From the NCBI GenBank assembly GCA_004764695.1, contig SMSO01000031.1:7311261-7375260 (forward strand): a DNA stretch of 64,000 nucleotides, written 5' to 3'. Below the pieces are notes generated by a model. It was not told the DNA's origin. It saw nothing but the letters and a program-made list of their open reading frames with translations, and did not search any database. The translations under genes and the position numbers were made by a program. Source of the stretch: Schizochytrium sp. TIO01. Taxonomy: Eukaryota > Sar > Bigyra > Thraustochytrida > Thraustochytriidae. This document shows positions 1 through 64,000 of this stretch, piece by piece. Numbering within the stretch: the stretch's first letter is position 1; each line of letters starts with the position of its first letter.

Positions 1-1
1 T

Positions 2-709
2 AATTATCCACCTGGAGGCGACCCTCGGAGGATTGGCAAGTGGCCGGCGCCAACAGGTTACAATGAACATACCCCGAGTGCTCTCTGCGGATGCAACTTC
101 GAGGATGCTGGTGGGACGCATCATACTGTGCGACTCCGTGAGACCCCGCGCACGTTCTCGCGTGACGTGGACAACTCTGTCCCGCACCATTCTGCCTTTG
201 TGGCGGCTGGATTCTTCGTTGCGCATGGATCCATCGTCGCCAATGTACCTTTTGACCCGTTCATGCCCTACCTTTTCATGGGAGAGGAAATCTCACTCAC
301 CATTCGCTTCTGGACCAGTGGCTACGATATCTATGGACCAGCAATTAATGTTTTGCGCCACGAATACGTGCGTAAAGAGAGCCCCAAGTTCTGGGAAAGT
401 GTCACGATGGTCTTTAAGAATGGTGGCATACACAACAGTCTCACGGACCTCATCATTCCTCGAGTTCAGCACCTCGTTGGCTGGAAAGATGAACCTGCTC
501 GCACGGAAAGCGTGTTCGCAAGAGCGGATCAATTTGGGTGTGGAACCAAAAGATCTGCTCTGCAGTTCGTCAAGGTTATGCAGATCCGCGTCCGCTCGCT
601 GCGCCAGACTGCCCCCTCGTGGTGCGTCCATGGCACAGATATGCCCGCCAAACTTGCCCAGTGGGGCGTCTCTGACGACAGCTTGGACATCGAAGCGATG
701 GAAGATTAG
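2..709 (+). CDS. GT60-like GlcNAc transferase, C-terminal part (5' truncated by window edge)
   Basis: The frame is open from the first complete codon at base 2 to TAG at 707-709, so the gene begins left of the window. The visible 235 residues match the C-terminal half of the GlcNAc glycosyltransferase family (Pfam GlcNAc, GT60, the family of the Dictyostelium Skp1 GlcNAc-transferase). Key signatures are FVAAGFF, then VPFDPFMPYLFMGEEIS, then RFWTSGYDIYGP, followed by a His (LRHEY) and a Trp segment (FWESV). Family knowledge suggests transfer of GlcNAc from UDP-GlcNAc to protein hydroxyl groups. Whether this copy is cytosolic or Golgi cannot be told, because the N-terminus with any anchor and the donor-binding motif is missing. 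No frameshift is seen in the visible part. The family call is firm; the acceptor is unknown. Confidence 0.85.
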   Translation, partial: NYPPGGDPRRIGKWPAPTGYNEHTPSALCGCNFEDAGGTHHTVRLRETPRTFSRDVDNSVPHHSAFVAAGFFVAHGSIVANVPFDPFMPYLFMGEEISLTIRFWTSGYDIYGPAINVLRHEYVRKESPKFWESVTMVFKNGGIHNSLTDLIIPRVQHLVGWKDEPARTESVFARADQFGCGTKRSALQFVKVMQIRVRSLRQTAPSWCVHGTDMPAKLAQWGVSDDSLDIEAMED

Positions 710-1884
710 TCCTGACCAAGAGCAAAGGAGAATTAAAATCAGTGAGCTATGAATGCTTCGTAGAACCATACTCCTATCTTGCATGATATCATGTACGAAA
801 ATGCATTTTGCATCAATATTAATGCGATGTAGAAAAGCAAGCAAATATCGATTTTCGCACCATTTGCATTTCTCAAACCCTGGGTAAAAACTACGTAGAA
901 GTAGAACGGAAGAGCCCGCTCTTGTGACTCACGATCACCTTCAACGTAGCGATGGCAGTGATGACTACTACACTTTGCCATTCTCCAAAGAAGGAGAGGA
1001 AGAGAACGTAGAGGAAAATGGAAAGTGTGACACATTGTAAGCAAACTGCTCAAGAACTTGCATACATCTGTGTTTCTGGCGCCGATAGACAAGTCTGTAC
1101 AAACAAGCATACAACCAATTAAGCAAATAGTTACCTACGCAACTTACAATATAAAGTATCACTGCAAAAAAATAAAATAAATGAATCAATGTCTGCATCA
1201 AACTAAATCCCTCACGGGCTTGTTACATCACATGCCTAGAAATCGTCACAGTAAGTGGTCCATTGTGCTTCTCTGTACGTCTTTTTGTACATGAGAATGT
1301 GTGTGTTGTCTAGTTGATGTTTACAATAAAATAAAGTGGAGAAAAGTAACATTCATTATAAGATCTGTGTAGAGGCTCAAATGAAGACTGTGCTTCCCCT
1401 AAGAAAGAGTGAGAAACAGTTGAGAGATATTTGCAATCGTCACTTGATGTTGCCCTTATCTATTTTTCGTTAGACTGAGGAAAACAGCTAGCTTAAAAGA
1501 ACAAAGAGAAGAAAATCCATCGCACGGCTTGAACTGCAAACTCGACATAGATCAAAGAAAAAAAAAAAAGAGAAGGAAATAACGAAAAACGAAAAAAATG
1601 AAACAGCCAAGCGACCCAGGCATATCGTAGGCAATTCAGAATTCAGCCAGAAAAAAAGTCCCACATAGAAGTTGAAAGAAATCGGTTGACGAGGAAAGTA
1701 AGCCATCCATATACGATTCAAAACGCGGCAAGACTGCATGAGTGTGATCTGGTCTTTCAAACAAGACCTATCTCAACCCGAGCAAAATGCGCATCGCATC
1801 CTCACTGGCATCACGCATCTGACGGACCGAAGTAAACACGTGCAGGCTATAGGCTCGATCATGATGCCAACTCTTACAATGACT

Positions 1885-1916
<32 letters not shown>

Positions 1917-2259
1917 ATGGAGAATAGAGTTGGTGTTTGACGCATTGTGGCCTCTTTAATAAGATGTGTAATGATGATGTTCGAAATGTTGATAAAACTT
2001 GACCATGATGAGCCAGCCATCACCATTTAGCAAACGTTCACGCATGCACGCAACAAGGGCGCTTTAGAAGCATGAGCAAGAAGAAGACATGTTCAGCATC
2101 TTCAATTTAAAAGGTCAAAGCAAGTAGCGAAAAGCCCCAGAGCGCGGGCCCTGTGGCGTAATGATCAGTTATATAATTTGAGGCTGGGACGAGTCTGGTT
2201 AGATCGAAGCTGGCGGAGTCCAAAATCCCGGTAACGTCGCTGTCAAAGTCGCCCAGGGA
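710..2259. other. Intergenic spacer, no supported gene
   Basis: This spacer separates the converging GT60-like (+) and SERF-like (-) genes. It is A+T-rich with A-tracts near 1555-1570, two overlapping AATAAA-like hexamers around 1323-1333, and a TGA/ATG triplet array at 1885-1914. Several short open stretches exist (for example 823-924 and 888-1040 on the plus strand). None is longer than expected by chance for this composition, and none shows a family motif. Confidence 0.6.
1885..1914. repeat. (TGA)n trinucleotide microsatellite
   Basis: About ten uninterrupted TGA/ATG triplets in the spacer downstream of the SERF-like gene. No coding frame that uses it is supported. Confidence 0.9.
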
Positions 2260-2574
2260 TCAGGGCTTACTCTTGGAGAGCATCTTCTTGGTGTACTCCG
2301 GATCACGCTTGCCGGTGTGCGGGTTGACCATAGACTCAACCCTGGATTTGGCGACGTACTTTTCGCCACGGTCCTTTGGCTTTTCCTCTATTTTCCCCTC
2401 CTCTTTTAACTTCTGCTTCGCAGCGATCTTGGCCTGGAGCTTCTCAGCGTCACTCATTTTAGGTCCTGCGGCAGCCTTGTCATCCTTCTTGCCCTTCTTG
2501 GCCGCACCGCCAGCCTTCACCTTGCGAGCCTCTGCTCGGGCACGGTCCTTGTCGCGCTGGTTGCCACGAGTCAT
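2260..2574 (-). CDS. SERF/4F5-like small basic protein
   Basis: A 104-residue protein starts at the ATG at 2574, which gives the N-terminus MTRGNQRDKDRARAEARK. MTRGNQR is the hallmark of the 4F5/SERF (small EDRK-rich factor) family, which is why this ATG is preferred over an upstream non-ATG extension. The body is Lys/Ala/Glu-rich and probably disordered or helical (KAGGAAKKGKKDDK, then AKIAAKQKLKEEGK). The tail NPHTGKRDPEYTKKM resembles the C-terminal part of related small 4F5-type proteins. Family members are small, highly charged nucleic-acid- or amyloid-interacting proteins of the nucleus and cytosol; the role here is inferred from family only. The stop is TGA at 2260-2262. The gene is a single exon with no overlap with its neighbours. 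Confidence 0.8.
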   Translation of the reverse strand: MTRGNQRDKDRARAEARKVKAGGAAKKGKKDDKAAAGPKMSDAEKLQAKIAAKQKLKEEGKIEEKPKDRGEKYVAKSRVESMVNPHTGKRDPEYTKKMLSKSKP

Positions 2575-3291
2575 GATGTCTGTATGAAGGACAGAGGGAG
2601 AGTCGGAGAGCAACCGCAAGGGAGCGTCCAGGGCACGCAGCAACTGCAGCGCAAGAATTATCGATTTGCTTCTGAGCGATTAATTGCTCACGCTCGAGGT
2701 AGCATTCATTTCATTCACTCATTCTGCTTCAGTGTTTATTTCTACTTTAAGCTCACTATAGCTTGCAAAAATAAAAATCGGTTATAAGCAATATAAGCTA
2801 CTTACAAAAGAATAACTCAAAGTGTCAGGAACAGGTGATGATGCTGGGCCGCATATGTCCCGGAATTCCGGAATCTGAACAGTATACGGAACGTTCTACA
2901 GATGTTCCGGGGTTACCGTTATGAGTGGAATTAGTAAAGAAAAGGAAAGAAGGAAAGCGAAGTGGGATGGCGATAGGGCATAGTTGTTGAGGTGTCGAGA
3001 GATTTAGGGAGCTGAGCTGGCTGCAAGAATAGTTGAGTAAATTTTTAGCTGGGCGTGAGTAGCAGCTGTCCAGCTGTGCGACTGATTGACAAACAGCTGC
3101 TGCACCTTGCGAACTAAGTAAGCTAAGTTCGTGGGACATGCTTACATGCTGATTGGTTAGAGCTCTCGAACGGGGTCAAGCACGAGACGATTACTCTGAC
3201 AAATTAAACCTCAAGAACGGCAACAGTGTCTCGAGGTTTATTGAGAAACCTTCACGAGAAGTAGCAAAGAAAGGCCAGAGACTTCAGGACC
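2575..3291. other. Divergent promoter spacer
   Basis: This 717-bp spacer lies between the divergently transcribed SERF-like (-) and SH3/SAM (+) genes, so it should hold both promoters. No TATA box or other element can be assigned with confidence. The short ORFs inside it have no recognisable motif. Confidence 0.5.
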
Positions 3292-6200
3292 ATGGAAAAC
3301 AAATATGGGCACGTACAGAACACATCAGCAGCCGAATTATGCAAGAATGATGTGCGCTCTCTGCATGAAAATATACCACCAAGCGCACCATCGGTTCGCG
3401 TTTGTAAACGATTTGCGGGGTCAGTCGATCGTAAACAGCTTTCGTTAGAAAAGGGAAGCGTAGTATGGATTGTCAGGGAGACAACCATGGATACAGAGCG
3501 AGGCAGATGGTGGATCGGGTACAATGCTCAAGGAAAACGGGGTGCTTTTCCCGATGAGTGCGTAAACACACAAAACCTAGACACTAGTATTCTTAAAAAG
3601 GTCGCAGCAGAAGATATGGTATCTCAAAAGGAACTGCGACGCAAATACCTGAATATCAGTATTGCCAAACGACAGGCAACAAAAAATCGCGAGGTTGAAT
3701 ATTGCTTAAGGGCAGGAGAATATCATATTGAGCTTGCTGAGGGAATGTCATTGCAGTATGCTAAGCTCATTCTTGAAAATGGTATGATTGACTTGAAAAA
3801 TACAACACACGCTCTACATCTTCCTGGGAAAAATGGCAAAACTGGATAGACAATACAATACATATATCCCGAGACATTGCAGATCAAGCGAAATCATCCC
3901 GAGGCTTTGTTCAGCTTGCCATAGGGCTGACTACGAAAGACGGAAATTTTGAGCGTTGGCGACTTGCTCTGATCCCTATTCTCAAGTACCCAGCTATTGA
4001 ATTTGAGCTCAGCGAGACCGTGAGCGTCTGGTTTTCCGCAAACCAAACTGCTCGCCCTGAGTCTACATTTTCATTATTAAGCAGTGCCGAAATTCAACTA
4101 TGTGTTGAAGCACTACTAAACATTGAGATATCGATGAAATCTGCCAAAGTGAGCCTCTTTCTCGTTCCCGTGAAGGACGTAATCGAGGAGTTTCTCTCTG
4201 ACCCGAAAAAAGGTGGAGGAAGCATCACTGCAATTACTTCAAAGCGAAGCCCAACCTACAAAGTCAGGAAAACTAGTGAGATTAGACATTCAAAACCTCC
4301 TGGAACTTCCTATGCTTGACGTTTATTTTGGTACTGTAGGTGCAAATCTTTACAACCAGGACAATGATCTCGTCGGTTCGAGAATTATGCCCCTGGCGAA
4401 CCTAACGAGATTTCAACGTCCATTCACTTTTACCCTGCGATCGATGACACACTTTGGAATTTCTCGCGCTGCAAGCTTACAGCTCATTGTCAAAACAATA
4501 CCGGAACTGAAATCTATTGCCCGTCCAGGATCGCCAGAACGAAAAGCATCCCCTACTCACTTCAAAACCAGGAGATCTTCACCAAAGAAAGATGTCAATG
4601 CAGAGCTGACATCAAATCGAAAACATAAAAGCTCAAGCCCCAAAAAGGTTTTACATGACGTATCAACCCACAGCAACGAAAAAAAGGTATTTAGACCCCG
4701 TCCTCATAGTGCATCTCCCTCCAGAAATAGTCAAAATGGAAATTCATCGCTTCACATGCAAGCTAACTCCAAAATTCATGAGCTAATTGAAGACCAGAAG
4801 CGCCATAAGAGTAAGAGTGCACCATCAAGTCCTCGAAAAGACTATGTGGTCTCTACTCGGCAAGAGATTAGTATCTCGCCGCAGGATTCATCTCTAGAAC
4901 CTCAATCCAAAAAGTCGTTGCAGAATCAGGCGAGAACTGAAATTCACCAACTTCTAGGTACTTCGGTAACACACTGCGATCGACATAACCGTGAGATGAG
5001 CCCTACTCAAAGAGCTCATTACACTAATACCGCTCGTTTTGAACTTGGGCAACTTTTGAGCAAAAGTTCACTTGACACTAACACCTTCGGTTCGCTCAAT
5101 TCACAATCCTCAATTATTAACCACAAACATCAAAAGCCTGAAATTATCTATGATAGCTCTGACAGCGATCTCGATAGTATGGAAAGCGACTCACATATTT
5201 TTAGTAAGAACCTTCCATCTGGCAATATTGGTGCTGTTTCTCCAGTACACATTCAGAAGCTTGACTCGCCTCAAGGACTGATGTCCGTAAACTCACCTGG
5301 TATTTTCTCACCGCAATGTAGCGACACAGAAACCGAGACGTCTGACAGTGAGGAAGAAATTCTAAGGCACCCTGCCCGAAAACGCGACTCACTAAAAACC
5401 GAGAATAGTAGGACACAGGAACGTACGACAGAAGAGATTGAACAAGGTTTGAGCTCCATCGTTCATGAAAGAGAGGACCTTATAGATGACCCTCAGCAAG
5501 TAGCGGAGCTTCTCTTTGAGCAAGATCGCATCGAAGCATTGCAACGTGGACTCAGTGGCTGCCTTAAGATGTCACACCTTCAATTATGGGAGCTTGTTGC
5601 CGATTTCAAGCTTTGGGACAAGGTTGCAAAAGGCTTGGGTAGTCTGAGACGCGATCGAGACACAGTTTTACCTTTGCTAGACATGTCAGCTTTAGGGGCT
5701 ATATTGCATCTTCAAAACGATACATTGGCACTGCGGCAGCTCCGTCGAGCATTGTTGGACCTTTTAAGAGTAGATAGCATAGAACAAGCTTATGAACAAC
5801 AAGAACTCGGAGACATTGAGCGAATTGCCGCAGGTTTTGACCTTGCAGAGAACGACGTCAAGACGCAAAAGTGGCCTGCTCTAATGAAGATTCCATTTTT
5901 AGATTGGACCTCACAGCAAGTAGCTATGCTTTTTCAAGAGTGCGGAGCAGATAGCACTCGTATTCAGCAAAACAGCATCGATGGAAAATTTCTGGTCCAA
6001 CATGAGGCTCAAGGAGCATATGTCTTGGAGCAAGAGTTGCATAGTCTCGGGATTGAAGACCCTATAATTCGACAACGGCTCCAATACCAAATTAGTCTCT
6101 TGGTAAAGCGCATCGGTCCAGCACAACCTTCTCAACTCAATAACCAAAATCTAGAGAAGGAAAATAATGGCTTGAAGTCCCGTACAATATCCCAACCTCA

Positions 6201-9200
6201 GCGCCAAGATAGCAGTATGAGCGATGACCAGGGAGCATGGTGGGCAAGCCGCGCATATGGGCTTCGAGCCCGAAAACCTCTTGAAACTTGGTCTGTAAAC
6301 GATGTGATTCGCTTAGCGAAATTACTGAAATTACCAGACGCAATTGTGGCCCGCATGCAGTCATATGCACTTGATGGCCGTGGACTTATTGACTTGACAA
6401 GAGATGAGATGAGGTATGAATTGGGACTCCCACCACATGAGCTAGATGTAGTAGAGGCCTCTCGTAAGTTGCTGCACTTACCCCCTGAGATTTTACTTGG
6501 CTCCTCAGACTATCTTCAAGTTCGCATCAAGAATATGAAACACTCGGTATGGTTGGATCAAGAAACAAGTGCAACCAGCATCAATATTGCGCTTAATCGA
6601 ATGCACACAATCATTTTACGTCCTGGACCTGGTTTAATGCAAGCAGTGACTTATGCTTCCCAAAAAGCAAATAGGCGTCAAACTGTAGCAACAAGGATTT
6701 GGTATCGACTGTTAGAGTACGGAATTCAAGATGATCGTTCTATCTCTGGTCAAACTAATGCTTCTGACCTTGGCAAAGCGTTTTCCGATGCTGGCGCGGC
6801 TTCCCTTACCGCTGTGATAAGGAAGCATACCATTGAAACTGTCCCTGAGCGTCTTGCAAGATGGGACCCTCTGCAAAGCCTTCTCGTAACCACATCTGGG
6901 CAAGTGAACGGATGGCGATATCTTGGAACGACTAGTGTCGAGCGAGGTTGCGATGATGAATGCGCACGATTAGAAGTAGCTTTTGATACCCAGGCATTTC
7001 CCTCAAGTGAATCAAAGTTTAAGCGTATTTACCGCTTTTGCTTTCTTGTGCAAGTTGGTACTATGAAATCCCTAGAAAATGACTTTAATGTTCTTGCGAT
7101 CCCTCTCCGGAATGGAATCGATGAGCACTCGGTCCATCGTGGTATACACATGTTTGCGTTAACATCTCCATTCTCTCTTTCGCAACATGGATCGAGCGAA
7201 AGCAGGAAGGAAAAGGCAGCAACAAAACTGCGGTTGCACAAATCCAAGCCAACGAAAAGGTCGACTTCTTCTAGGAAGACTAAGTTAGTTTCCTCTACGT
7301 CTGGCGCACGTTTTAAAGACTCTACAAAGATAAAGACTGGCGGGACAGACAATTCTCGTAGCTCACTCGATGAAAGTTTGAAGCAAAACCCTCCAAGGGA
7401 TGCACATAACGGTATGCAGGACCCATCCAGCTTGCACAAAATTAAGAATGTGGCTCCGCCTACTGTACCTGCTCGCATACTTGTATCAAGAAAGCCTGCA
7501 ACTTCACATCGTAAATTGTATCAAGAGGATTTGAAGGTGCAGAAAATCGAAAAACTTGAGGAAGCTCAGCATGAACTCCAATCTGCAATCGACCAAGTTA
7601 TTGAAAACCAAAAAGGTATTCAAAATCAAAGGACTGAGCAATTAACAAGTCTTCGCACTGAAGCAGCATTTCATTTGGGAGCACTAATGAACGGACAACA
7701 AGCAAAGTCTCAATTTTCGAACAACAAGACAACAGGCCTTCAATACGAAGCACAAGTGGCTTTAGAGAATCTTAAAGAAGGATTTCTACATAAAAAGACT
7801 AAAGTCACTTCTGGAAGTGGAGCAGCTGGCCCATTACATTTGGCGAGTGTCACACGGCCTAAGCACTTCAAAGTCAGTGAGACCGAGCCCTTCTCGCCAA
7901 TCTCTGTGTCATCTCTTTCCGCGTCATCATCATCGTCATCTTCTTCCTCCTCCTCATCATCAAGCGATGAATCTTCCAAATGGTGGGACTATCAATCTAC
8001 AGAAGGAGATAATCACGAGCATAGAGCTAGTGCTTCAAGTTGGGTTGACGAATTGACAATAGCAGATCGTAGCGATGTCAAGCTAGCTCCAAACTCTCCG
8101 TCTTCTACTTCTTCCTCTTCCTCTTCCCCTTCCTCTTCTTCGTCCTCCAGTTCCTCTTCAAAACCACAACATGCAGGGCAGGCTAACAATCCTTTGCCTC
8201 CTGGAAAGCCTGCAGGACAAGAAGAAGGTATGATGCAAGTTTGGGCCCAGACGATCAGTTCCCAGTACCTGAATGCTAAAACAGGAGGCAAAACCTTTAC
8301 ATACCCGCTGCGGCCATCAAATACTTCTGCAGAAAGATATATTCATAAACTTAAGATGGCTGTATGCAGAACAGGGGCAGATCAGTGCTTGACGCTTCTT
8401 AAGCTTCATGATCTTACGCACGAGGGGTGGATTTCAGAACAGGCCCTCTCCTTATTTATCAAAGATTTAAGCCACCCAGAGCTATGTGAGGATTTACATA
8501 ACGTGCTTTTGGACCTCTATAAGGCACCTGGGCAGGATGTGTTCGACATGAAAGGAGAGCGAATCATGATTCGATACGAGCGTCTGGTTCGTAATTGGAC
8601 CATGGACGAAGGAGCTTATTGGCAGGCACTCGTGAATCGTATCTGGGCGAGAGCTGATGTTGAAGAAGTTGATTTACTTTGTCTGTCTGCAACCGACCTA
8701 AGAATTCTTCAGAACTTGGTGAAGAATCTTGATTCAGGTTTGAATTCTGAAGATTTAGGTTATTTACTGCCAAACAATATACTTGCGGAAAACAGACTTT
8801 TAGACACGCCACTTATTCGTGTGAACTCAAAGATTCTATGGAAAGCTCTCGTGAGCGTTCTTCAACATCACCAAGATACCTTTAAAGAAATGTGCCGGTT
8901 TCAGAGTTCTACAAATGAAGACGGAGAAAATGCTCATATTGTAGAAACCAAACTTTTTGCAAACGCTGTCAAAATGCTTTTGAAAACCTCGCTTCTAGAA
9001 AATGAGTTAGATTGTCTTGAGATCGCAGCAGGGAAAATCAAGGAGGGCTATATTAACTGCCAGCTCATATTTGAGGGATTTATTAATGATGTTTCAATAA
9101 ACTTTGAATCAGCGTTACAACTCCTTCATGCCGATGATGCTGACGCTACTGGCTTTGTGGACGAGCAAGCGATGGAAAATGCACTTCGCAAGTGTATGCG

Positions 9201-11187
9201 TCACGAAGGCACTTCACGCGACCACGTTGAAATTGCGCACGGGCTTGCTTCAGAATATGTTAGCAAAAAAGTCCCATACGCCGAGTGGATGGTGGCAAGT
9301 TTACGTTTACCTCGGGAAACTGCGGCATTTTCGGAATTGGTTCGTCTAGGTTGCTGGTTTATAAAGATGGATCAAAATCAACAAAACGCTTTGCTGCAAG
9401 CTCTTTGGCAACAAGGTACCATGTGTTCACGTTCACATCTCCAGGGAACCTTGGAGGAGTCAGGATTCTCAAGCTCCCTACTGTTGGAGAGTTGCATATA
9501 TGCTCAGGCCTTTGTTGTAGCTGAAGGTGAGCGAGATTCTGATGACCAACTGGGTACTAATACAAGTCAGATAGTTTCCCTCAAACATGGCCAATTGGTT
9601 CTGGCAGCTCTTCGAGAGAATGGTGGATATTCAGAGTCAACTGAAAAAGTAGAGGCCCGACGGCTTGCACAAAAAGTCCTACAGCACGTTTATTTATGGC
9701 ATTTCATTCGTGAACAAGGTGGGCTACATGAATATCTTGAAACAATGTATCAAATGGATGTTGATGCTCGTGGGTATCTCAAATTCGGAGATTTTTGCAA
9801 TGCGTTAGGGTGTGGAAATGATGATGCCTTTGCCAGTGCAATATTCTCCTCTAGAGAAAACTCACTAGGCCAATCAGGAGGTATGAATACTGACTACGGA
9901 GACATTTACTATGAGTCAATGATTTTGGAGGCGATAGAGTCGCTATTTCCCAATTCAACGCAAATGGAATTAATAACACATGCAATGCTCAGAAGAGCTA
10001 TGAAGCGATGCCTCCTTGATCATGGAGAATCTTTACTAGATCTGTGTTCATCACATGACTCCGAAAATACAGGATATATTTCAATACACGAGCTTTGCTG
10101 GGAACTTGGCAAGTTAGGCATTCCACTAAGAGCAGAAGGTCCAGAGGCACTCTCAATTTTACGAAAATACTCAACCAAAAGCGGGAAGATAATTATGAGG
10201 AGCTCTGAAGACACCCCACTGTCTCAAATAGATTATGAAACGCTTCTTCTAGATACAGCATTGATTGATGTGAAGGGTAATATTTCCCTTGAGGAGGAAA
10301 TCAAAAGAAACTTTGCCATCAGCGTGCTGAATCGCACTCTTCGTTCGCAGAACCAGTACGATGGAATATTACATTTAATATCCCTAGAGCTTCCGCAACA
10401 AGCCCATGACCTTAGCACATTGGTTTGCGATAAAACTCAACTGGCACGTTTGCTCAACAAGGTTTTCAATTTGATGCCACAAGGGCAGCACCAAATCCAG
10501 CAACTACAAATGTTGAAAGTTCAGCATGTTCTAGATTGTATTGTGGACTCATTTGCTAAAGATGAGAGGGGGCGTTCAAACATTAACCTTGGAGAACTAG
10601 TTGAAAAACTCGATAGAAACAGCAAGGACCAAGCAAGGTATGTATTGCGGTGCATCCTCGAAAAGGCTCGAACTACGTCAATCAATCTCTACGAGGTGTT
10701 TCGTACAATGGACGGTGATTTGGATGGAACTATATCTGTACGAATGCTAAACCAAGCTTTGGAGGCAATAGGGCTGCCAAGTTTGGATGAAAGTGCTTTA
10801 GATCTCTTGGGTGCTTTTACTTCTGAGAGCGTTGTGGCATATGAACTATTACTGGAACGTGCCATTGAATTTGTTTACGATAAACCTCACGAGGGAATGA
10901 GTGCTGATCGTCTGAGGGCAATTGTATGCCGAATCAACGCAATCATAATTCGGAATGGGCATGCAACGAGTGAACGAGGGGTTTTTGCTACCTTAGTGGA
11001 CGAAACAGAGTCCGATAGAAGTGATGCTGGCCTAAGCAATTGGGATCTCTTTTTCACACTCCGAAAGTACAAAGTAGTCGCTATCGAGACAATCGAGGAC
11101 TTGGATTTTGCTCTTGCCCACCTACTCCCGCATAAAATCGCCCCCATAGAAATCGGTATGGAAGATTGGCTTGTTCTAACACGGTGA
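3292..11187 (+). CDS. SH3 / SAM / EF-hand scaffold protein, frame interrupted near the 5' end
   Basis: A large scaffold-type gene read in three segments: 3292 to about 3828 (frame 1), about 3828-4212 (frame 3) and 4213-11187 (frame 1). Joined, it gives about 2,631 residues. The start ATG at 3292 sits in a good context (ACCATGG). An SH3-like domain lies at nt 3385-3570 (WWIGYNAQGKRGAFPDECV). Next come a beta-rich region, a Ser/Pro/Lys-rich linker, and two SAM domains (nt 5870-6115 and 6270-6480) with a possible third SAM-like segment at 5550-5770. A coiled coil spans 7530-7680, and two poly-Ser tracts follow. The C-terminal third is helical with EF-hand-like loops; the clearest is DGDLDGTISVRM near 10710, with weaker ones near 9120, 9750 and 10060. 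SH3 and SAM domains suggest a cytoskeletal or signalling adaptor that may sense calcium. The domain calls are solid for SAM and fair for SH3 and EF-hand. No ortholog name is proposed. Confidence 0.8.
3782..3849 (+). other. First frame change: candidate 68-nt GT-AG intron or A-run indel
   Basis: The 5' frame ends at TAG 3847-3849 while the next segment is open in another frame. Two explanations fit. In the first, an intron from GTATGA (3782) to ATAG (3849) joins the frames exactly. In the second, one A is missing from the A5 run at 3829-3833; restoring it gives a continuous PGKKWQNW reading. The skipped stretch has no in-frame stop before its last three bases and reads like coding sequence, which slightly favours the indel. 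Confidence 0.45.
4149..4212 (+). other. Second frame change: candidate 64-nt GT-AG intron or A-run indel
   Basis: The frame returns to that of the 5' segment. Removing GTGAGC...AAAAAAG (4149-4212) as an intron restores it exactly at codon boundaries. So does deleting one A from the A6 run at 4206-4211, which gives DPKKVEEASL. The interval is itself open in the preceding frame and looks coding (VSLFLVPVKDVIEEFL), which favours a homopolymer error. Confidence 0.45.
7924..7962 (+). repeat. Poly-serine tract 1 in the SH3/SAM scaffold gene
   Basis: About 13 near-consecutive Ser codons with mixed TCA/TCT/TCC/TCG usage, so it is not a pure triplet microsatellite. Acidic residues (DESS) follow. It is likely a flexible linker. 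Confidence 0.85.
8098..8160 (+). repeat. Poly-serine tract 2 in the SH3/SAM scaffold gene
   Basis: A second Ser-rich run broken by single Pro and Thr residues, encoded mostly by TCT/TCC in a pyrimidine-rich strand. With tract 1 it brackets a short acidic, Trp-containing segment. Confidence 0.85.
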
Positions 11188-11472
11188 GCTTAGATGATCT
11201 AATCATTTAAACGTAAAATCAAATATCCTCACATTCCCCAAATGCTGGACCGCCCTAAGCGTTCATTTCTTACTCCACAGCGGTTGGGAATAAATGGAAC
11301 CATGAGGGCATCTCGCTTCGTTTAACAAGATTTCACCATTCTAGATATTCAAAGAACCCTTGCATGTCCTTGATTTGCTCATTCGCTTCTCGGCCTTTTC
11401 TGATGATGGACCATGTAGTTTGTCGCCTTTGTACTTCGAAATCAACTTTACTCCCTTCACCGTGGAGGCACT

Positions 11473-11508
11473 ATTCTGTTCTGTTCTATTCTGTTCTGTT
11501 CTGTTCTT
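11473..11508. repeat. (TTCTG)n pentanucleotide repeat
   Basis: Seven near-perfect TTCTG/TTCTA units lie about 290 bp after the stop codon of the SH3/SAM gene. Confidence 0.85.
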
Positions 11509-12119
11509 CGCATTGTCTTTTAATACTCTATATGTAGTGCCGACTACGCACCTACATAAGTACCCAGTACATCAACGATTGAAGAGATAGTTCTCCACTT
11601 CTCGTTTTCCGAGCAATTGACGCAGCAGCTCGAGAGCATCGCAATGCCAGTCAGTCTCTTCGCCTTCTTTGATAATAAATGCGGGCAGATCGCCTCCACC
11701 ACCTTGGACTCCATATCTACTATAGAGAGCGCAGTTGGCGTGCTGGATGGATTGAGGTTCCCAATAACCGAGCAGTCGCTCGCTCGTGCAGGAAGGCTGC
11801 TTCGCCGGAGGTGCCAAGTCTTCTCCACCCTCCTCAACTGTCTGCTTGAACAATCCTAAAAGCTCTACACCCCTGCAGGTGCATTGGAATGAAGCCAAGT
11901 GCAAACGCGGTGCCGGCTGCTGCAGTGGAACTCATGCACGGGATGGAATACAGTAATGTTGGCCACCAACACCAACCAGCGACGACGATGACAGCGACGA
12001 TGACAAGCACCCGTGATGTGACAAGAGGAACGTTCATGGGATGGAATAATCGGTATTCGGGGTTCAGGAAGGAGGGTGTAGGTCAGCAGGAACACCAAGG
12101 AGAGCACGACCGCCTAGCA

Positions 12120-12151
12120 CAGCAGCAACAGCAGCAGCAGCAGCAGCAGCG
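12120..12151. repeat. CAG/CAA triplet repeat
   Basis: Ten CAG/CAA units. On the plus strand they would give poly-Gln within a 135-codon ORF that has no other recognisable feature, so the repeat rather than the ORF is annotated. Confidence 0.85.
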
Positions 12152-12646
12152 ACAAGAACTCGAAACCCTGCACATGGCGAAGATCGACACCAGCAGCGAC
12201 TCAGGCTCGCGGTCAAGGCCCAGCTTATGGAGATCGGGAGGGTGCTCTTGTCGCCTCAAGCCATTGAGATGGACTGAGGATCATATGGTTGACTGACTGA
12301 CTGATTGGTTGATCGTTGATTAGTCGATTGGTCGGGTCTCTGACTGAGACTTTGATCGATTCTTGTGACGCTGTTCTGCGCCGGGTCTTTCATCTCTTCA
12401 TTCATTGCCTGCTTCTTCATAGTGGATTATCTGTGGCGGTCTCTCTCATCAGCGTGAACTTCATGCTTGCGGGAATTCCAGACGGCAGCCCAAGGTTCAA
12501 AACAAGCTCGAGGACTCAAACGAATCAAGACGCCGATGAGCAGCCTTGCAAGCTTGAGCTCAATGCCAGGTCTCTTCGATGTTTTGTTGCAGGTGCCGAG
12601 ATCAAAATCATTTCAAGAAGAAGAGGAAACTAATCGGCATAGAACA

Positions 12647-12677
<31 letters not shown>

Positions 12678-12679
12678 GG
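12647..12679. repeat. AAAAAG-type purine tract
   Basis: Repeated AAAAAG units form a strictly purine strand in the spacer. Confidence 0.85.
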
Positions 12680-12824
12680 AACTTTGAAGGGTCGCATTAG
12701 AACTCGCTAAGTGAGTGGTAGCCATGGGTAGTAGTAGTGCAGAATGCCTCGTTTCTCTAGCACGAGTAGGACAGGGGTAGGGGGTAGTAGGGTACTCCTA
12801 AGCTAAGGCCAGAGATGGGAAAAA

Positions 12825-12848
12825 GAGAGAAGAGAGAGAGAGAGAGAG
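12825..12848. repeat. (AG)n dinucleotide repeat
   Basis: A short GA/AG microsatellite with one slip, inside a longer purine-rich stretch. Confidence 0.85.
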
Positions 12849-13134
12849 TTTCATTGGGAAAATTAACGCTTTTTCGACCATGAAAGTTCTAAAAGGTGGC
12901 TGATAGCAGCTACGAAATGCGCAAGATCGCTGGCAAGGAGGAGCGGGTTTCGAGATTGGCTCTCTCCCCTGAAGGGTTGTTTGCTCCGGCCTGTGCGTAA
13001 TTTGCTTTCTTGTTCTTTTGAGTGTTCCTTTTCCTCTGTTGAAAGGCCTTCTTTTCAAGTTCTTTTCTTTCATTCGGGGGAAAAAGAGAGAAAGAGGAGA
13101 GAGAAAAGGCAGAAAACACACGTAATAGGTACTA

Positions 13135-13183
<49 letters not shown>
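13135..13183. repeat. (AAT)n trinucleotide microsatellite
   Basis: About 16 uninterrupted AAT/ATA triplets, the longest perfect triplet array in the window, roughly 800 bp upstream of the HECT start codon. GAAAAGAAAGA-type imperfect repeats follow at 13290-13345. Confidence 0.92.
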
Positions 13184-13994
13184 GTATTGAATTGAAGTAC
13201 TTTCAAAACAAATTAAATAATAAAGATATAGTCTTCCTACTAGGAGTAGATACAGAGATGGCTACTGTAATATAAAAGTGTTGACAAAAGAATAAAAATG
13301 AAAAGAAAGAATGAAAAGAAAGAGTGAAAAGAAAGAAAGAATGAAAATTGTGAATGATAGATCATCGATCGATCAACCAACAGCAGAGCCCAACGAGGCG
13401 ATACGTAGCGGCGCAGGAGGGCGCGCAGGCGGGTAGCGAAAACGGTCCTGGCGGCCAAAAAGGGACCGCGAAGGTCAGTTGGCCCTGAGCCTGGCCGGTC
13501 TCGCTCTTATACTGAGCCTGGGGCTGTAGGTCCCGAGCTGCATGCAAGGCGCCGAAAGCGGTTGAAGTTCCTTTCTTTCTAGCCTATTCCAGTAAAACAT
13601 CATCTTCTTCATAAGGAGAGAAGGGGTTGCAAGGCAGGTCCCATCCCAGCGCAAGTAAACCTCAAGAGATCGACGCGGGCCAGCTCCGTGCTCGCAAGAA
13701 GGACTTGTAGAGGCCGACGAGGCAACTCTGTGCCGCAGCAGAAAGTTGGTTCTTGGTTTGGACACGGTGGGGAAGGAAGGCCCTTTGGCAGAATCTGCGT
13801 CACCGAGCACTGCACTCCTTATTAATTTCTAGCTATCTGCTCTTCTATCTTCGTAGTGAAAGACAGGCAACACCTCGAGTTCAAACAAAAATCGAAGAGC
13901 ATTTGAAAGGTGAGACTAAGCTCATTGAGTTGCGTGGGTTCTATAGCGGAAATTAGGTCACGGCGGCCCATCAAGCTTGGTTTTGAGATTGGAA

Positions 13995-16900
13995 ATGTCC
14001 ACCTCGCAGCGAACGGCTATGCCGGACTTGGACCTGGTGCGGGCTCTGCTAGAGGGTTCTCTGCTGCCTTACCTTGACGACGCGGTGCTTGGTAAGCTAG
14101 ACCCTAAAGATTGGGCCCGCCCAGACTCTGCTTCGCAGCAATTCTCATCCTTCAAAGCTGGCAACAGCAATAATAACAGCAACTCAGTTGAAGCTAAAAA
14201 TGTAGCTAGCAACAGCATCGAGGAGGCTAACAAGGAAAACCTGCGTGATGGTCGCAATCAATCATTCAGATCTAGCCATGGTGACATCAACGTTCTGACC
14301 GGCTCGCCCATTGCAACCTTGAATTCTTCTAGCGCAGCTGCTGCGGATACAGCTCGCAAAACAGCACTTTCAAATATCTTGTTAGCTGACGAGGCTGAGC
14401 TAGGATCCAATAACACTATTGTAAATGAGATCCCTGAGCTACGTCTTCCAAGCCAGGCGCATCCGAGTGAGGCGAATGTTGCAAGGCTCTTGCTGACTAA
14501 TACCATTCAAGCTTCATTGGTGCAGGTTAGGGAGTATCTTCAAGGGTGCAAGAGCCTGACGTCAATCTATGCTGCGCAACAAGCGAGCCAGAATGTAGGA
14601 GCAGGACACGGAGGAGAGCCAGCAAACACAACCGAGCGCGGCCGTGCACTGCAACTGCTTCGTATGGTGTATGGTAGAGAGTGCGAAGAAGACAGTACTT
14701 TTGCGGATAGTTATATCGAGGTTGCTGAAAGAGAGGGTCGACTCGGAGAACTCGTTCAGTCGCTCTTGGGTGAAACACAAGTCTCGCGAAAGCTTGCCCC
14801 TGCACAACAGCATCCAGGTGGACTGGATGCAGGCTCAAACGCATTTACTGTTATGGCCATGATGGAAATGCAAATGAGTACGCTGGAACATGCTTTCTTA
14901 GGCTCTGACGCGAACGCTGGTCAGCGACTTGTGAAGTCTACATGCTCACATTTAATGGAGCTTTTCGCAGGTATGCCACTTGGTGTACTTAGTAAGATGG
15001 CATCATGGGAACACGAGACTTTTGATGCTTTAGGCCAAAAACTCATGGATTTAGCACAGGGGCAACTAGGGAAACTTGATGATGAGTCAGTAGCTTCGAC
15101 GCTGGATATGGTAGATATGTTCTTGCTTGCCATGTCGCTGCAAAGAAGCTCCCTTGATGGTGTTATTGCTACCCTTCGACGTATAATGGATCGATCTGAG
15201 AAGCCATTGGCTGATTTCGACGAAGTCTTAGACCGTCTGTTGCAGCGTCTAAGTGTAGCAAACCTTTATTGTCCTATTGATACGGAGTCTATGCGATCGG
15301 ATGCTCTCCCAACCTGGCTCCAAAAGGAGGAAAATCGAACACCTTACGAAACCCATGTGCGTTGGTCGTCATTCAACGCTGGAGACTCAAACTCAAAATC
15401 GGCACGGAACAATAGCGAACTCCTTGCCACTAGTGGTTACGAGCAACATCTTGATGTCCCCGTTGATGAAGAACGTGAGACAAAGTCTGGAGACCCCAAC
15501 TCACAGTCTTCTTCGCGTCCACTTCGTATTGGGGACTATGTCCGGCTCGCAGATGATGCAGTGCCCAACGCAGCCCTCGCCCATGGTGAGCGGGGAAGAA
15601 TTTGTTTTGATAATCCTACCTCGGCTACACCATTTCGCGTATATGGGCCTCGTGGGGACCCAGGTGTTTGGTTTTCCAGTCAAAGTCTTGTGCCTGCCAA
15701 AATGGACGCCCGGGAAGACGAGCTACGTGGTAATGTTAGTCAGATTGATGTTGAAATTGATGAGGAAAAGGCCGCTACTAACCGTGAATCTTGCGAAGGT
15801 CAAGCTTTCCCATGGAAAAGGAAAAGCCGTGACGCTCTCAGCGTTTCACACGACGGACGCTTCCTTTACATTTGTGGTGAAAGTATTGGTGGCATTGCCC
15901 GAGTTGGTTCTGGCGCAGCTGGACTCGGGTCAACTGCGACCCTAGCGGGTCATGTATATGCCCATTTCCCGCTTAACTGGGAGAGCATGGGGAGATTGAA
16001 CGAAAATCCTAGTGCCCAACTCGGGTGGACTACGGAACTTGCGGATGATAAGCTTCTTATCGTTTCGAGGCGACGTGGAAGTGCTTGGGTGGAAGTGCAG
16101 TATCTTCAAGCTTCGACACTTTCTCGTTTGGCATCACCAGGCCTGACTCAGTCTCTTCGTTTTCGACTTACTGATGTGCGGGAAGCTATTCGGGAGCAGT
16201 TTGTTGGCGTCAGAGGCGCTGATATGCTATCCTGTGAAGCAGTGACAACTCCATCTGGCGTGGACGTTGTCAGAATTCAATTGAATAAACATTCTGATTC
16301 AGATGGCTCGCAAACTCCTTCGCCTATTTATGGTACTCCTGTGTCGTCCTCAATTGCGTGGATGGGTTCTGGGTCTGCCTGGATCACCGGAAGTGGTTGC
16401 TGGTACTTTGAAGTGACTTTACGACGTGCTGGACTTATTTCTGTAGGCTGGGCTACCCCGGCTTTCTTTAACGAACATGCTGAAGACAACCTTGCGGCAG
16501 CGTGGACAATGCAGCTTGGTAATGGAACTGTAACAGACGAACATGGTATTTCACGTTCTTGGGGCGAGCCTTGCAAGGAAGGCGATATTATTGGCTGTAC
16601 GCTTGACACATCTGAAGTTGCAACAGGCGGTACAGTTCGAATTATGTTTTCTAAAAATGGCTCATGGGCTTATCCCTTTGGGACCGCTTTCACTGTTGAT
16701 GGGCCTGTACTTTATGCCCGTCCAGTCATCATCTTAGGCGCCGACCCTTCACAAATAACTTCTGTTCGGCGATCCGATAGTGCTGCAGGTATCTCCTCCA
16801 ACGTTGATGCAACGGGAAATACACACTCAAACCAGCTAGGAAGCAAGAATGAAATGCGATCAGAGCCATGTGTGGATGTCTGCATTGGTTCGCTAAAGGA

Positions 16901-19900
16901 GTCTGAGGGAGAGCCTGCCCTCGGAAGAGGTCGCCTGCGCTATGCGCCTGCATCAAGCTCTCCGTGGCGTCCCGTCGCGTGGAGCGCCGGTAGCAGCCTT
17001 ATGGATGAGCATTTGGGTGACGAACTCGACACATACGAGGAGGAAGATGATGATGATGACGCCCTGACGGACGAACGAGGCGATTCAATCTCTCGTGCAT
17101 CTAGCCCAGAAAATCCTCGTCATAGTTTTGGTACGTCGGAGAGTAAAGTTGATGCTAATTATAAGAGCCCTGGGTTGTACTCTGCATCTCAGTTTACTTC
17201 TTCTGGCTCGGGATTACCCGGAACGGATCCCTCCACTAGCTCTTGGCCAGAGCATGCTGCTGTTCTCCCCCCTCTTACCAGTGATGGTCGTTGGGTATAC
17301 TGTGTAGAGCGCTCCGCGCCACTGCTGCCAGGTGCTATGCAAGCTGCCGGTTTATATATTCGAGCTTTCGACCCAGCTAAATCGATGGAGCTAGCACGTA
17401 CCTGGCGAGTTGACCAGGTCTCTAACCTGGAGAATTTTCCGACTTTTGAGCGTGTCTCGAGCTGGAGCTTATTTACTAATGGAGACGACCTCGTGATTGT
17501 AGATGAATTTAAGAACGAAAACTCTTTCTCGCAAGGCACAAGTTCGGGATACACAAGGCGATGCGCAATTGTACCAATTGCAACCATTCACTCCGTTTCC
17601 CCATCTTCTCCTCTTTCGCAATCAAAATCAACAACGAACGACAAAACTTTCGATGACTGCTGGAACCGAGACAACTGGCCTGGTGGGGTGGACGCAAAAG
17701 TAAGGATACTTCCAGTTGTTAATGATGTTGTTTCAGCTCGAGATGCTTACAGCTTCTCCAGAACGCACAGTTTGGTATGGGTCTGGAATGGTGCTCATAA
17801 TCTGTGCCGAGCATATGATATTCAAGGATTCCCTTCGTTCGATCGTTCATCTTGGGAAGTGTTAAATGTGTCTGATCGGCACTCACGACGGCAACTTTGT
17901 GTGCAGGTCCTCACAGCGATTGCTCGAGTGGGAGCTCCATTCACACGCCTTCGTTCCAGCAGGGGGATTTTCCAAGCCACAATGAAAGATTTATTGCAAG
18001 ATCGGGAAAAGGAAGCTATGTCCTCACCTGTAGATCCCTCCAAGAATGCATTCATTATGCATGATGAAGTGACGCTCGAATATATCTTGGATATCCTGCG
18101 GCTTCTTTTACAGACAATCCGTGCGGAAGGAGTTGACAATAAAACAGATGTTGTTAGTCGAGCTGGTGTTGACGCTTGCTTGCGTATTATCCTTGCAAAC
18201 TCAACTGATCTTCCTTTGGATATTGATCCGACACTTACTCAAAACATCTCTGAAACTTGTCTTTCACTGCTCAAAGAAGAATCAAATGGGAATATTAGGT
18301 CTGTACAAGAAATAGCAGTTGACTTTTTTGCCCAGGCTCTACCGATTATCTTCCCAACTTTACAGAAGAAGGTGCAATTTATTCAACAAGAACTGTCGAC
18401 TATTTCTGTCGAGGCACTTCGAAGCAAGCGTGCTCTTGCTAGGTTGTATTGCATCGTTATTCAGTCGATGACAGCTAACCTTCTGCTGCTTCCGTTTGAA
18501 AAGCAGATTGTCGAATCTGCTGGAGTACTTCCTCGGATTCTAAATATTGTGGAAAAACTCTCGTTCGATCAACTTGGCGAATTGATGAAGCTAAATCTGT
18601 CTTCTCAATCTTGCTCGGTCGAGAACGACTCGCTAGCTCACCTTTGCGACGCAAGTAATGGTTTGTTAGTATCTCTTTTGAACTCCGGTCTTTGTGATGC
18701 TTCAGTGAAGCCATCGTCAATAGCATCGTCTAGCTTAGTTCAAATTATAGACATCTTCTCAGTTGTTTTAGAGAAATGTTCGGCGATCTTATCGAGTGCC
18801 TGTGATGCTGCATGCTCGATTCAAACTAACGTAGTCGATGTCGAGACTAGGTCTACACACTTTGCGACATTAAGCAAGATTGTCCAACACAGTCTTGTTG
18901 GCCGAGTATTCCCAATTGTTTGTGGATGGCTTGAATTTCTCTTTCGTTCTCCAACTACGCGCACCTCTGTGGCATCAGCCTTGCTGAGCAATGATCATCT
19001 CCTTGGATCAATGACCCACTTTGTTGGTCTTGTTGTCCAATTTTCTTCAGCTCTTGCCTCAGAAGGGGCCTCGCTAACAGGAAAGTCGCAGACAAGTGCT
19101 CCGTTAGTTCAACAACAAAAGTCTGGCCCGCGGAAACTGGGTCTTCAACGGCGAAGCAGTACGATTGTCATGGCAGCTGCAATTGCAGCTCAGCAGGCAT
19201 CAGCCTCCAAAGAGAAGCCATGGACTTATGCTTGGTCTAGGACAATTCCTGTTACGCTCGTTTATGAATCGGACCATGAATATAGTAATAACACATCGGA
19301 ACGCCGGACTATTGAAGTGCCCGGCGCAAAATCATTGAAGATTGTTTTTGATGAACGAACCTCAACCGAAGAGAATCGTGACTTCCTGCGATTTTTGAGG
19401 ATTCCAGATGGTGGAAGACCCGAAGACGCGTTTCGGGGTTCCTCTCTCGAATCCTGCCCTGAACATCTTCGTTATGGTGAGGAGCGATACAGTGGATCCC
19501 ATGCTTGGCCAGGTGTTAACGGAGTTCCGCCTCTGGTTATTCCTGGTAACAAGTGTGTCATGACATTTATATCCGATAGCAGTGATGTTGACTGGGGCTA
19601 TCGGTTCAAAGTCATTGCTGAGGTCTCTGAGGTAAGACGTGTAACAGCAAGACCATGGATCGATCATCTTGCTGGTATGTCTCGTGATCTCGTTTCATCT
19701 CTCATTGGTGGGATGGTGGGCAGTAGCACTACTCTCAGTACCGAGGAGATGCGCAATCTTCGCTGGGTACAAAACCCTATTTTAAGCGGAGGTTTGGTGG
19801 ACCCTGCTGGTATGGCTTCAGTGGCAATCCCCAACCCATGCCCTACTCCGTCAAGGAAGGCAGATCTTCCTCCTATGGTACCACGAAAGATGACTTCAGA

Positions 19901-22900
19901 CACAACGGACCGGAAGAGCCTGCCAAATAAGCAAGTGGAGTCGAAGCAGTCTGGGAATAGTGCCGAAAATTCCGAAGACCATAGCGGTGGTCTTTGGAAG
20001 CGACGTGGTGCTAATGGCCGCACTAGTAACAACTCGCAAGGTCCGACCCTATCCTCAAGCTTGAGCAATCCTAAACTTCCCTTGCGCTCGCGTGCACGGA
20101 CGCATTCTAGCACAAGGCTACGATTGCATTCTTTGAGTGAAGATGACCGGAATAAAGTTTCAAACATGCTCATCGAGATGATGAGCCCTGAATTCCCGCC
20201 CCCGAATCTAGGTGGTGCTTTGTTTCAAGCTCTTCGTAGCCAGCGCGTTCCTCTTGATCAAGGCTTTTTCACGCACCGGGCTGCCGCTGCTCTCGGGGCA
20301 GCGCTAATCCGGGTGAATGGTCTTGAGCGGGAAGCTCTCCGTGTTGCCAAAGCTCACTTGAATGCTCCACAAAACAATGAGCCTCCGTCTGCTCGATTGT
20401 TAAAGGTATGGAGTGCAGCACAATACATTCGCTCATGGGCAGATCAGCTTGTGGTCAATGGGCAAGTTCAGCACCACGTCGAGGCTAGCCTTCCTGATGG
20501 ATCCCCGCTACGTGCGAAACTATTAGATAAAATATCTCGCGCCAATGAGTATGATGATGCTGAAGAGCCACTGTACGAAGCCATTTGCGAAATCGTTTCC
20601 GAGCGTGCGCGCTTTCTGATTATGGACGTTGCGCCTCCAACTTCGCGGATGATTTCTTTGAGGTCTGCTTGCAGAGATGCCGCCCGAGCTCGCTGGCACC
20701 GCCTGCGGCGGCACTTCTGCCCACGAACTCAGCGCATGCTTCAGGAGAAAAAACGCTGGGACGTTCTTTTAGGAGCGCTTCGGGCTTTATCATCTCTTCG
20801 GTCTATGGTTGATCGTCATCGCTCTGCAGCACAGAAGATGGCTATTTCTCTTACAAGAACAAGGAGCTCTACTCTCACAAGGCCCTCCTCGTATGAATCT
20901 GATCTTGGTCGAGAACGCGCAGGTAGTCGTGATCGCAGCATTAGTCGCGACAGGTCTTTGAGCCGGGATATGCCAGCAGACAGCGCGATTGAGGATGCTG
21001 CACCATCTCGGGCTCAGCCTATTCTTCGCCTTGGCCGCGGAGCATCTGGTACTTTGGCTTTAGAAAGTCCTTTGAATACCCCCCCTCATTTGCTTTCAGC
21101 TCGCTCAGCCTCAAGTACAAATTCAGCATCTTCTGCCAAATCTAGCCATTTCAACTTTCATGCCCCGTTTCGTCGCCGCGAGCGTGTGAGTGGTGGTCTT
21201 CGACGCAACTCTATTGTTGAAGTGGATGGTGATGTTGACATGTTTGTGCAAGAGCATGACCAGTCTCTTTCGGATTCTGTCAACACTTTCCTGCAAGCTG
21301 CAGTGCCAGTCGATGCAGATGCTTTACGCGCTGTGCTTGCACAACGCAATGAACGTGCATTAATGCGGACTGCGGGCTTTGACTTCATCAACAACCTTAC
21401 AGCTTTGGCACGCACAGAAATGCGCCACCGTGACGGGAAACTCTTATTCGATACAGTTTTATCTTCTACCACGCGTGCTCTTCGTGGAATGGACAATACA
21501 CATCATCTTACTGTCGAGTCCGGTAAGAGGATTTTGACGGCACTTCGCTCTGAGGAAAAGGAAAACATCGCCCTCATTGCAACTGAGGCAGCAGTACTCA
21601 CAGCTTCTTCAGTGAGACACTTGAATCCAGAGATAGCCCAGTCACTGATTCATGATGCGGAGCAATATGAAGTGGTGGAAAAACATCAGCAGCTTGAAAA
21701 TGAAGCACGGGTAAATACAGGCCAGGCATCAATCATTCCACGTGGCCTTACTGAGTCGCACTTTATGACTGACTTGCCTGGATGTAGTTTGTCGCTCCGC
21801 GAAAGTGTGACACGTAGCTTTTTGTCCTTTTTACGGTCCATTAATGTTCTTCTTCAACTGAGTCTGCGCCAGCAAAATTCGGTTGCGCTTGCACTTAGAG
21901 GAGAACGCAAGGTCGAAGATGACCTGGAACTCACATCTTGGCACAAGCGTAATTTGCAGGCTCTACTGACCCAAATTATGAGCCAGATTCAGCAGTACAT
22001 CCACGTTGTATCGCTCGATTATGTTGAGGGTGACTTTGACCTTTTAGCGGAAAGCGATATTGTTACAGGGCTGCGATCTGTACTTTTTCACGATTTTAAG
22101 GATGTCTATGATGTCGAAGTTGTTCGGTCTGTTGCCGATAAATGCTTTGAGCTGCTCCTGCGGCGTTGCATTTGTGAAACAGGCCAGGAAGCGGAGGAAA
22201 CTCTCCGCTTTACTTCTGGAAACAGCCTGCAGCAATCACTTCTTGATGTTCTTGTTGCTCTTTTAGAGAACTCATTAATGCAAACAGTCCGTGGTATGAT
22301 ATCACATGAGCCTCAGGGGATACTGAACTCTCTACTTGACAACACACAAGATGTGGCTATTACGGATGCAGATGAAGATCATTCCTCACTTGAAAAATCA
22401 TCTATTATTCTTCGAGGTGAAGATTTCAATATTGTTGCAGACCGTGTGGATCTTGATTCGCGAGTGTCTACAATTAACTTCCGTTTGCATTTCTCAGATA
22501 AAAAGGCAGGTCACTTTAGAGCTGGACGACTGTTCTCAATCGGCAACCCACAGGTAGAAGTTGACGCAATCAGCGCAACAACCTCTCAGTATATTGCCGG
22601 GCCTCCAGATGACCAAATGCATGTTGCGCGCTTCGCCTTTCTCGAAGTTGGGCTTGACGCCGAACGCCGTTTGGTCGTTACTGTTGGGGATTTGGTCGGT
22701 GTCGCAGTTACAACCGTGTCAGAGTTTGCTCTGCCAGATTCGATGGATTGCGAAATTAGCGTTGTTCTTCGCGAATGCTCATCCATCGAAATGCACATTG
22801 TGAGTAGCTCATTTGTTGGAGAAAAGTGCCAAGACAACGAAAGTCGCATTTATACTGTTGAAGAATTCTACGGGGTCCTGTTGGAGGTCGGGCAATTGCC

Positions 22901-25900
22901 TATCAATATGCGCCACGAGTATCTTCTTTCGAATGAAGTCCAGCCAGGCATGTGGGTGCGCATCTTGCGTGGTGCCTTTTCAGGATACACGGGCTTTGTT
23001 CTCGGTTTGACTGCACAAACAGCCTGTGTATGTATTGACTTTCGTCGTTTGCACTCGGATGAGGCGGATGCAATGGATATGGATGTTGGTCTTTATCCTA
23101 TAGCTGTGCCTCTCACCGCGCTTCTGTGTGTGGCTTATCAAGCTCGCAGCCTTCACCGAGGTATCACAGCAAGTGCTTTGCAGGCAATCATGTCTTCACT
23201 TCCAGATATTTCTGATGCGACAAAAAGGCGCCAAGTCCACATGATTCTAGAAACCCTCGGTCTTGACGAAGAAATGGTTGATTATGGTCTACGTCTTTTC
23301 GATGCGGGCTTGGGTGAAGCGAATCCCGTGCACCAGGATAATCTCCAAGCTTACGCTTTGCAGGCGCCCTTGTATATTGGGGGTTGCCCTGAATGGGGGC
23401 GTGGGGTACGCCGAGGAGTTGCAAGAGGCGTCATAATACAAGATCTGCATTTTGACCGCTCGTCTGCATTCCTACCGAAAACCTCGCGTGCCTTGCCACC
23501 GACTTCTTCGACGTCGACCAGCGTTGCAGATGCACCGTTGCCATCTGCAACTGAGGGGGGCGTCATTCTTTATTTTCCTTTGAGTTTACTGTCAGAATGG
23601 AACGAGGATGAAACATCTGCAGATGACCATGATGGAGACGATGCTGATGCAGGCGATGACTCGAATGTCGGTGGTGGTGTGGGCTTTGATGAGTTGGTGG
23701 CGGCTTTGCATTTCGTTGAAAACCCGCAAGGCCTTTTTCCAGAGGAGTCTCGAAATGAACAGTCAATCGTACGTGCATTAGAGGTGCTGAGTCTAGCATA
23801 TGCGGCATGTGCATCACCAGTCGGCAGAGCTCGATTGACTGCCCCATATGCCCTGACTTTGCTTTTGCGGACCTGTATCTCTGATTCTGCAGCTCTGCCT
23901 CTTCGTATTGCTTCTACGAGAGTGCTTGCTGCCTTACTTGTCGAAGTTCCTCCGCTTGCTGCAAGCAAGTACGCACTTGGGCTCGCAGACGAGTTCGGTC
24001 TCTCGAACAGTGTTAAGGAGCGCGAAGGCTCCGAAGGGAACTTACTCCTTACAATTATCATGCATAGCATAGGTGGCGCCCTTCATTTGGCCAGCGGTAG
24101 AATTGGCTTGCAACGTACTGGCTTTGAGGCAAGAGCAATGGCAATGCAGCTAGTGGAGCTTGTTCATGGACTATGTGCGGCAGAAACTTGGGCTCAAACT
24201 GTTGCGGCCTGGGTAGCGGCAGCTTTAGACCGCTACGCTGATACTATGTCTACCATTCATGGAACATGCCTCATTGAAGTTATGGGCGCCCTGGCCGTTA
24301 TTGGTGGTGTTTTTGAAAGTCCCCGTATCGGTGGTCGCTCCATCGCAGCTTCTTCGAATGGCCTTTTATCCAGAAACGAAGTAGTAGTCCTAGGCAAAGT
24401 CCCACAAACTGTAGCTCCAATTTCCTTAATTGCAGCCAAACATTACCCCAAGCGGAAGTCCCATCGCCCGGTAGACATTACTGCGCGCATGAAGGTTCAG
24501 GTGTCCACAGGTCATCCTTCCGGATCTGTGGGAAATGCTCAGTACCTGTTAGATAGCTCTCCCAATTACTGGGAAAGCAATGGGTATACCCCTCACTGGG
24601 TTCAAATGGTATGCCCGAGTGGATACACCTTTCATACGATTGGAATCTATACAAATGAGAGCTTTGAGAATTACTCTCCTGAAAAGGTAGAAGTTCGTTT
24701 GGGCCCTACACCAGAATCACTTCGAACCGTTCGCATTCTTAAACTCCAACTGTCAACAAAGTGGGTCGATCTAGTCCAGGAGTCGGATGTTCGCAAGTCC
24801 GACCGCGTGTTCCGTTTGGAAATAACCTCTAATCATGCCGGTGGCTGCGACTCCCGCATTCAACAACTTCGTGTTCTCGCTCGGCATCAAGTGGAGGAGA
24901 ATACAAATTCTTTTGAGGCGCTTGATCAACAGTATCATGTGCGCCCAGTGTATGGTAGCGAGGCCAGCCCTGAAGATGAAGAGACCAAAAAAGCCAATCG
25001 TGATTCTGATCGTGCATCATTTTCTCAGTCTTTTGAGCAAGGCTTACCTGGTTACCCTGGAGGAATTGGTTTCCAGGGAGGTAATGAATCAGGGTCTGTC
25101 TATGTTGAGAATGCTTCTCGCCTTGAACCCATCCCTTTGATACCGCCAAGCTCACTTCTTACCGCCTTCCATGGTGATCTTGTCAAAGGTCTTCAACGCA
25201 TTCTTGCTGGAGAACCTAGCAACCTTGTTCATTCTGATGTCCGCGCCCGTGCGGCGAAGTCGGTTTCAATGCTCTTAGAGAACCAGGCTTTGGTGGAACA
25301 GCTTGGGGAGGCTTTAATGCCGCAACTCCTGCAAGAAGTGCGCGCTCGTACAAAGAGACAAGTCATGACCTGTGTGCCTGTCCGCTGGGCATTGAGTGAA
25401 GTCGTTGCTCAACATTCTCGACTCTCTGTTGATGAGAATGAGATAGCTGGTCAAGCTAGAATTGCCTTTGCAAATGCTGGCAAGCTGCACCGTGCTGTCG
25501 CAGTCGACATGAGCCCAATGGTCTCTGGTAAGCATTCCTGGGAAGTAACACTTGATGTCGATATCAAGGATGATGAGACTGCCATGTTTGGAATTACATC
25601 TCTCGCACATCTCGGTTCGGAAATGGGCGCTCAGAACTCTGGAGCAGTGGTAGAAAATATACTAAAGCCGTCTGCTGATTTCTGGATGATTCAGGCATAC
25701 AACGGTCATCGTATTCACGAGGGTGTTTCGATGCAATGGGAAGGGGCACAAGATGCCCGTGTTCATCCTGGTGATACTATTCGCTTCTTACTTGACATGG
25801 ATATGGGTACACTAAGTGTTGCAGTGAATGATAAACCTTTGACAAGAGTGTTCTATGGCATCGATAAACGCGCCACATGGGGTGTTTACCCATGTGTTGC

Positions 25901-28900
25901 ATCTTATGGTAACCGATCCGAAGTTCTGATGACCATGAGGAATATGTGCACGACAACGGGTCATGGAAATTCTGTAGCAGTTCCACAACGACACATCTTC
26001 TTGCATGGCTCTGATGCCAATCTTGAAATTCGTGCAGCCCGTATTTCTGAACTACTTGTCGAGGGCGTTGCGCTAGTATCGGATTATGAGAATGCTGCGC
26101 GCTCCCCACCTCAGGCTTCCTCTAGCAAGTCAAGGAGTAACGATCAAGAGCAAACCGAGCCTGTTTTGGACTTAACGAGTTTTGAATCTGATAGCTCGCT
26201 TGATCTACATGATATTGGATTCGAGGGAGGTAGCTTTGATACAAGCTCTACTCAAAGAGAGCGTTCAGCTTCTGCTCGCGAAGCCATGGGTGGCTCCGCA
26301 GGACTGCAATCTTCTGGTTTAAGTGCCAGCCAACAAATGATTCAAAAGATCAATGTGCTTTACGAAATCGCAGACTCTTCCGCTGAAGAGGATATGAGCC
26401 AGCCATCTCCTCTCACGATTGGTTCGGTAAAGCGCGATCATGAAGTGCAGATCCTAGCTATGGCTATCCTGTCGGATGCTCGTTTCGTCACAACAGGGTT
26501 ATGGCTAGGTGCTGTAGCTCGAGAAGTTCTTGAATGTTTGTATGACCGATACTGTAATCGTGCATTGGAAAAATTAGTTGTTGACTGGTCTTTGTGCACC
26601 TCTCGTCCTTTGCCGCAATACTTGCTTCAGGGCTCTTCATTGCAGCGAACTATTAATCTCGTTTTTCGTAGTACTGCTGGAGATCAAGGTGATGCTCGCG
26701 CTGTAGACGCTATCATGTCTTGGTCATCAGGCGCCGATGAAAGTAGAGTCAAGGATTCTCTCTTGAGCGCCTGCACAACCGTGTTTACCGCTGTTGGGCA
26801 TGAACTTTCTCTTGGTGTTCAAGCCGATCGCGAGCGCCTGAAGATGGAGAGCCAAGCTCGGGAGGCAGAAGATCGAGACGCAGTTACTGCTCTGGCACAA
26901 GTGCGCGAAGCTCGTCGACCAGCAAGCGGCTCGCATGGCTCATCATCATCGATGCAGAGTGGTAGTCGGCGGGAAGGCGTGGCAACACCTGCTCCAGCGA
27001 TATCTACATCAAACGCATTGAATCCGCCTCGGGTTAGGGCTCTTTCTACAACTGGTCCTCTCGAAGTTGGCGATATTGTTCGCGCTCGCTTCATGGGAGG
27101 TCCCAACTGGTTTTCAGGCTATATTGCCAATGTTTACCCTGATGGCACGTATGCCATCGACTATGACGATGGTGATAAAGAGACGCATGTTCCACGTAAT
27201 ATGATTGCGCCCTTGTCTCTGCAAGAAGATTCGCCTTTTGCTGTCGGCGACATAGTCCAGGCGCGCTTTTGCAGAGGCTCAAAATGGTACCGCGGCCGCA
27301 TCGCTCGCACTTACGAAGGAGGGCAGTACGATATTTTGTATGATGATGGTGATCTCGACCGCCGTCTAGAAGGCTCTTATGTACGTGCTGTTGAAAGAGT
27401 GGTTCAGGAGTCCTCAGAATCAACAGCACCAAACCAAGACGATGAACCTCCCCCGGCAGATGCCACTTTGGACGAGCGGCCTGGTCAGTATGTCCTTATT
27501 GCTGACCGTTACCGTGGAGATATCCCTGCAAGTGGAAAACCTGATTCTGCTCAAGTAAGTATTATTAATAGTCCGTCCACTGCAGACGGATACATTCGCA
27601 CAGTCAAGTTGCGTCTTGCCGAACCTCCTGCCGGAGGATTTGGCTCATGGGATGTCATTGTCTTCGAGCGTGCTGGTGATACAAGCACCTTCTTTGTCGT
27701 GGGAGGTACACCAACACAGCCAACATGTGGTACAATTCATTTTGATCCGCATAGTACTGATATCCAAACTGTGCCGGTTGATGGAACGGTTTACATTTCT
27801 CAAGGACAATACCTCGGTGTCATCAACCGGCGCGGTCGATTAAATGTTGCATATACTCCTGGTAAGAAAAAAATCGAAGAAAGTTGGGCTTTGAAACCTG
27901 TTGAGGTGTTCTATTTGATGCCCAAGAGCGTGCCTGAGCCATTCGAAGGAGGACCCCACCGCACACGACTATGGCATGGACGCGCCGGCTGGTGTGCAAC
28001 AATGCAAATTGCAAACGCACCAGAACATGAAGGTAAATCCCGGTATCTTCGACAAAATGCAGAGGACATTTTTGCTATGCGAACAGAGTCTGGAATCCGG
28101 GTGCAAGAAAGTGTTCGCCAAGCCTGTTGGCTATTGACTGTACTTGTACGTGAAAACATTGTTCCTGCAATGCAAATTCTTAACTCCCCATCATTCTTGC
28201 ATTCATTGCGTCGCGTTTGCGATCATGGCATTTTCTGTATCGACGGTGATTCTGGCAAGCTTGAGGAGATCTCTTCACCTGTTTACGAAGCATGGTTGCC
28301 AGTGATTAATTTGATCTCTCTTTTGTGCAATGCTGCAGTTTCGCCAGCTGTGACTACATCTGCACTATCTGGGCAAACCCTTCCTCGCAGCAAAGCAGAA
28401 GCCCTCATTCTTTTACAAGCAGTATTAGAGACTAAGGTGAACGAAATGAATGAACAGCGCCAACGTAGGTTGCGCGACCTAGTAAAGACGCGCGCCCTTC
28501 TAACCTCTTCAAATGCAGCAGATGCCACGGCGGCAAGTACTTCCCCAGGAAACGCATCTTCAACCCCAGCACCAGCTGCAAGTGTTGCTACCACAGCAAC
28601 ATTTGGGGCAGCTCTACCTGGGCCAACTGCCTCACCTCGTGGCTATTTAGAAGCAATGGAAGCGCGCGGTGGTGGTCCAGAATCCACAGCAGAAGGTAAC
28701 TTGGCTGAGGGCGCAAATGACCTCGCCGTGAATGGAGTTCAGTACTCTTCATGGCGGTCTGGTGTACCCGGGCGGCGTATGTTGAATGAAAGCATGGTTA
28801 CAAGTACTCCACCTGCTCCACGTGCATCGAGCGGTGCACACTCTCTTCTTGTAAATAGTGCTAATTATCGTGCAAATGCAGGAAACCGCACCAGAATGTC

Positions 28901-31900
28901 TGATATTGGCGTGACGTTTGCGCACTCATCACCAACTGCTGCACAGGTGTCTACAACTGGTCCTTCCGCTTTGGGGCAGGATGATTCGTCTTCAGGTAGT
29001 ACAGGAGCTTCCAATAATGTTGGTCAAGGCCAAGACTCTAGTGCCACTAAGGTCGCAGATGGACTTCTTCGTCTCGAACATGACGAAAAGGGAACAGTGG
29101 CCGGAATTAGATTTCAGAAGTTGCTGAAGTGCCTCGTCTCCGTTGACGATTTAACACGAAAGGATGGTCTAGATGGTGAAGCTCTACTAATTGACTCCCC
29201 GCGTCGAGCATTGAAAGAAGATTCGTCATGGGAAGATCATAGCATTTCGTTGAAGGCACAATTCTCACTAAATCCCTCTGTTCTTTCCTTTGAACATTTT
29301 CATGGGCGTCTATGCATTAGTGCAATCCGAGAAAAGCCACTCCAGGCGGACGATGAAGCAGAGGTTGAAAATATTAAGCTTGCTTTGCGCGAACTTGCTG
29401 TTGGCGACGAGCTCATTGCCGTAGAAGGTCAGTTCTTGGAGTCTCTTGACGAGAAAACTCGGAGTGAGCTTACAGCTCTCGGGATGGCAGGGCCTCAAAA
29501 TTCGATCATATCCAGTCAAGGTATAGATTCTGAGGGCAGGCACATGCCATCCTCTCACTGGGACTCATCAGAAGATAGCGTTCTAGACTTCTCTCAACCA
29601 TACGTGTACAATGGTGTTGTCTTTCCTCCGTTGGAAGTGAAGGTGGAACTTTGCGAGCGAAGTGATCGGTTCGAAACGGAGCTTACGCAGGACGTTCTGG
29701 AAGGAGTATCCAGTAAGAGTGAGATATCCCTGACTTTCAGACGCCGCCGTGGGGAGTTTACTGTCAGCCAAAAGAATCAGCTTGGCAAGGGCATTTCCTA
29801 CAATGGAATTCGCGAAAGTTTGGAGGGTATCCAAGGCCAGTTGATGTCATCAGAATCCTCTGGCAGCACAAGTTCTCTCGACAATGCAGAGTGGCTTGAT
29901 TCGCTCGTTACAGCCACCGAGTTGCTAAAAGCATTTGCATGTCAAATGTTGCCACCTGATCGTTTCTTAAAGGACCAATTCGTGAGGTGGTGTCAGCATG
30001 TGAAGGGTGGTGTTGTCGAGAGCGAGCATCCGGTTTTCCAAGACGCCTTCAACTTTGTCCAATCTTCCAAGACTTCTTTACGAGGCGATTTGATGGACTT
30101 CATGTCTACAAGAAGTTCAACTGCAGTTGATTATACAAAGAAGCTCTCTCGGCAACGCACACACTCGCGTATGAGTGACGACGACATTTCTTCTATGGAT
30201 GGACTCGAACACAGTAGCTCCACCGCTTCTTTACCTCGCGTTGAAGAAAGCGGCGTTGGGGTAAGCTCAGTTGGACAGTCTCTCAGCAAAGGTGGTGGAT
30301 CTAAATCTCAACTTGAAGCGCGTAGCGTTGGAGTACCTCTTTCGTCGAAATCCGGAACAAGTTCTCACTTGAGTATTCCGGGGGCTACTGCGCTAAATCT
30401 CAGCTGGGATATGCGTTCATGCTTGCGTTTAGGCAACAATTCATCACAAATTGTCGTCCATGTTGATGGCCGAGAGTTTCGGGGTACAAATGGGCTGCCA
30501 CCAAACCTCTCTGTAGTAAGTGGATCAACTTTGGCTCTTACTATTGAAGGAGATGAATCATCACTGATCTCTTCTTCAACTACCTCCAACAAACTGAACG
30601 ATCGGATTGGCCTTGGCCCAAAGCGAAGCGAAATTGCAGTGGCAGGGCTGCGCAACCGCGCGGGCGCTTATATCTGGCTTGGAACCCGGACTCACTTCCG
30701 AGCTAAATTCTTTTGTGGTCGACTGGGCTCTGAGATTGCTGGGTGGACCTCGGCAAATGGTATGTGCGGTCCTGATGGAGATCACCAATGTCCTGACTGT
30801 AGCTACTTTACGCCTCGTAATATGTCTGGTCTCAACATGAGGCCTGGCTCTTCGCGAGACATTAAGCTCCAGCGCATGCCCATGAAGGACCTTCTCTACT
30901 GTGATCGCTGCATGAAGAACCACGTCCCTTGCGCTGACTGTCGTCGTTTTCTTGCTGTTATGGCACGGACTCAACGCATGACGAGAATCCCCTACCGAGT
31001 ACGCGGTGACTTTGACTCAGATGAATCTTATACTCAATTTCTAAATGGGGTTGTTGTTCCGGGTATGCCAATGCGTGTGTCTGTGGTTTCTGCACGTCTT
31101 TCTGGCACGGTGCGTCCTGGTTCGATTGTCGAAGTTCAACTTATCCGTCCAACAGGTCGCACGACAGTAACCTTGCTTGGCCGCTCTCATCCCTCTTCTG
31201 TCCGTTCTAGTTCTAGCTTTGACGTTTCCTTAAGAGATTTGGAGCTTGTTCCTGTTCGAGATATTGGCGGTCAGGATCTCCGCTCTCGGGGTGCAAATGA
31301 TCGTACTCTCAGTGTATCGACTGCACGCGATGCATCGGGCCATGGGGATAGCCTCAGGCGTACGCGCGGGTTGTTGGCACGCCATCCAAACTTTGAGTCT
31401 ATTCTACGTCAAGACCCGGAAAGTACTGATGATATCTTACGCCGCCTAAAGGCTGGCTTGGACGACATCGGTGATGAAGATGATGATATTGATGATATGG
31501 CTGTGGGCGAGGACGGTACAGGCACAGGTGCACGCCGTGAGCAGCATCGTTTCCTTGAAGTTACAGATTTCTTACTTTCAAGTGAATACGCCCGTTACAT
31601 GACACGGAATTGTCATGTTCATGATAAAGTACGATGTTCGAAGCGATATGAAAGTGTGGCGGAAGGTGATGTTGGTGAAGTAATTCGGATTGATGAGGGC
31701 GATGATTTGCCCTGCCAAGTTCTATGGGAGAAGCTTGGAACTCAGTATTGGCTTCCTTGGGATTGTCTCAGTCTCAATTTGGTCCCTCAGTCACGACGTC
31801 GTGGCGCAATCTCTGGTAGAGATGCTGCAGCAGCAGTTGCTGCTGCACTAGCTGATAAATTGAAATCAAGTCGAACCGGTTCCAGTGGCCGGCCTGGCGC

Positions 31901-34900
31901 TCGAGATGACGATGAAACCAGTGTGACTTTCGCTTCCCAACCAATGTCTACTGATAGTGTTGAGGTGTTTAACAACAACAGATCAATCACCAAAGCAACA
32001 CGCAGCTCAGGATGGAGCACACAACGCCTAAATTGCGAAGTTGACGAGGCTGTGCCACGCATGAATGTTTACTTTCACATTGACGACATGTCTGGTCCTA
32101 AATTACTTTTTGGTGTGGTCGCGACAGAAGGGTTTGGAGGCGAAAACAACGAACGGGAGCTTTACACTCCAATGACAGAGGTTGGGGCATGGGCTCTTCG
32201 TTGTGATGGTCAGATTTTCTCGAATGGTGTTCGTATTCGCAGTAACATGTCGAACAGGAGTCTAAAGGTTGGCGACATCATAACTGTAAGTGTCGATGTG
32301 GAAAACTCCATGGTGACATTTTTACGGAACGATGAGGTCCTAAGCACAATTTGCGGCGTCCCCCCCCGTGTTGTGCCAGCAATTTCTCTCACTTCAACCA
32401 TGCAACGGGTTTCTATTCGCCGAGTTGAAGTGGGTGACCAGGTCAAACTTAAGCCCATTGAAGGCTGGGGTTACCGCTTGAATGTGGCTCCTATATTTGA
32501 TCCTAGCAGCCTTCAGAGCCAAGATGGAGCTTCTACACGTTCGTCAACAAGTTCAATTGTACGCTCTATGGATGGGCAATTTAAAGAATACATTTTACGG
32601 CAACACAAGTGGACACGTCGGCAGGACGAGGCACTTGTTTCATATGTGAATGAAACTGTTGCTCGCTCAGACATGGATCTTTCCGAGCTTCTCAAGATTT
32701 CATGGGACGAACTCTACGCACTATCTCCGCTCGATGTCCAGGAGCTCGCTTCTGATGGCGAGCTCGGTGAAGGCAGTACGTTGGAGCTCGATGACTTGCC
32801 TTCAGTTGCAGAGGCCGAAAGCCTTGAGTTTGGTACGGACAACAACATGCAGCATCAAGGCGAAGGTTTTCCTCCACCTCCGATGGTGCGTCGAGGCGCA
32901 AGCTTTACGTTACTCGAGTCAAATTCTTATGAGCATACTACACCTATCGAAGATGTTCAACGGCACCTGTTTACTCAGACCTCCCGCAGTAGCCTTGAGC
33001 CTCTGAATGCCAGGAAGAAGAAGAAACGCCCTGTCTCTGTAGAGCTTCTGGGGCTTGTTCGTGACCGCGCTTCTATAATCGGTGGTTTGCATCAGAATCA
33101 AACTGACGGGACTGCCGGAGGACGGGTCCAGATCAGCTTAGGCGATGATGTACGCATGGACCAAGATCGCCTGCGGGAAACCTTACTGGATATTGCTCAG
33201 CGTTTTGAGCTTGTCCGTTCCCTCAACCGTGCTGTGCATGAGGCTTTGGGCCTTTTAGACCTCAGCGCATGGCGAGACATTGTGAGCACTGCGGCGCATC
33301 TTTCTGAGTGCTCGGGCATACTGTTTGATAAGTTTAAAGTACCTCTGTGGCTTGATGCCATTTCGTCGACGAAAGCAGAAGATATTCATAAGTTTGATGT
33401 GGTTCTTGACTTTGGCAAGGCTATGTCCAAGCGTCATCTGGCTGACGTCCACGGGCGTCACACTGTTTTTGCACAGGCATTCAGAGTTATGCATCCAATG
33501 CCTGCGAAGACACTTCGTGCACATGGTAAACTTTACAAATGTGTCATGCGGGGTATGGCAAGCCACGATGATGGCGGCCCGTATCGTCAGAGCTTTTCTG
33601 AATATTGCAAGGAACTGCAGACTCTTCCAGGCGTCGGCTTACTACTTCCGTGTTCTAATCGTGCAAACGAGATCCGCGTGAATCGTGATCGCTGGCTGCC
33701 GAACCCCGCGGCTACCTCACCCGTCCAGATTAGTATGTTCGAATTTTTGGGCAAACTAATGGGTATTGCAATTCGTAACCGGGAGTTGCTAGATCTGCGA
33801 CTCCCGAGCTTGGTTTGGAAGCCATTGGTGAACCAAGTTCCTACAATTGATGATTTGCGTGCTGTTGACGTACTTACAGTTACAAATACAGATCCTGACT
33901 GCGCTGATCCCTCGGCTTTGCTTGCACAGCAACCTATGTATTACACTGTAATTACCTTGGACGGCAGGGAAGTAGAACTTGTACCTAACGGTCGCTTTCT
34001 TCAAGTGACACCAGATAACTACCGTGACTGGGCCCAACGTGTGCTCGACTTCAAGGTACACGAGTTTGACACTCAAGTAGAAGCTATTCGACGTGGCCTC
34101 GGTACCATAGTACCGCAGAGACTTTTGATGTTATTTCGTTGGGAGGAGCTTGAGTTGATGGTTTGTGGTCAGCCTAAGATTGATATCAATTTACTAAAAC
34201 GAATGACAGTCTATTCAGATTGTTCTGAGAATGACGCACACATTCAGTACTTCTGGGAGGTGTTGAATGACTTTTCAGATGAGCAACGCTCTGACTACCT
34301 AAAGTTCGTGTGGGGCCGAGCACGTCTTCCCATGGATCGTGAGTCATGGGATCAGCCTCACAAGATTTCGTCCTTTTACCCACCTCGTGCGGCTTATGGA
34401 CGGCCCGAAATGCGTCCAGATGATATGTTACCATATGCGCATACTTGCTACTTCAGCCTCGACCTTCCATCTTACTCAAGCAAGGAAGTAATGAGGCGCA
34501 AATTGCTTTATGCTGTTCAATGTACTGAGATTGATGGTGATCAAACCACAACAGGACGGATGAGCCTGCGTCTTGGCTTTGAGATCGACGATGACGACGA
34601 CGATGATGCTGCTGAAGATAGCTTTGGTCAGGATGTGTATGATGATGTTGAGGATGCGGCGGCCAGTGGTGGAGGCCAATTGCCTGCTTCTCCGCCTCCG
34701 CCTCCGCCTCCAATCGATGTAGATGTTTCTGGATCCTTTAATCGTGGCACAGGGGATACAATCGTAAGCCCAAGCGGAGTACCGCTTCGACCACTGCCTT
34801 TGGATACAATTGCAGAAAGTATTGCTGGTTATGCTCGTCGGCGTGTAACACCACTTGAAACCAGCGTGGGCGATGCTAATGAAAGTGGACACCTGTCTGG

Positions 34901-35078
34901 TTCTGGAGGTGGAGAACCTCGCTTGATTCGGCCTAGTCTTCGCAATGGCCAGTCACCTGCTCCTCCGATTACTCTTACACAACTGATTTCTGGTGCAACT
35001 AACATGGACGAGGATCCGTTTGGCGAGTATATTGATAACTCTGGTGATATTCAACGTGGTACCCATCCGAGACGATGA
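13995..35078 (+). CDS. Giant HECT E3 ubiquitin ligase (about 7,027 aa, single exon)
   Basis: The ATG at 13995 is the first in frame after TAG 13944-13946. Domains by approximate residue: MIB/HERC2-like 509-572; SPRY 785-920; CUB-like beta sandwich 1775-1883; LamG-like 2802-2940; SH3/KOW-like 2986-3020; DOC/APC10-like 3515-3630; SPRY 3815-3990; two Tudor-like repeats 4355-4467 (DIVRARF...YDDGD, DIVQARF...YDDGD); beta sandwich 4497-4648; Cys-rich, probably zinc-binding, 5587-5660 (CDRCMKNHVPCADC); MIB/HERC2-like 5873-5932; SPRY 6020-6145; HECT about 6465-6850. The HECT motif YAHTCYFSLDLPSY places the catalytic Cys at residue 6818 (nt 34446-34448). The enzyme should accept ubiquitin from an E2 onto this Cys and transfer it to substrates. 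DOC, MIB and SPRY modules recall HERC1/HERC2, but no RCC1 propeller was recognised. About 170 acidic, Pro-rich residues follow the HECT fold. Substrates are unknown. Confidence 0.93.
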   Translation: MSTSQRTAMPDLDLVRALLEGSLLPYLDDAVLGKLDPKDWARPDSASQQFSSFKAGNSNNNSNSVEAKNVASNSIEEANKENLRDGRNQSFRSSHGDINVLTGSPIATLNSSSAAAADTARKTALSNILLADEAELGSNNTIVNEIPELRLPSQAHPSEANVARLLLTNTIQASLVQVREYLQGCKSLTSIYAAQQASQNVGAGHGGEPANTTERGRALQLLRMVYGRECEEDSTFADSYIEVAEREGRLGELVQSLLGETQVSRKLAPAQQHPGGLDAGSNAFTVMAMMEMQMSTLEHAFLGSDANAGQRLVKSTCSHLMELFAGMPLGVLSKMASWEHETFDALGQKLMDLAQGQLGKLDDESVASTLDMVDMFLLAMSLQRSSLDGVIATLRRIMDRSEKPLADFDEVLDRLLQRLSVANLYCPIDTESMRSDALPTWLQKEENRTPYETHVRWSSFNAGDSNSKSARNNSELLATSGYEQHLDVPVDEERETKSGDPNSQSSSRPLRIGDYVRLADDAVPNAALAHGERGRICFDNPTSATPFRVYGPRGDPGVWFSSQSLVPAKMDAREDELRGNVSQIDVEIDEEKAATNRESCEGQAFPWKRKSRDALSVSHDGRFLYICGESIGGIARVGSGAAGLGSTATLAGHVYAHFPLNWESMGRLNENPSAQLGWTTELADDKLLIVSRRRGSAWVEVQYLQASTLSRLASPGLTQSLRFRLTDVREAIREQFVGVRGADMLSCEAVTTPSGVDVVRIQLNKHSDSDGSQTPSPIYGTPVSSSIAWMGSGSAWITGSGCWYFEVTLRRAGLISVGWATPAFFNEHAEDNLAAAWTMQLGNGTVTDEHGISRSWGEPCKEGDIIGCTLDTSEVATGGTVRIMFSKNGSWAYPFGTAFTVDGPVLYARPVIILGADPSQITSVRRSDSAAGISSNVDATGNTHSNQLGSKNEMRSEPCVDVCIGSLKESEGEPALGRGRLRYAPASSSPWRPVAWSAGSSLMDEHLGDELDTYEEEDDDDDALTDERGDSISRASSPENPRHSFGTSESKVDANYKSPGLYSASQFTSSGSGLPGTDPSTSSWPEHAAVLPPLTSDGRWVYCVERSAPLLPGAMQAAGLYIRAFDPAKSMELARTWRVDQVSNLENFPTFERVSSWSLFTNGDDLVIVDEFKNENSFSQGTSSGYTRRCAIVPIATIHSVSPSSPLSQSKSTTNDKTFDDCWNRDNWPGGVDAKVRILPVVNDVVSARDAYSFSRTHSLVWVWNGAHNLCRAYDIQGFPSFDRSSWEVLNVSDRHSRRQLCVQVLTAIARVGAPFTRLRSSRGIFQATMKDLLQDREKEAMSSPVDPSKNAFIMHDEVTLEYILDILRLLLQTIRAEGVDNKTDVVSRAGVDACLRIILANSTDLPLDIDPTLTQNISETCLSLLKEESNGNIRSVQEIAVDFFAQALPIIFPTLQKKVQFIQQELSTISVEALRSKRALARLYCIVIQSMTANLLLLPFEKQIVESAGVLPRILNIVEKLSFDQLGELMKLNLSSQSCSVENDSLAHLCDASNGLLVSLLNSGLCDASVKPSSIASSSLVQIIDIFSVVLEKCSAILSSACDAACSIQTNVVDVETRSTHFATLSKIVQHSLVGRVFPIVCGWLEFLFRSPTTRTSVASALLSNDHLLGSMTHFVGLVVQFSSALASEGASLTGKSQTSAPLVQQQKSGPRKLGLQRRSSTIVMAAAIAAQQASASKEKPWTYAWSRTIPVTLVYESDHEYSNNTSERRTIEVPGAKSLKIVFDERTSTEENRDFLRFLRIPDGGRPEDAFRGSSLESCPEHLRYGEERYSGSHAWPGVNGVPPLVIPGNKCVMTFISDSSDVDWGYRFKVIAEVSEVRRVTARPWIDHLAGMSRDLVSSLIGGMVGSSTTLSTEEMRNLRWVQNPILSGGLVDPAGMASVAIPNPCPTPSRKADLPPMVPRKMTSDTTDRKSLPNKQVESKQSGNSAENSEDHSGGLWKRRGANGRTSNNSQGPTLSSSLSNPKLPLRSRARTHSSTRLRLHSLSEDDRNKVSNMLIEMMSPEFPPPNLGGALFQALRSQRVPLDQGFFTHRAAAALGAALIRVNGLEREALRVAKAHLNAPQNNEPPSARLLKVWSAAQYIRSWADQLVVNGQVQHHVEASLPDGSPLRAKLLDKISRANEYDDAEEPLYEAICEIVSERARFLIMDVAPPTSRMISLRSACRDAARARWHRLRRHFCPRTQRMLQEKKRWDVLLGALRALSSLRSMVDRHRSAAQKMAISLTRTRSSTLTRPSSYESDLGRERAGSRDRSISRDRSLSRDMPADSAIEDAAPSRAQPILRLGRGASGTLALESPLNTPPHLLSARSASSTNSASSAKSSHFNFHAPFRRRERVSGGLRRNSIVEVDGDVDMFVQEHDQSLSDSVNTFLQAAVPVDADALRAVLAQRNERALMRTAGFDFINNLTALARTEMRHRDGKLLFDTVLSSTTRALRGMDNTHHLTVESGKRILTALRSEEKENIALIATEAAVLTASSVRHLNPEIAQSLIHDAEQYEVVEKHQQLENEARVNTGQASIIPRGLTESHFMTDLPGCSLSLRESVTRSFLSFLRSINVLLQLSLRQQNSVALALRGERKVEDDLELTSWHKRNLQALLTQIMSQIQQYIHVVSLDYVEGDFDLLAESDIVTGLRSVLFHDFKDVYDVEVVRSVADKCFELLLRRCICETGQEAEETLRFTSGNSLQQSLLDVLVALLENSLMQTVRGMISHEPQGILNSLLDNTQDVAITDADEDHSSLEKSSIILRGEDFNIVADRVDLDSRVSTINFRLHFSDKKAGHFRAGRLFSIGNPQVEVDAISATTSQYIAGPPDDQMHVARFAFLEVGLDAERRLVVTVGDLVGVAVTTVSEFALPDSMDCEISVVLRECSSIEMHIVSSSFVGEKCQDNESRIYTVEEFYGVLLEVGQLPINMRHEYLLSNEVQPGMWVRILRGAFSGYTGFVLGLTAQTACVCIDFRRLHSDEADAMDMDVGLYPIAVPLTALLCVAYQARSLHRGITASALQAIMSSLPDISDATKRRQVHMILETLGLDEEMVDYGLRLFDAGLGEANPVHQDNLQAYALQAPLYIGGCPEWGRGVRRGVARGVIIQDLHFDRSSAFLPKTSRALPPTSSTSTSVADAPLPSATEGGVILYFPLSLLSEWNEDETSADDHDGDDADAGDDSNVGGGVGFDELVAALHFVENPQGLFPEESRNEQSIVRALEVLSLAYAACASPVGRARLTAPYALTLLLRTCISDSAALPLRIASTRVLAALLVEVPPLAASKYALGLADEFGLSNSVKEREGSEGNLLLTIIMHSIGGALHLASGRIGLQRTGFEARAMAMQLVELVHGLCAAETWAQTVAAWVAAALDRYADTMSTIHGTCLIEVMGALAVIGGVFESPRIGGRSIAASSNGLLSRNEVVVLGKVPQTVAPISLIAAKHYPKRKSHRPVDITARMKVQVSTGHPSGSVGNAQYLLDSSPNYWESNGYTPHWVQMVCPSGYTFHTIGIYTNESFENYSPEKVEVRLGPTPESLRTVRILKLQLSTKWVDLVQESDVRKSDRVFRLEITSNHAGGCDSRIQQLRVLARHQVEENTNSFEALDQQYHVRPVYGSEASPEDEETKKANRDSDRASFSQSFEQGLPGYPGGIGFQGGNESGSVYVENASRLEPIPLIPPSSLLTAFHGDLVKGLQRILAGEPSNLVHSDVRARAAKSVSMLLENQALVEQLGEALMPQLLQEVRARTKRQVMTCVPVRWALSEVVAQHSRLSVDENEIAGQARIAFANAGKLHRAVAVDMSPMVSGKHSWEVTLDVDIKDDETAMFGITSLAHLGSEMGAQNSGAVVENILKPSADFWMIQAYNGHRIHEGVSMQWEGAQDARVHPGDTIRFLLDMDMGTLSVAVNDKPLTRVFYGIDKRATWGVYPCVASYGNRSEVLMTMRNMCTTTGHGNSVAVPQRHIFLHGSDANLEIRAARISELLVEGVALVSDYENAARSPPQASSSKSRSNDQEQTEPVLDLTSFESDSSLDLHDIGFEGGSFDTSSTQRERSASAREAMGGSAGLQSSGLSASQQMIQKINVLYEIADSSAEEDMSQPSPLTIGSVKRDHEVQILAMAILSDARFVTTGLWLGAVAREVLECLYDRYCNRALEKLVVDWSLCTSRPLPQYLLQGSSLQRTINLVFRSTAGDQGDARAVDAIMSWSSGADESRVKDSLLSACTTVFTAVGHELSLGVQADRERLKMESQAREAEDRDAVTALAQVREARRPASGSHGSSSSMQSGSRREGVATPAPAISTSNALNPPRVRALSTTGPLEVGDIVRARFMGGPNWFSGYIANVYPDGTYAIDYDDGDKETHVPRNMIAPLSLQEDSPFAVGDIVQARFCRGSKWYRGRIARTYEGGQYDILYDDGDLDRRLEGSYVRAVERVVQESSESTAPNQDDEPPPADATLDERPGQYVLIADRYRGDIPASGKPDSAQVSIINSPSTADGYIRTVKLRLAEPPAGGFGSWDVIVFERAGDTSTFFVVGGTPTQPTCGTIHFDPHSTDIQTVPVDGTVYISQGQYLGVINRRGRLNVAYTPGKKKIEESWALKPVEVFYLMPKSVPEPFEGGPHRTRLWHGRAGWCATMQIANAPEHEGKSRYLRQNAEDIFAMRTESGIRVQESVRQACWLLTVLVRENIVPAMQILNSPSFLHSLRRVCDHGIFCIDGDSGKLEEISSPVYEAWLPVINLISLLCNAAVSPAVTTSALSGQTLPRSKAEALILLQAVLETKVNEMNEQRQRRLRDLVKTRALLTSSNAADATAASTSPGNASSTPAPAASVATTATFGAALPGPTASPRGYLEAMEARGGGPESTAEGNLAEGANDLAVNGVQYSSWRSGVPGRRMLNESMVTSTPPAPRASSGAHSLLVNSANYRANAGNRTRMSDIGVTFAHSSPTAAQVSTTGPSALGQDDSSSGSTGASNNVGQGQDSSATKVADGLLRLEHDEKGTVAGIRFQKLLKCLVSVDDLTRKDGLDGEALLIDSPRRALKEDSSWEDHSISLKAQFSLNPSVLSFEHFHGRLCISAIREKPLQADDEAEVENIKLALRELAVGDELIAVEGQFLESLDEKTRSELTALGMAGPQNSIISSQGIDSEGRHMPSSHWDSSEDSVLDFSQPYVYNGVVFPPLEVKVELCERSDRFETELTQDVLEGVSSKSEISLTFRRRRGEFTVSQKNQLGKGISYNGIRESLEGIQGQLMSSESSGSTSSLDNAEWLDSLVTATELLKAFACQMLPPDRFLKDQFVRWCQHVKGGVVESEHPVFQDAFNFVQSSKTSLRGDLMDFMSTRSSTAVDYTKKLSRQRTHSRMSDDDISSMDGLEHSSSTASLPRVEESGVGVSSVGQSLSKGGGSKSQLEARSVGVPLSSKSGTSSHLSIPGATALNLSWDMRSCLRLGNNSSQIVVHVDGREFRGTNGLPPNLSVVSGSTLALTIEGDESSLISSSTTSNKLNDRIGLGPKRSEIAVAGLRNRAGAYIWLGTRTHFRAKFFCGRLGSEIAGWTSANGMCGPDGDHQCPDCSYFTPRNMSGLNMRPGSSRDIKLQRMPMKDLLYCDRCMKNHVPCADCRRFLAVMARTQRMTRIPYRVRGDFDSDESYTQFLNGVVVPGMPMRVSVVSARLSGTVRPGSIVEVQLIRPTGRTTVTLLGRSHPSSVRSSSSFDVSLRDLELVPVRDIGGQDLRSRGANDRTLSVSTARDASGHGDSLRRTRGLLARHPNFESILRQDPESTDDILRRLKAGLDDIGDEDDDIDDMAVGEDGTGTGARREQHRFLEVTDFLLSSEYARYMTRNCHVHDKVRCSKRYESVAEGDVGEVIRIDEGDDLPCQVLWEKLGTQYWLPWDCLSLNLVPQSRRRGAISGRDAAAAVAAALADKLKSSRTGSSGRPGARDDDETSVTFASQPMSTDSVEVFNNNRSITKATRSSGWSTQRLNCEVDEAVPRMNVYFHIDDMSGPKLLFGVVATEGFGGENNERELYTPMTEVGAWALRCDGQIFSNGVRIRSNMSNRSLKVGDIITVSVDVENSMVTFLRNDEVLSTICGVPPRVVPAISLTSTMQRVSIRRVEVGDQVKLKPIEGWGYRLNVAPIFDPSSLQSQDGASTRSSTSSIVRSMDGQFKEYILRQHKWTRRQDEALVSYVNETVARSDMDLSELLKISWDELYALSPLDVQELASDGELGEGSTLELDDLPSVAEAESLEFGTDNNMQHQGEGFPPPPMVRRGASFTLLESNSYEHTTPIEDVQRHLFTQTSRSSLEPLNARKKKKRPVSVELLGLVRDRASIIGGLHQNQTDGTAGGRVQISLGDDVRMDQDRLRETLLDIAQRFELVRSLNRAVHEALGLLDLSAWRDIVSTAAHLSECSGILFDKFKVPLWLDAISSTKAEDIHKFDVVLDFGKAMSKRHLADVHGRHTVFAQAFRVMHPMPAKTLRAHGKLYKCVMRGMASHDDGGPYRQSFSEYCKELQTLPGVGLLLPCSNRANEIRVNRDRWLPNPAATSPVQISMFEFLGKLMGIAIRNRELLDLRLPSLVWKPLVNQVPTIDDLRAVDVLTVTNTDPDCADPSALLAQQPMYYTVITLDGREVELVPNGRFLQVTPDNYRDWAQRVLDFKVHEFDTQVEAIRRGLGTIVPQRLLMLFRWEELELMVCGQPKIDINLLKRMTVYSDCSENDAHIQYFWEVLNDFSDEQRSDYLKFVWGRARLPMDRESWDQPHKISSFYPPRAAYGRPEMRPDDMLPYAHTCYFSLDLPSYSSKEVMRRKLLYAVQCTEIDGDQTTTGRMSLRLGFEIDDDDDDDAAEDSFGQDVYDDVEDAAASGGGQLPASPPPPPPPIDVDVSGSFNRGTGDTIVSPSGVPLRPLPLDTIAESIAGYARRRVTPLETSVGDANESGHLSGSGGGEPRLIRPSLRNGQSPAPPITLTQLISGATNMDEDPFGEYIDNSGDIQRGTHPRR

Positions 35079-35631
35079 TAGCAAAAACAAAATGAAGACA
35101 AGATGGCTAAATCTAATTTTAATTCATAACTGAAAAATTATCTCTAGTATATATTCAAGTGTCTCGCCCCGCGGATCTGTTGTAACAAACAATTCTTAAG
35201 ATAGCACTCCAAATTCATCCGGATCTGAAGATGGTATCCATGCGAGATTTAACGTACTCATCATACTGCGTTTAGTTGTGAACAAACTCAGAAGTCTATA
35301 TTATCCTAGCTTAATAACTCGATATTGTAAAAAACATATCAAATGTGATGACAGAATAAGATTTTAGTTTCCTTCGTAATGATACTTCGCGGAGAGCATC
35401 TGGTAATAATTTAACTCATTCAACTTTACAAGTGGGATCATATACTTCATTCTGTTTTGATGGCAAGGATATTTACTTCATTTATACCAAAATGTCAAGG
35501 GTGCTCGTTTCACATAAAGTGTAAATCTCCACAAATACCAATTACTTATCTTTGTAAAAACAATAGAGTGAGCTCTTCAGTTTTGAACATATCATTTGCA
35601 TTCGCTACTAGAAAATCTAGTGGCTGTACAC
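35079..35631. other. Convergent 3' spacer
   Basis: A+T-rich 553-bp spacer between the convergent HECT (+) and GT90 (-) genes. It should hold both 3' UTRs. No gene or structured repeat was recognised. Confidence 0.6.
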
Positions 35632-37197
35632 TCAGATCCTCGTGAGCGTTGTAAACTCTTCAAAATCTCTAAAATCTTCTAAAGGGATTTCCGCCTTTTT
35701 CAAGGCGAGTGGAGTTGGGGCAACCCGTTGAGCTAGAGTGAGTGAGGCAAGGAGGCGAGCAAGATAGCAATATGTAGCCCCGGGGCGCAACCTTTTCTGG
35801 AATAGTTGGTCTGCCCGCTGGGCAATGTCGTAAGCAGCCTGATCACCTGTGGGTGTGAAAGCCCAGTCCCGAATTTCTCGCAGGTTACTCAGATCTGAGT
35901 CAGCAGGGATATAGTGCTCCCATGGGTGCAAATGGGCATAGTAAAACTCTCGATAGTGGAACTGGGAATCAATCCAAATTACTGCTGATTTCGTCGTTAG
36001 TTTTTGCGAGAGTCCCCAGCTTGCTGTATGTCCATCACAGTGCAAGATGTACTTGTAAAGGCAATACTCGTGACTTCTAACCGCTTTCTTAGTGTGGGAC
36101 GTGAAAAAGTCTCCGTAGCCAGGCACATGGTGTGGCGGTTTGCCGCCCGTAAAGCCTACATCGAACCCGGGCTCTTGAAAAAAGCCTTTGATGAGGGCTG
36201 GCCGAGGCAAATATTCATATACCAGAGGTTGGAGGGGTACACCTGTGGAGCTGCCACGCCAGAAGATCAAATCGATGCGATCGACCCAATTTCGATCGCG
36301 GTAGACATAGTTAACATCGAGTGACTTGCAGACGCGGAGAGCACGCCGTAAATTGCCATTATCTTCAACATTGCAATGTGTGGTGGCCCGGATGTATGCG
36401 TCTGTGGGCAACAGGATACCTGGGTGTGCGCTCGAGCCAGAGTATCTCGCCACTCCGGGCAAAGGTTGGAGCCATCCTGGCACGGCTGGTGAGGAGCTTG
36501 GAGCAGCCCAATCCCTAGTGTCGATACCGAAGAACACGTCGGGCACTTCACTCATACATGACAAAGCTGAAATAATGGTTCGAGTCGATTCAAAGAGCTT
36601 GTGACTCTGCACGCGGTCGCGCCCTCCACACGGCATATACCTAGGGTTTCCTTGATAAATCCACACTAAAACTGTGATGTCTTCCTTTTTACAGAGTTCG
36701 TAAAGGTACTCAATGGTGTAGGTGCTTGTTCCCATGGCCCGGAATGAGTCTTCTAACTCAGGTTCTTGAATGTCACATTCAAGTTTACATAGAAGGTCAT
36801 CAAACGTAAGTGGTTGCGAACAGTGTTGGTCTTGAGAGGCGCCCAACAAACTCGCGAGGCTCTGTGGCAATATTTGCCGCTCGGGGCATTGTGACATTAT
36901 ATCGTCAATTCGTACAGCAGCACTAATTCGTTTTGGAGCATTTAAGGGCAAAAACGAGTTCATGTTAGACTCTCGTACCCGAACAGGCTGAATCGCAGCC
37001 CTTCTAGGCAGCTCAACCTCATGCTGGCGGAATTTGCCACGGGCCTCGGGCTCAAACTCCCTGCTGTGGTCCACGCCGCGCAGCAAAAGTAATGGAAAGC
37101 CGACCACCACCACCAAGGCAGTGAGCACCAGGAGACGTTGCACCTGAAGGCTGAGTCGCCGCGTTAAAAAGGGCCCGCCCCCATTCATGAATTGCAT
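35632..37197 (-). CDS. GT90 / CAP10-family glycosyltransferase, type II membrane protein
   Basis: A 521-residue protein starting at ATG 37197. The frame extends further 5' only to a non-ATG codon, and this ATG places a transmembrane anchor sensibly. A short basic cytosolic tail is followed by a hydrophobic segment at residues 22-39, then a stem, then the CAP10 catalytic domain at about 190-500. Family signatures are LIFWRGSSTG, VGFTGG, KYILHCDGHTASWGL, IWIDSQFHYREFYY, LHPWEHYIP and an SNLREIRDW segment. GT90 enzymes include fungal Cap10 xylosyltransferases and the POGLUT O-glucosyl/xylosyltransferases. Here it is probably a Golgi or ER glycan-extending enzyme. The nucleotide sugar and acceptor cannot be predicted. 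Length and motifs are intact, so it looks functional. Confidence 0.85.
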   Translation of the reverse strand: MQFMNGGGPFLTRRLSLQVQRLLVLTALVVVVGFPLLLLRGVDHSREFEPEARGKFRQHEVELPRRAAIQPVRVRESNMNSFLPLNAPKRISAAVRIDDIMSQCPERQILPQSLASLLGASQDQHCSQPLTFDDLLCKLECDIQEPELEDSFRAMGTSTYTIEYLYELCKKEDITVLVWIYQGNPRYMPCGGRDRVQSHKLFESTRTIISALSCMSEVPDVFFGIDTRDWAAPSSSPAVPGWLQPLPGVARYSGSSAHPGILLPTDAYIRATTHCNVEDNGNLRRALRVCKSLDVNYVYRDRNWVDRIDLIFWRGSSTGVPLQPLVYEYLPRPALIKGFFQEPGFDVGFTGGKPPHHVPGYGDFFTSHTKKAVRSHEYCLYKYILHCDGHTASWGLSQKLTTKSAVIWIDSQFHYREFYYAHLHPWEHYIPADSDLSNLREIRDWAFTPTGDQAAYDIAQRADQLFQKRLRPGATYCYLARLLASLTLAQRVAPTPLALKKAEIPLEDFRDFEEFTTLTRI

Positions 37198-40100
37198 TTC
37201 CCAGAGCTTACCCGCAAGCTCCTGAGAACATCCACATTGAAGTCTAGGCTGAAGGTAATTGCTGCCCACTGAAGCCAATGTCGCAGAGTAGACGAATGAC
37301 TCAGCGAAACAAAGAATTTCTTAATCCTAGTTCCCATTACGAGCTCAATAGACCTTTCATTAGTAATAATTCATAAGGGGTTGAAGATTTCATTCTGCTC
37401 ACTTAGTAGTTAATAGAGACGAACAATTTTCAAGCTCCGGTGATGTTTATTTGAGGAGCTCCTTTTGTGCGCCCAGAGTATCTATACAACTTGAATGGCA
37501 TGTGCTTTGAAGAACACCCGAGCGCCTGTCACAAGCTGGCCCTTCTTGAGCAGCACAGCATTCTCGATTTCTCATTGTAGTTGTTCATCGAACTTATCGC
37601 TGCACAACTTCGATTCATTATTTATAGAAAGAGCCACGCAACTGTATGCGTCGCCGGCTGGGTAAAGCCATAAACTAGGACAACATACAAGCAATCGTAG
37701 CAAGTCAGGGACTGCGCTACCTACCAATATGGTAATGTGTTTTATAATAAATCTTTTCATGAAGTTGACCACTAGCAGAGTACACACCTTCGTCTTTGCA
37801 AGAGATGATCACTTTTAACACACCTACTATGCCTAGAAAGAATAGATGAAGGGAAGTTCACGAGGTCAGAATATAGGCTACGTTGAAGTCACAAGGGTAT
37901 CTTCACCCAAGGCGAGATGATTCATCTCCACAAACTATCAAAACTTTAGCTAATTAATGAAGAGAATTTAACTTGCCGTAGTATGCATTTGAAGTCTAAT
38001 CATAGATTATCAAAGGAATTCGTGAATGAACAATTACACGAGTATTGGACTGCTGTAAAGAAAAGTAAACAGTGCAGTATTTTTGTAGATAAGCAGTCGA
38101 TCTAACGTGTAGGCTTGCAAAACTTTTTAGACTGGAGTGAACTACTTTTTGGGGCAACACCGGCAAAGTATATTGTGTGAAGAGTTTGGGGATGTGAAAT
38201 ACAAGAACAGTGAAACGGAGTATTTGTACCTCCTTCTATTTTAGATTTTAAGGTATCATCCAACATTACCTACCTGCCTACCTAGGTACTTTAGTATGTA
38301 ATGCATTTGGAAACTTTTGAGAGACAGCTTACAGTGATTACAAGTTGAACTTTCAAATGCTACTGTCTGTCTTAGGATTTTAGTAAATAAACAAGAAAGA
38401 ATTGTACCATTTCTTCTTTTCTGTATAAACAAATCTAAAGATATCTTGTTTAAACAAAAGCAATATATAAATATACACATATTTAAAGCGCCTTATTTCT
38501 ATCGTCATATTTTAAACTAAGGAAGCCATAAGCTACTACTTTGTAATGACTTTTAATTACCATCTGTGAATGGACAGGAGAAAAGGTGTCAATGTTAAAG
38601 GTGGCGTAACTTCAGAGAGGGTTGGGAGCTTATAGTAGAGGGATATATCAATAGCATATTTCCAGATGTGAATCCAAAACCTTGGGAGCGAGTTTTATGG
38701 CTAACGGACTGTGATTTCTTTCGCTTGAGCAACAATCTAATAAAAAGTGAGACATTGTCTGTACTTAAAGAAATCCATGAACCTAGCACAGAAATAAAAA
38801 AGAAGGACAGCCTTCAGCAAAGGCAAAGCGCTGCTTGAGACAAAACATCTGAAGCATACTAAACTTCTTGAAATTTTTGACAAGAAGATAGATGATCTTT
38901 TGCAAAATTGTAGACAAGTCAGTACTGCTCTTCAACGGAAATAACTGAAAACAAGGGTTGCTATAGCAAAATTTAACGGCGATAACGAGCTCGCTGAGCG
39001 TCTTACGAGCATCCTAGCACTGCAACATCAAGATTTCTGCAGGGTGTCCTCGGAAAACCACATGAAACATTCTCAATGTCGAAGCTAAGTATACAAACTA
39101 ATGATTCACCTGCACGTGCGCCATAAGGCTGAAATATCTTATCCTTATTCTGCTCGCTTTCATTCGATTTCCCAAATGCCTTGAATTATATTTATATAAA
39201 ACACATTTAAATCTTTTTATTGACAATTCTTTTGACTTTTGTCGAGAGTGGGCTTACTGGCGATTGCCAACTTTTTTCCTTGAGTACGATGATCTATGGA
39301 ATGGTCGTAGCAATCACATTTTGTTATGATAGCGTGTACAAATTTTCTCCAAGCTTCCCTAGAAAAATATATGCAGTAGAGAGTGTTAATAACTCAAGTC
39401 GACCCAGGTTCTGCGTTTCCAGCATAACTGTCTCAAGCATTTATGTCGTGCGTTTCTACTTGAGATTTACGTGTTACAGAACTACATTTAGGAAGATCAT
39501 GATGGCAAGAATCCCAGCTTCAGTAAGAAACCAGAAGTTCTCGACATGAAAGCATCCAAGCTCGAAGTTTATCTTCGCAGGTGCTAGTCGCTACAAATGA
39601 CAGAAGGATACAATTAGTAGCTGCTTCTATTGAGTACCTTATAGATCGACAGATATCATGTGTCGTCTCTGCTTTCTCGGTCTCCGGGTCAAGAACAGCT
39701 TCACTTCGCTCATCGTCCAGCACTATCCATTGCTTAAGGTAATCAATAAGCCATACTCATAGTGTGACACTAAGTCTGAGTCTTAATTTTCCAGCGTGAT
39801 AGCTAGGTATCTATATAAAACCCTAAGGCCTAAATTCCTATATATAGTCCGGAGGAGTTGAAACTCGAGGGAGGTGTTCTTCAATGCCTTTCATGACAAT
39901 TTACTTTAAAATAGGTTTCAGAGGTCCTCTGTGCAATAGCGTATAAACATAAGGTCCATGTCATCACGGTAGCGAGTTATCTGAAGTGAAATCTGCTTTC
40001 ATTGCTCTTCATTCGCACGAAAGCTGTCCATTATCGCTCCTAGTCCTTCAAGTAATGCTCGTCCTCTTTCTAGTAGGCAGCTAGTAGTTATTTTATTACT

Positions 40101-43100
40101 TTTACCGATCCTATCCGCCTAGCGTATTATTTTGTTTAGAAAATAGAAAAAGAAAGAAAGAAAGAAAAAGAGGAAAAGTTGAAAAGAAAACTCACCCCGA
40201 GTCAGGCTTGCAATTATCTCAATAGCCACCGCCGGTTTAAGACCCCTCCTATGGCAAGTGGTGACACTTGCCCAGGACGTGAAACCCAGCAGGCAGCATT
40301 TCAGGATGATTCCACCTCATGGTTTCTTACATATTGCGCTAAGTTTCAATTCTCATCATTGAAACCTCTAATCAACGTTTTATTAATATTCTTTTTTATA
40401 ATCTTTTCAAGTTCGCCTGAATGTTTAAAAGAAAACAAAATAAAGCAAAACCAGAGTTCTACCTAAGGTACCTAACTTCAAACTGCCTACATACCTCTTC
40501 CTTGAGAAGGTGTCAAATTGCATCTAGTCTTTGTCGAGTCGAGCCAAGGTATGACGTTGGCTCAATCACAGTACGTAGTAGAATCTCTTATCTAAAGAAA
40601 CCCTGTGAGAACTTGCAGTAATTCTTTCATGTCTATGATAACTTGCTCCAAATACATAGGCGCCTACTACTATTACATACTGCAAGCAAGGCACTGGGCA
40701 GTCAAAAACAAGATTGACGATTGTTTCGTTCACGCTGAAGGAAGCCGCTTGAGTCGAAACAAAATGCGCTATCGCTGCCAACCTTCAACTTGTGGCGTTG
40801 CATGCCACTTACCGAAGAACTTGAAGAGGTGCTTTACGTTCTCGAGCTGACTGGCCCGTAATAAACCCGAGGCGTCGAACATCATCTCTAGGTCATTCAT
40901 TACATGGCGATAGACAGCGAGCCAACCTGTCATTGCGGCATTGTAGCTAGACTGCCGAAGAGTAGAACTTGCTTGTCTCTGAAGCTATATCCAAGCTACG
41001 TTCAATGTCAAATGTCAAATGATGGGTTGCACTCAACTCCAAAACCACTGCAAATAGACATCATTCAAGAACGTGTTTGTTCTCTCGGACCTACTTCTGA
41101 TGAGTACGAGCAAAGGACGAGGTTGACGTTTTTAGCGAAAATGATATTGCCAGCCAACGTATGTCGCCTCGTGAGAGCTGTCTCGTAGGCAGTCTCCGTT
41201 AGTTCAAGTTCATGTCCAAAGTTGAACAAATGTTCAACAAGTTAGAGGTACGCAGTGATGAGTTCTACTTGTGTTCGTAACGACAAGCAGACTTAGCCTT
41301 CAATGAAATTGGTTTGCACTTGAGGGCCATGAATTAGGCGGCGGAGCTCCAAGCAGACGGAAGTCGCGTTCGTTCTTGTTGCTATTCCTGTTCGGATATT
41401 TTACTACAAAATGTCCTTCATCGAAGGGCCATTCCAGTTTCGATGGCCTAACTGCTCTCGCCAAGCTCAAGTGCAGAGCAACCGGTAGCCTTTGGAACTC
41501 ATCCTCATGTTGGGCGAATCATATTCTCAGAGTCGATCAAAGTTCCCGGTACTTGTAATAGAGGAAGACGATAAGCTTGACGGCAAGAAGCAATCGAGCA
41601 CGCAATCGAGCACACCCGAAAGTACTTCACTGAATCAAACCTGTGTTGCTTAAATTTGCCTCAGCAAGTTTGCCAAAATGTTTAGGGCGAAGGTCTTATC
41701 TCTGGCAGGTGCACTGCTCACGACCCTTAAGTTTTGGACCATTTTTGATAGCCTCAATTCGCTATCTAGACTTGAAATCTATGCGCTGCGCTGAAGTTAT
41801 GCTTCTTATTACAATATTTCTGAGCTCATATCGCTAAAGCCCCAGTACAGGTAACCTCACCTGCCTAGGTTCGAGATGCTTCTCGAGAGTGCTGGACTCC
41901 CATGTAATTATTAAAAGCTAAGCATGAGTCCGGCAGAAGTAGGTATCTATCTACCTGCTAGATGTGACCTGCGGCCGGGCTGCTGGAACTGCAAACTAGA
42001 GAGTTTTGTAAGTGATGGAATCAATGTTCGACTTCAATTTAGCATACTTGAAGAACTTCAAGTCGAAGTCCAGCTAATCGCTTTTTGTTTAGTTTTTGCT
42101 ATTTCTAACATGTTTAGTTATTTATTACAAAAATTACGAGCATTTAATGATTATCTAGAGATGATTCATGTAAACTGAAGGATCGATAATCATGACACAG
42201 TTATATAGTTCATCCTATTGTCCATCAGGCACTGAACAAGAGTTAACAAACAAACAAACAAACAAACAAAACGTGCACTTGAGAGAGGGAACATACGTGC
42301 TACCTGGATTCAAATTGTCGAACAAAGTACTAATAATGTAGGTAATGGAAGTCAGGCGCAACAGTCTTTAACAAAAGAAATGCAAACGAGCTAATCTAAA
42401 AAAACAGAGGGGTGAAATGGCACCTGCATTTCTTGAAAGTTAAGTTACTGAAGGACTTCACGTTTTGATCAAGCTTTATGCCACTGTAAGTTTACAAACG
42501 TGGTACGCAGTGCAACAGGAGATCGCAGTCTGAAATTTCACAGGAGCTAGAAGCTGGAGAAGGCACCATTGTAGAAGTTGTAAATAATGAATATAATCAT
42601 GAAAAATAAAATAAGAATTTTATTTTTTAAAATCATGAGTTTAAGTTAGTTTGTAAATCAATAAAAAAGCAGCAGGGTATGTAGGTGCATAGTAGTGGGA
42701 ACCTACTTCATTTTCCAACCAGAAAGTTAATTATAGTGAGATGGTACTACCTCTTTCCCTTCATGCCATGTCCTCTGCAACATAAATAAAAGCAACATGC
42801 AGTCCGGTGATTCGTAGCTCATTTCAACGAAAGGTTCACTTCAAGTAGCCATATGTCCCTTCCTACAAAAGTCTATCTATCTAATTGCCTTTACTTGCGG
42901 CTTGACATATCACTTTTTCTTTTAATTTAGGTGGTGTGGAAGGCAATATTTAAGCATATACTTCTACTATTGTGCCCTCACCTTTTGGAATACCAGACCA
43001 CGAGAACTTTGAATGAGTATTTGCGAGTGCGTGCCAAAATGGTGATTTCCGGTATTGTTTTCAATCCAACACTCTTGAATTTCCAAATCTGCGCAGCAAA

Positions 43101-43927
43101 ATGAGCGTGCTTCACTTGCTCCGTAGCTTGCATAAACTATTAAAACTTGGCAGGCTAAAGAAACTGGAGAATCAACATAAGTGATCCCCGATGATCACGA
43201 CGAACTGTTTTATCTGTCAGGAAGCACTGCTATTTCAGGGTGTGGGGAGCTATAATTAACTATCGGAGTGAACGTCGCGACTCGGACAATGGGCACTTGT
43301 AATTCCTGAAAAAAAAAAAGTTCCCGAAACCTCTAGCTACGCGAGCGAGGGTGCGGCCCAAGCATGATTTCCAACAAGTTCGCTATGAGGATAGCCTAAC
43401 AATAAGGCGAGTTCAACTCAAGCTTTGTCGGACTCGCGCTAGATACGTTTCTCTCTAGTTAAGTCTTCTGCCTATTCAGCCCGAGAATCATCTGGGTACA
43501 TACACATATGGAATTGATTGCAAGAAAATAGAAAGAGGAAAAAAAAAGCTTATATTTTCTCTCTCTTCTGTATAATCAATCAATCACAGTGGTTTCCTTT
43601 CAATTTTAGTTTTTTGTTCAAGTCTACTTTCTGTTCATTCTCAAAGTTCTCACTTTCATAATGTTTTCATGCACTTGAATTGTTGCTTCGTGAGAGAGCC
43701 CATCTCTGCAAGTTGCGTACTGCGTACAGATGAAAGCAGAGAGGCCCGAGTCAGGCAAACCCAAATCTGCAACTTCGAAGCCTCTGACTCGCGCGGGCTA
43801 GCAAAGAGGCTCGTCGGTGTACAAAGAGCAGGGCCTACCTAGTCGGGTATGGCGGCAGCGCGTGCAGAAACGTGCTCGATTCTGGTTCACAAGAAGAAGA
43901 GACGAAGCGAGACTGGCAAGCCGAACA
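37198..43927. other. Gene-poor A+T-rich interval
   Basis: This 6.7 kb interval is the largest gap in the window, upstream of both flanking genes (GT90 on minus, NACHT/WD40 on plus). Open stretches stay short and switch frame and strand; none carries a recognisable family motif. The longest unlisted readings are 38599-38835 (+, 79 codons without ATG) and a minus-strand stretch around 39520-39765; both are compatible with chance in A+T-rich DNA. It contains a CAAA array at 42245, AAAG-rich tracts near 40140-40185, and scattered TAGGTA/TACCTA hexamers. No terminal inverted repeats, reverse transcriptase or transposase motif was seen. Unrecognised multi-exon genes or non-coding RNAs cannot be excluded. 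Confidence 0.5.
42245..42271. repeat. (CAAA)n tetranucleotide repeat
   Basis: Six tandem AAAC/CAAA units in the gene-poor interval. Confidence 0.9.
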
Positions 43928-46900
43928 ATGCTTCCGTCCCGCAATAGCCTGCCGCGGCCACGGTCGGCTGATGAGAGCGACCATCGACAGCGTCGCGAGT
44001 CTGCATTCCGAAGACTGTCAATGCGTGCATTCTCTAAGACCTTTATGCATAAGAAGCGTCTCGCCAAAGAGGCAAGGGGGGCAAAAAAATCTGGGTCGAC
44101 AGAAACCACGCGCGATCAGTTTGCAGAGCTCAGAGCTGTGCAAGAAGCAGTGAATTACTATCCCCAGCCCCTGCCAAATGACGTTTCTTCAATTCGTTAC
44201 AAAGGTCGCGACCCTGCGGTTCGAGCTCGTATGATGTCAGGTGAGAGTATTGCGGTTCCAAAGGACCTCGAGCTTGAGCCACGTGTTGTACGCATGTTTG
44301 TAAGTGGGACTTTCCGCGATATGCGGTTTGAGCGCGATTGTATCGTCGGTTTGTTGAACCCGCGCATCAGTAAATACTGCCGAATTCATGGTCTTCACTT
44401 CCAATGCCAGGACATGCGGTGGGCAGTGTCTGAACTGACACATGATTCTCGTGAACTGTCGCTGCAAGAGCTTCGGCGCTGCAAAGCACGCTCCTTTGCG
44501 TTTAACTTCGTGGGCATAGTGGGTAACAGGTACGGTTTCTGTCCATTCCCAACTATTATCGAAGCAAGTATGTTCGAAAAGTTGTACAGAGAGGCCAGTA
44601 ACCCCAGCCTTTTAGACACGTGGTTCATCCTAGACGAAAACCGTGTTCCTGCTATGTATGTACTTCGACGTGTCGAGAAGGTTCTCAGCCGTACCTTGAA
44701 GTATCGTATGAATGCGGTAAATGCCGAGTGGCACGAATCATTTGAGGCAATTCGCAACGAGCTTTGCCAAGCAGCTCGTCGCCTTGAAATTGAAGGAGTT
44801 TTCTCTGCAGAGGAAAGCGCTGTTTTTGAACGCGGGGTTGTTGAAGAAGAAATAGAGGAAGGCGTTTTCACGCAAAGTGATCACCACCAAACTCACATCA
44901 TCATCCGTGAGCTTCAACATGACGATTCTGGTGATGCAGAGGACGGTGAAAATCAAATGATAGATCCCATTTATTTTGACTCCGAGGAGACTGATCCTGA
45001 TGGATATGCCCGCGCTCGATTGCAAAACCTTAAAGAGCGCTGTAATGAAATAGTACACGAGAGTAACCGCCAAACCTATTACGTGCCATTTGAGGACGGC
45101 CTTGATCCTGTTAGCAACCCATCTCATAGCAGTTACTTGCGCCAGATGTTGGAAGATCTCGAGCATCGAATCATCGGCAGTATTCGACACAATTTGCAAA
45201 ACGGTGTCTTTCGACGCGACCCTCTTTTTGAGACTGTCCGAGCTCACGCAATGCGCGCTGCACATTGTAGCAAAGAATTTGTTGGCCGGCAGGAGCTCCT
45301 GCACTCAATTCGTAATAATCGTAGTCGCCTTGTGTTTGTCACAGGAACTGCAGGCTCTGGTAAGACCTTTGCTCTTGGTAAAGTTTCTGCCAATGTTGCT
45401 AGCGCTGTGGCGAAGCAACGCGCTGAAAATGTTGTGGTTGCTCGCTTCTTAGGGGCCACGCATGAATCTTACACAAGCTCCAGTCTACTTCGAGGAATTT
45501 ACGAGCAGATTCAGAGCGTATACTGTACGTCTTCTGGGGTCACACCTCCAGAGATTCCAGTACGCCCAAAGGACGTGCGGTATGCCCTTAAAGACTTCTT
45601 ATCACTTGCCACTGAAGATGCCCCACTCATGCTTATCATTGATGGCATTGATCAACTCCTTGACGGGGATGACTCGTGGGTGCCTCTTGCTGCGGAGGAT
45701 TTACCTCAGCATGTACGTCTAATTATCTCTGCACGTGCTGGTACTGCTCCTGCACGTACATTTCTTCGCTCTGCTGAAGCTGGGAATTCAGCTCTTGTGC
45801 GAACACCTACATTCACAGGTGAGGAGGCAGAATCATTTTTAGATAGTTGGCTATCGGCTGATTCTCGCGCACTTCAACCCAAACAAAAAAGCACAATTCT
45901 TCGTTCTGTTATAGGATTACGTGATCCTTCTCCTTTAGCTTTGCGAATTCTTTATGAAGAATCAAAGCACTTAAACTCTCTGGACGCACCGATGGAGGAG
46001 TTTCTTGGTGTGAAGGAAATCGACGAAATTCTGGCACATTGGTTTGCACGACTTGAGGCTGAACATGGTGCTCTCTTTGTGCAGACAACACTGGCGTTGA
46101 TTACGGCTTCATTCACTGGTCTCGAGGAGACAGAGCTCGAAGATCTTCTTTCTCTTCGTGACGACCTTCTCGCCGAGGCATATACGGATTTTGTCCCTCC
46201 CTTAGCACGATTTCCTCAACGAAGAATTTTTAAGCTTCTTCGTGATCTTCGTCCTTTCATGTGGTTGGGTAATTGGGCACATCGTGAAGTCCATCGCACT
46301 GCCCTCGATCGTTATGATTCGAAAATCATTTCAGCGTATCGTCTCATTGCAGACTACTTCTCAGCAGACTCCCCTAGTCTTTTGGAGCGCCCACCGTGCA
46401 AGACCGAGGTGAATGGAGAGCAGTGGCTGATTGCACAGAACCGCTTCCCAGAGGCCCAACCGTTTCAGTTTGAGACCGGTGCGACTAATCTCCGGAAGTT
46501 CTTTGAGCTTCCTTCAGCTCTGCAAAGTGTAGGTGATGCCGAGGCCCTTGAAAAGCTTGTATGTGACCTTCAGTTCATTCGTATTGGGTTCGAAACTGCT
46601 CCTGCGGATCTCCTCTATTGGGTTCGGCAACCAGAAACTTTCCGCAGCTCCAACATTGCGCGTGCTATCGGCCAAAGCTTGACAGCATATAGTAGTGCCC
46701 CAGACCAGCTCGAAGAGATTCTGTGGCTTCGTCTGGCTAATGTTCTGGAACCTGGAGATGACCTGCTTCGTGAGCTTCATGAAGCACGCATGAAAACCCC
46801 TGGTTTGCATGCACTCACTCCTTTGCGCAATATTCCCACGCATCGGCGGCTCGAAACCCAACAAGGGATTGGAGCTACATCGAGTATGAATGATGCTTCA

Positions 46901-49090
46901 AGATCACGTCCAAGTGTTGCTTCCTCTCAAAGCTCCTCTCGTCTGCGATCGGCTATTCGCAAAAGCCTTAAAAAGAAGAGATTCTCCCTCAAAGAAGGTT
47001 TACCCATGCGCGAGTCTAGTTACTCTGGGTCGTTGACAGCAGACGGTAACCCCTTTGCGCCGGCAAGAGTCACAACTCTTCATGGTCACTATTCTCCTGT
47101 TCTTTATGCTGACAACTATACAGACCCGAAAACAAGGGATGAACATCTTGTTACAATGTCCGCAGAATCCATACGAATCTGGAATGTTGAACATAAAGAG
47201 CTCATTCAAGTTATCAATTCTCCAGCAGGAGTCCGTAAGAACAGTGATGCGCTGGGCGGCAATCAAGTTGATGAAGAGGACAGTGACAACACTGATGGAA
47301 AATTTAATCGCGTTGTGGCTTATGTCGAGCCTGGTGGTGGCCCTCGCGTTCTTGTGGGAATGGATAGGGACTTATTGCTTTATGCGGTCACCACAGGTGT
47401 ACCCATGCGGAAGATCAACAATGCTCACGACGCCGCAATTAGCGATCTGGGCCTCATGGAAGCTTCAAATGGCGAAATTGACTTCGTAAGTGCGAGTTTT
47501 GATGGAACACTCAAAGTCTGGCGAGGACTGACAGGCCAGCGTATGCGGTTGATCAGCTGTGAAGCAGGTCCAATTCTAGATATTGACCTATTTATTGACA
47601 CCGACGCTGGTGATTGGCAAGCACTCACCGTCCATGAGCACGAAATTCGCGTTTACAATGTATCTGGTGGTGAGCATCCGAATATATCTTTGTCTGTTGA
47701 CGGCGAAACGTTTTGTACTGCAGTGTCTTACTTCCATGAAGGCACATTGTTTGCATTATCCTGTGCTGAAAATAACGGTTCCTTACGAATGTGGGATCTC
47801 AAAAAGGGTATCATGCTTCACTCCTTGGATAACGCCGAGCACATCAATAATCCGTTCACTTGTTTAGATATCTTTGAGGATGTTGCAAGTGCCAGTCTTC
47901 GATGCGTGACAGGAGACACTGAAGGATTCATCAAGATTTGGGATTTGACTGAGCCTAAGCTTCAATATGTAGCGGAGGTACATGATTCACCGGTGATTGA
48001 CGTTACCTATCTAGAACTTGATAAAGAGTTCTGGGTAGCATCTTGCGCAAGCGATGGGCAGGTGCATTTGTCCAGTGGGTTCGCAGAAGCAAATGTGCAA
48101 CCGTCCAGTGCATCGAGTCTGAGCGTAGAGGATTTTGGTCCTGCATCGTGTCTTTCTTCCTATACCGATGGAAGAAAGGGTCGTTGGCAAGTTGCAAGTG
48201 TTCATGATTCCCAAGTCCTTATCCGGGATCCTATTTCCTCAGCCATTAATATGCGCTGGGAAACGGGTGCTAAAGTGAACTGCATTGCCTTTGAGGACAT
48301 CCCTCGATCACGAAATGCTCGCTGCGTTGCGGGCCTGATCACTGGAGCCGTTTCTGTGTGGTCTATTCCTACAACGAACTCTTTTTCTGTTCAAGTTCAC
48401 GAGGGCCAAACTTTAGGTGTTTGCGTCTTTGATCCACGTAGTTCTGATGATGCTGCCTTCGCCAGTGCTGGCGAAGATGGTATTATTGCTGTACATAATA
48501 TTGCAAACGGGGCACCGCTTTGCCGCTGGCACGCTCACGACGTGGCCATTCGATTTGTTTTACCCTTCCGTGAAGATCATACGCCTAAATTGCTTAGCGG
48601 AGACTGTGCAGGCAACTTAAGTGTGTGGGACTTTGAAAAAACACGAAAGACTCTATCGCAGGTTCTTTCGCGCAAGGTATCACCAAGTTTGAACTTTGAA
48701 AATAGCAAACCTGTGCGATCTGTCTCAACTTACACTGAGTATAACAGTCGTCAACCTTATGCGATCATTGCTAATGGAGGCAACAATGTTCGTGTCATTG
48801 CTCTGGATGGGCGAGAACGTATATTGCGAGGCGGCCATTCTGCACGTGTTCGTTCAGTGAGTAGCTTTGCAGACCCGACGACGAATGAGCAGTGCATTAT
48901 ATCTGCGGGCAAGGACAAGACTATTTGTGTATGGAGTTCCAAGGGAATTGTGATAAGTAGGTATGTTTTTGATCAACCCATCAAGACCATCAGTACCCAC
49001 CGATTGCCCAATCAGGCTTACATCATGGTCAGTCTTGATGATGGCCAGCTTGTTGTACTTCGCCATATCCCTGCTGAAAGCAACTCTTAA
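43928..49090 (+). CDS. NWD1/TEP1-like DUF4062-NACHT-type NTPase-WD40 protein
   Basis: A 1,720-residue protein starting at the first in-frame ATG, 43928. The basic, Ser-rich N-terminus is followed by a DUF4062-type domain at about 118-225 (VRMFVSGTFRDMRFERD, DMRWAVSEL, FNFVGIVGNRYGFCPFP, then a DENRVPAMYV segment). This arrangement matches NWD1, NPHP3 and TEP1 proteins. A STAND/NACHT-type NTPase follows. Its Walker A is GTAGSGKT at about residue 473 (nt 45344-45367) and its Walker B-like LMLIIDGIDQLL lies near 568. The C-terminal third (about 1045-1718) is a WD40 array with signatures such as GTLKVWR, GSLRMWDL, GFIKIWDL, GNLSVWDF and KTICVW, enough for about two propellers. Family logic predicts an ATP-switch protein that assembles on ligand binding by the propeller. 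The ligand and output are unknown. Key nucleotide-binding residues are present. Confidence 0.88.
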   Translation: MLPSRNSLPRPRSADESDHRQRRESAFRRLSMRAFSKTFMHKKRLAKEARGAKKSGSTETTRDQFAELRAVQEAVNYYPQPLPNDVSSIRYKGRDPAVRARMMSGESIAVPKDLELEPRVVRMFVSGTFRDMRFERDCIVGLLNPRISKYCRIHGLHFQCQDMRWAVSELTHDSRELSLQELRRCKARSFAFNFVGIVGNRYGFCPFPTIIEASMFEKLYREASNPSLLDTWFILDENRVPAMYVLRRVEKVLSRTLKYRMNAVNAEWHESFEAIRNELCQAARRLEIEGVFSAEESAVFERGVVEEEIEEGVFTQSDHHQTHIIIRELQHDDSGDAEDGENQMIDPIYFDSEETDPDGYARARLQNLKERCNEIVHESNRQTYYVPFEDGLDPVSNPSHSSYLRQMLEDLEHRIIGSIRHNLQNGVFRRDPLFETVRAHAMRAAHCSKEFVGRQELLHSIRNNRSRLVFVTGTAGSGKTFALGKVSANVASAVAKQRAENVVVARFLGATHESYTSSSLLRGIYEQIQSVYCTSSGVTPPEIPVRPKDVRYALKDFLSLATEDAPLMLIIDGIDQLLDGDDSWVPLAAEDLPQHVRLIISARAGTAPARTFLRSAEAGNSALVRTPTFTGEEAESFLDSWLSADSRALQPKQKSTILRSVIGLRDPSPLALRILYEESKHLNSLDAPMEEFLGVKEIDEILAHWFARLEAEHGALFVQTTLALITASFTGLEETELEDLLSLRDDLLAEAYTDFVPPLARFPQRRIFKLLRDLRPFMWLGNWAHREVHRTALDRYDSKIISAYRLIADYFSADSPSLLERPPCKTEVNGEQWLIAQNRFPEAQPFQFETGATNLRKFFELPSALQSVGDAEALEKLVCDLQFIRIGFETAPADLLYWVRQPETFRSSNIARAIGQSLTAYSSAPDQLEEILWLRLANVLEPGDDLLRELHEARMKTPGLHALTPLRNIPTHRRLETQQGIGATSSMNDASRSRPSVASSQSSSRLRSAIRKSLKKKRFSLKEGLPMRESSYSGSLTADGNPFAPARVTTLHGHYSPVLYADNYTDPKTRDEHLVTMSAESIRIWNVEHKELIQVINSPAGVRKNSDALGGNQVDEEDSDNTDGKFNRVVAYVEPGGGPRVLVGMDRDLLLYAVTTGVPMRKINNAHDAAISDLGLMEASNGEIDFVSASFDGTLKVWRGLTGQRMRLISCEAGPILDIDLFIDTDAGDWQALTVHEHEIRVYNVSGGEHPNISLSVDGETFCTAVSYFHEGTLFALSCAENNGSLRMWDLKKGIMLHSLDNAEHINNPFTCLDIFEDVASASLRCVTGDTEGFIKIWDLTEPKLQYVAEVHDSPVIDVTYLELDKEFWVASCASDGQVHLSSGFAEANVQPSSASSLSVEDFGPASCLSSYTDGRKGRWQVASVHDSQVLIRDPISSAINMRWETGAKVNCIAFEDIPRSRNARCVAGLITGAVSVWSIPTTNSFSVQVHEGQTLGVCVFDPRSSDDAAFASAGEDGIIAVHNIANGAPLCRWHAHDVAIRFVLPFREDHTPKLLSGDCAGNLSVWDFEKTRKTLSQVLSRKVSPSLNFENSKPVRSVSTYTEYNSRQPYAIIANGGNNVRVIALDGRERILRGGHSARVRSVSSFADPTTNEQCIISAGKDKTICVWSSKGIVISRYVFDQPIKTISTHRLPNQAYIMVSLDDGQLVVLRHIPAESNS

Positions 49091-50052
49091 ATCACAGTTG
49101 CACGTGTGTTTGCGTTTGTCGTTGCAATCTCAAGAGCGACCAAGCCAGTGTGTTATAGTCTAAGCCGACAAGAGCAACGAGACATCTGCTGAGAAAATGT
49201 AAATAGTTACTATTTGGCCTTTACTAAGTTATTTCCCCAACCACAATTTGGGTATTACTCCACCCCAAACTCTTCACCAAAGAGTACTTATATCTACCTA
49301 CTTGCCACCCAAAAATTCATTCAGTTATTGCATGATGAATGCCTCTATAGGTTCCCCAATAACTGAATGAATTTCACTCGGTCGCCTCCCTCCTCCAACA
49401 ATGCCCGAAACCAAACTCAACCAGATTTACGAAGAAGCTCTAACGCCTCTCCGGGGCCTTGCTTGCTCTCGTACCGCCCGCCACCTCTTCAGATCCATCC
49501 ACTCTTCATCTCCTCAGCAGCAGAGCTCAGTTCTCGATGAAGGATTCCTGTCAAACTCCGAGTCAAGTTCTACTTCTAAGTGTCTTCTTCTTCAGAAATT
49601 CTTTGGAATCATCATCTTCTTCTTCTTCTTTCTACCCAATGACCTCTCACAACCTTTGTGTACTTTGCGGTGCACACCATATCAGTGCGGAAAGAAATGA
49701 ATTGAAATGCACAAGAGTCCTTCACATCAGTTTACGACGGTGCGTTCGTCGTTAAAAAGGCGCCATTGCAAAAACTACGAGCTGGCTGGCGCCTCCTCCT
49801 GCCTGCTGGCCGTGGGCCGCTTGCATTCAACTTGTGCAAGAAGACGATGGGAAAAGTTGGTTGCGCATTGGTCAATTAACTAATTACTTAATTCATTCAT
49901 TCATCGATTAATTAGTAAGGCTGTACCCGTATCGTATGCAAAGTAGTTGCTCCAAAAGGTAATGTAAAGGGAAAAAGGATAAGTAAAGGGTCGATCATAT
50001 CGCCTTGAGCTCAAGCCAGATCAGCCTCGTGCGCGGCGTCCAGCGCTAAGGC
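49091..50052. other. Spacer between the NACHT/WD40 and LRR-MyTH4-FERM genes
   Basis: A 962-bp spacer between co-directional genes. It holds the perfect inverted repeat at 49313-49374. A 99-codon ATG ORF at 49401-49700 is Ser- and Phe-rich low-complexity sequence from CTTCTT-type DNA, and its coding status is doubtful. The last 250 bp before 50053 should hold the promoter of the next gene; no element was assigned. Confidence 0.5.
49313..49374. repeat. Perfect 18-bp inverted repeat with 26-nt loop
   Basis: The arm 49313-49330 (AAATTCATTCAGTTATTG) is the exact reverse complement of 49357-49374, with loop 49331-49356. It starts 223 bp after the NACHT/WD40 stop codon and could fold as RNA or DNA hairpin. 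Possible identities are a 3' UTR structure, a small-RNA precursor, a regulator palindrome or the footprint of a small element. Confidence 0.85.
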
Positions 50053-53000
50053 ATGTGGGGCGCATGCAAGCTCGGCCCCCGACACTGGGAAGAGGCGTTT
50101 CTCGCTGTGGACTGGTCTCAACGATGCCTGCGCAGCTTTAGCTCTGAGGAAGCTGCGGAGGCTTGCCTCAACTCCCTCCACGGCTCCACTTCTCTCTTCG
50201 CCAACTCCGAGGACCTTGCCCCCCTACTAAGTCCAGCTTCCAGTGTAGTGGACTCCGGACGCGATGGGAGGATTGTGAGCAGCCTTGTGAGTGTGGACGT
50301 CACCCTTGGTGACGCACAGGTTCGCGAAGAGTGTAGTACTGTGACTTGTGGCGACTACCACGATGTCATCATTATTTCTTCAAGCGAAGACTCTGCTGCT
50401 CCGTGCGTGCTGGGCGTGGAGTCCGGTGCTTCTGAGGCCTGGCATGAGTGGATTCGCAACGCGGCTGCTGTGTGCACATTCTTGTTCCTTTGCCAGCGTG
50501 AGGGTCTGAGCGCTGACCTCGCGGAGTCCGCCTGCAGGCCTTTGAAGGAGGCCGCTCAAGGAGGCGTCTTCGAGCTTGAGCTCGACGGTCCAGACTTCTT
50601 CGAAACTCCTACGACCACAAGAGCCGTTGCAATGCTACTCACAGAAAATACCTCTGTCCTTCGGTGCACTGATTGTGTGCTCGAGGAGCGCCGTGCTGCA
50701 AGGCTCTTCGAGGCAGTGCAGAGATGCCGAGCTTTGCGAAGTGCGCAATTCATTGGTTGTGGAATTGGACCTCTCTCGGTAAGACAACTATGTAGAGCGC
50801 TAATTGGAGTTGCACAGAATGTAGAAGAATTAGATCTTACGGATAACATTCTAGGGGATGATGGTGCGGCGGCTCTTGCGGAGACTGTGGCGTGTCTGCC
50901 AAGACTTCGGGACCTTAGACTAGCGAAAAACCAAATTACTTACGTGGGGGCTCGGGCTCTGGCTGCAAGGATTGGGAGAGCATCGAATCTGAGGTCATTG
51001 GATCTCAGCGAGAACCCTATTGGTGATTTTGGTATGGAAGCAGTTGCAAGATCACTAGAAGGCTTACCATATTTGGAGACGTTAGTGCTACATTCTTGCA
51101 CGGCGAACGCGGAGGGAACGTTGCAGATGCTTGTGCAGGGTCTTATTGAAAATCGAAACTCTTCGGCGGTCGGAGGACTTGCAGTTCTTGATTTGCAGGA
51201 TAATATGTTTGCAGCAGCGGCTATTAAAAGATTTCTCACACAGTGTAGCAGCTTGGGGGCTCCACAGATGATTAAACTTGGCCGACGTCAGCGGGAGCGC
51301 ATGGTGATGGCGATGGATGGCGAGGACGAATATATGCGCCGGGGGCAGGTGGTAGACCTTGGCTATATTCCTGCTAAGGTGGATAATAGAGATCAGCATT
51401 GGCCATCTTCGTCATCTCCGAACCAAGGATCTCCTAAGAATGCCGATGCCCTAGCTGCGGCAGCAATGAGCCGTCTAGAAATAGTCTTTGGCCAAGAAAT
51501 TGCTCCATTCCGTGTGTTGAGCGCAGTTTCCAATCTTCTTGGTATCTATGCCGGTCAGGCTCGCATTGAACCACATGAAACGATTGACTCAAGGGCACAA
51601 TTCCAGGTTGCAACACTTGAATTTATGTGTGATACGCCAGAGCAGAGTCAGCAATGTGCTGAAAATCTTATAACCCACTTTCGTGATGGAAACTCCTTGC
51701 TCGCTTTGCTTCATATTGTGGACGTCCGTAGACCACGATATGAGGGCCAAAGGAGCCCCGCTACAGGCCCTCGGGTGGCTACCAGCGTTTCGCCTCTCAG
51801 TTCAGAACGAGACGACGATTCTCGTTCACCAGTGTCTGTCGTCTTACGTCCTTCGTCTGAAGAAGGAAGCTTTATTAGTAGCCCGAAGGATCGGACCCTC
51901 ATTCACTTGGCGCGCAAAGCGCCTCGAGCCGAACAAGAGCAGAGTTTGTTAGATGCAGTGAGGGCCCTTTTGGTCATTGAAGACCTTGGGCGAAACTCCG
52001 ATAGCATTAAAGCCCAATTGCGGACAATTGCAGCAATGTTTGCACGCCTTGATCTCTTTGTACCTTCAGAAAAGTCTGAAATTCAAAGGTTTCTACTAGA
52101 GGCCAAGCTCGCTCGTGCCGACCCTGAAGAAGCTGTGCGGCCACTTTCGCCTTTGGACTCTTGTATCGGTCCAACCTTAGCATGGGCTTTGGCTCGCCTT
52201 GCGCAGTGCACGCCCTCGGATGCTCTTGTTCTGCGTGCATATGTTGCTGCATTGTTTGGAGACGTGGAGCGCAGTATTGCTGCCGCTGAACAAGGAAAGT
52301 TTGCGCTCGGTTTGATGCCTTCGTTGTCACAACTCACAAGCTTTGAAAGTGCCGCTTTGCAAGCCGCGGCAAATGCACAGGATACGGAGACGTTCTCTCT
52401 CATTTTGTCCCAAGACTTAAGCGAAGAGGAAGTCTCTGCCGGGACCATTCGTCTGGCTGGAATTGTGCACCATGACCTGTCTGCAAAATCAGCTGTTCTT
52501 CGTCCCAGAAATACTGAGATCCGAGAGCTAAAACTTTACGAGGAGGATCCCGCCTCGTTTGCTGGACTTGTTGTAGAGTTTCTAAGATTTGAGAGACTTA
52601 ACTCAAGGTGGTCTCCACGCGAACTGCGACTCCAGTATAGTTCGGATGTGCGCTCACTTCCCATCACCCGCCCCTTGCCGCAAATTCGCCGGGACCTTGC
52701 AACAATAAGCTCTTGGGATCGTGATGAAGTATCGGAGGATACCTATGATACACCATCAAGGTTCTTCAAATCTGCCAGCGAGGCAAAAGTAGAGCGTGCG
52801 TATGTCAGCGCAGCTCGCCGCATGAGTGCATTGCTCTTGCAAGCGAGTGGGGACTCGCGGCGGGTTGCGGATGACCCCCAGGGCTACGGTGCAGCTCATG
52901 AAGCTTTTGGGATTGCCTATGCCAATCGGGAAATTGGCATGGTGGATGAACTTTTAGCGCAACTCATATGTCAGACTATGTGTAATCCAACTTTGCGGTC

Positions 53001-54648
53001 TCAAGAGACATATTGGAAACTCATGGTTGTTGCTCTTCGTATTCTTGAACCTAGTACCGAGTTATGCGATGTCCTGTTAGAGGTTCTAGAACATCGTATG
53101 AATCGTGAGGTTGACCCTCACTATATGATTCGCTGGGCAACAGATGCGCTAGAGGAACGTCTCACAATCGTTGCGACGGATCGTAAAGTACGTCGCTTGT
53201 TTGCTTCAGATGCCTCCCTGCGTCTTGATCTATTACGCCAAACGCTTAACGAGACCGAGGCAATGGATATTGATATTCACTGCTGGAATGGAACGGGTGC
53301 TAAAGTCCGCGTGGCGCCTTTCACTTCATTTGAGGATCTTCTTGCTGAAGTCAGTTCTCTTGCCGACCGTAGACTTCGACGACACCCAGGCAAATCTTTT
53401 CCAAAATCAACGCTGCAAGATAACACCGCGCGCTGGAAAGATTTCTGTTTTACTTATAGCGATGCACAAGAAGAGGTCGAGGTACTCGCATGGCAAAGTG
53501 ATGCATATTGGTGGAGATGGAAGCTTGCAGTAGCAGAAGTACTTCAACAAGGAGAAAATTTGTCTAATGGCAACCTCAACAACAATGCGAGCCAAGACGG
53601 TAGCAAGTATGGTGACAGCAAGCATGTAGATAGCGATCACAGTGGGGCAATCCGTATTCGTTTGGAATCTTATATCTGTGCTCCAACATTATGGTTCTAT
53701 TCTTCTTCAGACGTCCTGAGAGCCGAGCTTTTATACTGGCAACGTATGGCTTTCTTATTACGAGGTGAAATGTGTACTAGTAATCCTGAAGCGCTCGGCT
53801 ATGTAGCTAGCTTGGCAGCTTGCGTGCAGATATCAGGAGGAATCGAACAGTGGTTGGACCTTGACGCATCGGACCGTGCGCGCGTTAGCCTTGGTCACGT
53901 TCCAAAAGCTGTCCGCCGCCGTGTTGGCAAGCGCTCATCTAATCCATGGATGACTCGCTTTCAACACGCTGTAGATCGCTTCTCGAGCCATGTCACGCAG
54001 TCAATGGCCCAAGCTATTGTTGCTGGTAGCGAGGCGCCGACGCAAGCTGATCTCCAACGAGCCATGCTTGCTTACACAGAAACTTGGCCATTAGCCAATG
54101 GCCTTGTCTTTCGCGATGTAAAACCTATTTTGTTACATCGTGCAGGAAAACAAGTTTCATTGGAGGATTTTGGGGAAACAAAACATCTTCGTGCACGCTT
54201 TGTACTGAATGCTAAAGGGCTATTTTTACTTGCTCTTACGCGAGATGCTCAGACAACGAGGGCCATCGCTCTTTTGTGGTGGACACCTATTGATGAGCTT
54301 ATGCGGGTTCAGCTAGTTGACACCAACACATTGCATTTGTCAACGCGGAATATGGACCAATTCGAGTGTCAAATGGAATCGCCACGCCAGTTGTATAAGG
54401 CGATTGTCAGCCAGTGCACAACGAACATGTGCAGTGGAAATCCCCATGTTGCTACTGCTTTACAAATGGTGGAGTTTGCGAACCACTTTAGAGTGCTTCC
54501 CTGGCCTCCTCCTCCGCCGCCGTTGTATGACCCACGCGGTGACCCTGTTGAGCTTGATCAAGGGCTTGAAAAACCAATGGATCTTTCAACTACAGCGACT
54601 GTTCTTGCAGAGAGAGTTCTAGCACCATCCTCAGGCTTGGCACACTAG
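50053..54648 (+). CDS. LRR-MyTH4-FERM protein
   Basis: A 1,531-residue, single-exon gene. Residues about 223-403 form ribonuclease-inhibitor-type leucine-rich repeats (LDLTDNILGDDGAAALAE, LRLAKNQITYVGARALAA, LDLSENPIGDFGMEAVAR). The central part is not recognised. A MyTH4 domain spans about 906-1036 (VDELLAQLICQTMCNP, then a Trp and LEP). A FERM region spans about 1046-1463, and its last lobe has a PH-like strand pattern (GLFLLALTRDAQTT). A short poly-Pro motif (PWPPPPPPLYDP) lies near the C-terminus. MyTH4-FERM units of unconventional myosins and related proteins bind microtubules and membrane or adhesion cargo. No motor domain is present, so this is probably an adaptor between cytoskeleton and partners held by the LRR. 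The gene follows the NACHT/WD40 gene in the same direction. Confidence 0.82.
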   Translation: MWGACKLGPRHWEEAFLAVDWSQRCLRSFSSEEAAEACLNSLHGSTSLFANSEDLAPLLSPASSVVDSGRDGRIVSSLVSVDVTLGDAQVREECSTVTCGDYHDVIIISSSEDSAAPCVLGVESGASEAWHEWIRNAAAVCTFLFLCQREGLSADLAESACRPLKEAAQGGVFELELDGPDFFETPTTTRAVAMLLTENTSVLRCTDCVLEERRAARLFEAVQRCRALRSAQFIGCGIGPLSVRQLCRALIGVAQNVEELDLTDNILGDDGAAALAETVACLPRLRDLRLAKNQITYVGARALAARIGRASNLRSLDLSENPIGDFGMEAVARSLEGLPYLETLVLHSCTANAEGTLQMLVQGLIENRNSSAVGGLAVLDLQDNMFAAAAIKRFLTQCSSLGAPQMIKLGRRQRERMVMAMDGEDEYMRRGQVVDLGYIPAKVDNRDQHWPSSSSPNQGSPKNADALAAAAMSRLEIVFGQEIAPFRVLSAVSNLLGIYAGQARIEPHETIDSRAQFQVATLEFMCDTPEQSQQCAENLITHFRDGNSLLALLHIVDVRRPRYEGQRSPATGPRVATSVSPLSSERDDDSRSPVSVVLRPSSEEGSFISSPKDRTLIHLARKAPRAEQEQSLLDAVRALLVIEDLGRNSDSIKAQLRTIAAMFARLDLFVPSEKSEIQRFLLEAKLARADPEEAVRPLSPLDSCIGPTLAWALARLAQCTPSDALVLRAYVAALFGDVERSIAAAEQGKFALGLMPSLSQLTSFESAALQAAANAQDTETFSLILSQDLSEEEVSAGTIRLAGIVHHDLSAKSAVLRPRNTEIRELKLYEEDPASFAGLVVEFLRFERLNSRWSPRELRLQYSSDVRSLPITRPLPQIRRDLATISSWDRDEVSEDTYDTPSRFFKSASEAKVERAYVSAARRMSALLLQASGDSRRVADDPQGYGAAHEAFGIAYANREIGMVDELLAQLICQTMCNPTLRSQETYWKLMVVALRILEPSTELCDVLLEVLEHRMNREVDPHYMIRWATDALEERLTIVATDRKVRRLFASDASLRLDLLRQTLNETEAMDIDIHCWNGTGAKVRVAPFTSFEDLLAEVSSLADRRLRRHPGKSFPKSTLQDNTARWKDFCFTYSDAQEEVEVLAWQSDAYWWRWKLAVAEVLQQGENLSNGNLNNNASQDGSKYGDSKHVDSDHSGAIRIRLESYICAPTLWFYSSSDVLRAELLYWQRMAFLLRGEMCTSNPEALGYVASLAACVQISGGIEQWLDLDASDRARVSLGHVPKAVRRRVGKRSSNPWMTRFQHAVDRFSSHVTQSMAQAIVAGSEAPTQADLQRAMLAYTETWPLANGLVFRDVKPILLHRAGKQVSLEDFGETKHLRARFVLNAKGLFLLALTRDAQTTRAIALLWWTPIDELMRVQLVDTNTLHLSTRNMDQFECQMESPRQLYKAIVSQCTTNMCSGNPHVATALQMVEFANHFRVLPWPPPPPPLYDPRGDPVELDQGLEKPMDLSTTATVLAERVLAPSSGLAH

Positions 54649-54890
54649 CTATGCAAATTCTTCTTATCGATCACTCTGATGAAGAAGCAATGCCTTTAGC
54701 TGTGTTATTATTCTGTAACAGCCTTTGTTAGACGTACCTTGCTATGTTTGATGATGAAAGTTCGAAAGCATATCAAGTTTATTTAGACAAACAGCCTAGA
54801 AAATATGTAGCCTTTTATTTGTGGAATTTTAAAACTAAGAAAGCTCATCGTTTGATTTTTCATTCATAGCACTAACTTTTGCGGTTCATT

Positions 54891-55187
54891 TTACAACTGG
54901 TCGAAGGACCTAAAAAGGAGAATATGTTTGTCATCAGCTTTGACAAACAGCAAATGTTTATTATCAAAACAGAGAGAAGCGCCAAAGTCCTGGCCAACTA
55001 TGCAGTGCCAAGTTCCTCCGTTGTCCATGTTGTCCATGTTGCGCTTGATTTGAGTGGCGATGTCCTTCTCGACCTTTCCCTGAGAAATAGCTTCCGAAAT
55101 AAACCCTAGTGCTTTTGATTGAGCATCAGGGTCCAACCTGCAAACTTTCACATCACAATGCACAGGAGGGCTCGAAAAGGGAGCCAT
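54891..55187 (-). CDS. Dynein light chain, LC8-like
   Basis: A 98-residue protein starting at ATG 55187 with a good context (AAAATGGC). The C-terminal half carries the dynein light chain type 1/2 signature: VEKDIATQIKRNMD, then GGTWHCIVGQDFGASL, then NKHLLFV and ILLFRSF. TWHCIVG is nearly invariant in LC8 proteins. It is slightly longer than canonical LC8 (89 residues), and the stretch HETKHFIYFYLG of the usual family is diverged here (CFDNKHLLFVKADD), so it may be an axonemal or specialised paralog. It should dimerise and bind short peptides in dynein intermediate chains and many other partners. It converges on the LRR-MyTH4-FERM gene with 242 bp between stops. Confidence 0.88.
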   Translation of the reverse strand: MAPFSSPPVHCDVKVCRLDPDAQSKALGFISEAISQGKVEKDIATQIKRNMDNMDNGGTWHCIVGQDFGASLCFDNKHLLFVKADDKHILLFRSFDQL

Positions 55188-55952
55188 TTTGTGGTCTTCC
55201 TACTCAACAACTTGTTTCTCCAGAGGTTAAGCTGTCTTCTCCTTTGCTATATACCTTGTACACAGAATAACGATCTCTTTCTTGATCTTGCTCAAGCCTT
55301 TGCGCACGTTTGCTGGCTGTGAAGAATATGTCAGTTTTCTTTCTTGTCATTCATCACTCAGGTGTAGCCCTGCAAATAGCCCAGCTTCGTTGATAGCCTT
55401 TAATGCAGTCCTTCATATGGTTCGACATGGAGATCCTATGCGCGAAACTTCATTGGCAACTTACCCGCAATCAGCATCTGTGATAGTCAGTTCTTTATCG
55501 ATTCCACAACTTAGAAACAACAGCGACAGAATGCCGTTGACGACCTTTGTAAGGGTCGGTCATGTTAAATAAGGACATAACCATACACCTACTTACTAGT
55601 AACAACTTTGGATTCCTTTGCATTTCCTTCTCTTTTTTCTATAGGTACTACTTCCTACTTGTGAACAAGCAAGCAAGTGCAACATAAGTTCCTAGTGAGC
55701 TGGCCTCCTTGTTTGGATTATCGTCAGCTTGGTGATAGGTACCCAGGGACAAGTTTTAGAAATCATGTACTAAGGTATAAAACACAACCACCATGCTTTT
55801 CCTGTGAAAGGGACGGAATCCGAGACGCAGCTTAGAAAAAGAAATGCTATATATTATGAAATTGATAGCTAGAGGAAACTAGTGGAAAAGAATAAGCATG
55901 GCGCTCAGGTCTTAATATTACTAGAGTTGAAAAAGTCAACCACGATAGTATT
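55188..55952. other. Spacer upstream of the dynein light chain gene
   Basis: A 765-bp spacer between two minus-strand genes. It should contain the light-chain promoter and the SulP gene 3' UTR. A plus-strand 96-codon ORF (55282-55572) has a chance VRHGD string but nothing else of a histidine phosphatase. No other feature was seen. Confidence 0.5.
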
Positions 55953-58900
55953 CTACTGATTAATTTGTGGAGATTGAAAAGCTAATGTAGGACTTTGATC
56001 ACTTTGGCGGGAAGGTTCAGGTGCGACTTTCCGCCCCGAGTTTCTTCGGGTAGAAGCAATTCGAATCGAATCAGTGGCAAGAGCAGCATTACCCAGCGAT
56101 GCAATACGCTTGGTAATTGTTGACAGCATGGTGCTGCCAACTTCTGGAGCTAAACTTGAATTTCTTCCACTGTTTAGCATTGAGCTCACTAGAGACTGAT
56201 TACTACTTTCCCTCTGATACAAGCTCATCTTGGATTGGTCAAAGCTTGTATTCAGGTTCATGTTCATCATTTGAGCCTCGAATCGCTCAAAATTGTCAGC
56301 ACCTTCGAGCTCGATCTGGTGAACACTATTGATGGATGCTAGCCAATCATTGAATGAAATAAAACCTAATTCAGAAGAATCAGCCTCGAACACCATCTCT
56401 TGAGCTGCCTCTGGGCTTACCTCAATATCCAAGAATTCTAACCAAGCTCGTTGAATTTGTTGGGCGGTGATTCCGATACCTTGTAAGGCAAACGACTTCC
56501 ACTTTTCTTCTAGTGGTTTTGCATGGTTCTCGCTTTCCAGAAGTTTCTGCAATTTTTCTTGCATAGTTTTATCAGTTCCAAGAATGAGCTTATAGGTCGC
56601 TTCTACTTCAATTAGCAAACGCTGCTTCTTCACTGCGGAAGCAATTATGGAAAGAAAACTCGTGAAGGACAGGGCAGGTTCCAAATAACCTCGTGCATCC
56701 GTGATCTGCCATTCCTCCATTACAGTAATGAGCATCTTGTCTTCTAATATTAAACCTGCATCTTCAAGCATTGCAGAAAGATTGGAAAGAGTAATACAAC
56801 CTTCAGGATACACCTCATCGACACGCTCACTTTTAGTAGACTTGTTGTACACGTGGCTGTGCCTGTGCATAGGAGCAGTAGAGTACTGCTCAAAGACTTT
56901 CCGAATAACGCTCAAGTGGGAAGAGTGCAGAGGGTAGAACGTCAAATGGGCAAAAATATTCAAGAAGTCGGACTCTGATACGTGCATGTCAGCTTTCCAT
57001 TCTCCATCAATTTGAGGAGAGACAGCCCCACCTCTGGACGCTGTTGAGTCAAGAGTATTTTCCGCGATGAGACTTTCATCAGGTGCTAATGTGGCCTCAG
57101 AAAGAGCTTTCTGCGTTAAGGTTGGATCGCTTGGGGCTTGAGTATCAACACGAAGCAATCTGTAAGTCTGAGCTCCAAGGTTCTTGAGTTTTCCTCCTAC
57201 CGTAGTCGTGGCATTCCCTGGTTGTTGCGCAGCGTCCTTTTCTTTTATAAGTTGCTGGGCCCTTTGGCGAATCAAAAACCAAATAATATGCGTAGACTCG
57301 AAGATAGAATGAAGAGATGCTCTGGAAAGTTTAAGTGCAATGAGGTTTTCTGATTGAACAATTACGTCTGCACTGCGCTCGAAACGCCTGGAAAAGAAGG
57401 CAATCTCACCCAACACATATCCTCCCTTGCTACTATCAAAGTTCATTCGATGGGTGTGGATTACACCATTGTCCATCTTTATGCGCACATTTACATCTCC
57501 CGAGAGAACAACCAGAAGGAAATCCCCAACATCACCTTGTTTGAAAATGTAGCTATCTTGTTTGAACTCCACCAACTCGGACTCGGCAGCTACGCGTGAA
57601 ATAAGATATTGATCAGCCTGAACACTTTCTTTAAAAAGATCAATTGAAGCCAGCGCCCGGTAACGAGCACCAAAGGGAGCCTTCTGTTGTTGCTGAATCA
57701 CGCTCTCTAGCTTGCGCCTGCCAGGCAGCCTGAATCTTTTTTCTTGTTCTATCTTCACGCGGATCGCACGATCTTGAAGCTGACGGCATTTGTGATGTTC
57801 TTTTGGCAGAAGTCTTTGTACCATGTGTCGAAAGACCTCAATGACGAGAACTTGCTTGGAGAGAACTTCTACAGAAGATGAAAATACTCCAATTTCATTG
57901 GGTGGAAGAAAAACGAGGTCCTCCCCAAATATAATTGGACTCTGCGAAGCATGCATAGTTCGTTTCGACTCCCCTTTTCGTACGTTAACCATCCCATCGG
58001 CAACAACAAGCATACTATTCACAGGACTTCCCTCTGTACAGACAAATTCACCCTTATGAAACAGCAGAAGCTCAGAGCGCTCGGCAATTTTCTCGAGGAA
58101 ACCTGGGAAAGAAACCTCAAGGTCTGCAAAGACGGCAGTGTTTGACAAGAACAGGGTAATAATCTGAAGCTGATCGGTCCTGCTAACCTTGGTCGTATCA
58201 ATTCTGCGCATGAGGTCATCCTTACCAACACTGTGCAAAAAGTTAGCAATTGCAAAATGAGGATTTTCATGATTTGTCGTAACATCTGTTCGTTCAGCTC
58301 CACGAATTTTGCTATGCAAAAGTAGCGCTGCGTCCTTTTGGCTAATGTAATAGCCCGTGTCTTGAAGCATATGAGCAATCTGGGTTGTCAAAACAAATTT
58401 GTCCGCAGCATAGCTGTTGAACACTGCGCGGCATTCAGCTTCTTGTTTCTTGCTCAGTCTACATGTAAACTCTGGTTGCAAATTTGGAGGTCCAAGCTGT
58501 TCAGAGTCGTGGCAATGAGCGTCATCCTCTTCCTCGCTGATGCCTCTATTTAGAACCATTTCTTGTCCTTTAAAATTAGCCCCGTACACAAAAAGGTTGA
58601 CGATATCAGGTCTTCCATGAAGAAGCTCCAAGCCGGTAGTGCTGTCTTCAAAGAGAGTGTCCAGGGATTGGCCTGTGCTTGATGAAGTCCCCGCTCTCAA
58701 AAGCTCCTCTTTTAGTAAATCCCGGTCCTCTTGCTTGGTAACAAGATCTACAATTGCATGAAGAAACGCAAGACCAGACTCCTGCACACGAACATCTTCT
58801 TCCTCCCCGAAAAGATGAGAACGTTGTAGTCGTTTCTGGCTTGTAATTTTCTCATTGCTATCCCTCTTCTCTGCGTTCTCATTTTCGACCTGCGCTGAAA

Positions 58901-61469
58901 TGTCTTCAGGTTCACTCTTTGAATCTCTAGCACCTACAAATAACATTGTGCTGAGAAGCTGACTTCCACGACGCACTGCATTTGACCCAGCAGAACTTCT
59001 TCTGCGATGGCGAGAAAGAGTTTTGAGTGATAGGTCCTTCGATAGATCTCGCGCGTCAGATGATATTGGGTCAAAGTGCTCTAGATCCGAAATTTCACGC
59101 TCTAACTTCAGGTTGGTCTGCCAATAGTGATGCAAAATTGTTTGCTGTAAGGCCATAAAAATATCTGGCCGGGAGGTCCGCAAGCGAGCGATTTCCTGAC
59201 GAGAAATAGCAACAACAGCGCTCTTCTCAGAGTCTGCGATAATCTTATAACGTTGAATTGCATTTGTAAAAACAGCCATTTCATTAATGTATGCGCCCCT
59301 AGCATATGATCGAATCTTACGAACGTTGCTATCCCGATCTGTGAACGAAGCTGAAAACTTTCCTCTTTGCACAATATACAAAGCCTCAGCTGGAGTTCCG
59401 GGTTCACAGAGGACCTGATTCTTTCGTAAGACAATCCGCTTCACAAATTTCCAAAGCTCATGTCCGTAACCAATGTCTTTTAGTACTTCTTCGAGGGCAT
59501 CATGCTTTGCCTTGTTTTTAGCTAGATCGTGTAATTTGATCACAGGACGGAACTCAAGCCATCGTGATCGTACCAGGTGACTCCACTCTAGGAGTTGCTC
59601 TTCAATCCACTCAACTCCTAAGTCAAGATGATCAAATACTGCTGCAACAATATGTAAGACGCCTTCACGAAGCATTGACCGGATAATGTTCTCTTGAATT
59701 CCTGTGAATACAATCATGATTCGCTGTTGATGCAATATATTGACAATATTTTGGAATACTCCTATACCACTAAAGTCAATGCCATATACATTAGACCAAT
59801 CGAAAATAATGTACCTGCAGCGAGCTACGCTAGGCAAGTGCTTTTGATCTGCTAGGAATGATTTTGTAAAATCAAGAATTTGTCCTGCAGATCCGAAGAA
59901 GATGTAATTTTGCATCTGCACGATTGAATAGCGCTTACTCAAATGCGTAAGTTTAGCAGAATCTTTAACGCTACGAACCACCTTCGACTCGTAGTCACGG
60001 CCCTCAAAAAATGCCTTAACAACACCAATTCGGCCATATGTTAATGCAAAAATTATTGCAGCCAGGATTATGCCAACAATTACAGCAACGAGCAAACTTG
60101 TGAGAGCATTCACAATGACAATCGTCCATATTGCAAGAAATTCCTCTCTTGAGACACGATTCCAGCTCTTAATAAGGTTATCAACCACAAAACCGAGACC
60201 AGCGTAGATCAAAAGGCCACCCAAGAAAAATCTTGGCAAATAGTTAATCAGAGGGAATCCCGAGAAAAACATTATGGCATTAAATATGCCTGTTACAACA
60301 CCTGGGATTCGGCTATGCACGTTGTGAGTGATGCCATAATTCAAAGCTGTGAATTTGGTTTGTGAAAACGCTGGTACACTGAGACCAAATAAAGCGCTGG
60401 CAAGACACGACATGCCAGCCGTCTTCATTTCGTTGTCAAACGGAAAGTCAAATCCTATTGCTTTTTTGGTACCCGCAAGCTTGAGTAAATAATCAATAGT
60501 GACAATAAGTAACATTGCAGGGAGATCTTTAAAGGAGTATAACAACGCTCCTCCATCAACCTCTTGGAGGTTGAATGTATGGTAAACTGATGAAAACTGT
60601 CCGTTGCTAAACTCAGGATAAAACCAGCCTCCAGCACATGATGATGATAAAGTTGTGTTTACACATTGATCTCTGGCAACCTCGAGAGACGTCCCACTTG
60701 CGAAAAGAAACCCATAAAATAATGCTAGCGGAACAGCAAGAGTGACACAGATAGCAAAAGCAGGTTGGCGAACATGGTAAGCTTTGATGAGGTACAGACC
60801 AAAGCCGATAGGTAACGCAGGTAGAAACAATTTCCAAAACATAAATTTGTATGGTTTCTTGTAGTAGATATCTCCGCATGTTGTGGTGAGAGCCGCTTTC
60901 ATCACTTTGTATCCAATGCAGGCGAGAAACCCATTGAGAAGTGACGCCGGGAGGTACTGCACGATTCGTGTGAGTTTGAAATGCCCCAGAGCTAAGAAGA
61001 TGCTACCAATCAAAAGTGAGCATATACAGATAGCAAGGATCACCGTTGGGAGTATGGATTCAATTTCTGGCATATGGTCAGTGTCTGAACCAAGCTGAAT
61101 AGACTCCACAATCAATGCGAAAAAAAGGGCTGGGTTAATATCTGGACCAGCAATGGATGCTTTACATCCAGAAAAGGCTGCGTAGAATGCGCATCCAATC
61201 ATAACACTGAAAATTTGCATGGAAACTCCAGCAGGCAGAAAGTCTTTGAGAACTGTAGTATCATCACGTTGATCTTTGAATATTAAAATAGCAAAAACCC
61301 AGCAGAACACAAACATCAACAGCCCATTGATCAAACCTGATATAATCAGAGTTGTAAGGCCTGGAGTGTGCCATGTTTGCACTGCAGAAATTCGAAGGTT
61401 GTCAAGCACATGTCCTGAGTAGATGTGAGATGGGCTGGGCTTGACGTTACCCGCGTTCATGCTTTTCAT
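55953..61469 (-). CDS. SulP-family anion transporter fused to STAS, three cNMP-binding domains and EF-hand-like segments
   Basis: An 1,838-residue protein starting at ATG 61469. The ORF reaches upstream only to a TTG, preceded by an in-frame TAA. Residues about 30-500 are a multi-pass SulP/SLC26 membrane domain (for example AGPDINPALFFAL and SGFPLINYLPRFFLGG). A STAS domain lies at about 505-635 (YIIFDWSNVYGIDFSGIGVF). Three cyclic-nucleotide-binding folds follow, at about 668-790, 1120-1225 and 1285-1410. The third has the clearest GE-containing phosphate-binding cassette (YVLGEIAFFSRRFERSADV), and the first reads YINEMAVF. EF-hand-like segments lie between domains 1 and 2 (about 1013-1053) and near the C-terminus (about 1510-1715; DSSELGFISFNDWL). 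It is predicted to move sulfate or another anion across a membrane, with cytosolic regulation by ligand binding. Whether these pockets bind cAMP/cGMP is uncertain. Confidence 0.87.
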   Translation of the reverse strand: MKSMNAGNVKPSPSHIYSGHVLDNLRISAVQTWHTPGLTTLIISGLINGLLMFVFCWVFAILIFKDQRDDTTVLKDFLPAGVSMQIFSVMIGCAFYAAFSGCKASIAGPDINPALFFALIVESIQLGSDTDHMPEIESILPTVILAICICSLLIGSIFLALGHFKLTRIVQYLPASLLNGFLACIGYKVMKAALTTTCGDIYYKKPYKFMFWKLFLPALPIGFGLYLIKAYHVRQPAFAICVTLAVPLALFYGFLFASGTSLEVARDQCVNTTLSSSCAGGWFYPEFSNGQFSSVYHTFNLQEVDGGALLYSFKDLPAMLLIVTIDYLLKLAGTKKAIGFDFPFDNEMKTAGMSCLASALFGLSVPAFSQTKFTALNYGITHNVHSRIPGVVTGIFNAIMFFSGFPLINYLPRFFLGGLLIYAGLGFVVDNLIKSWNRVSREEFLAIWTIVIVNALTSLLVAVIVGIILAAIIFALTYGRIGVVKAFFEGRDYESKVVRSVKDSAKLTHLSKRYSIVQMQNYIFFGSAGQILDFTKSFLADQKHLPSVARCRYIIFDWSNVYGIDFSGIGVFQNIVNILHQQRIMIVFTGIQENIIRSMLREGVLHIVAAVFDHLDLGVEWIEEQLLEWSHLVRSRWLEFRPVIKLHDLAKNKAKHDALEEVLKDIGYGHELWKFVKRIVLRKNQVLCEPGTPAEALYIVQRGKFSASFTDRDSNVRKIRSYARGAYINEMAVFTNAIQRYKIIADSEKSAVVAISRQEIARLRTSRPDIFMALQQTILHHYWQTNLKLEREISDLEHFDPISSDARDLSKDLSLKTLSRHRRRSSAGSNAVRRGSQLLSTMLFVGARDSKSEPEDISAQVENENAEKRDSNEKITSQKRLQRSHLFGEEEDVRVQESGLAFLHAIVDLVTKQEDRDLLKEELLRAGTSSSTGQSLDTLFEDSTTGLELLHGRPDIVNLFVYGANFKGQEMVLNRGISEEEDDAHCHDSEQLGPPNLQPEFTCRLSKKQEAECRAVFNSYAADKFVLTTQIAHMLQDTGYYISQKDAALLLHSKIRGAERTDVTTNHENPHFAIANFLHSVGKDDLMRRIDTTKVSRTDQLQIITLFLSNTAVFADLEVSFPGFLEKIAERSELLLFHKGEFVCTEGSPVNSMLVVADGMVNVRKGESKRTMHASQSPIIFGEDLVFLPPNEIGVFSSSVEVLSKQVLVIEVFRHMVQRLLPKEHHKCRQLQDRAIRVKIEQEKRFRLPGRRKLESVIQQQQKAPFGARYRALASIDLFKESVQADQYLISRVAAESELVEFKQDSYIFKQGDVGDFLLVVLSGDVNVRIKMDNGVIHTHRMNFDSSKGGYVLGEIAFFSRRFERSADVIVQSENLIALKLSRASLHSIFESTHIIWFLIRQRAQQLIKEKDAAQQPGNATTTVGGKLKNLGAQTYRLLRVDTQAPSDPTLTQKALSEATLAPDESLIAENTLDSTASRGGAVSPQIDGEWKADMHVSESDFLNIFAHLTFYPLHSSHLSVIRKVFEQYSTAPMHRHSHVYNKSTKSERVDEVYPEGCITLSNLSAMLEDAGLILEDKMLITVMEEWQITDARGYLEPALSFTSFLSIIASAVKKQRLLIEVEATYKLILGTDKTMQEKLQKLLESENHAKPLEEKWKSFALQGIGITAQQIQRAWLEFLDIEVSPEAAQEMVFEADSSELGFISFNDWLASINSVHQIELEGADNFERFEAQMMNMNLNTSFDQSKMSLYQRESSNQSLVSSMLNSGRNSSLAPEVGSTMLSTITKRIASLGNAALATDSIRIASTRRNSGRKVAPEPSRQSDQSPTLAFQSPQINQ

Positions 61470-62906
61470 ATGGGGCTTTGTACCGTGAGATGACAAGCTT
61501 TACAAGCCTGCGAAGGCTAGTAAAACACACGAGGTTCTTCAGGGGAAAAGCTCACTGATTAGGCGAATTGATGATCTAAGCTTGCTGTGATGTCGACGTT
61601 AACGAAGATTGCTACAAAGTAGTTCGTAGTCATAACCCTTTCTAGTCAGCGTCGTGCGCTGCTGCCACACTGTTTTGCCTGTTGCTGAGATTTCACTCTC
61701 AGAAGTTTGTTCAGTCTTTACAAAATTCTCTTCAAATCTGAATTGTAAGTTCACTCTCACTGTAGCTCCTTCGAACATATGCTGTGCGAAGATTTTACTT
61801 ATTCAACGAGGCCGTGTTGCGTTCATTAATAAATTTATATGACGGTTAATCAAGCGGGAAGAGAGCCGTTAATTGAACTTTTTGTCTCCTATATATATAT
61901 ATATATATATATATTTAAAATAAATTAATCAAGTAGTATGTCTCTAATACTATCACATGCTAACATTAATTGAACTAGTTTTGAAAGAGTGCAGATAAAA
62001 TTAAAATAATTGAAAGTAGATAGAAGGTAAGTAGGTAGTGTAAGTTGTAGGTAGTCAAATTCAGTACCTATTTGGTCCTGAAAGGGTGCTCTATTATATT
62101 TTGTATTCCAGTAAAGTGTTCAAATACATAATTTTTGGAAAATCAAAAGTTTAAGCTGAGAGGATTTCAATTGCTGAGATCTGAATTATCGAGCATCTGC
62201 GCGAATGGATCACAAGGTTGCATTGGGGAAGAAGGAAAACATTGATAAAGTTTTCTTATTGTTTGTCCTGTTCTTAATAGGTAGGTAGGTATATATAAAG
62301 TTTAATCAAATTAAAAAGAGGTCACAGCGTTTTCTTCCATGAGATAACCTACATATCTATTTATTAGGATGACGCAAAGACAATTCTCAAATTGAGTGAC
62401 ATTGAACGAGAGGTTTTATTAAGATTCCCTGTGCCTAGCAGATATTGATAAATTTCATAGTCTTATTCAAAGCAATATATATTGACCGATTGACAGGCGA
62501 GCGTAGAGCCAAACGGAGAAAAATTAACCGCAGTATACCGCAACTGAACCGTTTTGATTTTAGCGTTCCACAATTGAGGTTCATACAATTCCTTTGTTTT
62601 ATTTACTTTTCCTTAGCTTATTTGGAAAGAAATGGATGACGACATGGTTCGAATAAAGGAAAGTCATTACCCACTTGAAGCTCTTAAACAATTTGATTGT
62701 ACCAGTAACTCGCAATTTACGTATCGCAGGAAAAAGGAGAATTAATTGTATAAAGTCGGTGACAGGGTTTGCAACAACAGTAGAGGGTGGGGTGATGGGC
62801 TGTGGGCGATAGGTACACGAAATCTGGATGAAGACATGTTACCTAGGGAAATAGGCGTAAAATACAAAAAATGCACCGTCAACAAAAAAAAGAAGTCGTA
62901 CTGAAG
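61470..62906. other. A+T-rich spacer with AT array
   Basis: A 1.4 kb spacer upstream of the SulP gene and downstream of the HAD gene (both minus). It contains an (AT)n tract and the densest cluster of TAGGTA/TACCTA hexamers in the window (62032-62070, 62278-62291, 62810-62845). No gene is supported. Confidence 0.6.
61890..61914. repeat. (AT)n dinucleotide repeat
   Basis: Twelve uninterrupted AT units, self-complementary, about 420 bp upstream of the SulP start codon. Confidence 0.92.
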
Positions 62907-63527
62907 TCAACAAGGTGAACTCCTATCAGTTGATACAGAATGAGTCTCGAGGATATCCAGCGCCTTTAAAATGTCTGTCACCTCAAAAGCCTCGGCGGGG
63001 TCAACCTTAAAGGCACAAACGCCACAAGTGTGTGAAGCATCTGTCACAATACTGTCTACATCATCAAAAAATAGAATCTCACGAGGATGTGTGGCAAAGT
63101 GCTCGCATAATTCACGCATATGATAACGCTTATGTAGGAACGCCTCATCATTTCCTTCCACATGAACGCGCGGGTTATAGGCTACAATTTTAAAGCGACT
63201 AACGATCTCTTCGGGGAAAACGTGTTGAAGAACAGCTAAGGCAAGATCATCCCCGAGAACATGTGTGCTTCTAGTTATAGTACTGCTTGCCTCAGCTAAG
63301 TCCGAGTGTGTCGCAAGGGCAACTCCAATGCCTTTGTCCAGCAGGGCCGGGATGAGAGCCACAAAATCAGGTTTAATCTTGCCAAGGTACTCTGATAATG
63401 GATCCCCCCTTGCAAGGCGCCCATGTGAATGGGCCCCGACTGCAGTTTGATCCATGTCAAAGGCTACTACCTTTATTCCAACATCCTGAACCCGTTGAGC
63501 AATCTCCCGCATATTTTTACTCGACAT
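62907..63527 (-). CDS. HAD-superfamily hydrolase/phosphatase
   Basis: A 206-residue protein if started at ATG 63527, or 201 residues from the next ATG at 63512. HAD motif I is VVAFDMDQTAVG, with nucleophile and acid Asp at about 24 and 26 and Thr 28. Motif II is the Thr/Ser in VALATHSD. Motif IV is ILFFDDVDSIV. A Lys/Arg-containing segment (HKRYHM) lies where motif III is expected. The sequence before motif I is short and the cap is small, so it probably acts on a phosphoprotein or other macromolecular or small phosphate ester; the substrate is unknown. The upstream ATG overlaps the last 11 nt of the neighbouring gene in another frame, whereas the second ATG lies 4 nt after that gene's stop. 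The second may be the true start, though no sequence evidence decides. Confidence 0.78.
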   Translation of the reverse strand: MSSKNMREIAQRVQDVGIKVVAFDMDQTAVGAHSHGRLARGDPLSEYLGKIKPDFVALIPALLDKGIGVALATHSDLAEASSTITRSTHVLGDDLALAVLQHVFPEEIVSRFKIVAYNPRVHVEGNDEAFLHKRYHMRELCEHFATHPREILFFDDVDSIVTDASHTCGVCAFKVDPAEAFEVTDILKALDILETHSVSTDRSSPC

Positions 63528-64000
63528 CTCGCTGAATTTCAGCCAGAAATGCGTCCACGTCAAGTTCGCCAACTTCGTCGTTACCAGCAGGTTTATCTTT
63601 GCGATTCTTAGACTTCTTTCTTTTCTTTTTCTTGGCCTGATGAGCTGGATCTGTGGCTGAAGATCTAAACTCTGAACGCTTTGCTATATCTTCGTTATCC
63701 TTGCTATGTGTTTGGGTTTTCTTTGCTATATAATTCGTCAAGCAGGATCTAATGTCTTGCAGCTCCGTGCTAGAGATGACAGGTGGGGGCTTGGCCAGAG
63801 TATGAGTGCTTCCCCTGTGGGCTTCCACCGCTATCTCGCGATCTCCTTGAGCTGTCACCGATTGTGTGCTCGCCTTTTGTTTCTCTTCTTCCCGTTGGGC
63901 GTCTGGTCTTTTCTCTTGTCGATGTTGTCTTAACCTTTTTTCTACTCGTTCGGGCACGACACTGTCCTTTTCAATTGCCTCGTCTTCTGCCGCTGGTAGT
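63517..64000 (-). CDS. Lys/Glu-rich protein of unknown function, C-terminal part (5' truncated by window edge)
   Basis: The frame is open from the window end to TAA at 63517-63519. The visible roughly 160 residues are charged and low in hydrophobics: an Arg/Gln/Glu-rich probable coiled segment (EKRLRQHRQEKRPDAQREEE), then a short folded-looking stretch (STELQDIRSCLTNYIAKK). A strongly basic cluster (AKKKKRKKSKNRKDK) resembles a nuclear or nucleolar localisation signal, and the terminal motif is VDAFLAEIQRDVE. I do not recognise the family. The C-terminal Asp-Ala-Phe-Leu helix may be a short binding motif. The stop lies within or just before the start of the HAD gene on the same strand. Confidence 0.65.
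   Translation of the reverse strand, partial: LPAAEDEAIEKDSVVPERVEKRLRQHRQEKRPDAQREEEKQKASTQSVTAQGDREIAVEAHRGSTHTLAKPPPVISSTELQDIRSCLTNYIAKKTQTHSKDNEDIAKRSEFRSSATDPAHQAKKKKRKKSKNRKDKPAGNDEVGELDVDAFLAEIQRDVE

What the first reader, a model, noticed from the sequence alone, without database searches (positions are those of the whole stretch)
55953..61469. SulP transporter carrying three cNMP-binding folds and EF-hand-like segments
SulP-STAS proteins with one cNMP domain are known in microbes and fungi. Three such folds plus EF-hand-like regions in a roughly 1,840-residue chain imply anion transport under both nucleotide and calcium control. The differing phosphate-binding cassettes suggest some domains no longer bind nucleotide.
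Basis: partly seen in the sequence, partly recalled or inferred. Interest (0 to 1): 0.6.

Follow-up and report, generated by a model that had tools for sequence, protein, structure and literature searches.

The report
SulP carrier with multi-sensor tail
A single-celled eukaryote (probably a thraustochytrid) encodes a membrane carrier of the sulfate-permease family whose long cytoplasmic tail holds three cyclic-nucleotide-binding folds, only one of which looks able to bind a ligand, and worn-down calcium-binding (EF-hand) folds; it is an unusually elaborated version of a known bacterial and fungal carrier type, not a new kind of machine.

Summary
Window 55953-61469 (-) is one intronless 1838-aa frame: SulP membrane domain, STAS, then three cNMP-binding folds (Pfam 52, 27-28 and 45 bits) and EF-hand-like segments. 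One EF-hand pair (residues ~1646-1715) is clearly supported (0 of 2000 shuffles; calmodulin, centrin and troponin C are its PDB matches); two others are suggestive only. The core (TM-STAS-cNMP1) belongs to a widespread bacterial SulP-STAS-cNMP family (tblastn E 6e-51; tree support 100/100), like cyanobacterial LtnT and yeast Vsb1 in architecture. A 43%-identical paralog in the same genome has the same core and EF-like tail but one cNMP fold, so the cNMP2-cNMP3 tandem is special to this gene. cNMP1 lost Gly and Arg of the cassette (as in the paralog), cNMP2 lost Arg, only cNMP3 keeps Gly-Glu...Arg-Ser-Ala. No EF loop fits the PROSITE pattern. So 'anion transport under nucleotide and calcium control' is only partly supported: one ligand site is plausible, calcium binding is doubtful, and the substrate is open (the canonical Gln position is Phe). 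New variant of a known kind; function inferred, not shown.

The parts
55953..61469 (-). Complete coding frame, 1838 aa, intronless
60003..61367 (-). SulP membrane domain, residues ~35-489 (Pfam Sulfate_transp at 83-447); IAGPDxN motif of TM3 at 61131-61154; TM1 at 61293-61313 with Phe55 at the Gln/Asp substrate position
   Evidence: Pfam; alignment; hydropathy
59622..59930 (-). STAS domain, residues 514-616
   Evidence: Pfam 41.2 bits
59100..59492 (-). cNMP fold 1, residues ~660-790; cassette NEMAVFTNAIQRY at 59247-59285 (Gly lost, Arg shifted or lost)
   Evidence: Pfam 52.2 bits; aligned to bacterial SulP-cNMP
58215..58460 (-). EF-hand-like segment 1, residues ~1004-1085, suggestive only
   Evidence: Troponin C E 0.34; 104/2000 shuffles
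57765..58127 (-). cNMP fold 2, residues ~1115-1235; cassette GEDLVFLPPNEIG at 57888-57926 (Arg lost)
   Evidence: Pfam 27.3-28.0 bits
57240..57647 (-). cNMP fold 3, residues ~1275-1410; intact cassette GEIAFFSRRFERSA at 57369-57410
   Evidence: Pfam 44.5 bits; PKA regulatory subunit E 0.0022
56634..56942 (-). EF-hand-like segment 2, residues ~1510-1612, suggestive only
   Evidence: EFCAB6 E 0.7; 18/2000 shuffles
56325..56534 (-). EF-hand pair 3, residues ~1646-1715; second loop DSSELGFISFND at 56346-56381
   Evidence: Profile vs calmodulin E 1.3e-5; 0/2000 shuffles

Best explanation
It is a SulP/SLC26-fold secondary carrier of the SulP-STAS-cNMP subfamily (the LtnT-like, Vsb1-like architecture), enlarged in a thraustochytrid-type protist by a tandem of two further cNMP folds that resembles the CNB-A/CNB-B pair of PKA and PKG, and flanked by EF-hand folds. 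Most likely working (inference): the membrane domain moves a small charged solute; STAS plus cNMP1 form the fixed dimerising and coupling collar that such carriers need, cNMP1 having lost its ligand; the cNMP2-cNMP3 pair is the sensor, with cNMP3 binding a cyclic nucleotide or a related purine ligand and the ligand-free cNMP2 passing on the movement; the EF-hand pairs mostly serve as helical scaffold or docking surface, with weak or no calcium binding. Shown: domain order, homology, cassette residues. Inferred: transport, ligand, coupling.
For: Domains. Core homology to bacterial SulP-STAS-cNMP over residues 37-780, E 6e-51, and a tree placing it with the other cNMP-SulPs of this genome (94/97) inside a group of bacterial ones (100/100), apart from ordinary SulPs. 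Paralog L014 (1691 aa) with same core and EF-like tail. Cassettes. Tandem model matches PKA-R/PKG CNB pairs, E 2e-6. EF pair. Essential role of the cNMP-like (RmlC-like) domain in Vsb1 without evident ligand: PMC13160679. Precedent for a carrier gated by a cNMP domain: SLC9C1, PMC6052114.
Against: No transport or binding data. The AlphaFold models are poor (pLDDT 38 and 49), with TM-scores of only 0.2-0.3, so the Foldseek match leans on sequence. cNMP2 sits at the Pfam cut-off. Whether relatives in other eukaryotes share the tandem could not be tested. Phe at the TM1 substrate position leaves open that it is not an active carrier.
Confidence: 0.55

Rival explanations
1. The whole tail is structural: all three cNMP folds and the EF-hands act as dimerisation and docking modules, as proposed for the RmlC-like domain of Vsb1, and the carrier senses no small ligand.
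For: Two of three cassettes are broken; no EF loop meets PS00018; Vsb1's domain is essential though ligand binding is thought unlikely (PMC13160679).
Against: cNMP3 keeps Gly-Glu...Arg-Ser-Ala with the CRP spacing, which a purely structural fold need not keep.
Confidence: 0.27
2. One reading: an anion carrier under joint cyclic-nucleotide and calcium control.
For: Intact cNMP3; a real EF-hand pair, whose loop in the paralog keeps Asp1, Ser3, Asn5, Gly6 and Asp12.
Against: In this protein the loop has Leu at position 5 and the partner loop is shortened; substrate site atypical for anion SulPs.
Confidence: 0.1
3. It is not a carrier but a receptor or scaffold that has kept a SulP body.
For: TM1 Pro and Gln are lost; a non-transporter role is discussed for Vsb1 (PMC13160679).
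Against: The membrane domain is well conserved with the paralog (43%) and with bacterial carriers, including the IAGPDxN motif.
Confidence: 0.08

Closest known systems
Bacterial SulP-STAS-cNMP proteins, including LtnT of Synechococcus elongatus (latent nitrate transport)
   Same: SulP membrane domain, STAS and one cNMP fold in the same order; IAGPDxN motif in Caballeronia and Kovacikia; E 6e-51 over residues 37-776
   Different: Bacterial frames found are about 720-890 aa with one cNMP fold and usually an intact cassette; no tandem and no EF-like tail. LtnT itself was not aligned here; its architecture is taken from PMC13160679
Vsb1 (YGR125W), yeast vacuolar cationic amino acid carrier
   Same: SulP, STAS, helical junction and a C-terminal RmlC/cNMP-like fold, whose loss abolishes activity (PMC13160679)
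   Different: One such fold, no EF-hands; Asp223 needed for cationic amino acids, where this protein has Phe55 by alignment to the canonical Gln position
C24 paralog in the same genome (L014:1473-6548 -)
   Same: 43% identity over SulP; same cNMP1 with broken cassette; homologous EF-like C-terminal tail
   Different: Only one cNMP fold; a long low-complexity linker instead of cNMP2-cNMP3; better EF loop
PKA regulatory subunit / PKG tandem CNB domains
   Same: Two cNMP folds in a row; Foldseek E 2e-6 on a weak model
   Different: No kinase partner in the chain; first fold lacks the Arg
SLC9C1, sperm Na+/H+ exchanger gated by a cNMP domain
   Same: A secondary carrier with a regulatory cNMP fold
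   Different: Unrelated carrier family, has a voltage sensor, single cNMP fold

Membership tests
SulP/SLC26 transporters | Sulfate_transp membrane domain | tested here: met
   65.9 bits, cut-off 23.2
SulP/SLC26 transporters | C-terminal STAS domain | tested here: met
   41.2 bits, cut-off 22.6
SulP/SLC26 transporters | 14 membrane helices in a 7+7 repeat | tested here: inconclusive
   About 12 hydrophobic stretches in residues 35-489, several overlapping or merged; no model of this part was made
SulP/SLC26 transporters | Pro-Gln and an aromatic residue in the TM1 substrate site (typical, not universal) | tested here: not met
   Val-Phe55 instead of Pro-Gln; aromatic Phe59 kept. The cNMP-bearing bacterial relatives lack the Gln too, so this marks the subfamily rather than exclusion from SulP
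SulP-STAS-cNMP subfamily | cNMP fold directly after STAS, and common descent | tested here: met
Vsb1 cationic amino acid carriers | Asp at the position of Asp223 | tested here: not met
   Phe55 at the equivalent of the canonical Gln; Vsb1 itself was not aligned, equivalence taken from PMC13160679
Cyclic-nucleotide-binding domain, ligand-competent | Gly-Glu...Arg phosphate cassette in cNMP3 | tested here: met
   GEIAFFSRRFERSA
Cyclic-nucleotide-binding domain, ligand-competent | Gly-Glu...Arg phosphate cassette in cNMP1 and cNMP2 | tested here: not met
   cNMP1 NE...QR; cNMP2 GE without Arg
EF-hand calcium-binding domain | Homology to EF-hand pairs | tested here: met
   Residues ~1646-1715 only
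EF-hand calcium-binding domain | Loop matching PS00018 | tested here: not met
   No match in this protein
Any of the above | Transport, ligand and calcium binding | not testable with these tools
   Needs bench work

The most novel reading that the evidence does not exclude
A secondary carrier in which a PKA/PKG-like tandem of cNMP folds, grafted behind an ancestral cNMP collar and combined with EF-hands, gates solute movement directly, so that transport is switched by a purine second messenger (and possibly calcium) without a kinase.
Probability: 0.2. Interest if true: 0.6.

Novelty: new variant of a known kind. Interest (0 to 1): 0.38.

Why it matters
Carriers are normally gated by their own substrate; carriers gated by a cyclic-nucleotide fold are few (SLC9C1 is the worked-out case). 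The SulP-STAS-cNMP family is widespread in bacteria, and yeast Vsb1 of like architecture has an essential cNMP-like domain of unknown purpose. A pair of paralogs with the same core, one with one cNMP fold and one with three, offers a natural comparison to test whether these domains sense a ligand or only hold the dimer together.

Tried and rejected
Structure prediction: the EF region alone gave pLDDT 38, unusable; cNMP2-cNMP3 with the window's own three folds as alignment gave 49, used only as support. A scan of viral contigs for cNMP relatives to deepen the alignment found none. The genome-contig scan with the paralog alignment found only one ordinary bacterial SulP; plasmid and whole-genome searches gave the cNMP-bearing relatives instead. 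Literature searches for SLC26/SulP with EF-hands in protists returned nothing relevant; the library holds open papers only, so this is no proof of absence. Considered and rejected: artefactual fusion of neighbouring genes (one unbroken 1838-codon frame; the paralog has the same two ends, SulP and EF-like tail, in one frame).

Full report
What is there. The minus strand of 55953-61469 carries one unbroken frame of 1838 codons from an ATG at 61469. The genome is eukaryotic, 64 Mb in 37 contigs. It holds a PfaA-type polyunsaturated fatty acid synthase in frames of 1031 and 2172 aa, the latter with several overlapping matches, near a divergent 2044-aa frame; from general knowledge this, with long intronless frames and GC near 45-50%, points to a thraustochytrid (Labyrinthulomycetes). 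That identification is an inference. Residue numbers below count from the ATG.

Domains. Pfam finds Sulfate_transp (65.9 bits), STAS (41.2) and three cNMP_binding stretches. Singly the cNMP folds score 52.2 (residues ~660-790), 27.3 (1115-1235) and 44.5 bits (1275-1410), the cut-off being 27.5. The second is thus borderline alone; in the whole-genome scan it scores 28.0. A low-confidence AlphaFold model of folds 2 and 3 together (pLDDT 49) still finds as its best solved structures the paired CNB domains of PKA regulatory subunits and PKG (best E 2e-6; 51 chains below 1e-3), among them trypanosome PKA subunits described as cAMP-independent; TM-scores are low (0.2-0.3), so this is support, not proof.

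EF-hands. Pfam finds none. The tail of this protein aligns with the tail of a paralog, and a profile of the two matches the C-terminal lobe of calmodulin with E 1.3e-5 over columns corresponding to residues ~1646-1715. The window segment alone matches centrin, troponin C and calmodulin (best E 0.005, nearly all of 37 matches EF-hand proteins). Against an EF-pair model made from this genome's own calmodulin-like proteins it beats all of 2000 shuffles. The segments at 1480-1612 and 985-1100 are reached by 18 and 104 of 2000 shuffles and have weak EFCAB6 and troponin C matches: suggestive. No loop in the protein fits PS00018; the best, DSSELGFISFND (1697-1708), has Leu in a ligand position, whereas the paralog's DLSSNGGVSYED departs only at position 7. 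The fold is real in one place; calcium binding in this copy is doubtful.

Kinship. The genome has ten SulP matches. The nearest to this one, on C24 (L014:1473-6548 -, 1691 aa), is 43% identical over SulP, has one cNMP fold and a homologous EF-like tail, with low-complexity sequence where this protein has folds 2 and 3. Two more (L011, L012) carry SulP, STAS and a cNMP fold or its beginning. Outside, tblastn against plasmids finds bacterial SulP-STAS-cNMP proteins covering residues 37-780 (Caballeronia E 6e-51; Gloeothece, Acaryochloris, Shinella, Ensifer), and a sample of 100 Pseudomonadota genomes shows many SulP frames of 700-890 aa, a number of them with a cNMP match behind. A tree of the SulP-STAS part puts the four eukaryotic cNMP-SulPs together (94/97) with eight bacterial ones (100/100), away from ordinary SulPs of the same genome. 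The core is therefore an old, widespread kind; the extra tandem is what is unusual. No bacterial frame seen was long enough for it. Other eukaryotes could not be searched.

Cassettes. Aligned to the bacterial GEMAxYxxxPRTA type, fold 1 reads NEMAVFTNAIQRY (Gly to Asn, Arg to Gln with an Arg one place on), and the paralog has NE and no Arg there: the loss probably predates their split. Fold 2 keeps GE but has no Arg (GEDLVFLPPNEIG). Fold 3, GEIAFFSRRFERSADV, keeps Gly-Glu and Arg-Ser-Ala with the ten-residue Glu-Arg spacing of E. coli CRP (CRP spacing from general knowledge). So at most one of three folds looks ligand-competent.

Substrate. TM1 of ordinary SulPs has Pro-Gln and an aromatic residue; here Val-Phe55 and Phe59. 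In yeast Vsb1 the position holds Asp223, needed for cationic amino acids (PMC13160679). Neither rule applies, so the substrate is open. The TM3 motif IAGPDxN is shared with the paralog, Caballeronia and Kovacikia.

How it most likely works. In Vsb1, deletion of the cNMP-like domain abolishes activity, and the authors favour a role in oligomerisation (PMC13160679); SLC9C1 shows that a carrier can be gated by a cNMP fold (PMC6052114). The simplest reading is that fold 1 is the ancestral, ligand-free collar; folds 2 and 3 form a later sensor pair with one live site; EF-hand folds are scaffold or docking parts. The first part is supported by sequence, the last two are inference. Whether the paralog lost folds 2 and 3 or this gene gained them was not settled.

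Context. Multi-cNMP and EF-hand proteins abound in this genome (113 cNMP matches; at least 149 EF-hand-pair matches), so recombining these parts into long chains is a habit of the organism; this lowers the surprise. Overall: a genuine, well-formed gene, a new variant of a known kind, of moderate interest.

Noticed in passing
L043:352-3348 (-), G000:C3:421707-422354: A protein with PP2C phosphatase, two cNMP folds and a protein kinase domain in one chain; one of the nearest relatives of the cNMP2-cNMP3 tandem in this genome.
   Followed up: partly
L014:1473-6548 (-), G000:C24: Paralog SulP-STAS-cNMP with an EF-like tail whose loop DLSSNGGVSYED is close to the canonical EF pattern, and a His/Ser/Gln-rich linker.
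   Followed up: yes
window 43817-49090 (+): 1757-aa frame with DUF4062, NACHT/NPHP3-type ATPase and WD40 propellers, NWD1/TEP1-like.
   Followed up: no
window 50053-54648 (+): 1531-aa frame with leucine-rich repeats and a MyTH4 domain; no myosin motor match was listed.
   Followed up: no
window 4213-11187 (+): 2324-aa frame with EF-hand matches near its C-terminus and long Ser-rich stretches.
   Followed up: no
window 13977-35078 (+): A 7033-aa uninterrupted frame; by eye it ends in a HECT-like region, not tested.
   Followed up: no
G000:C4:591651-617209: PfaA-type polyunsaturated fatty acid synthase with repeated matches and a divergently placed 2044-aa frame; used to guess the organism.
   Followed up: partly
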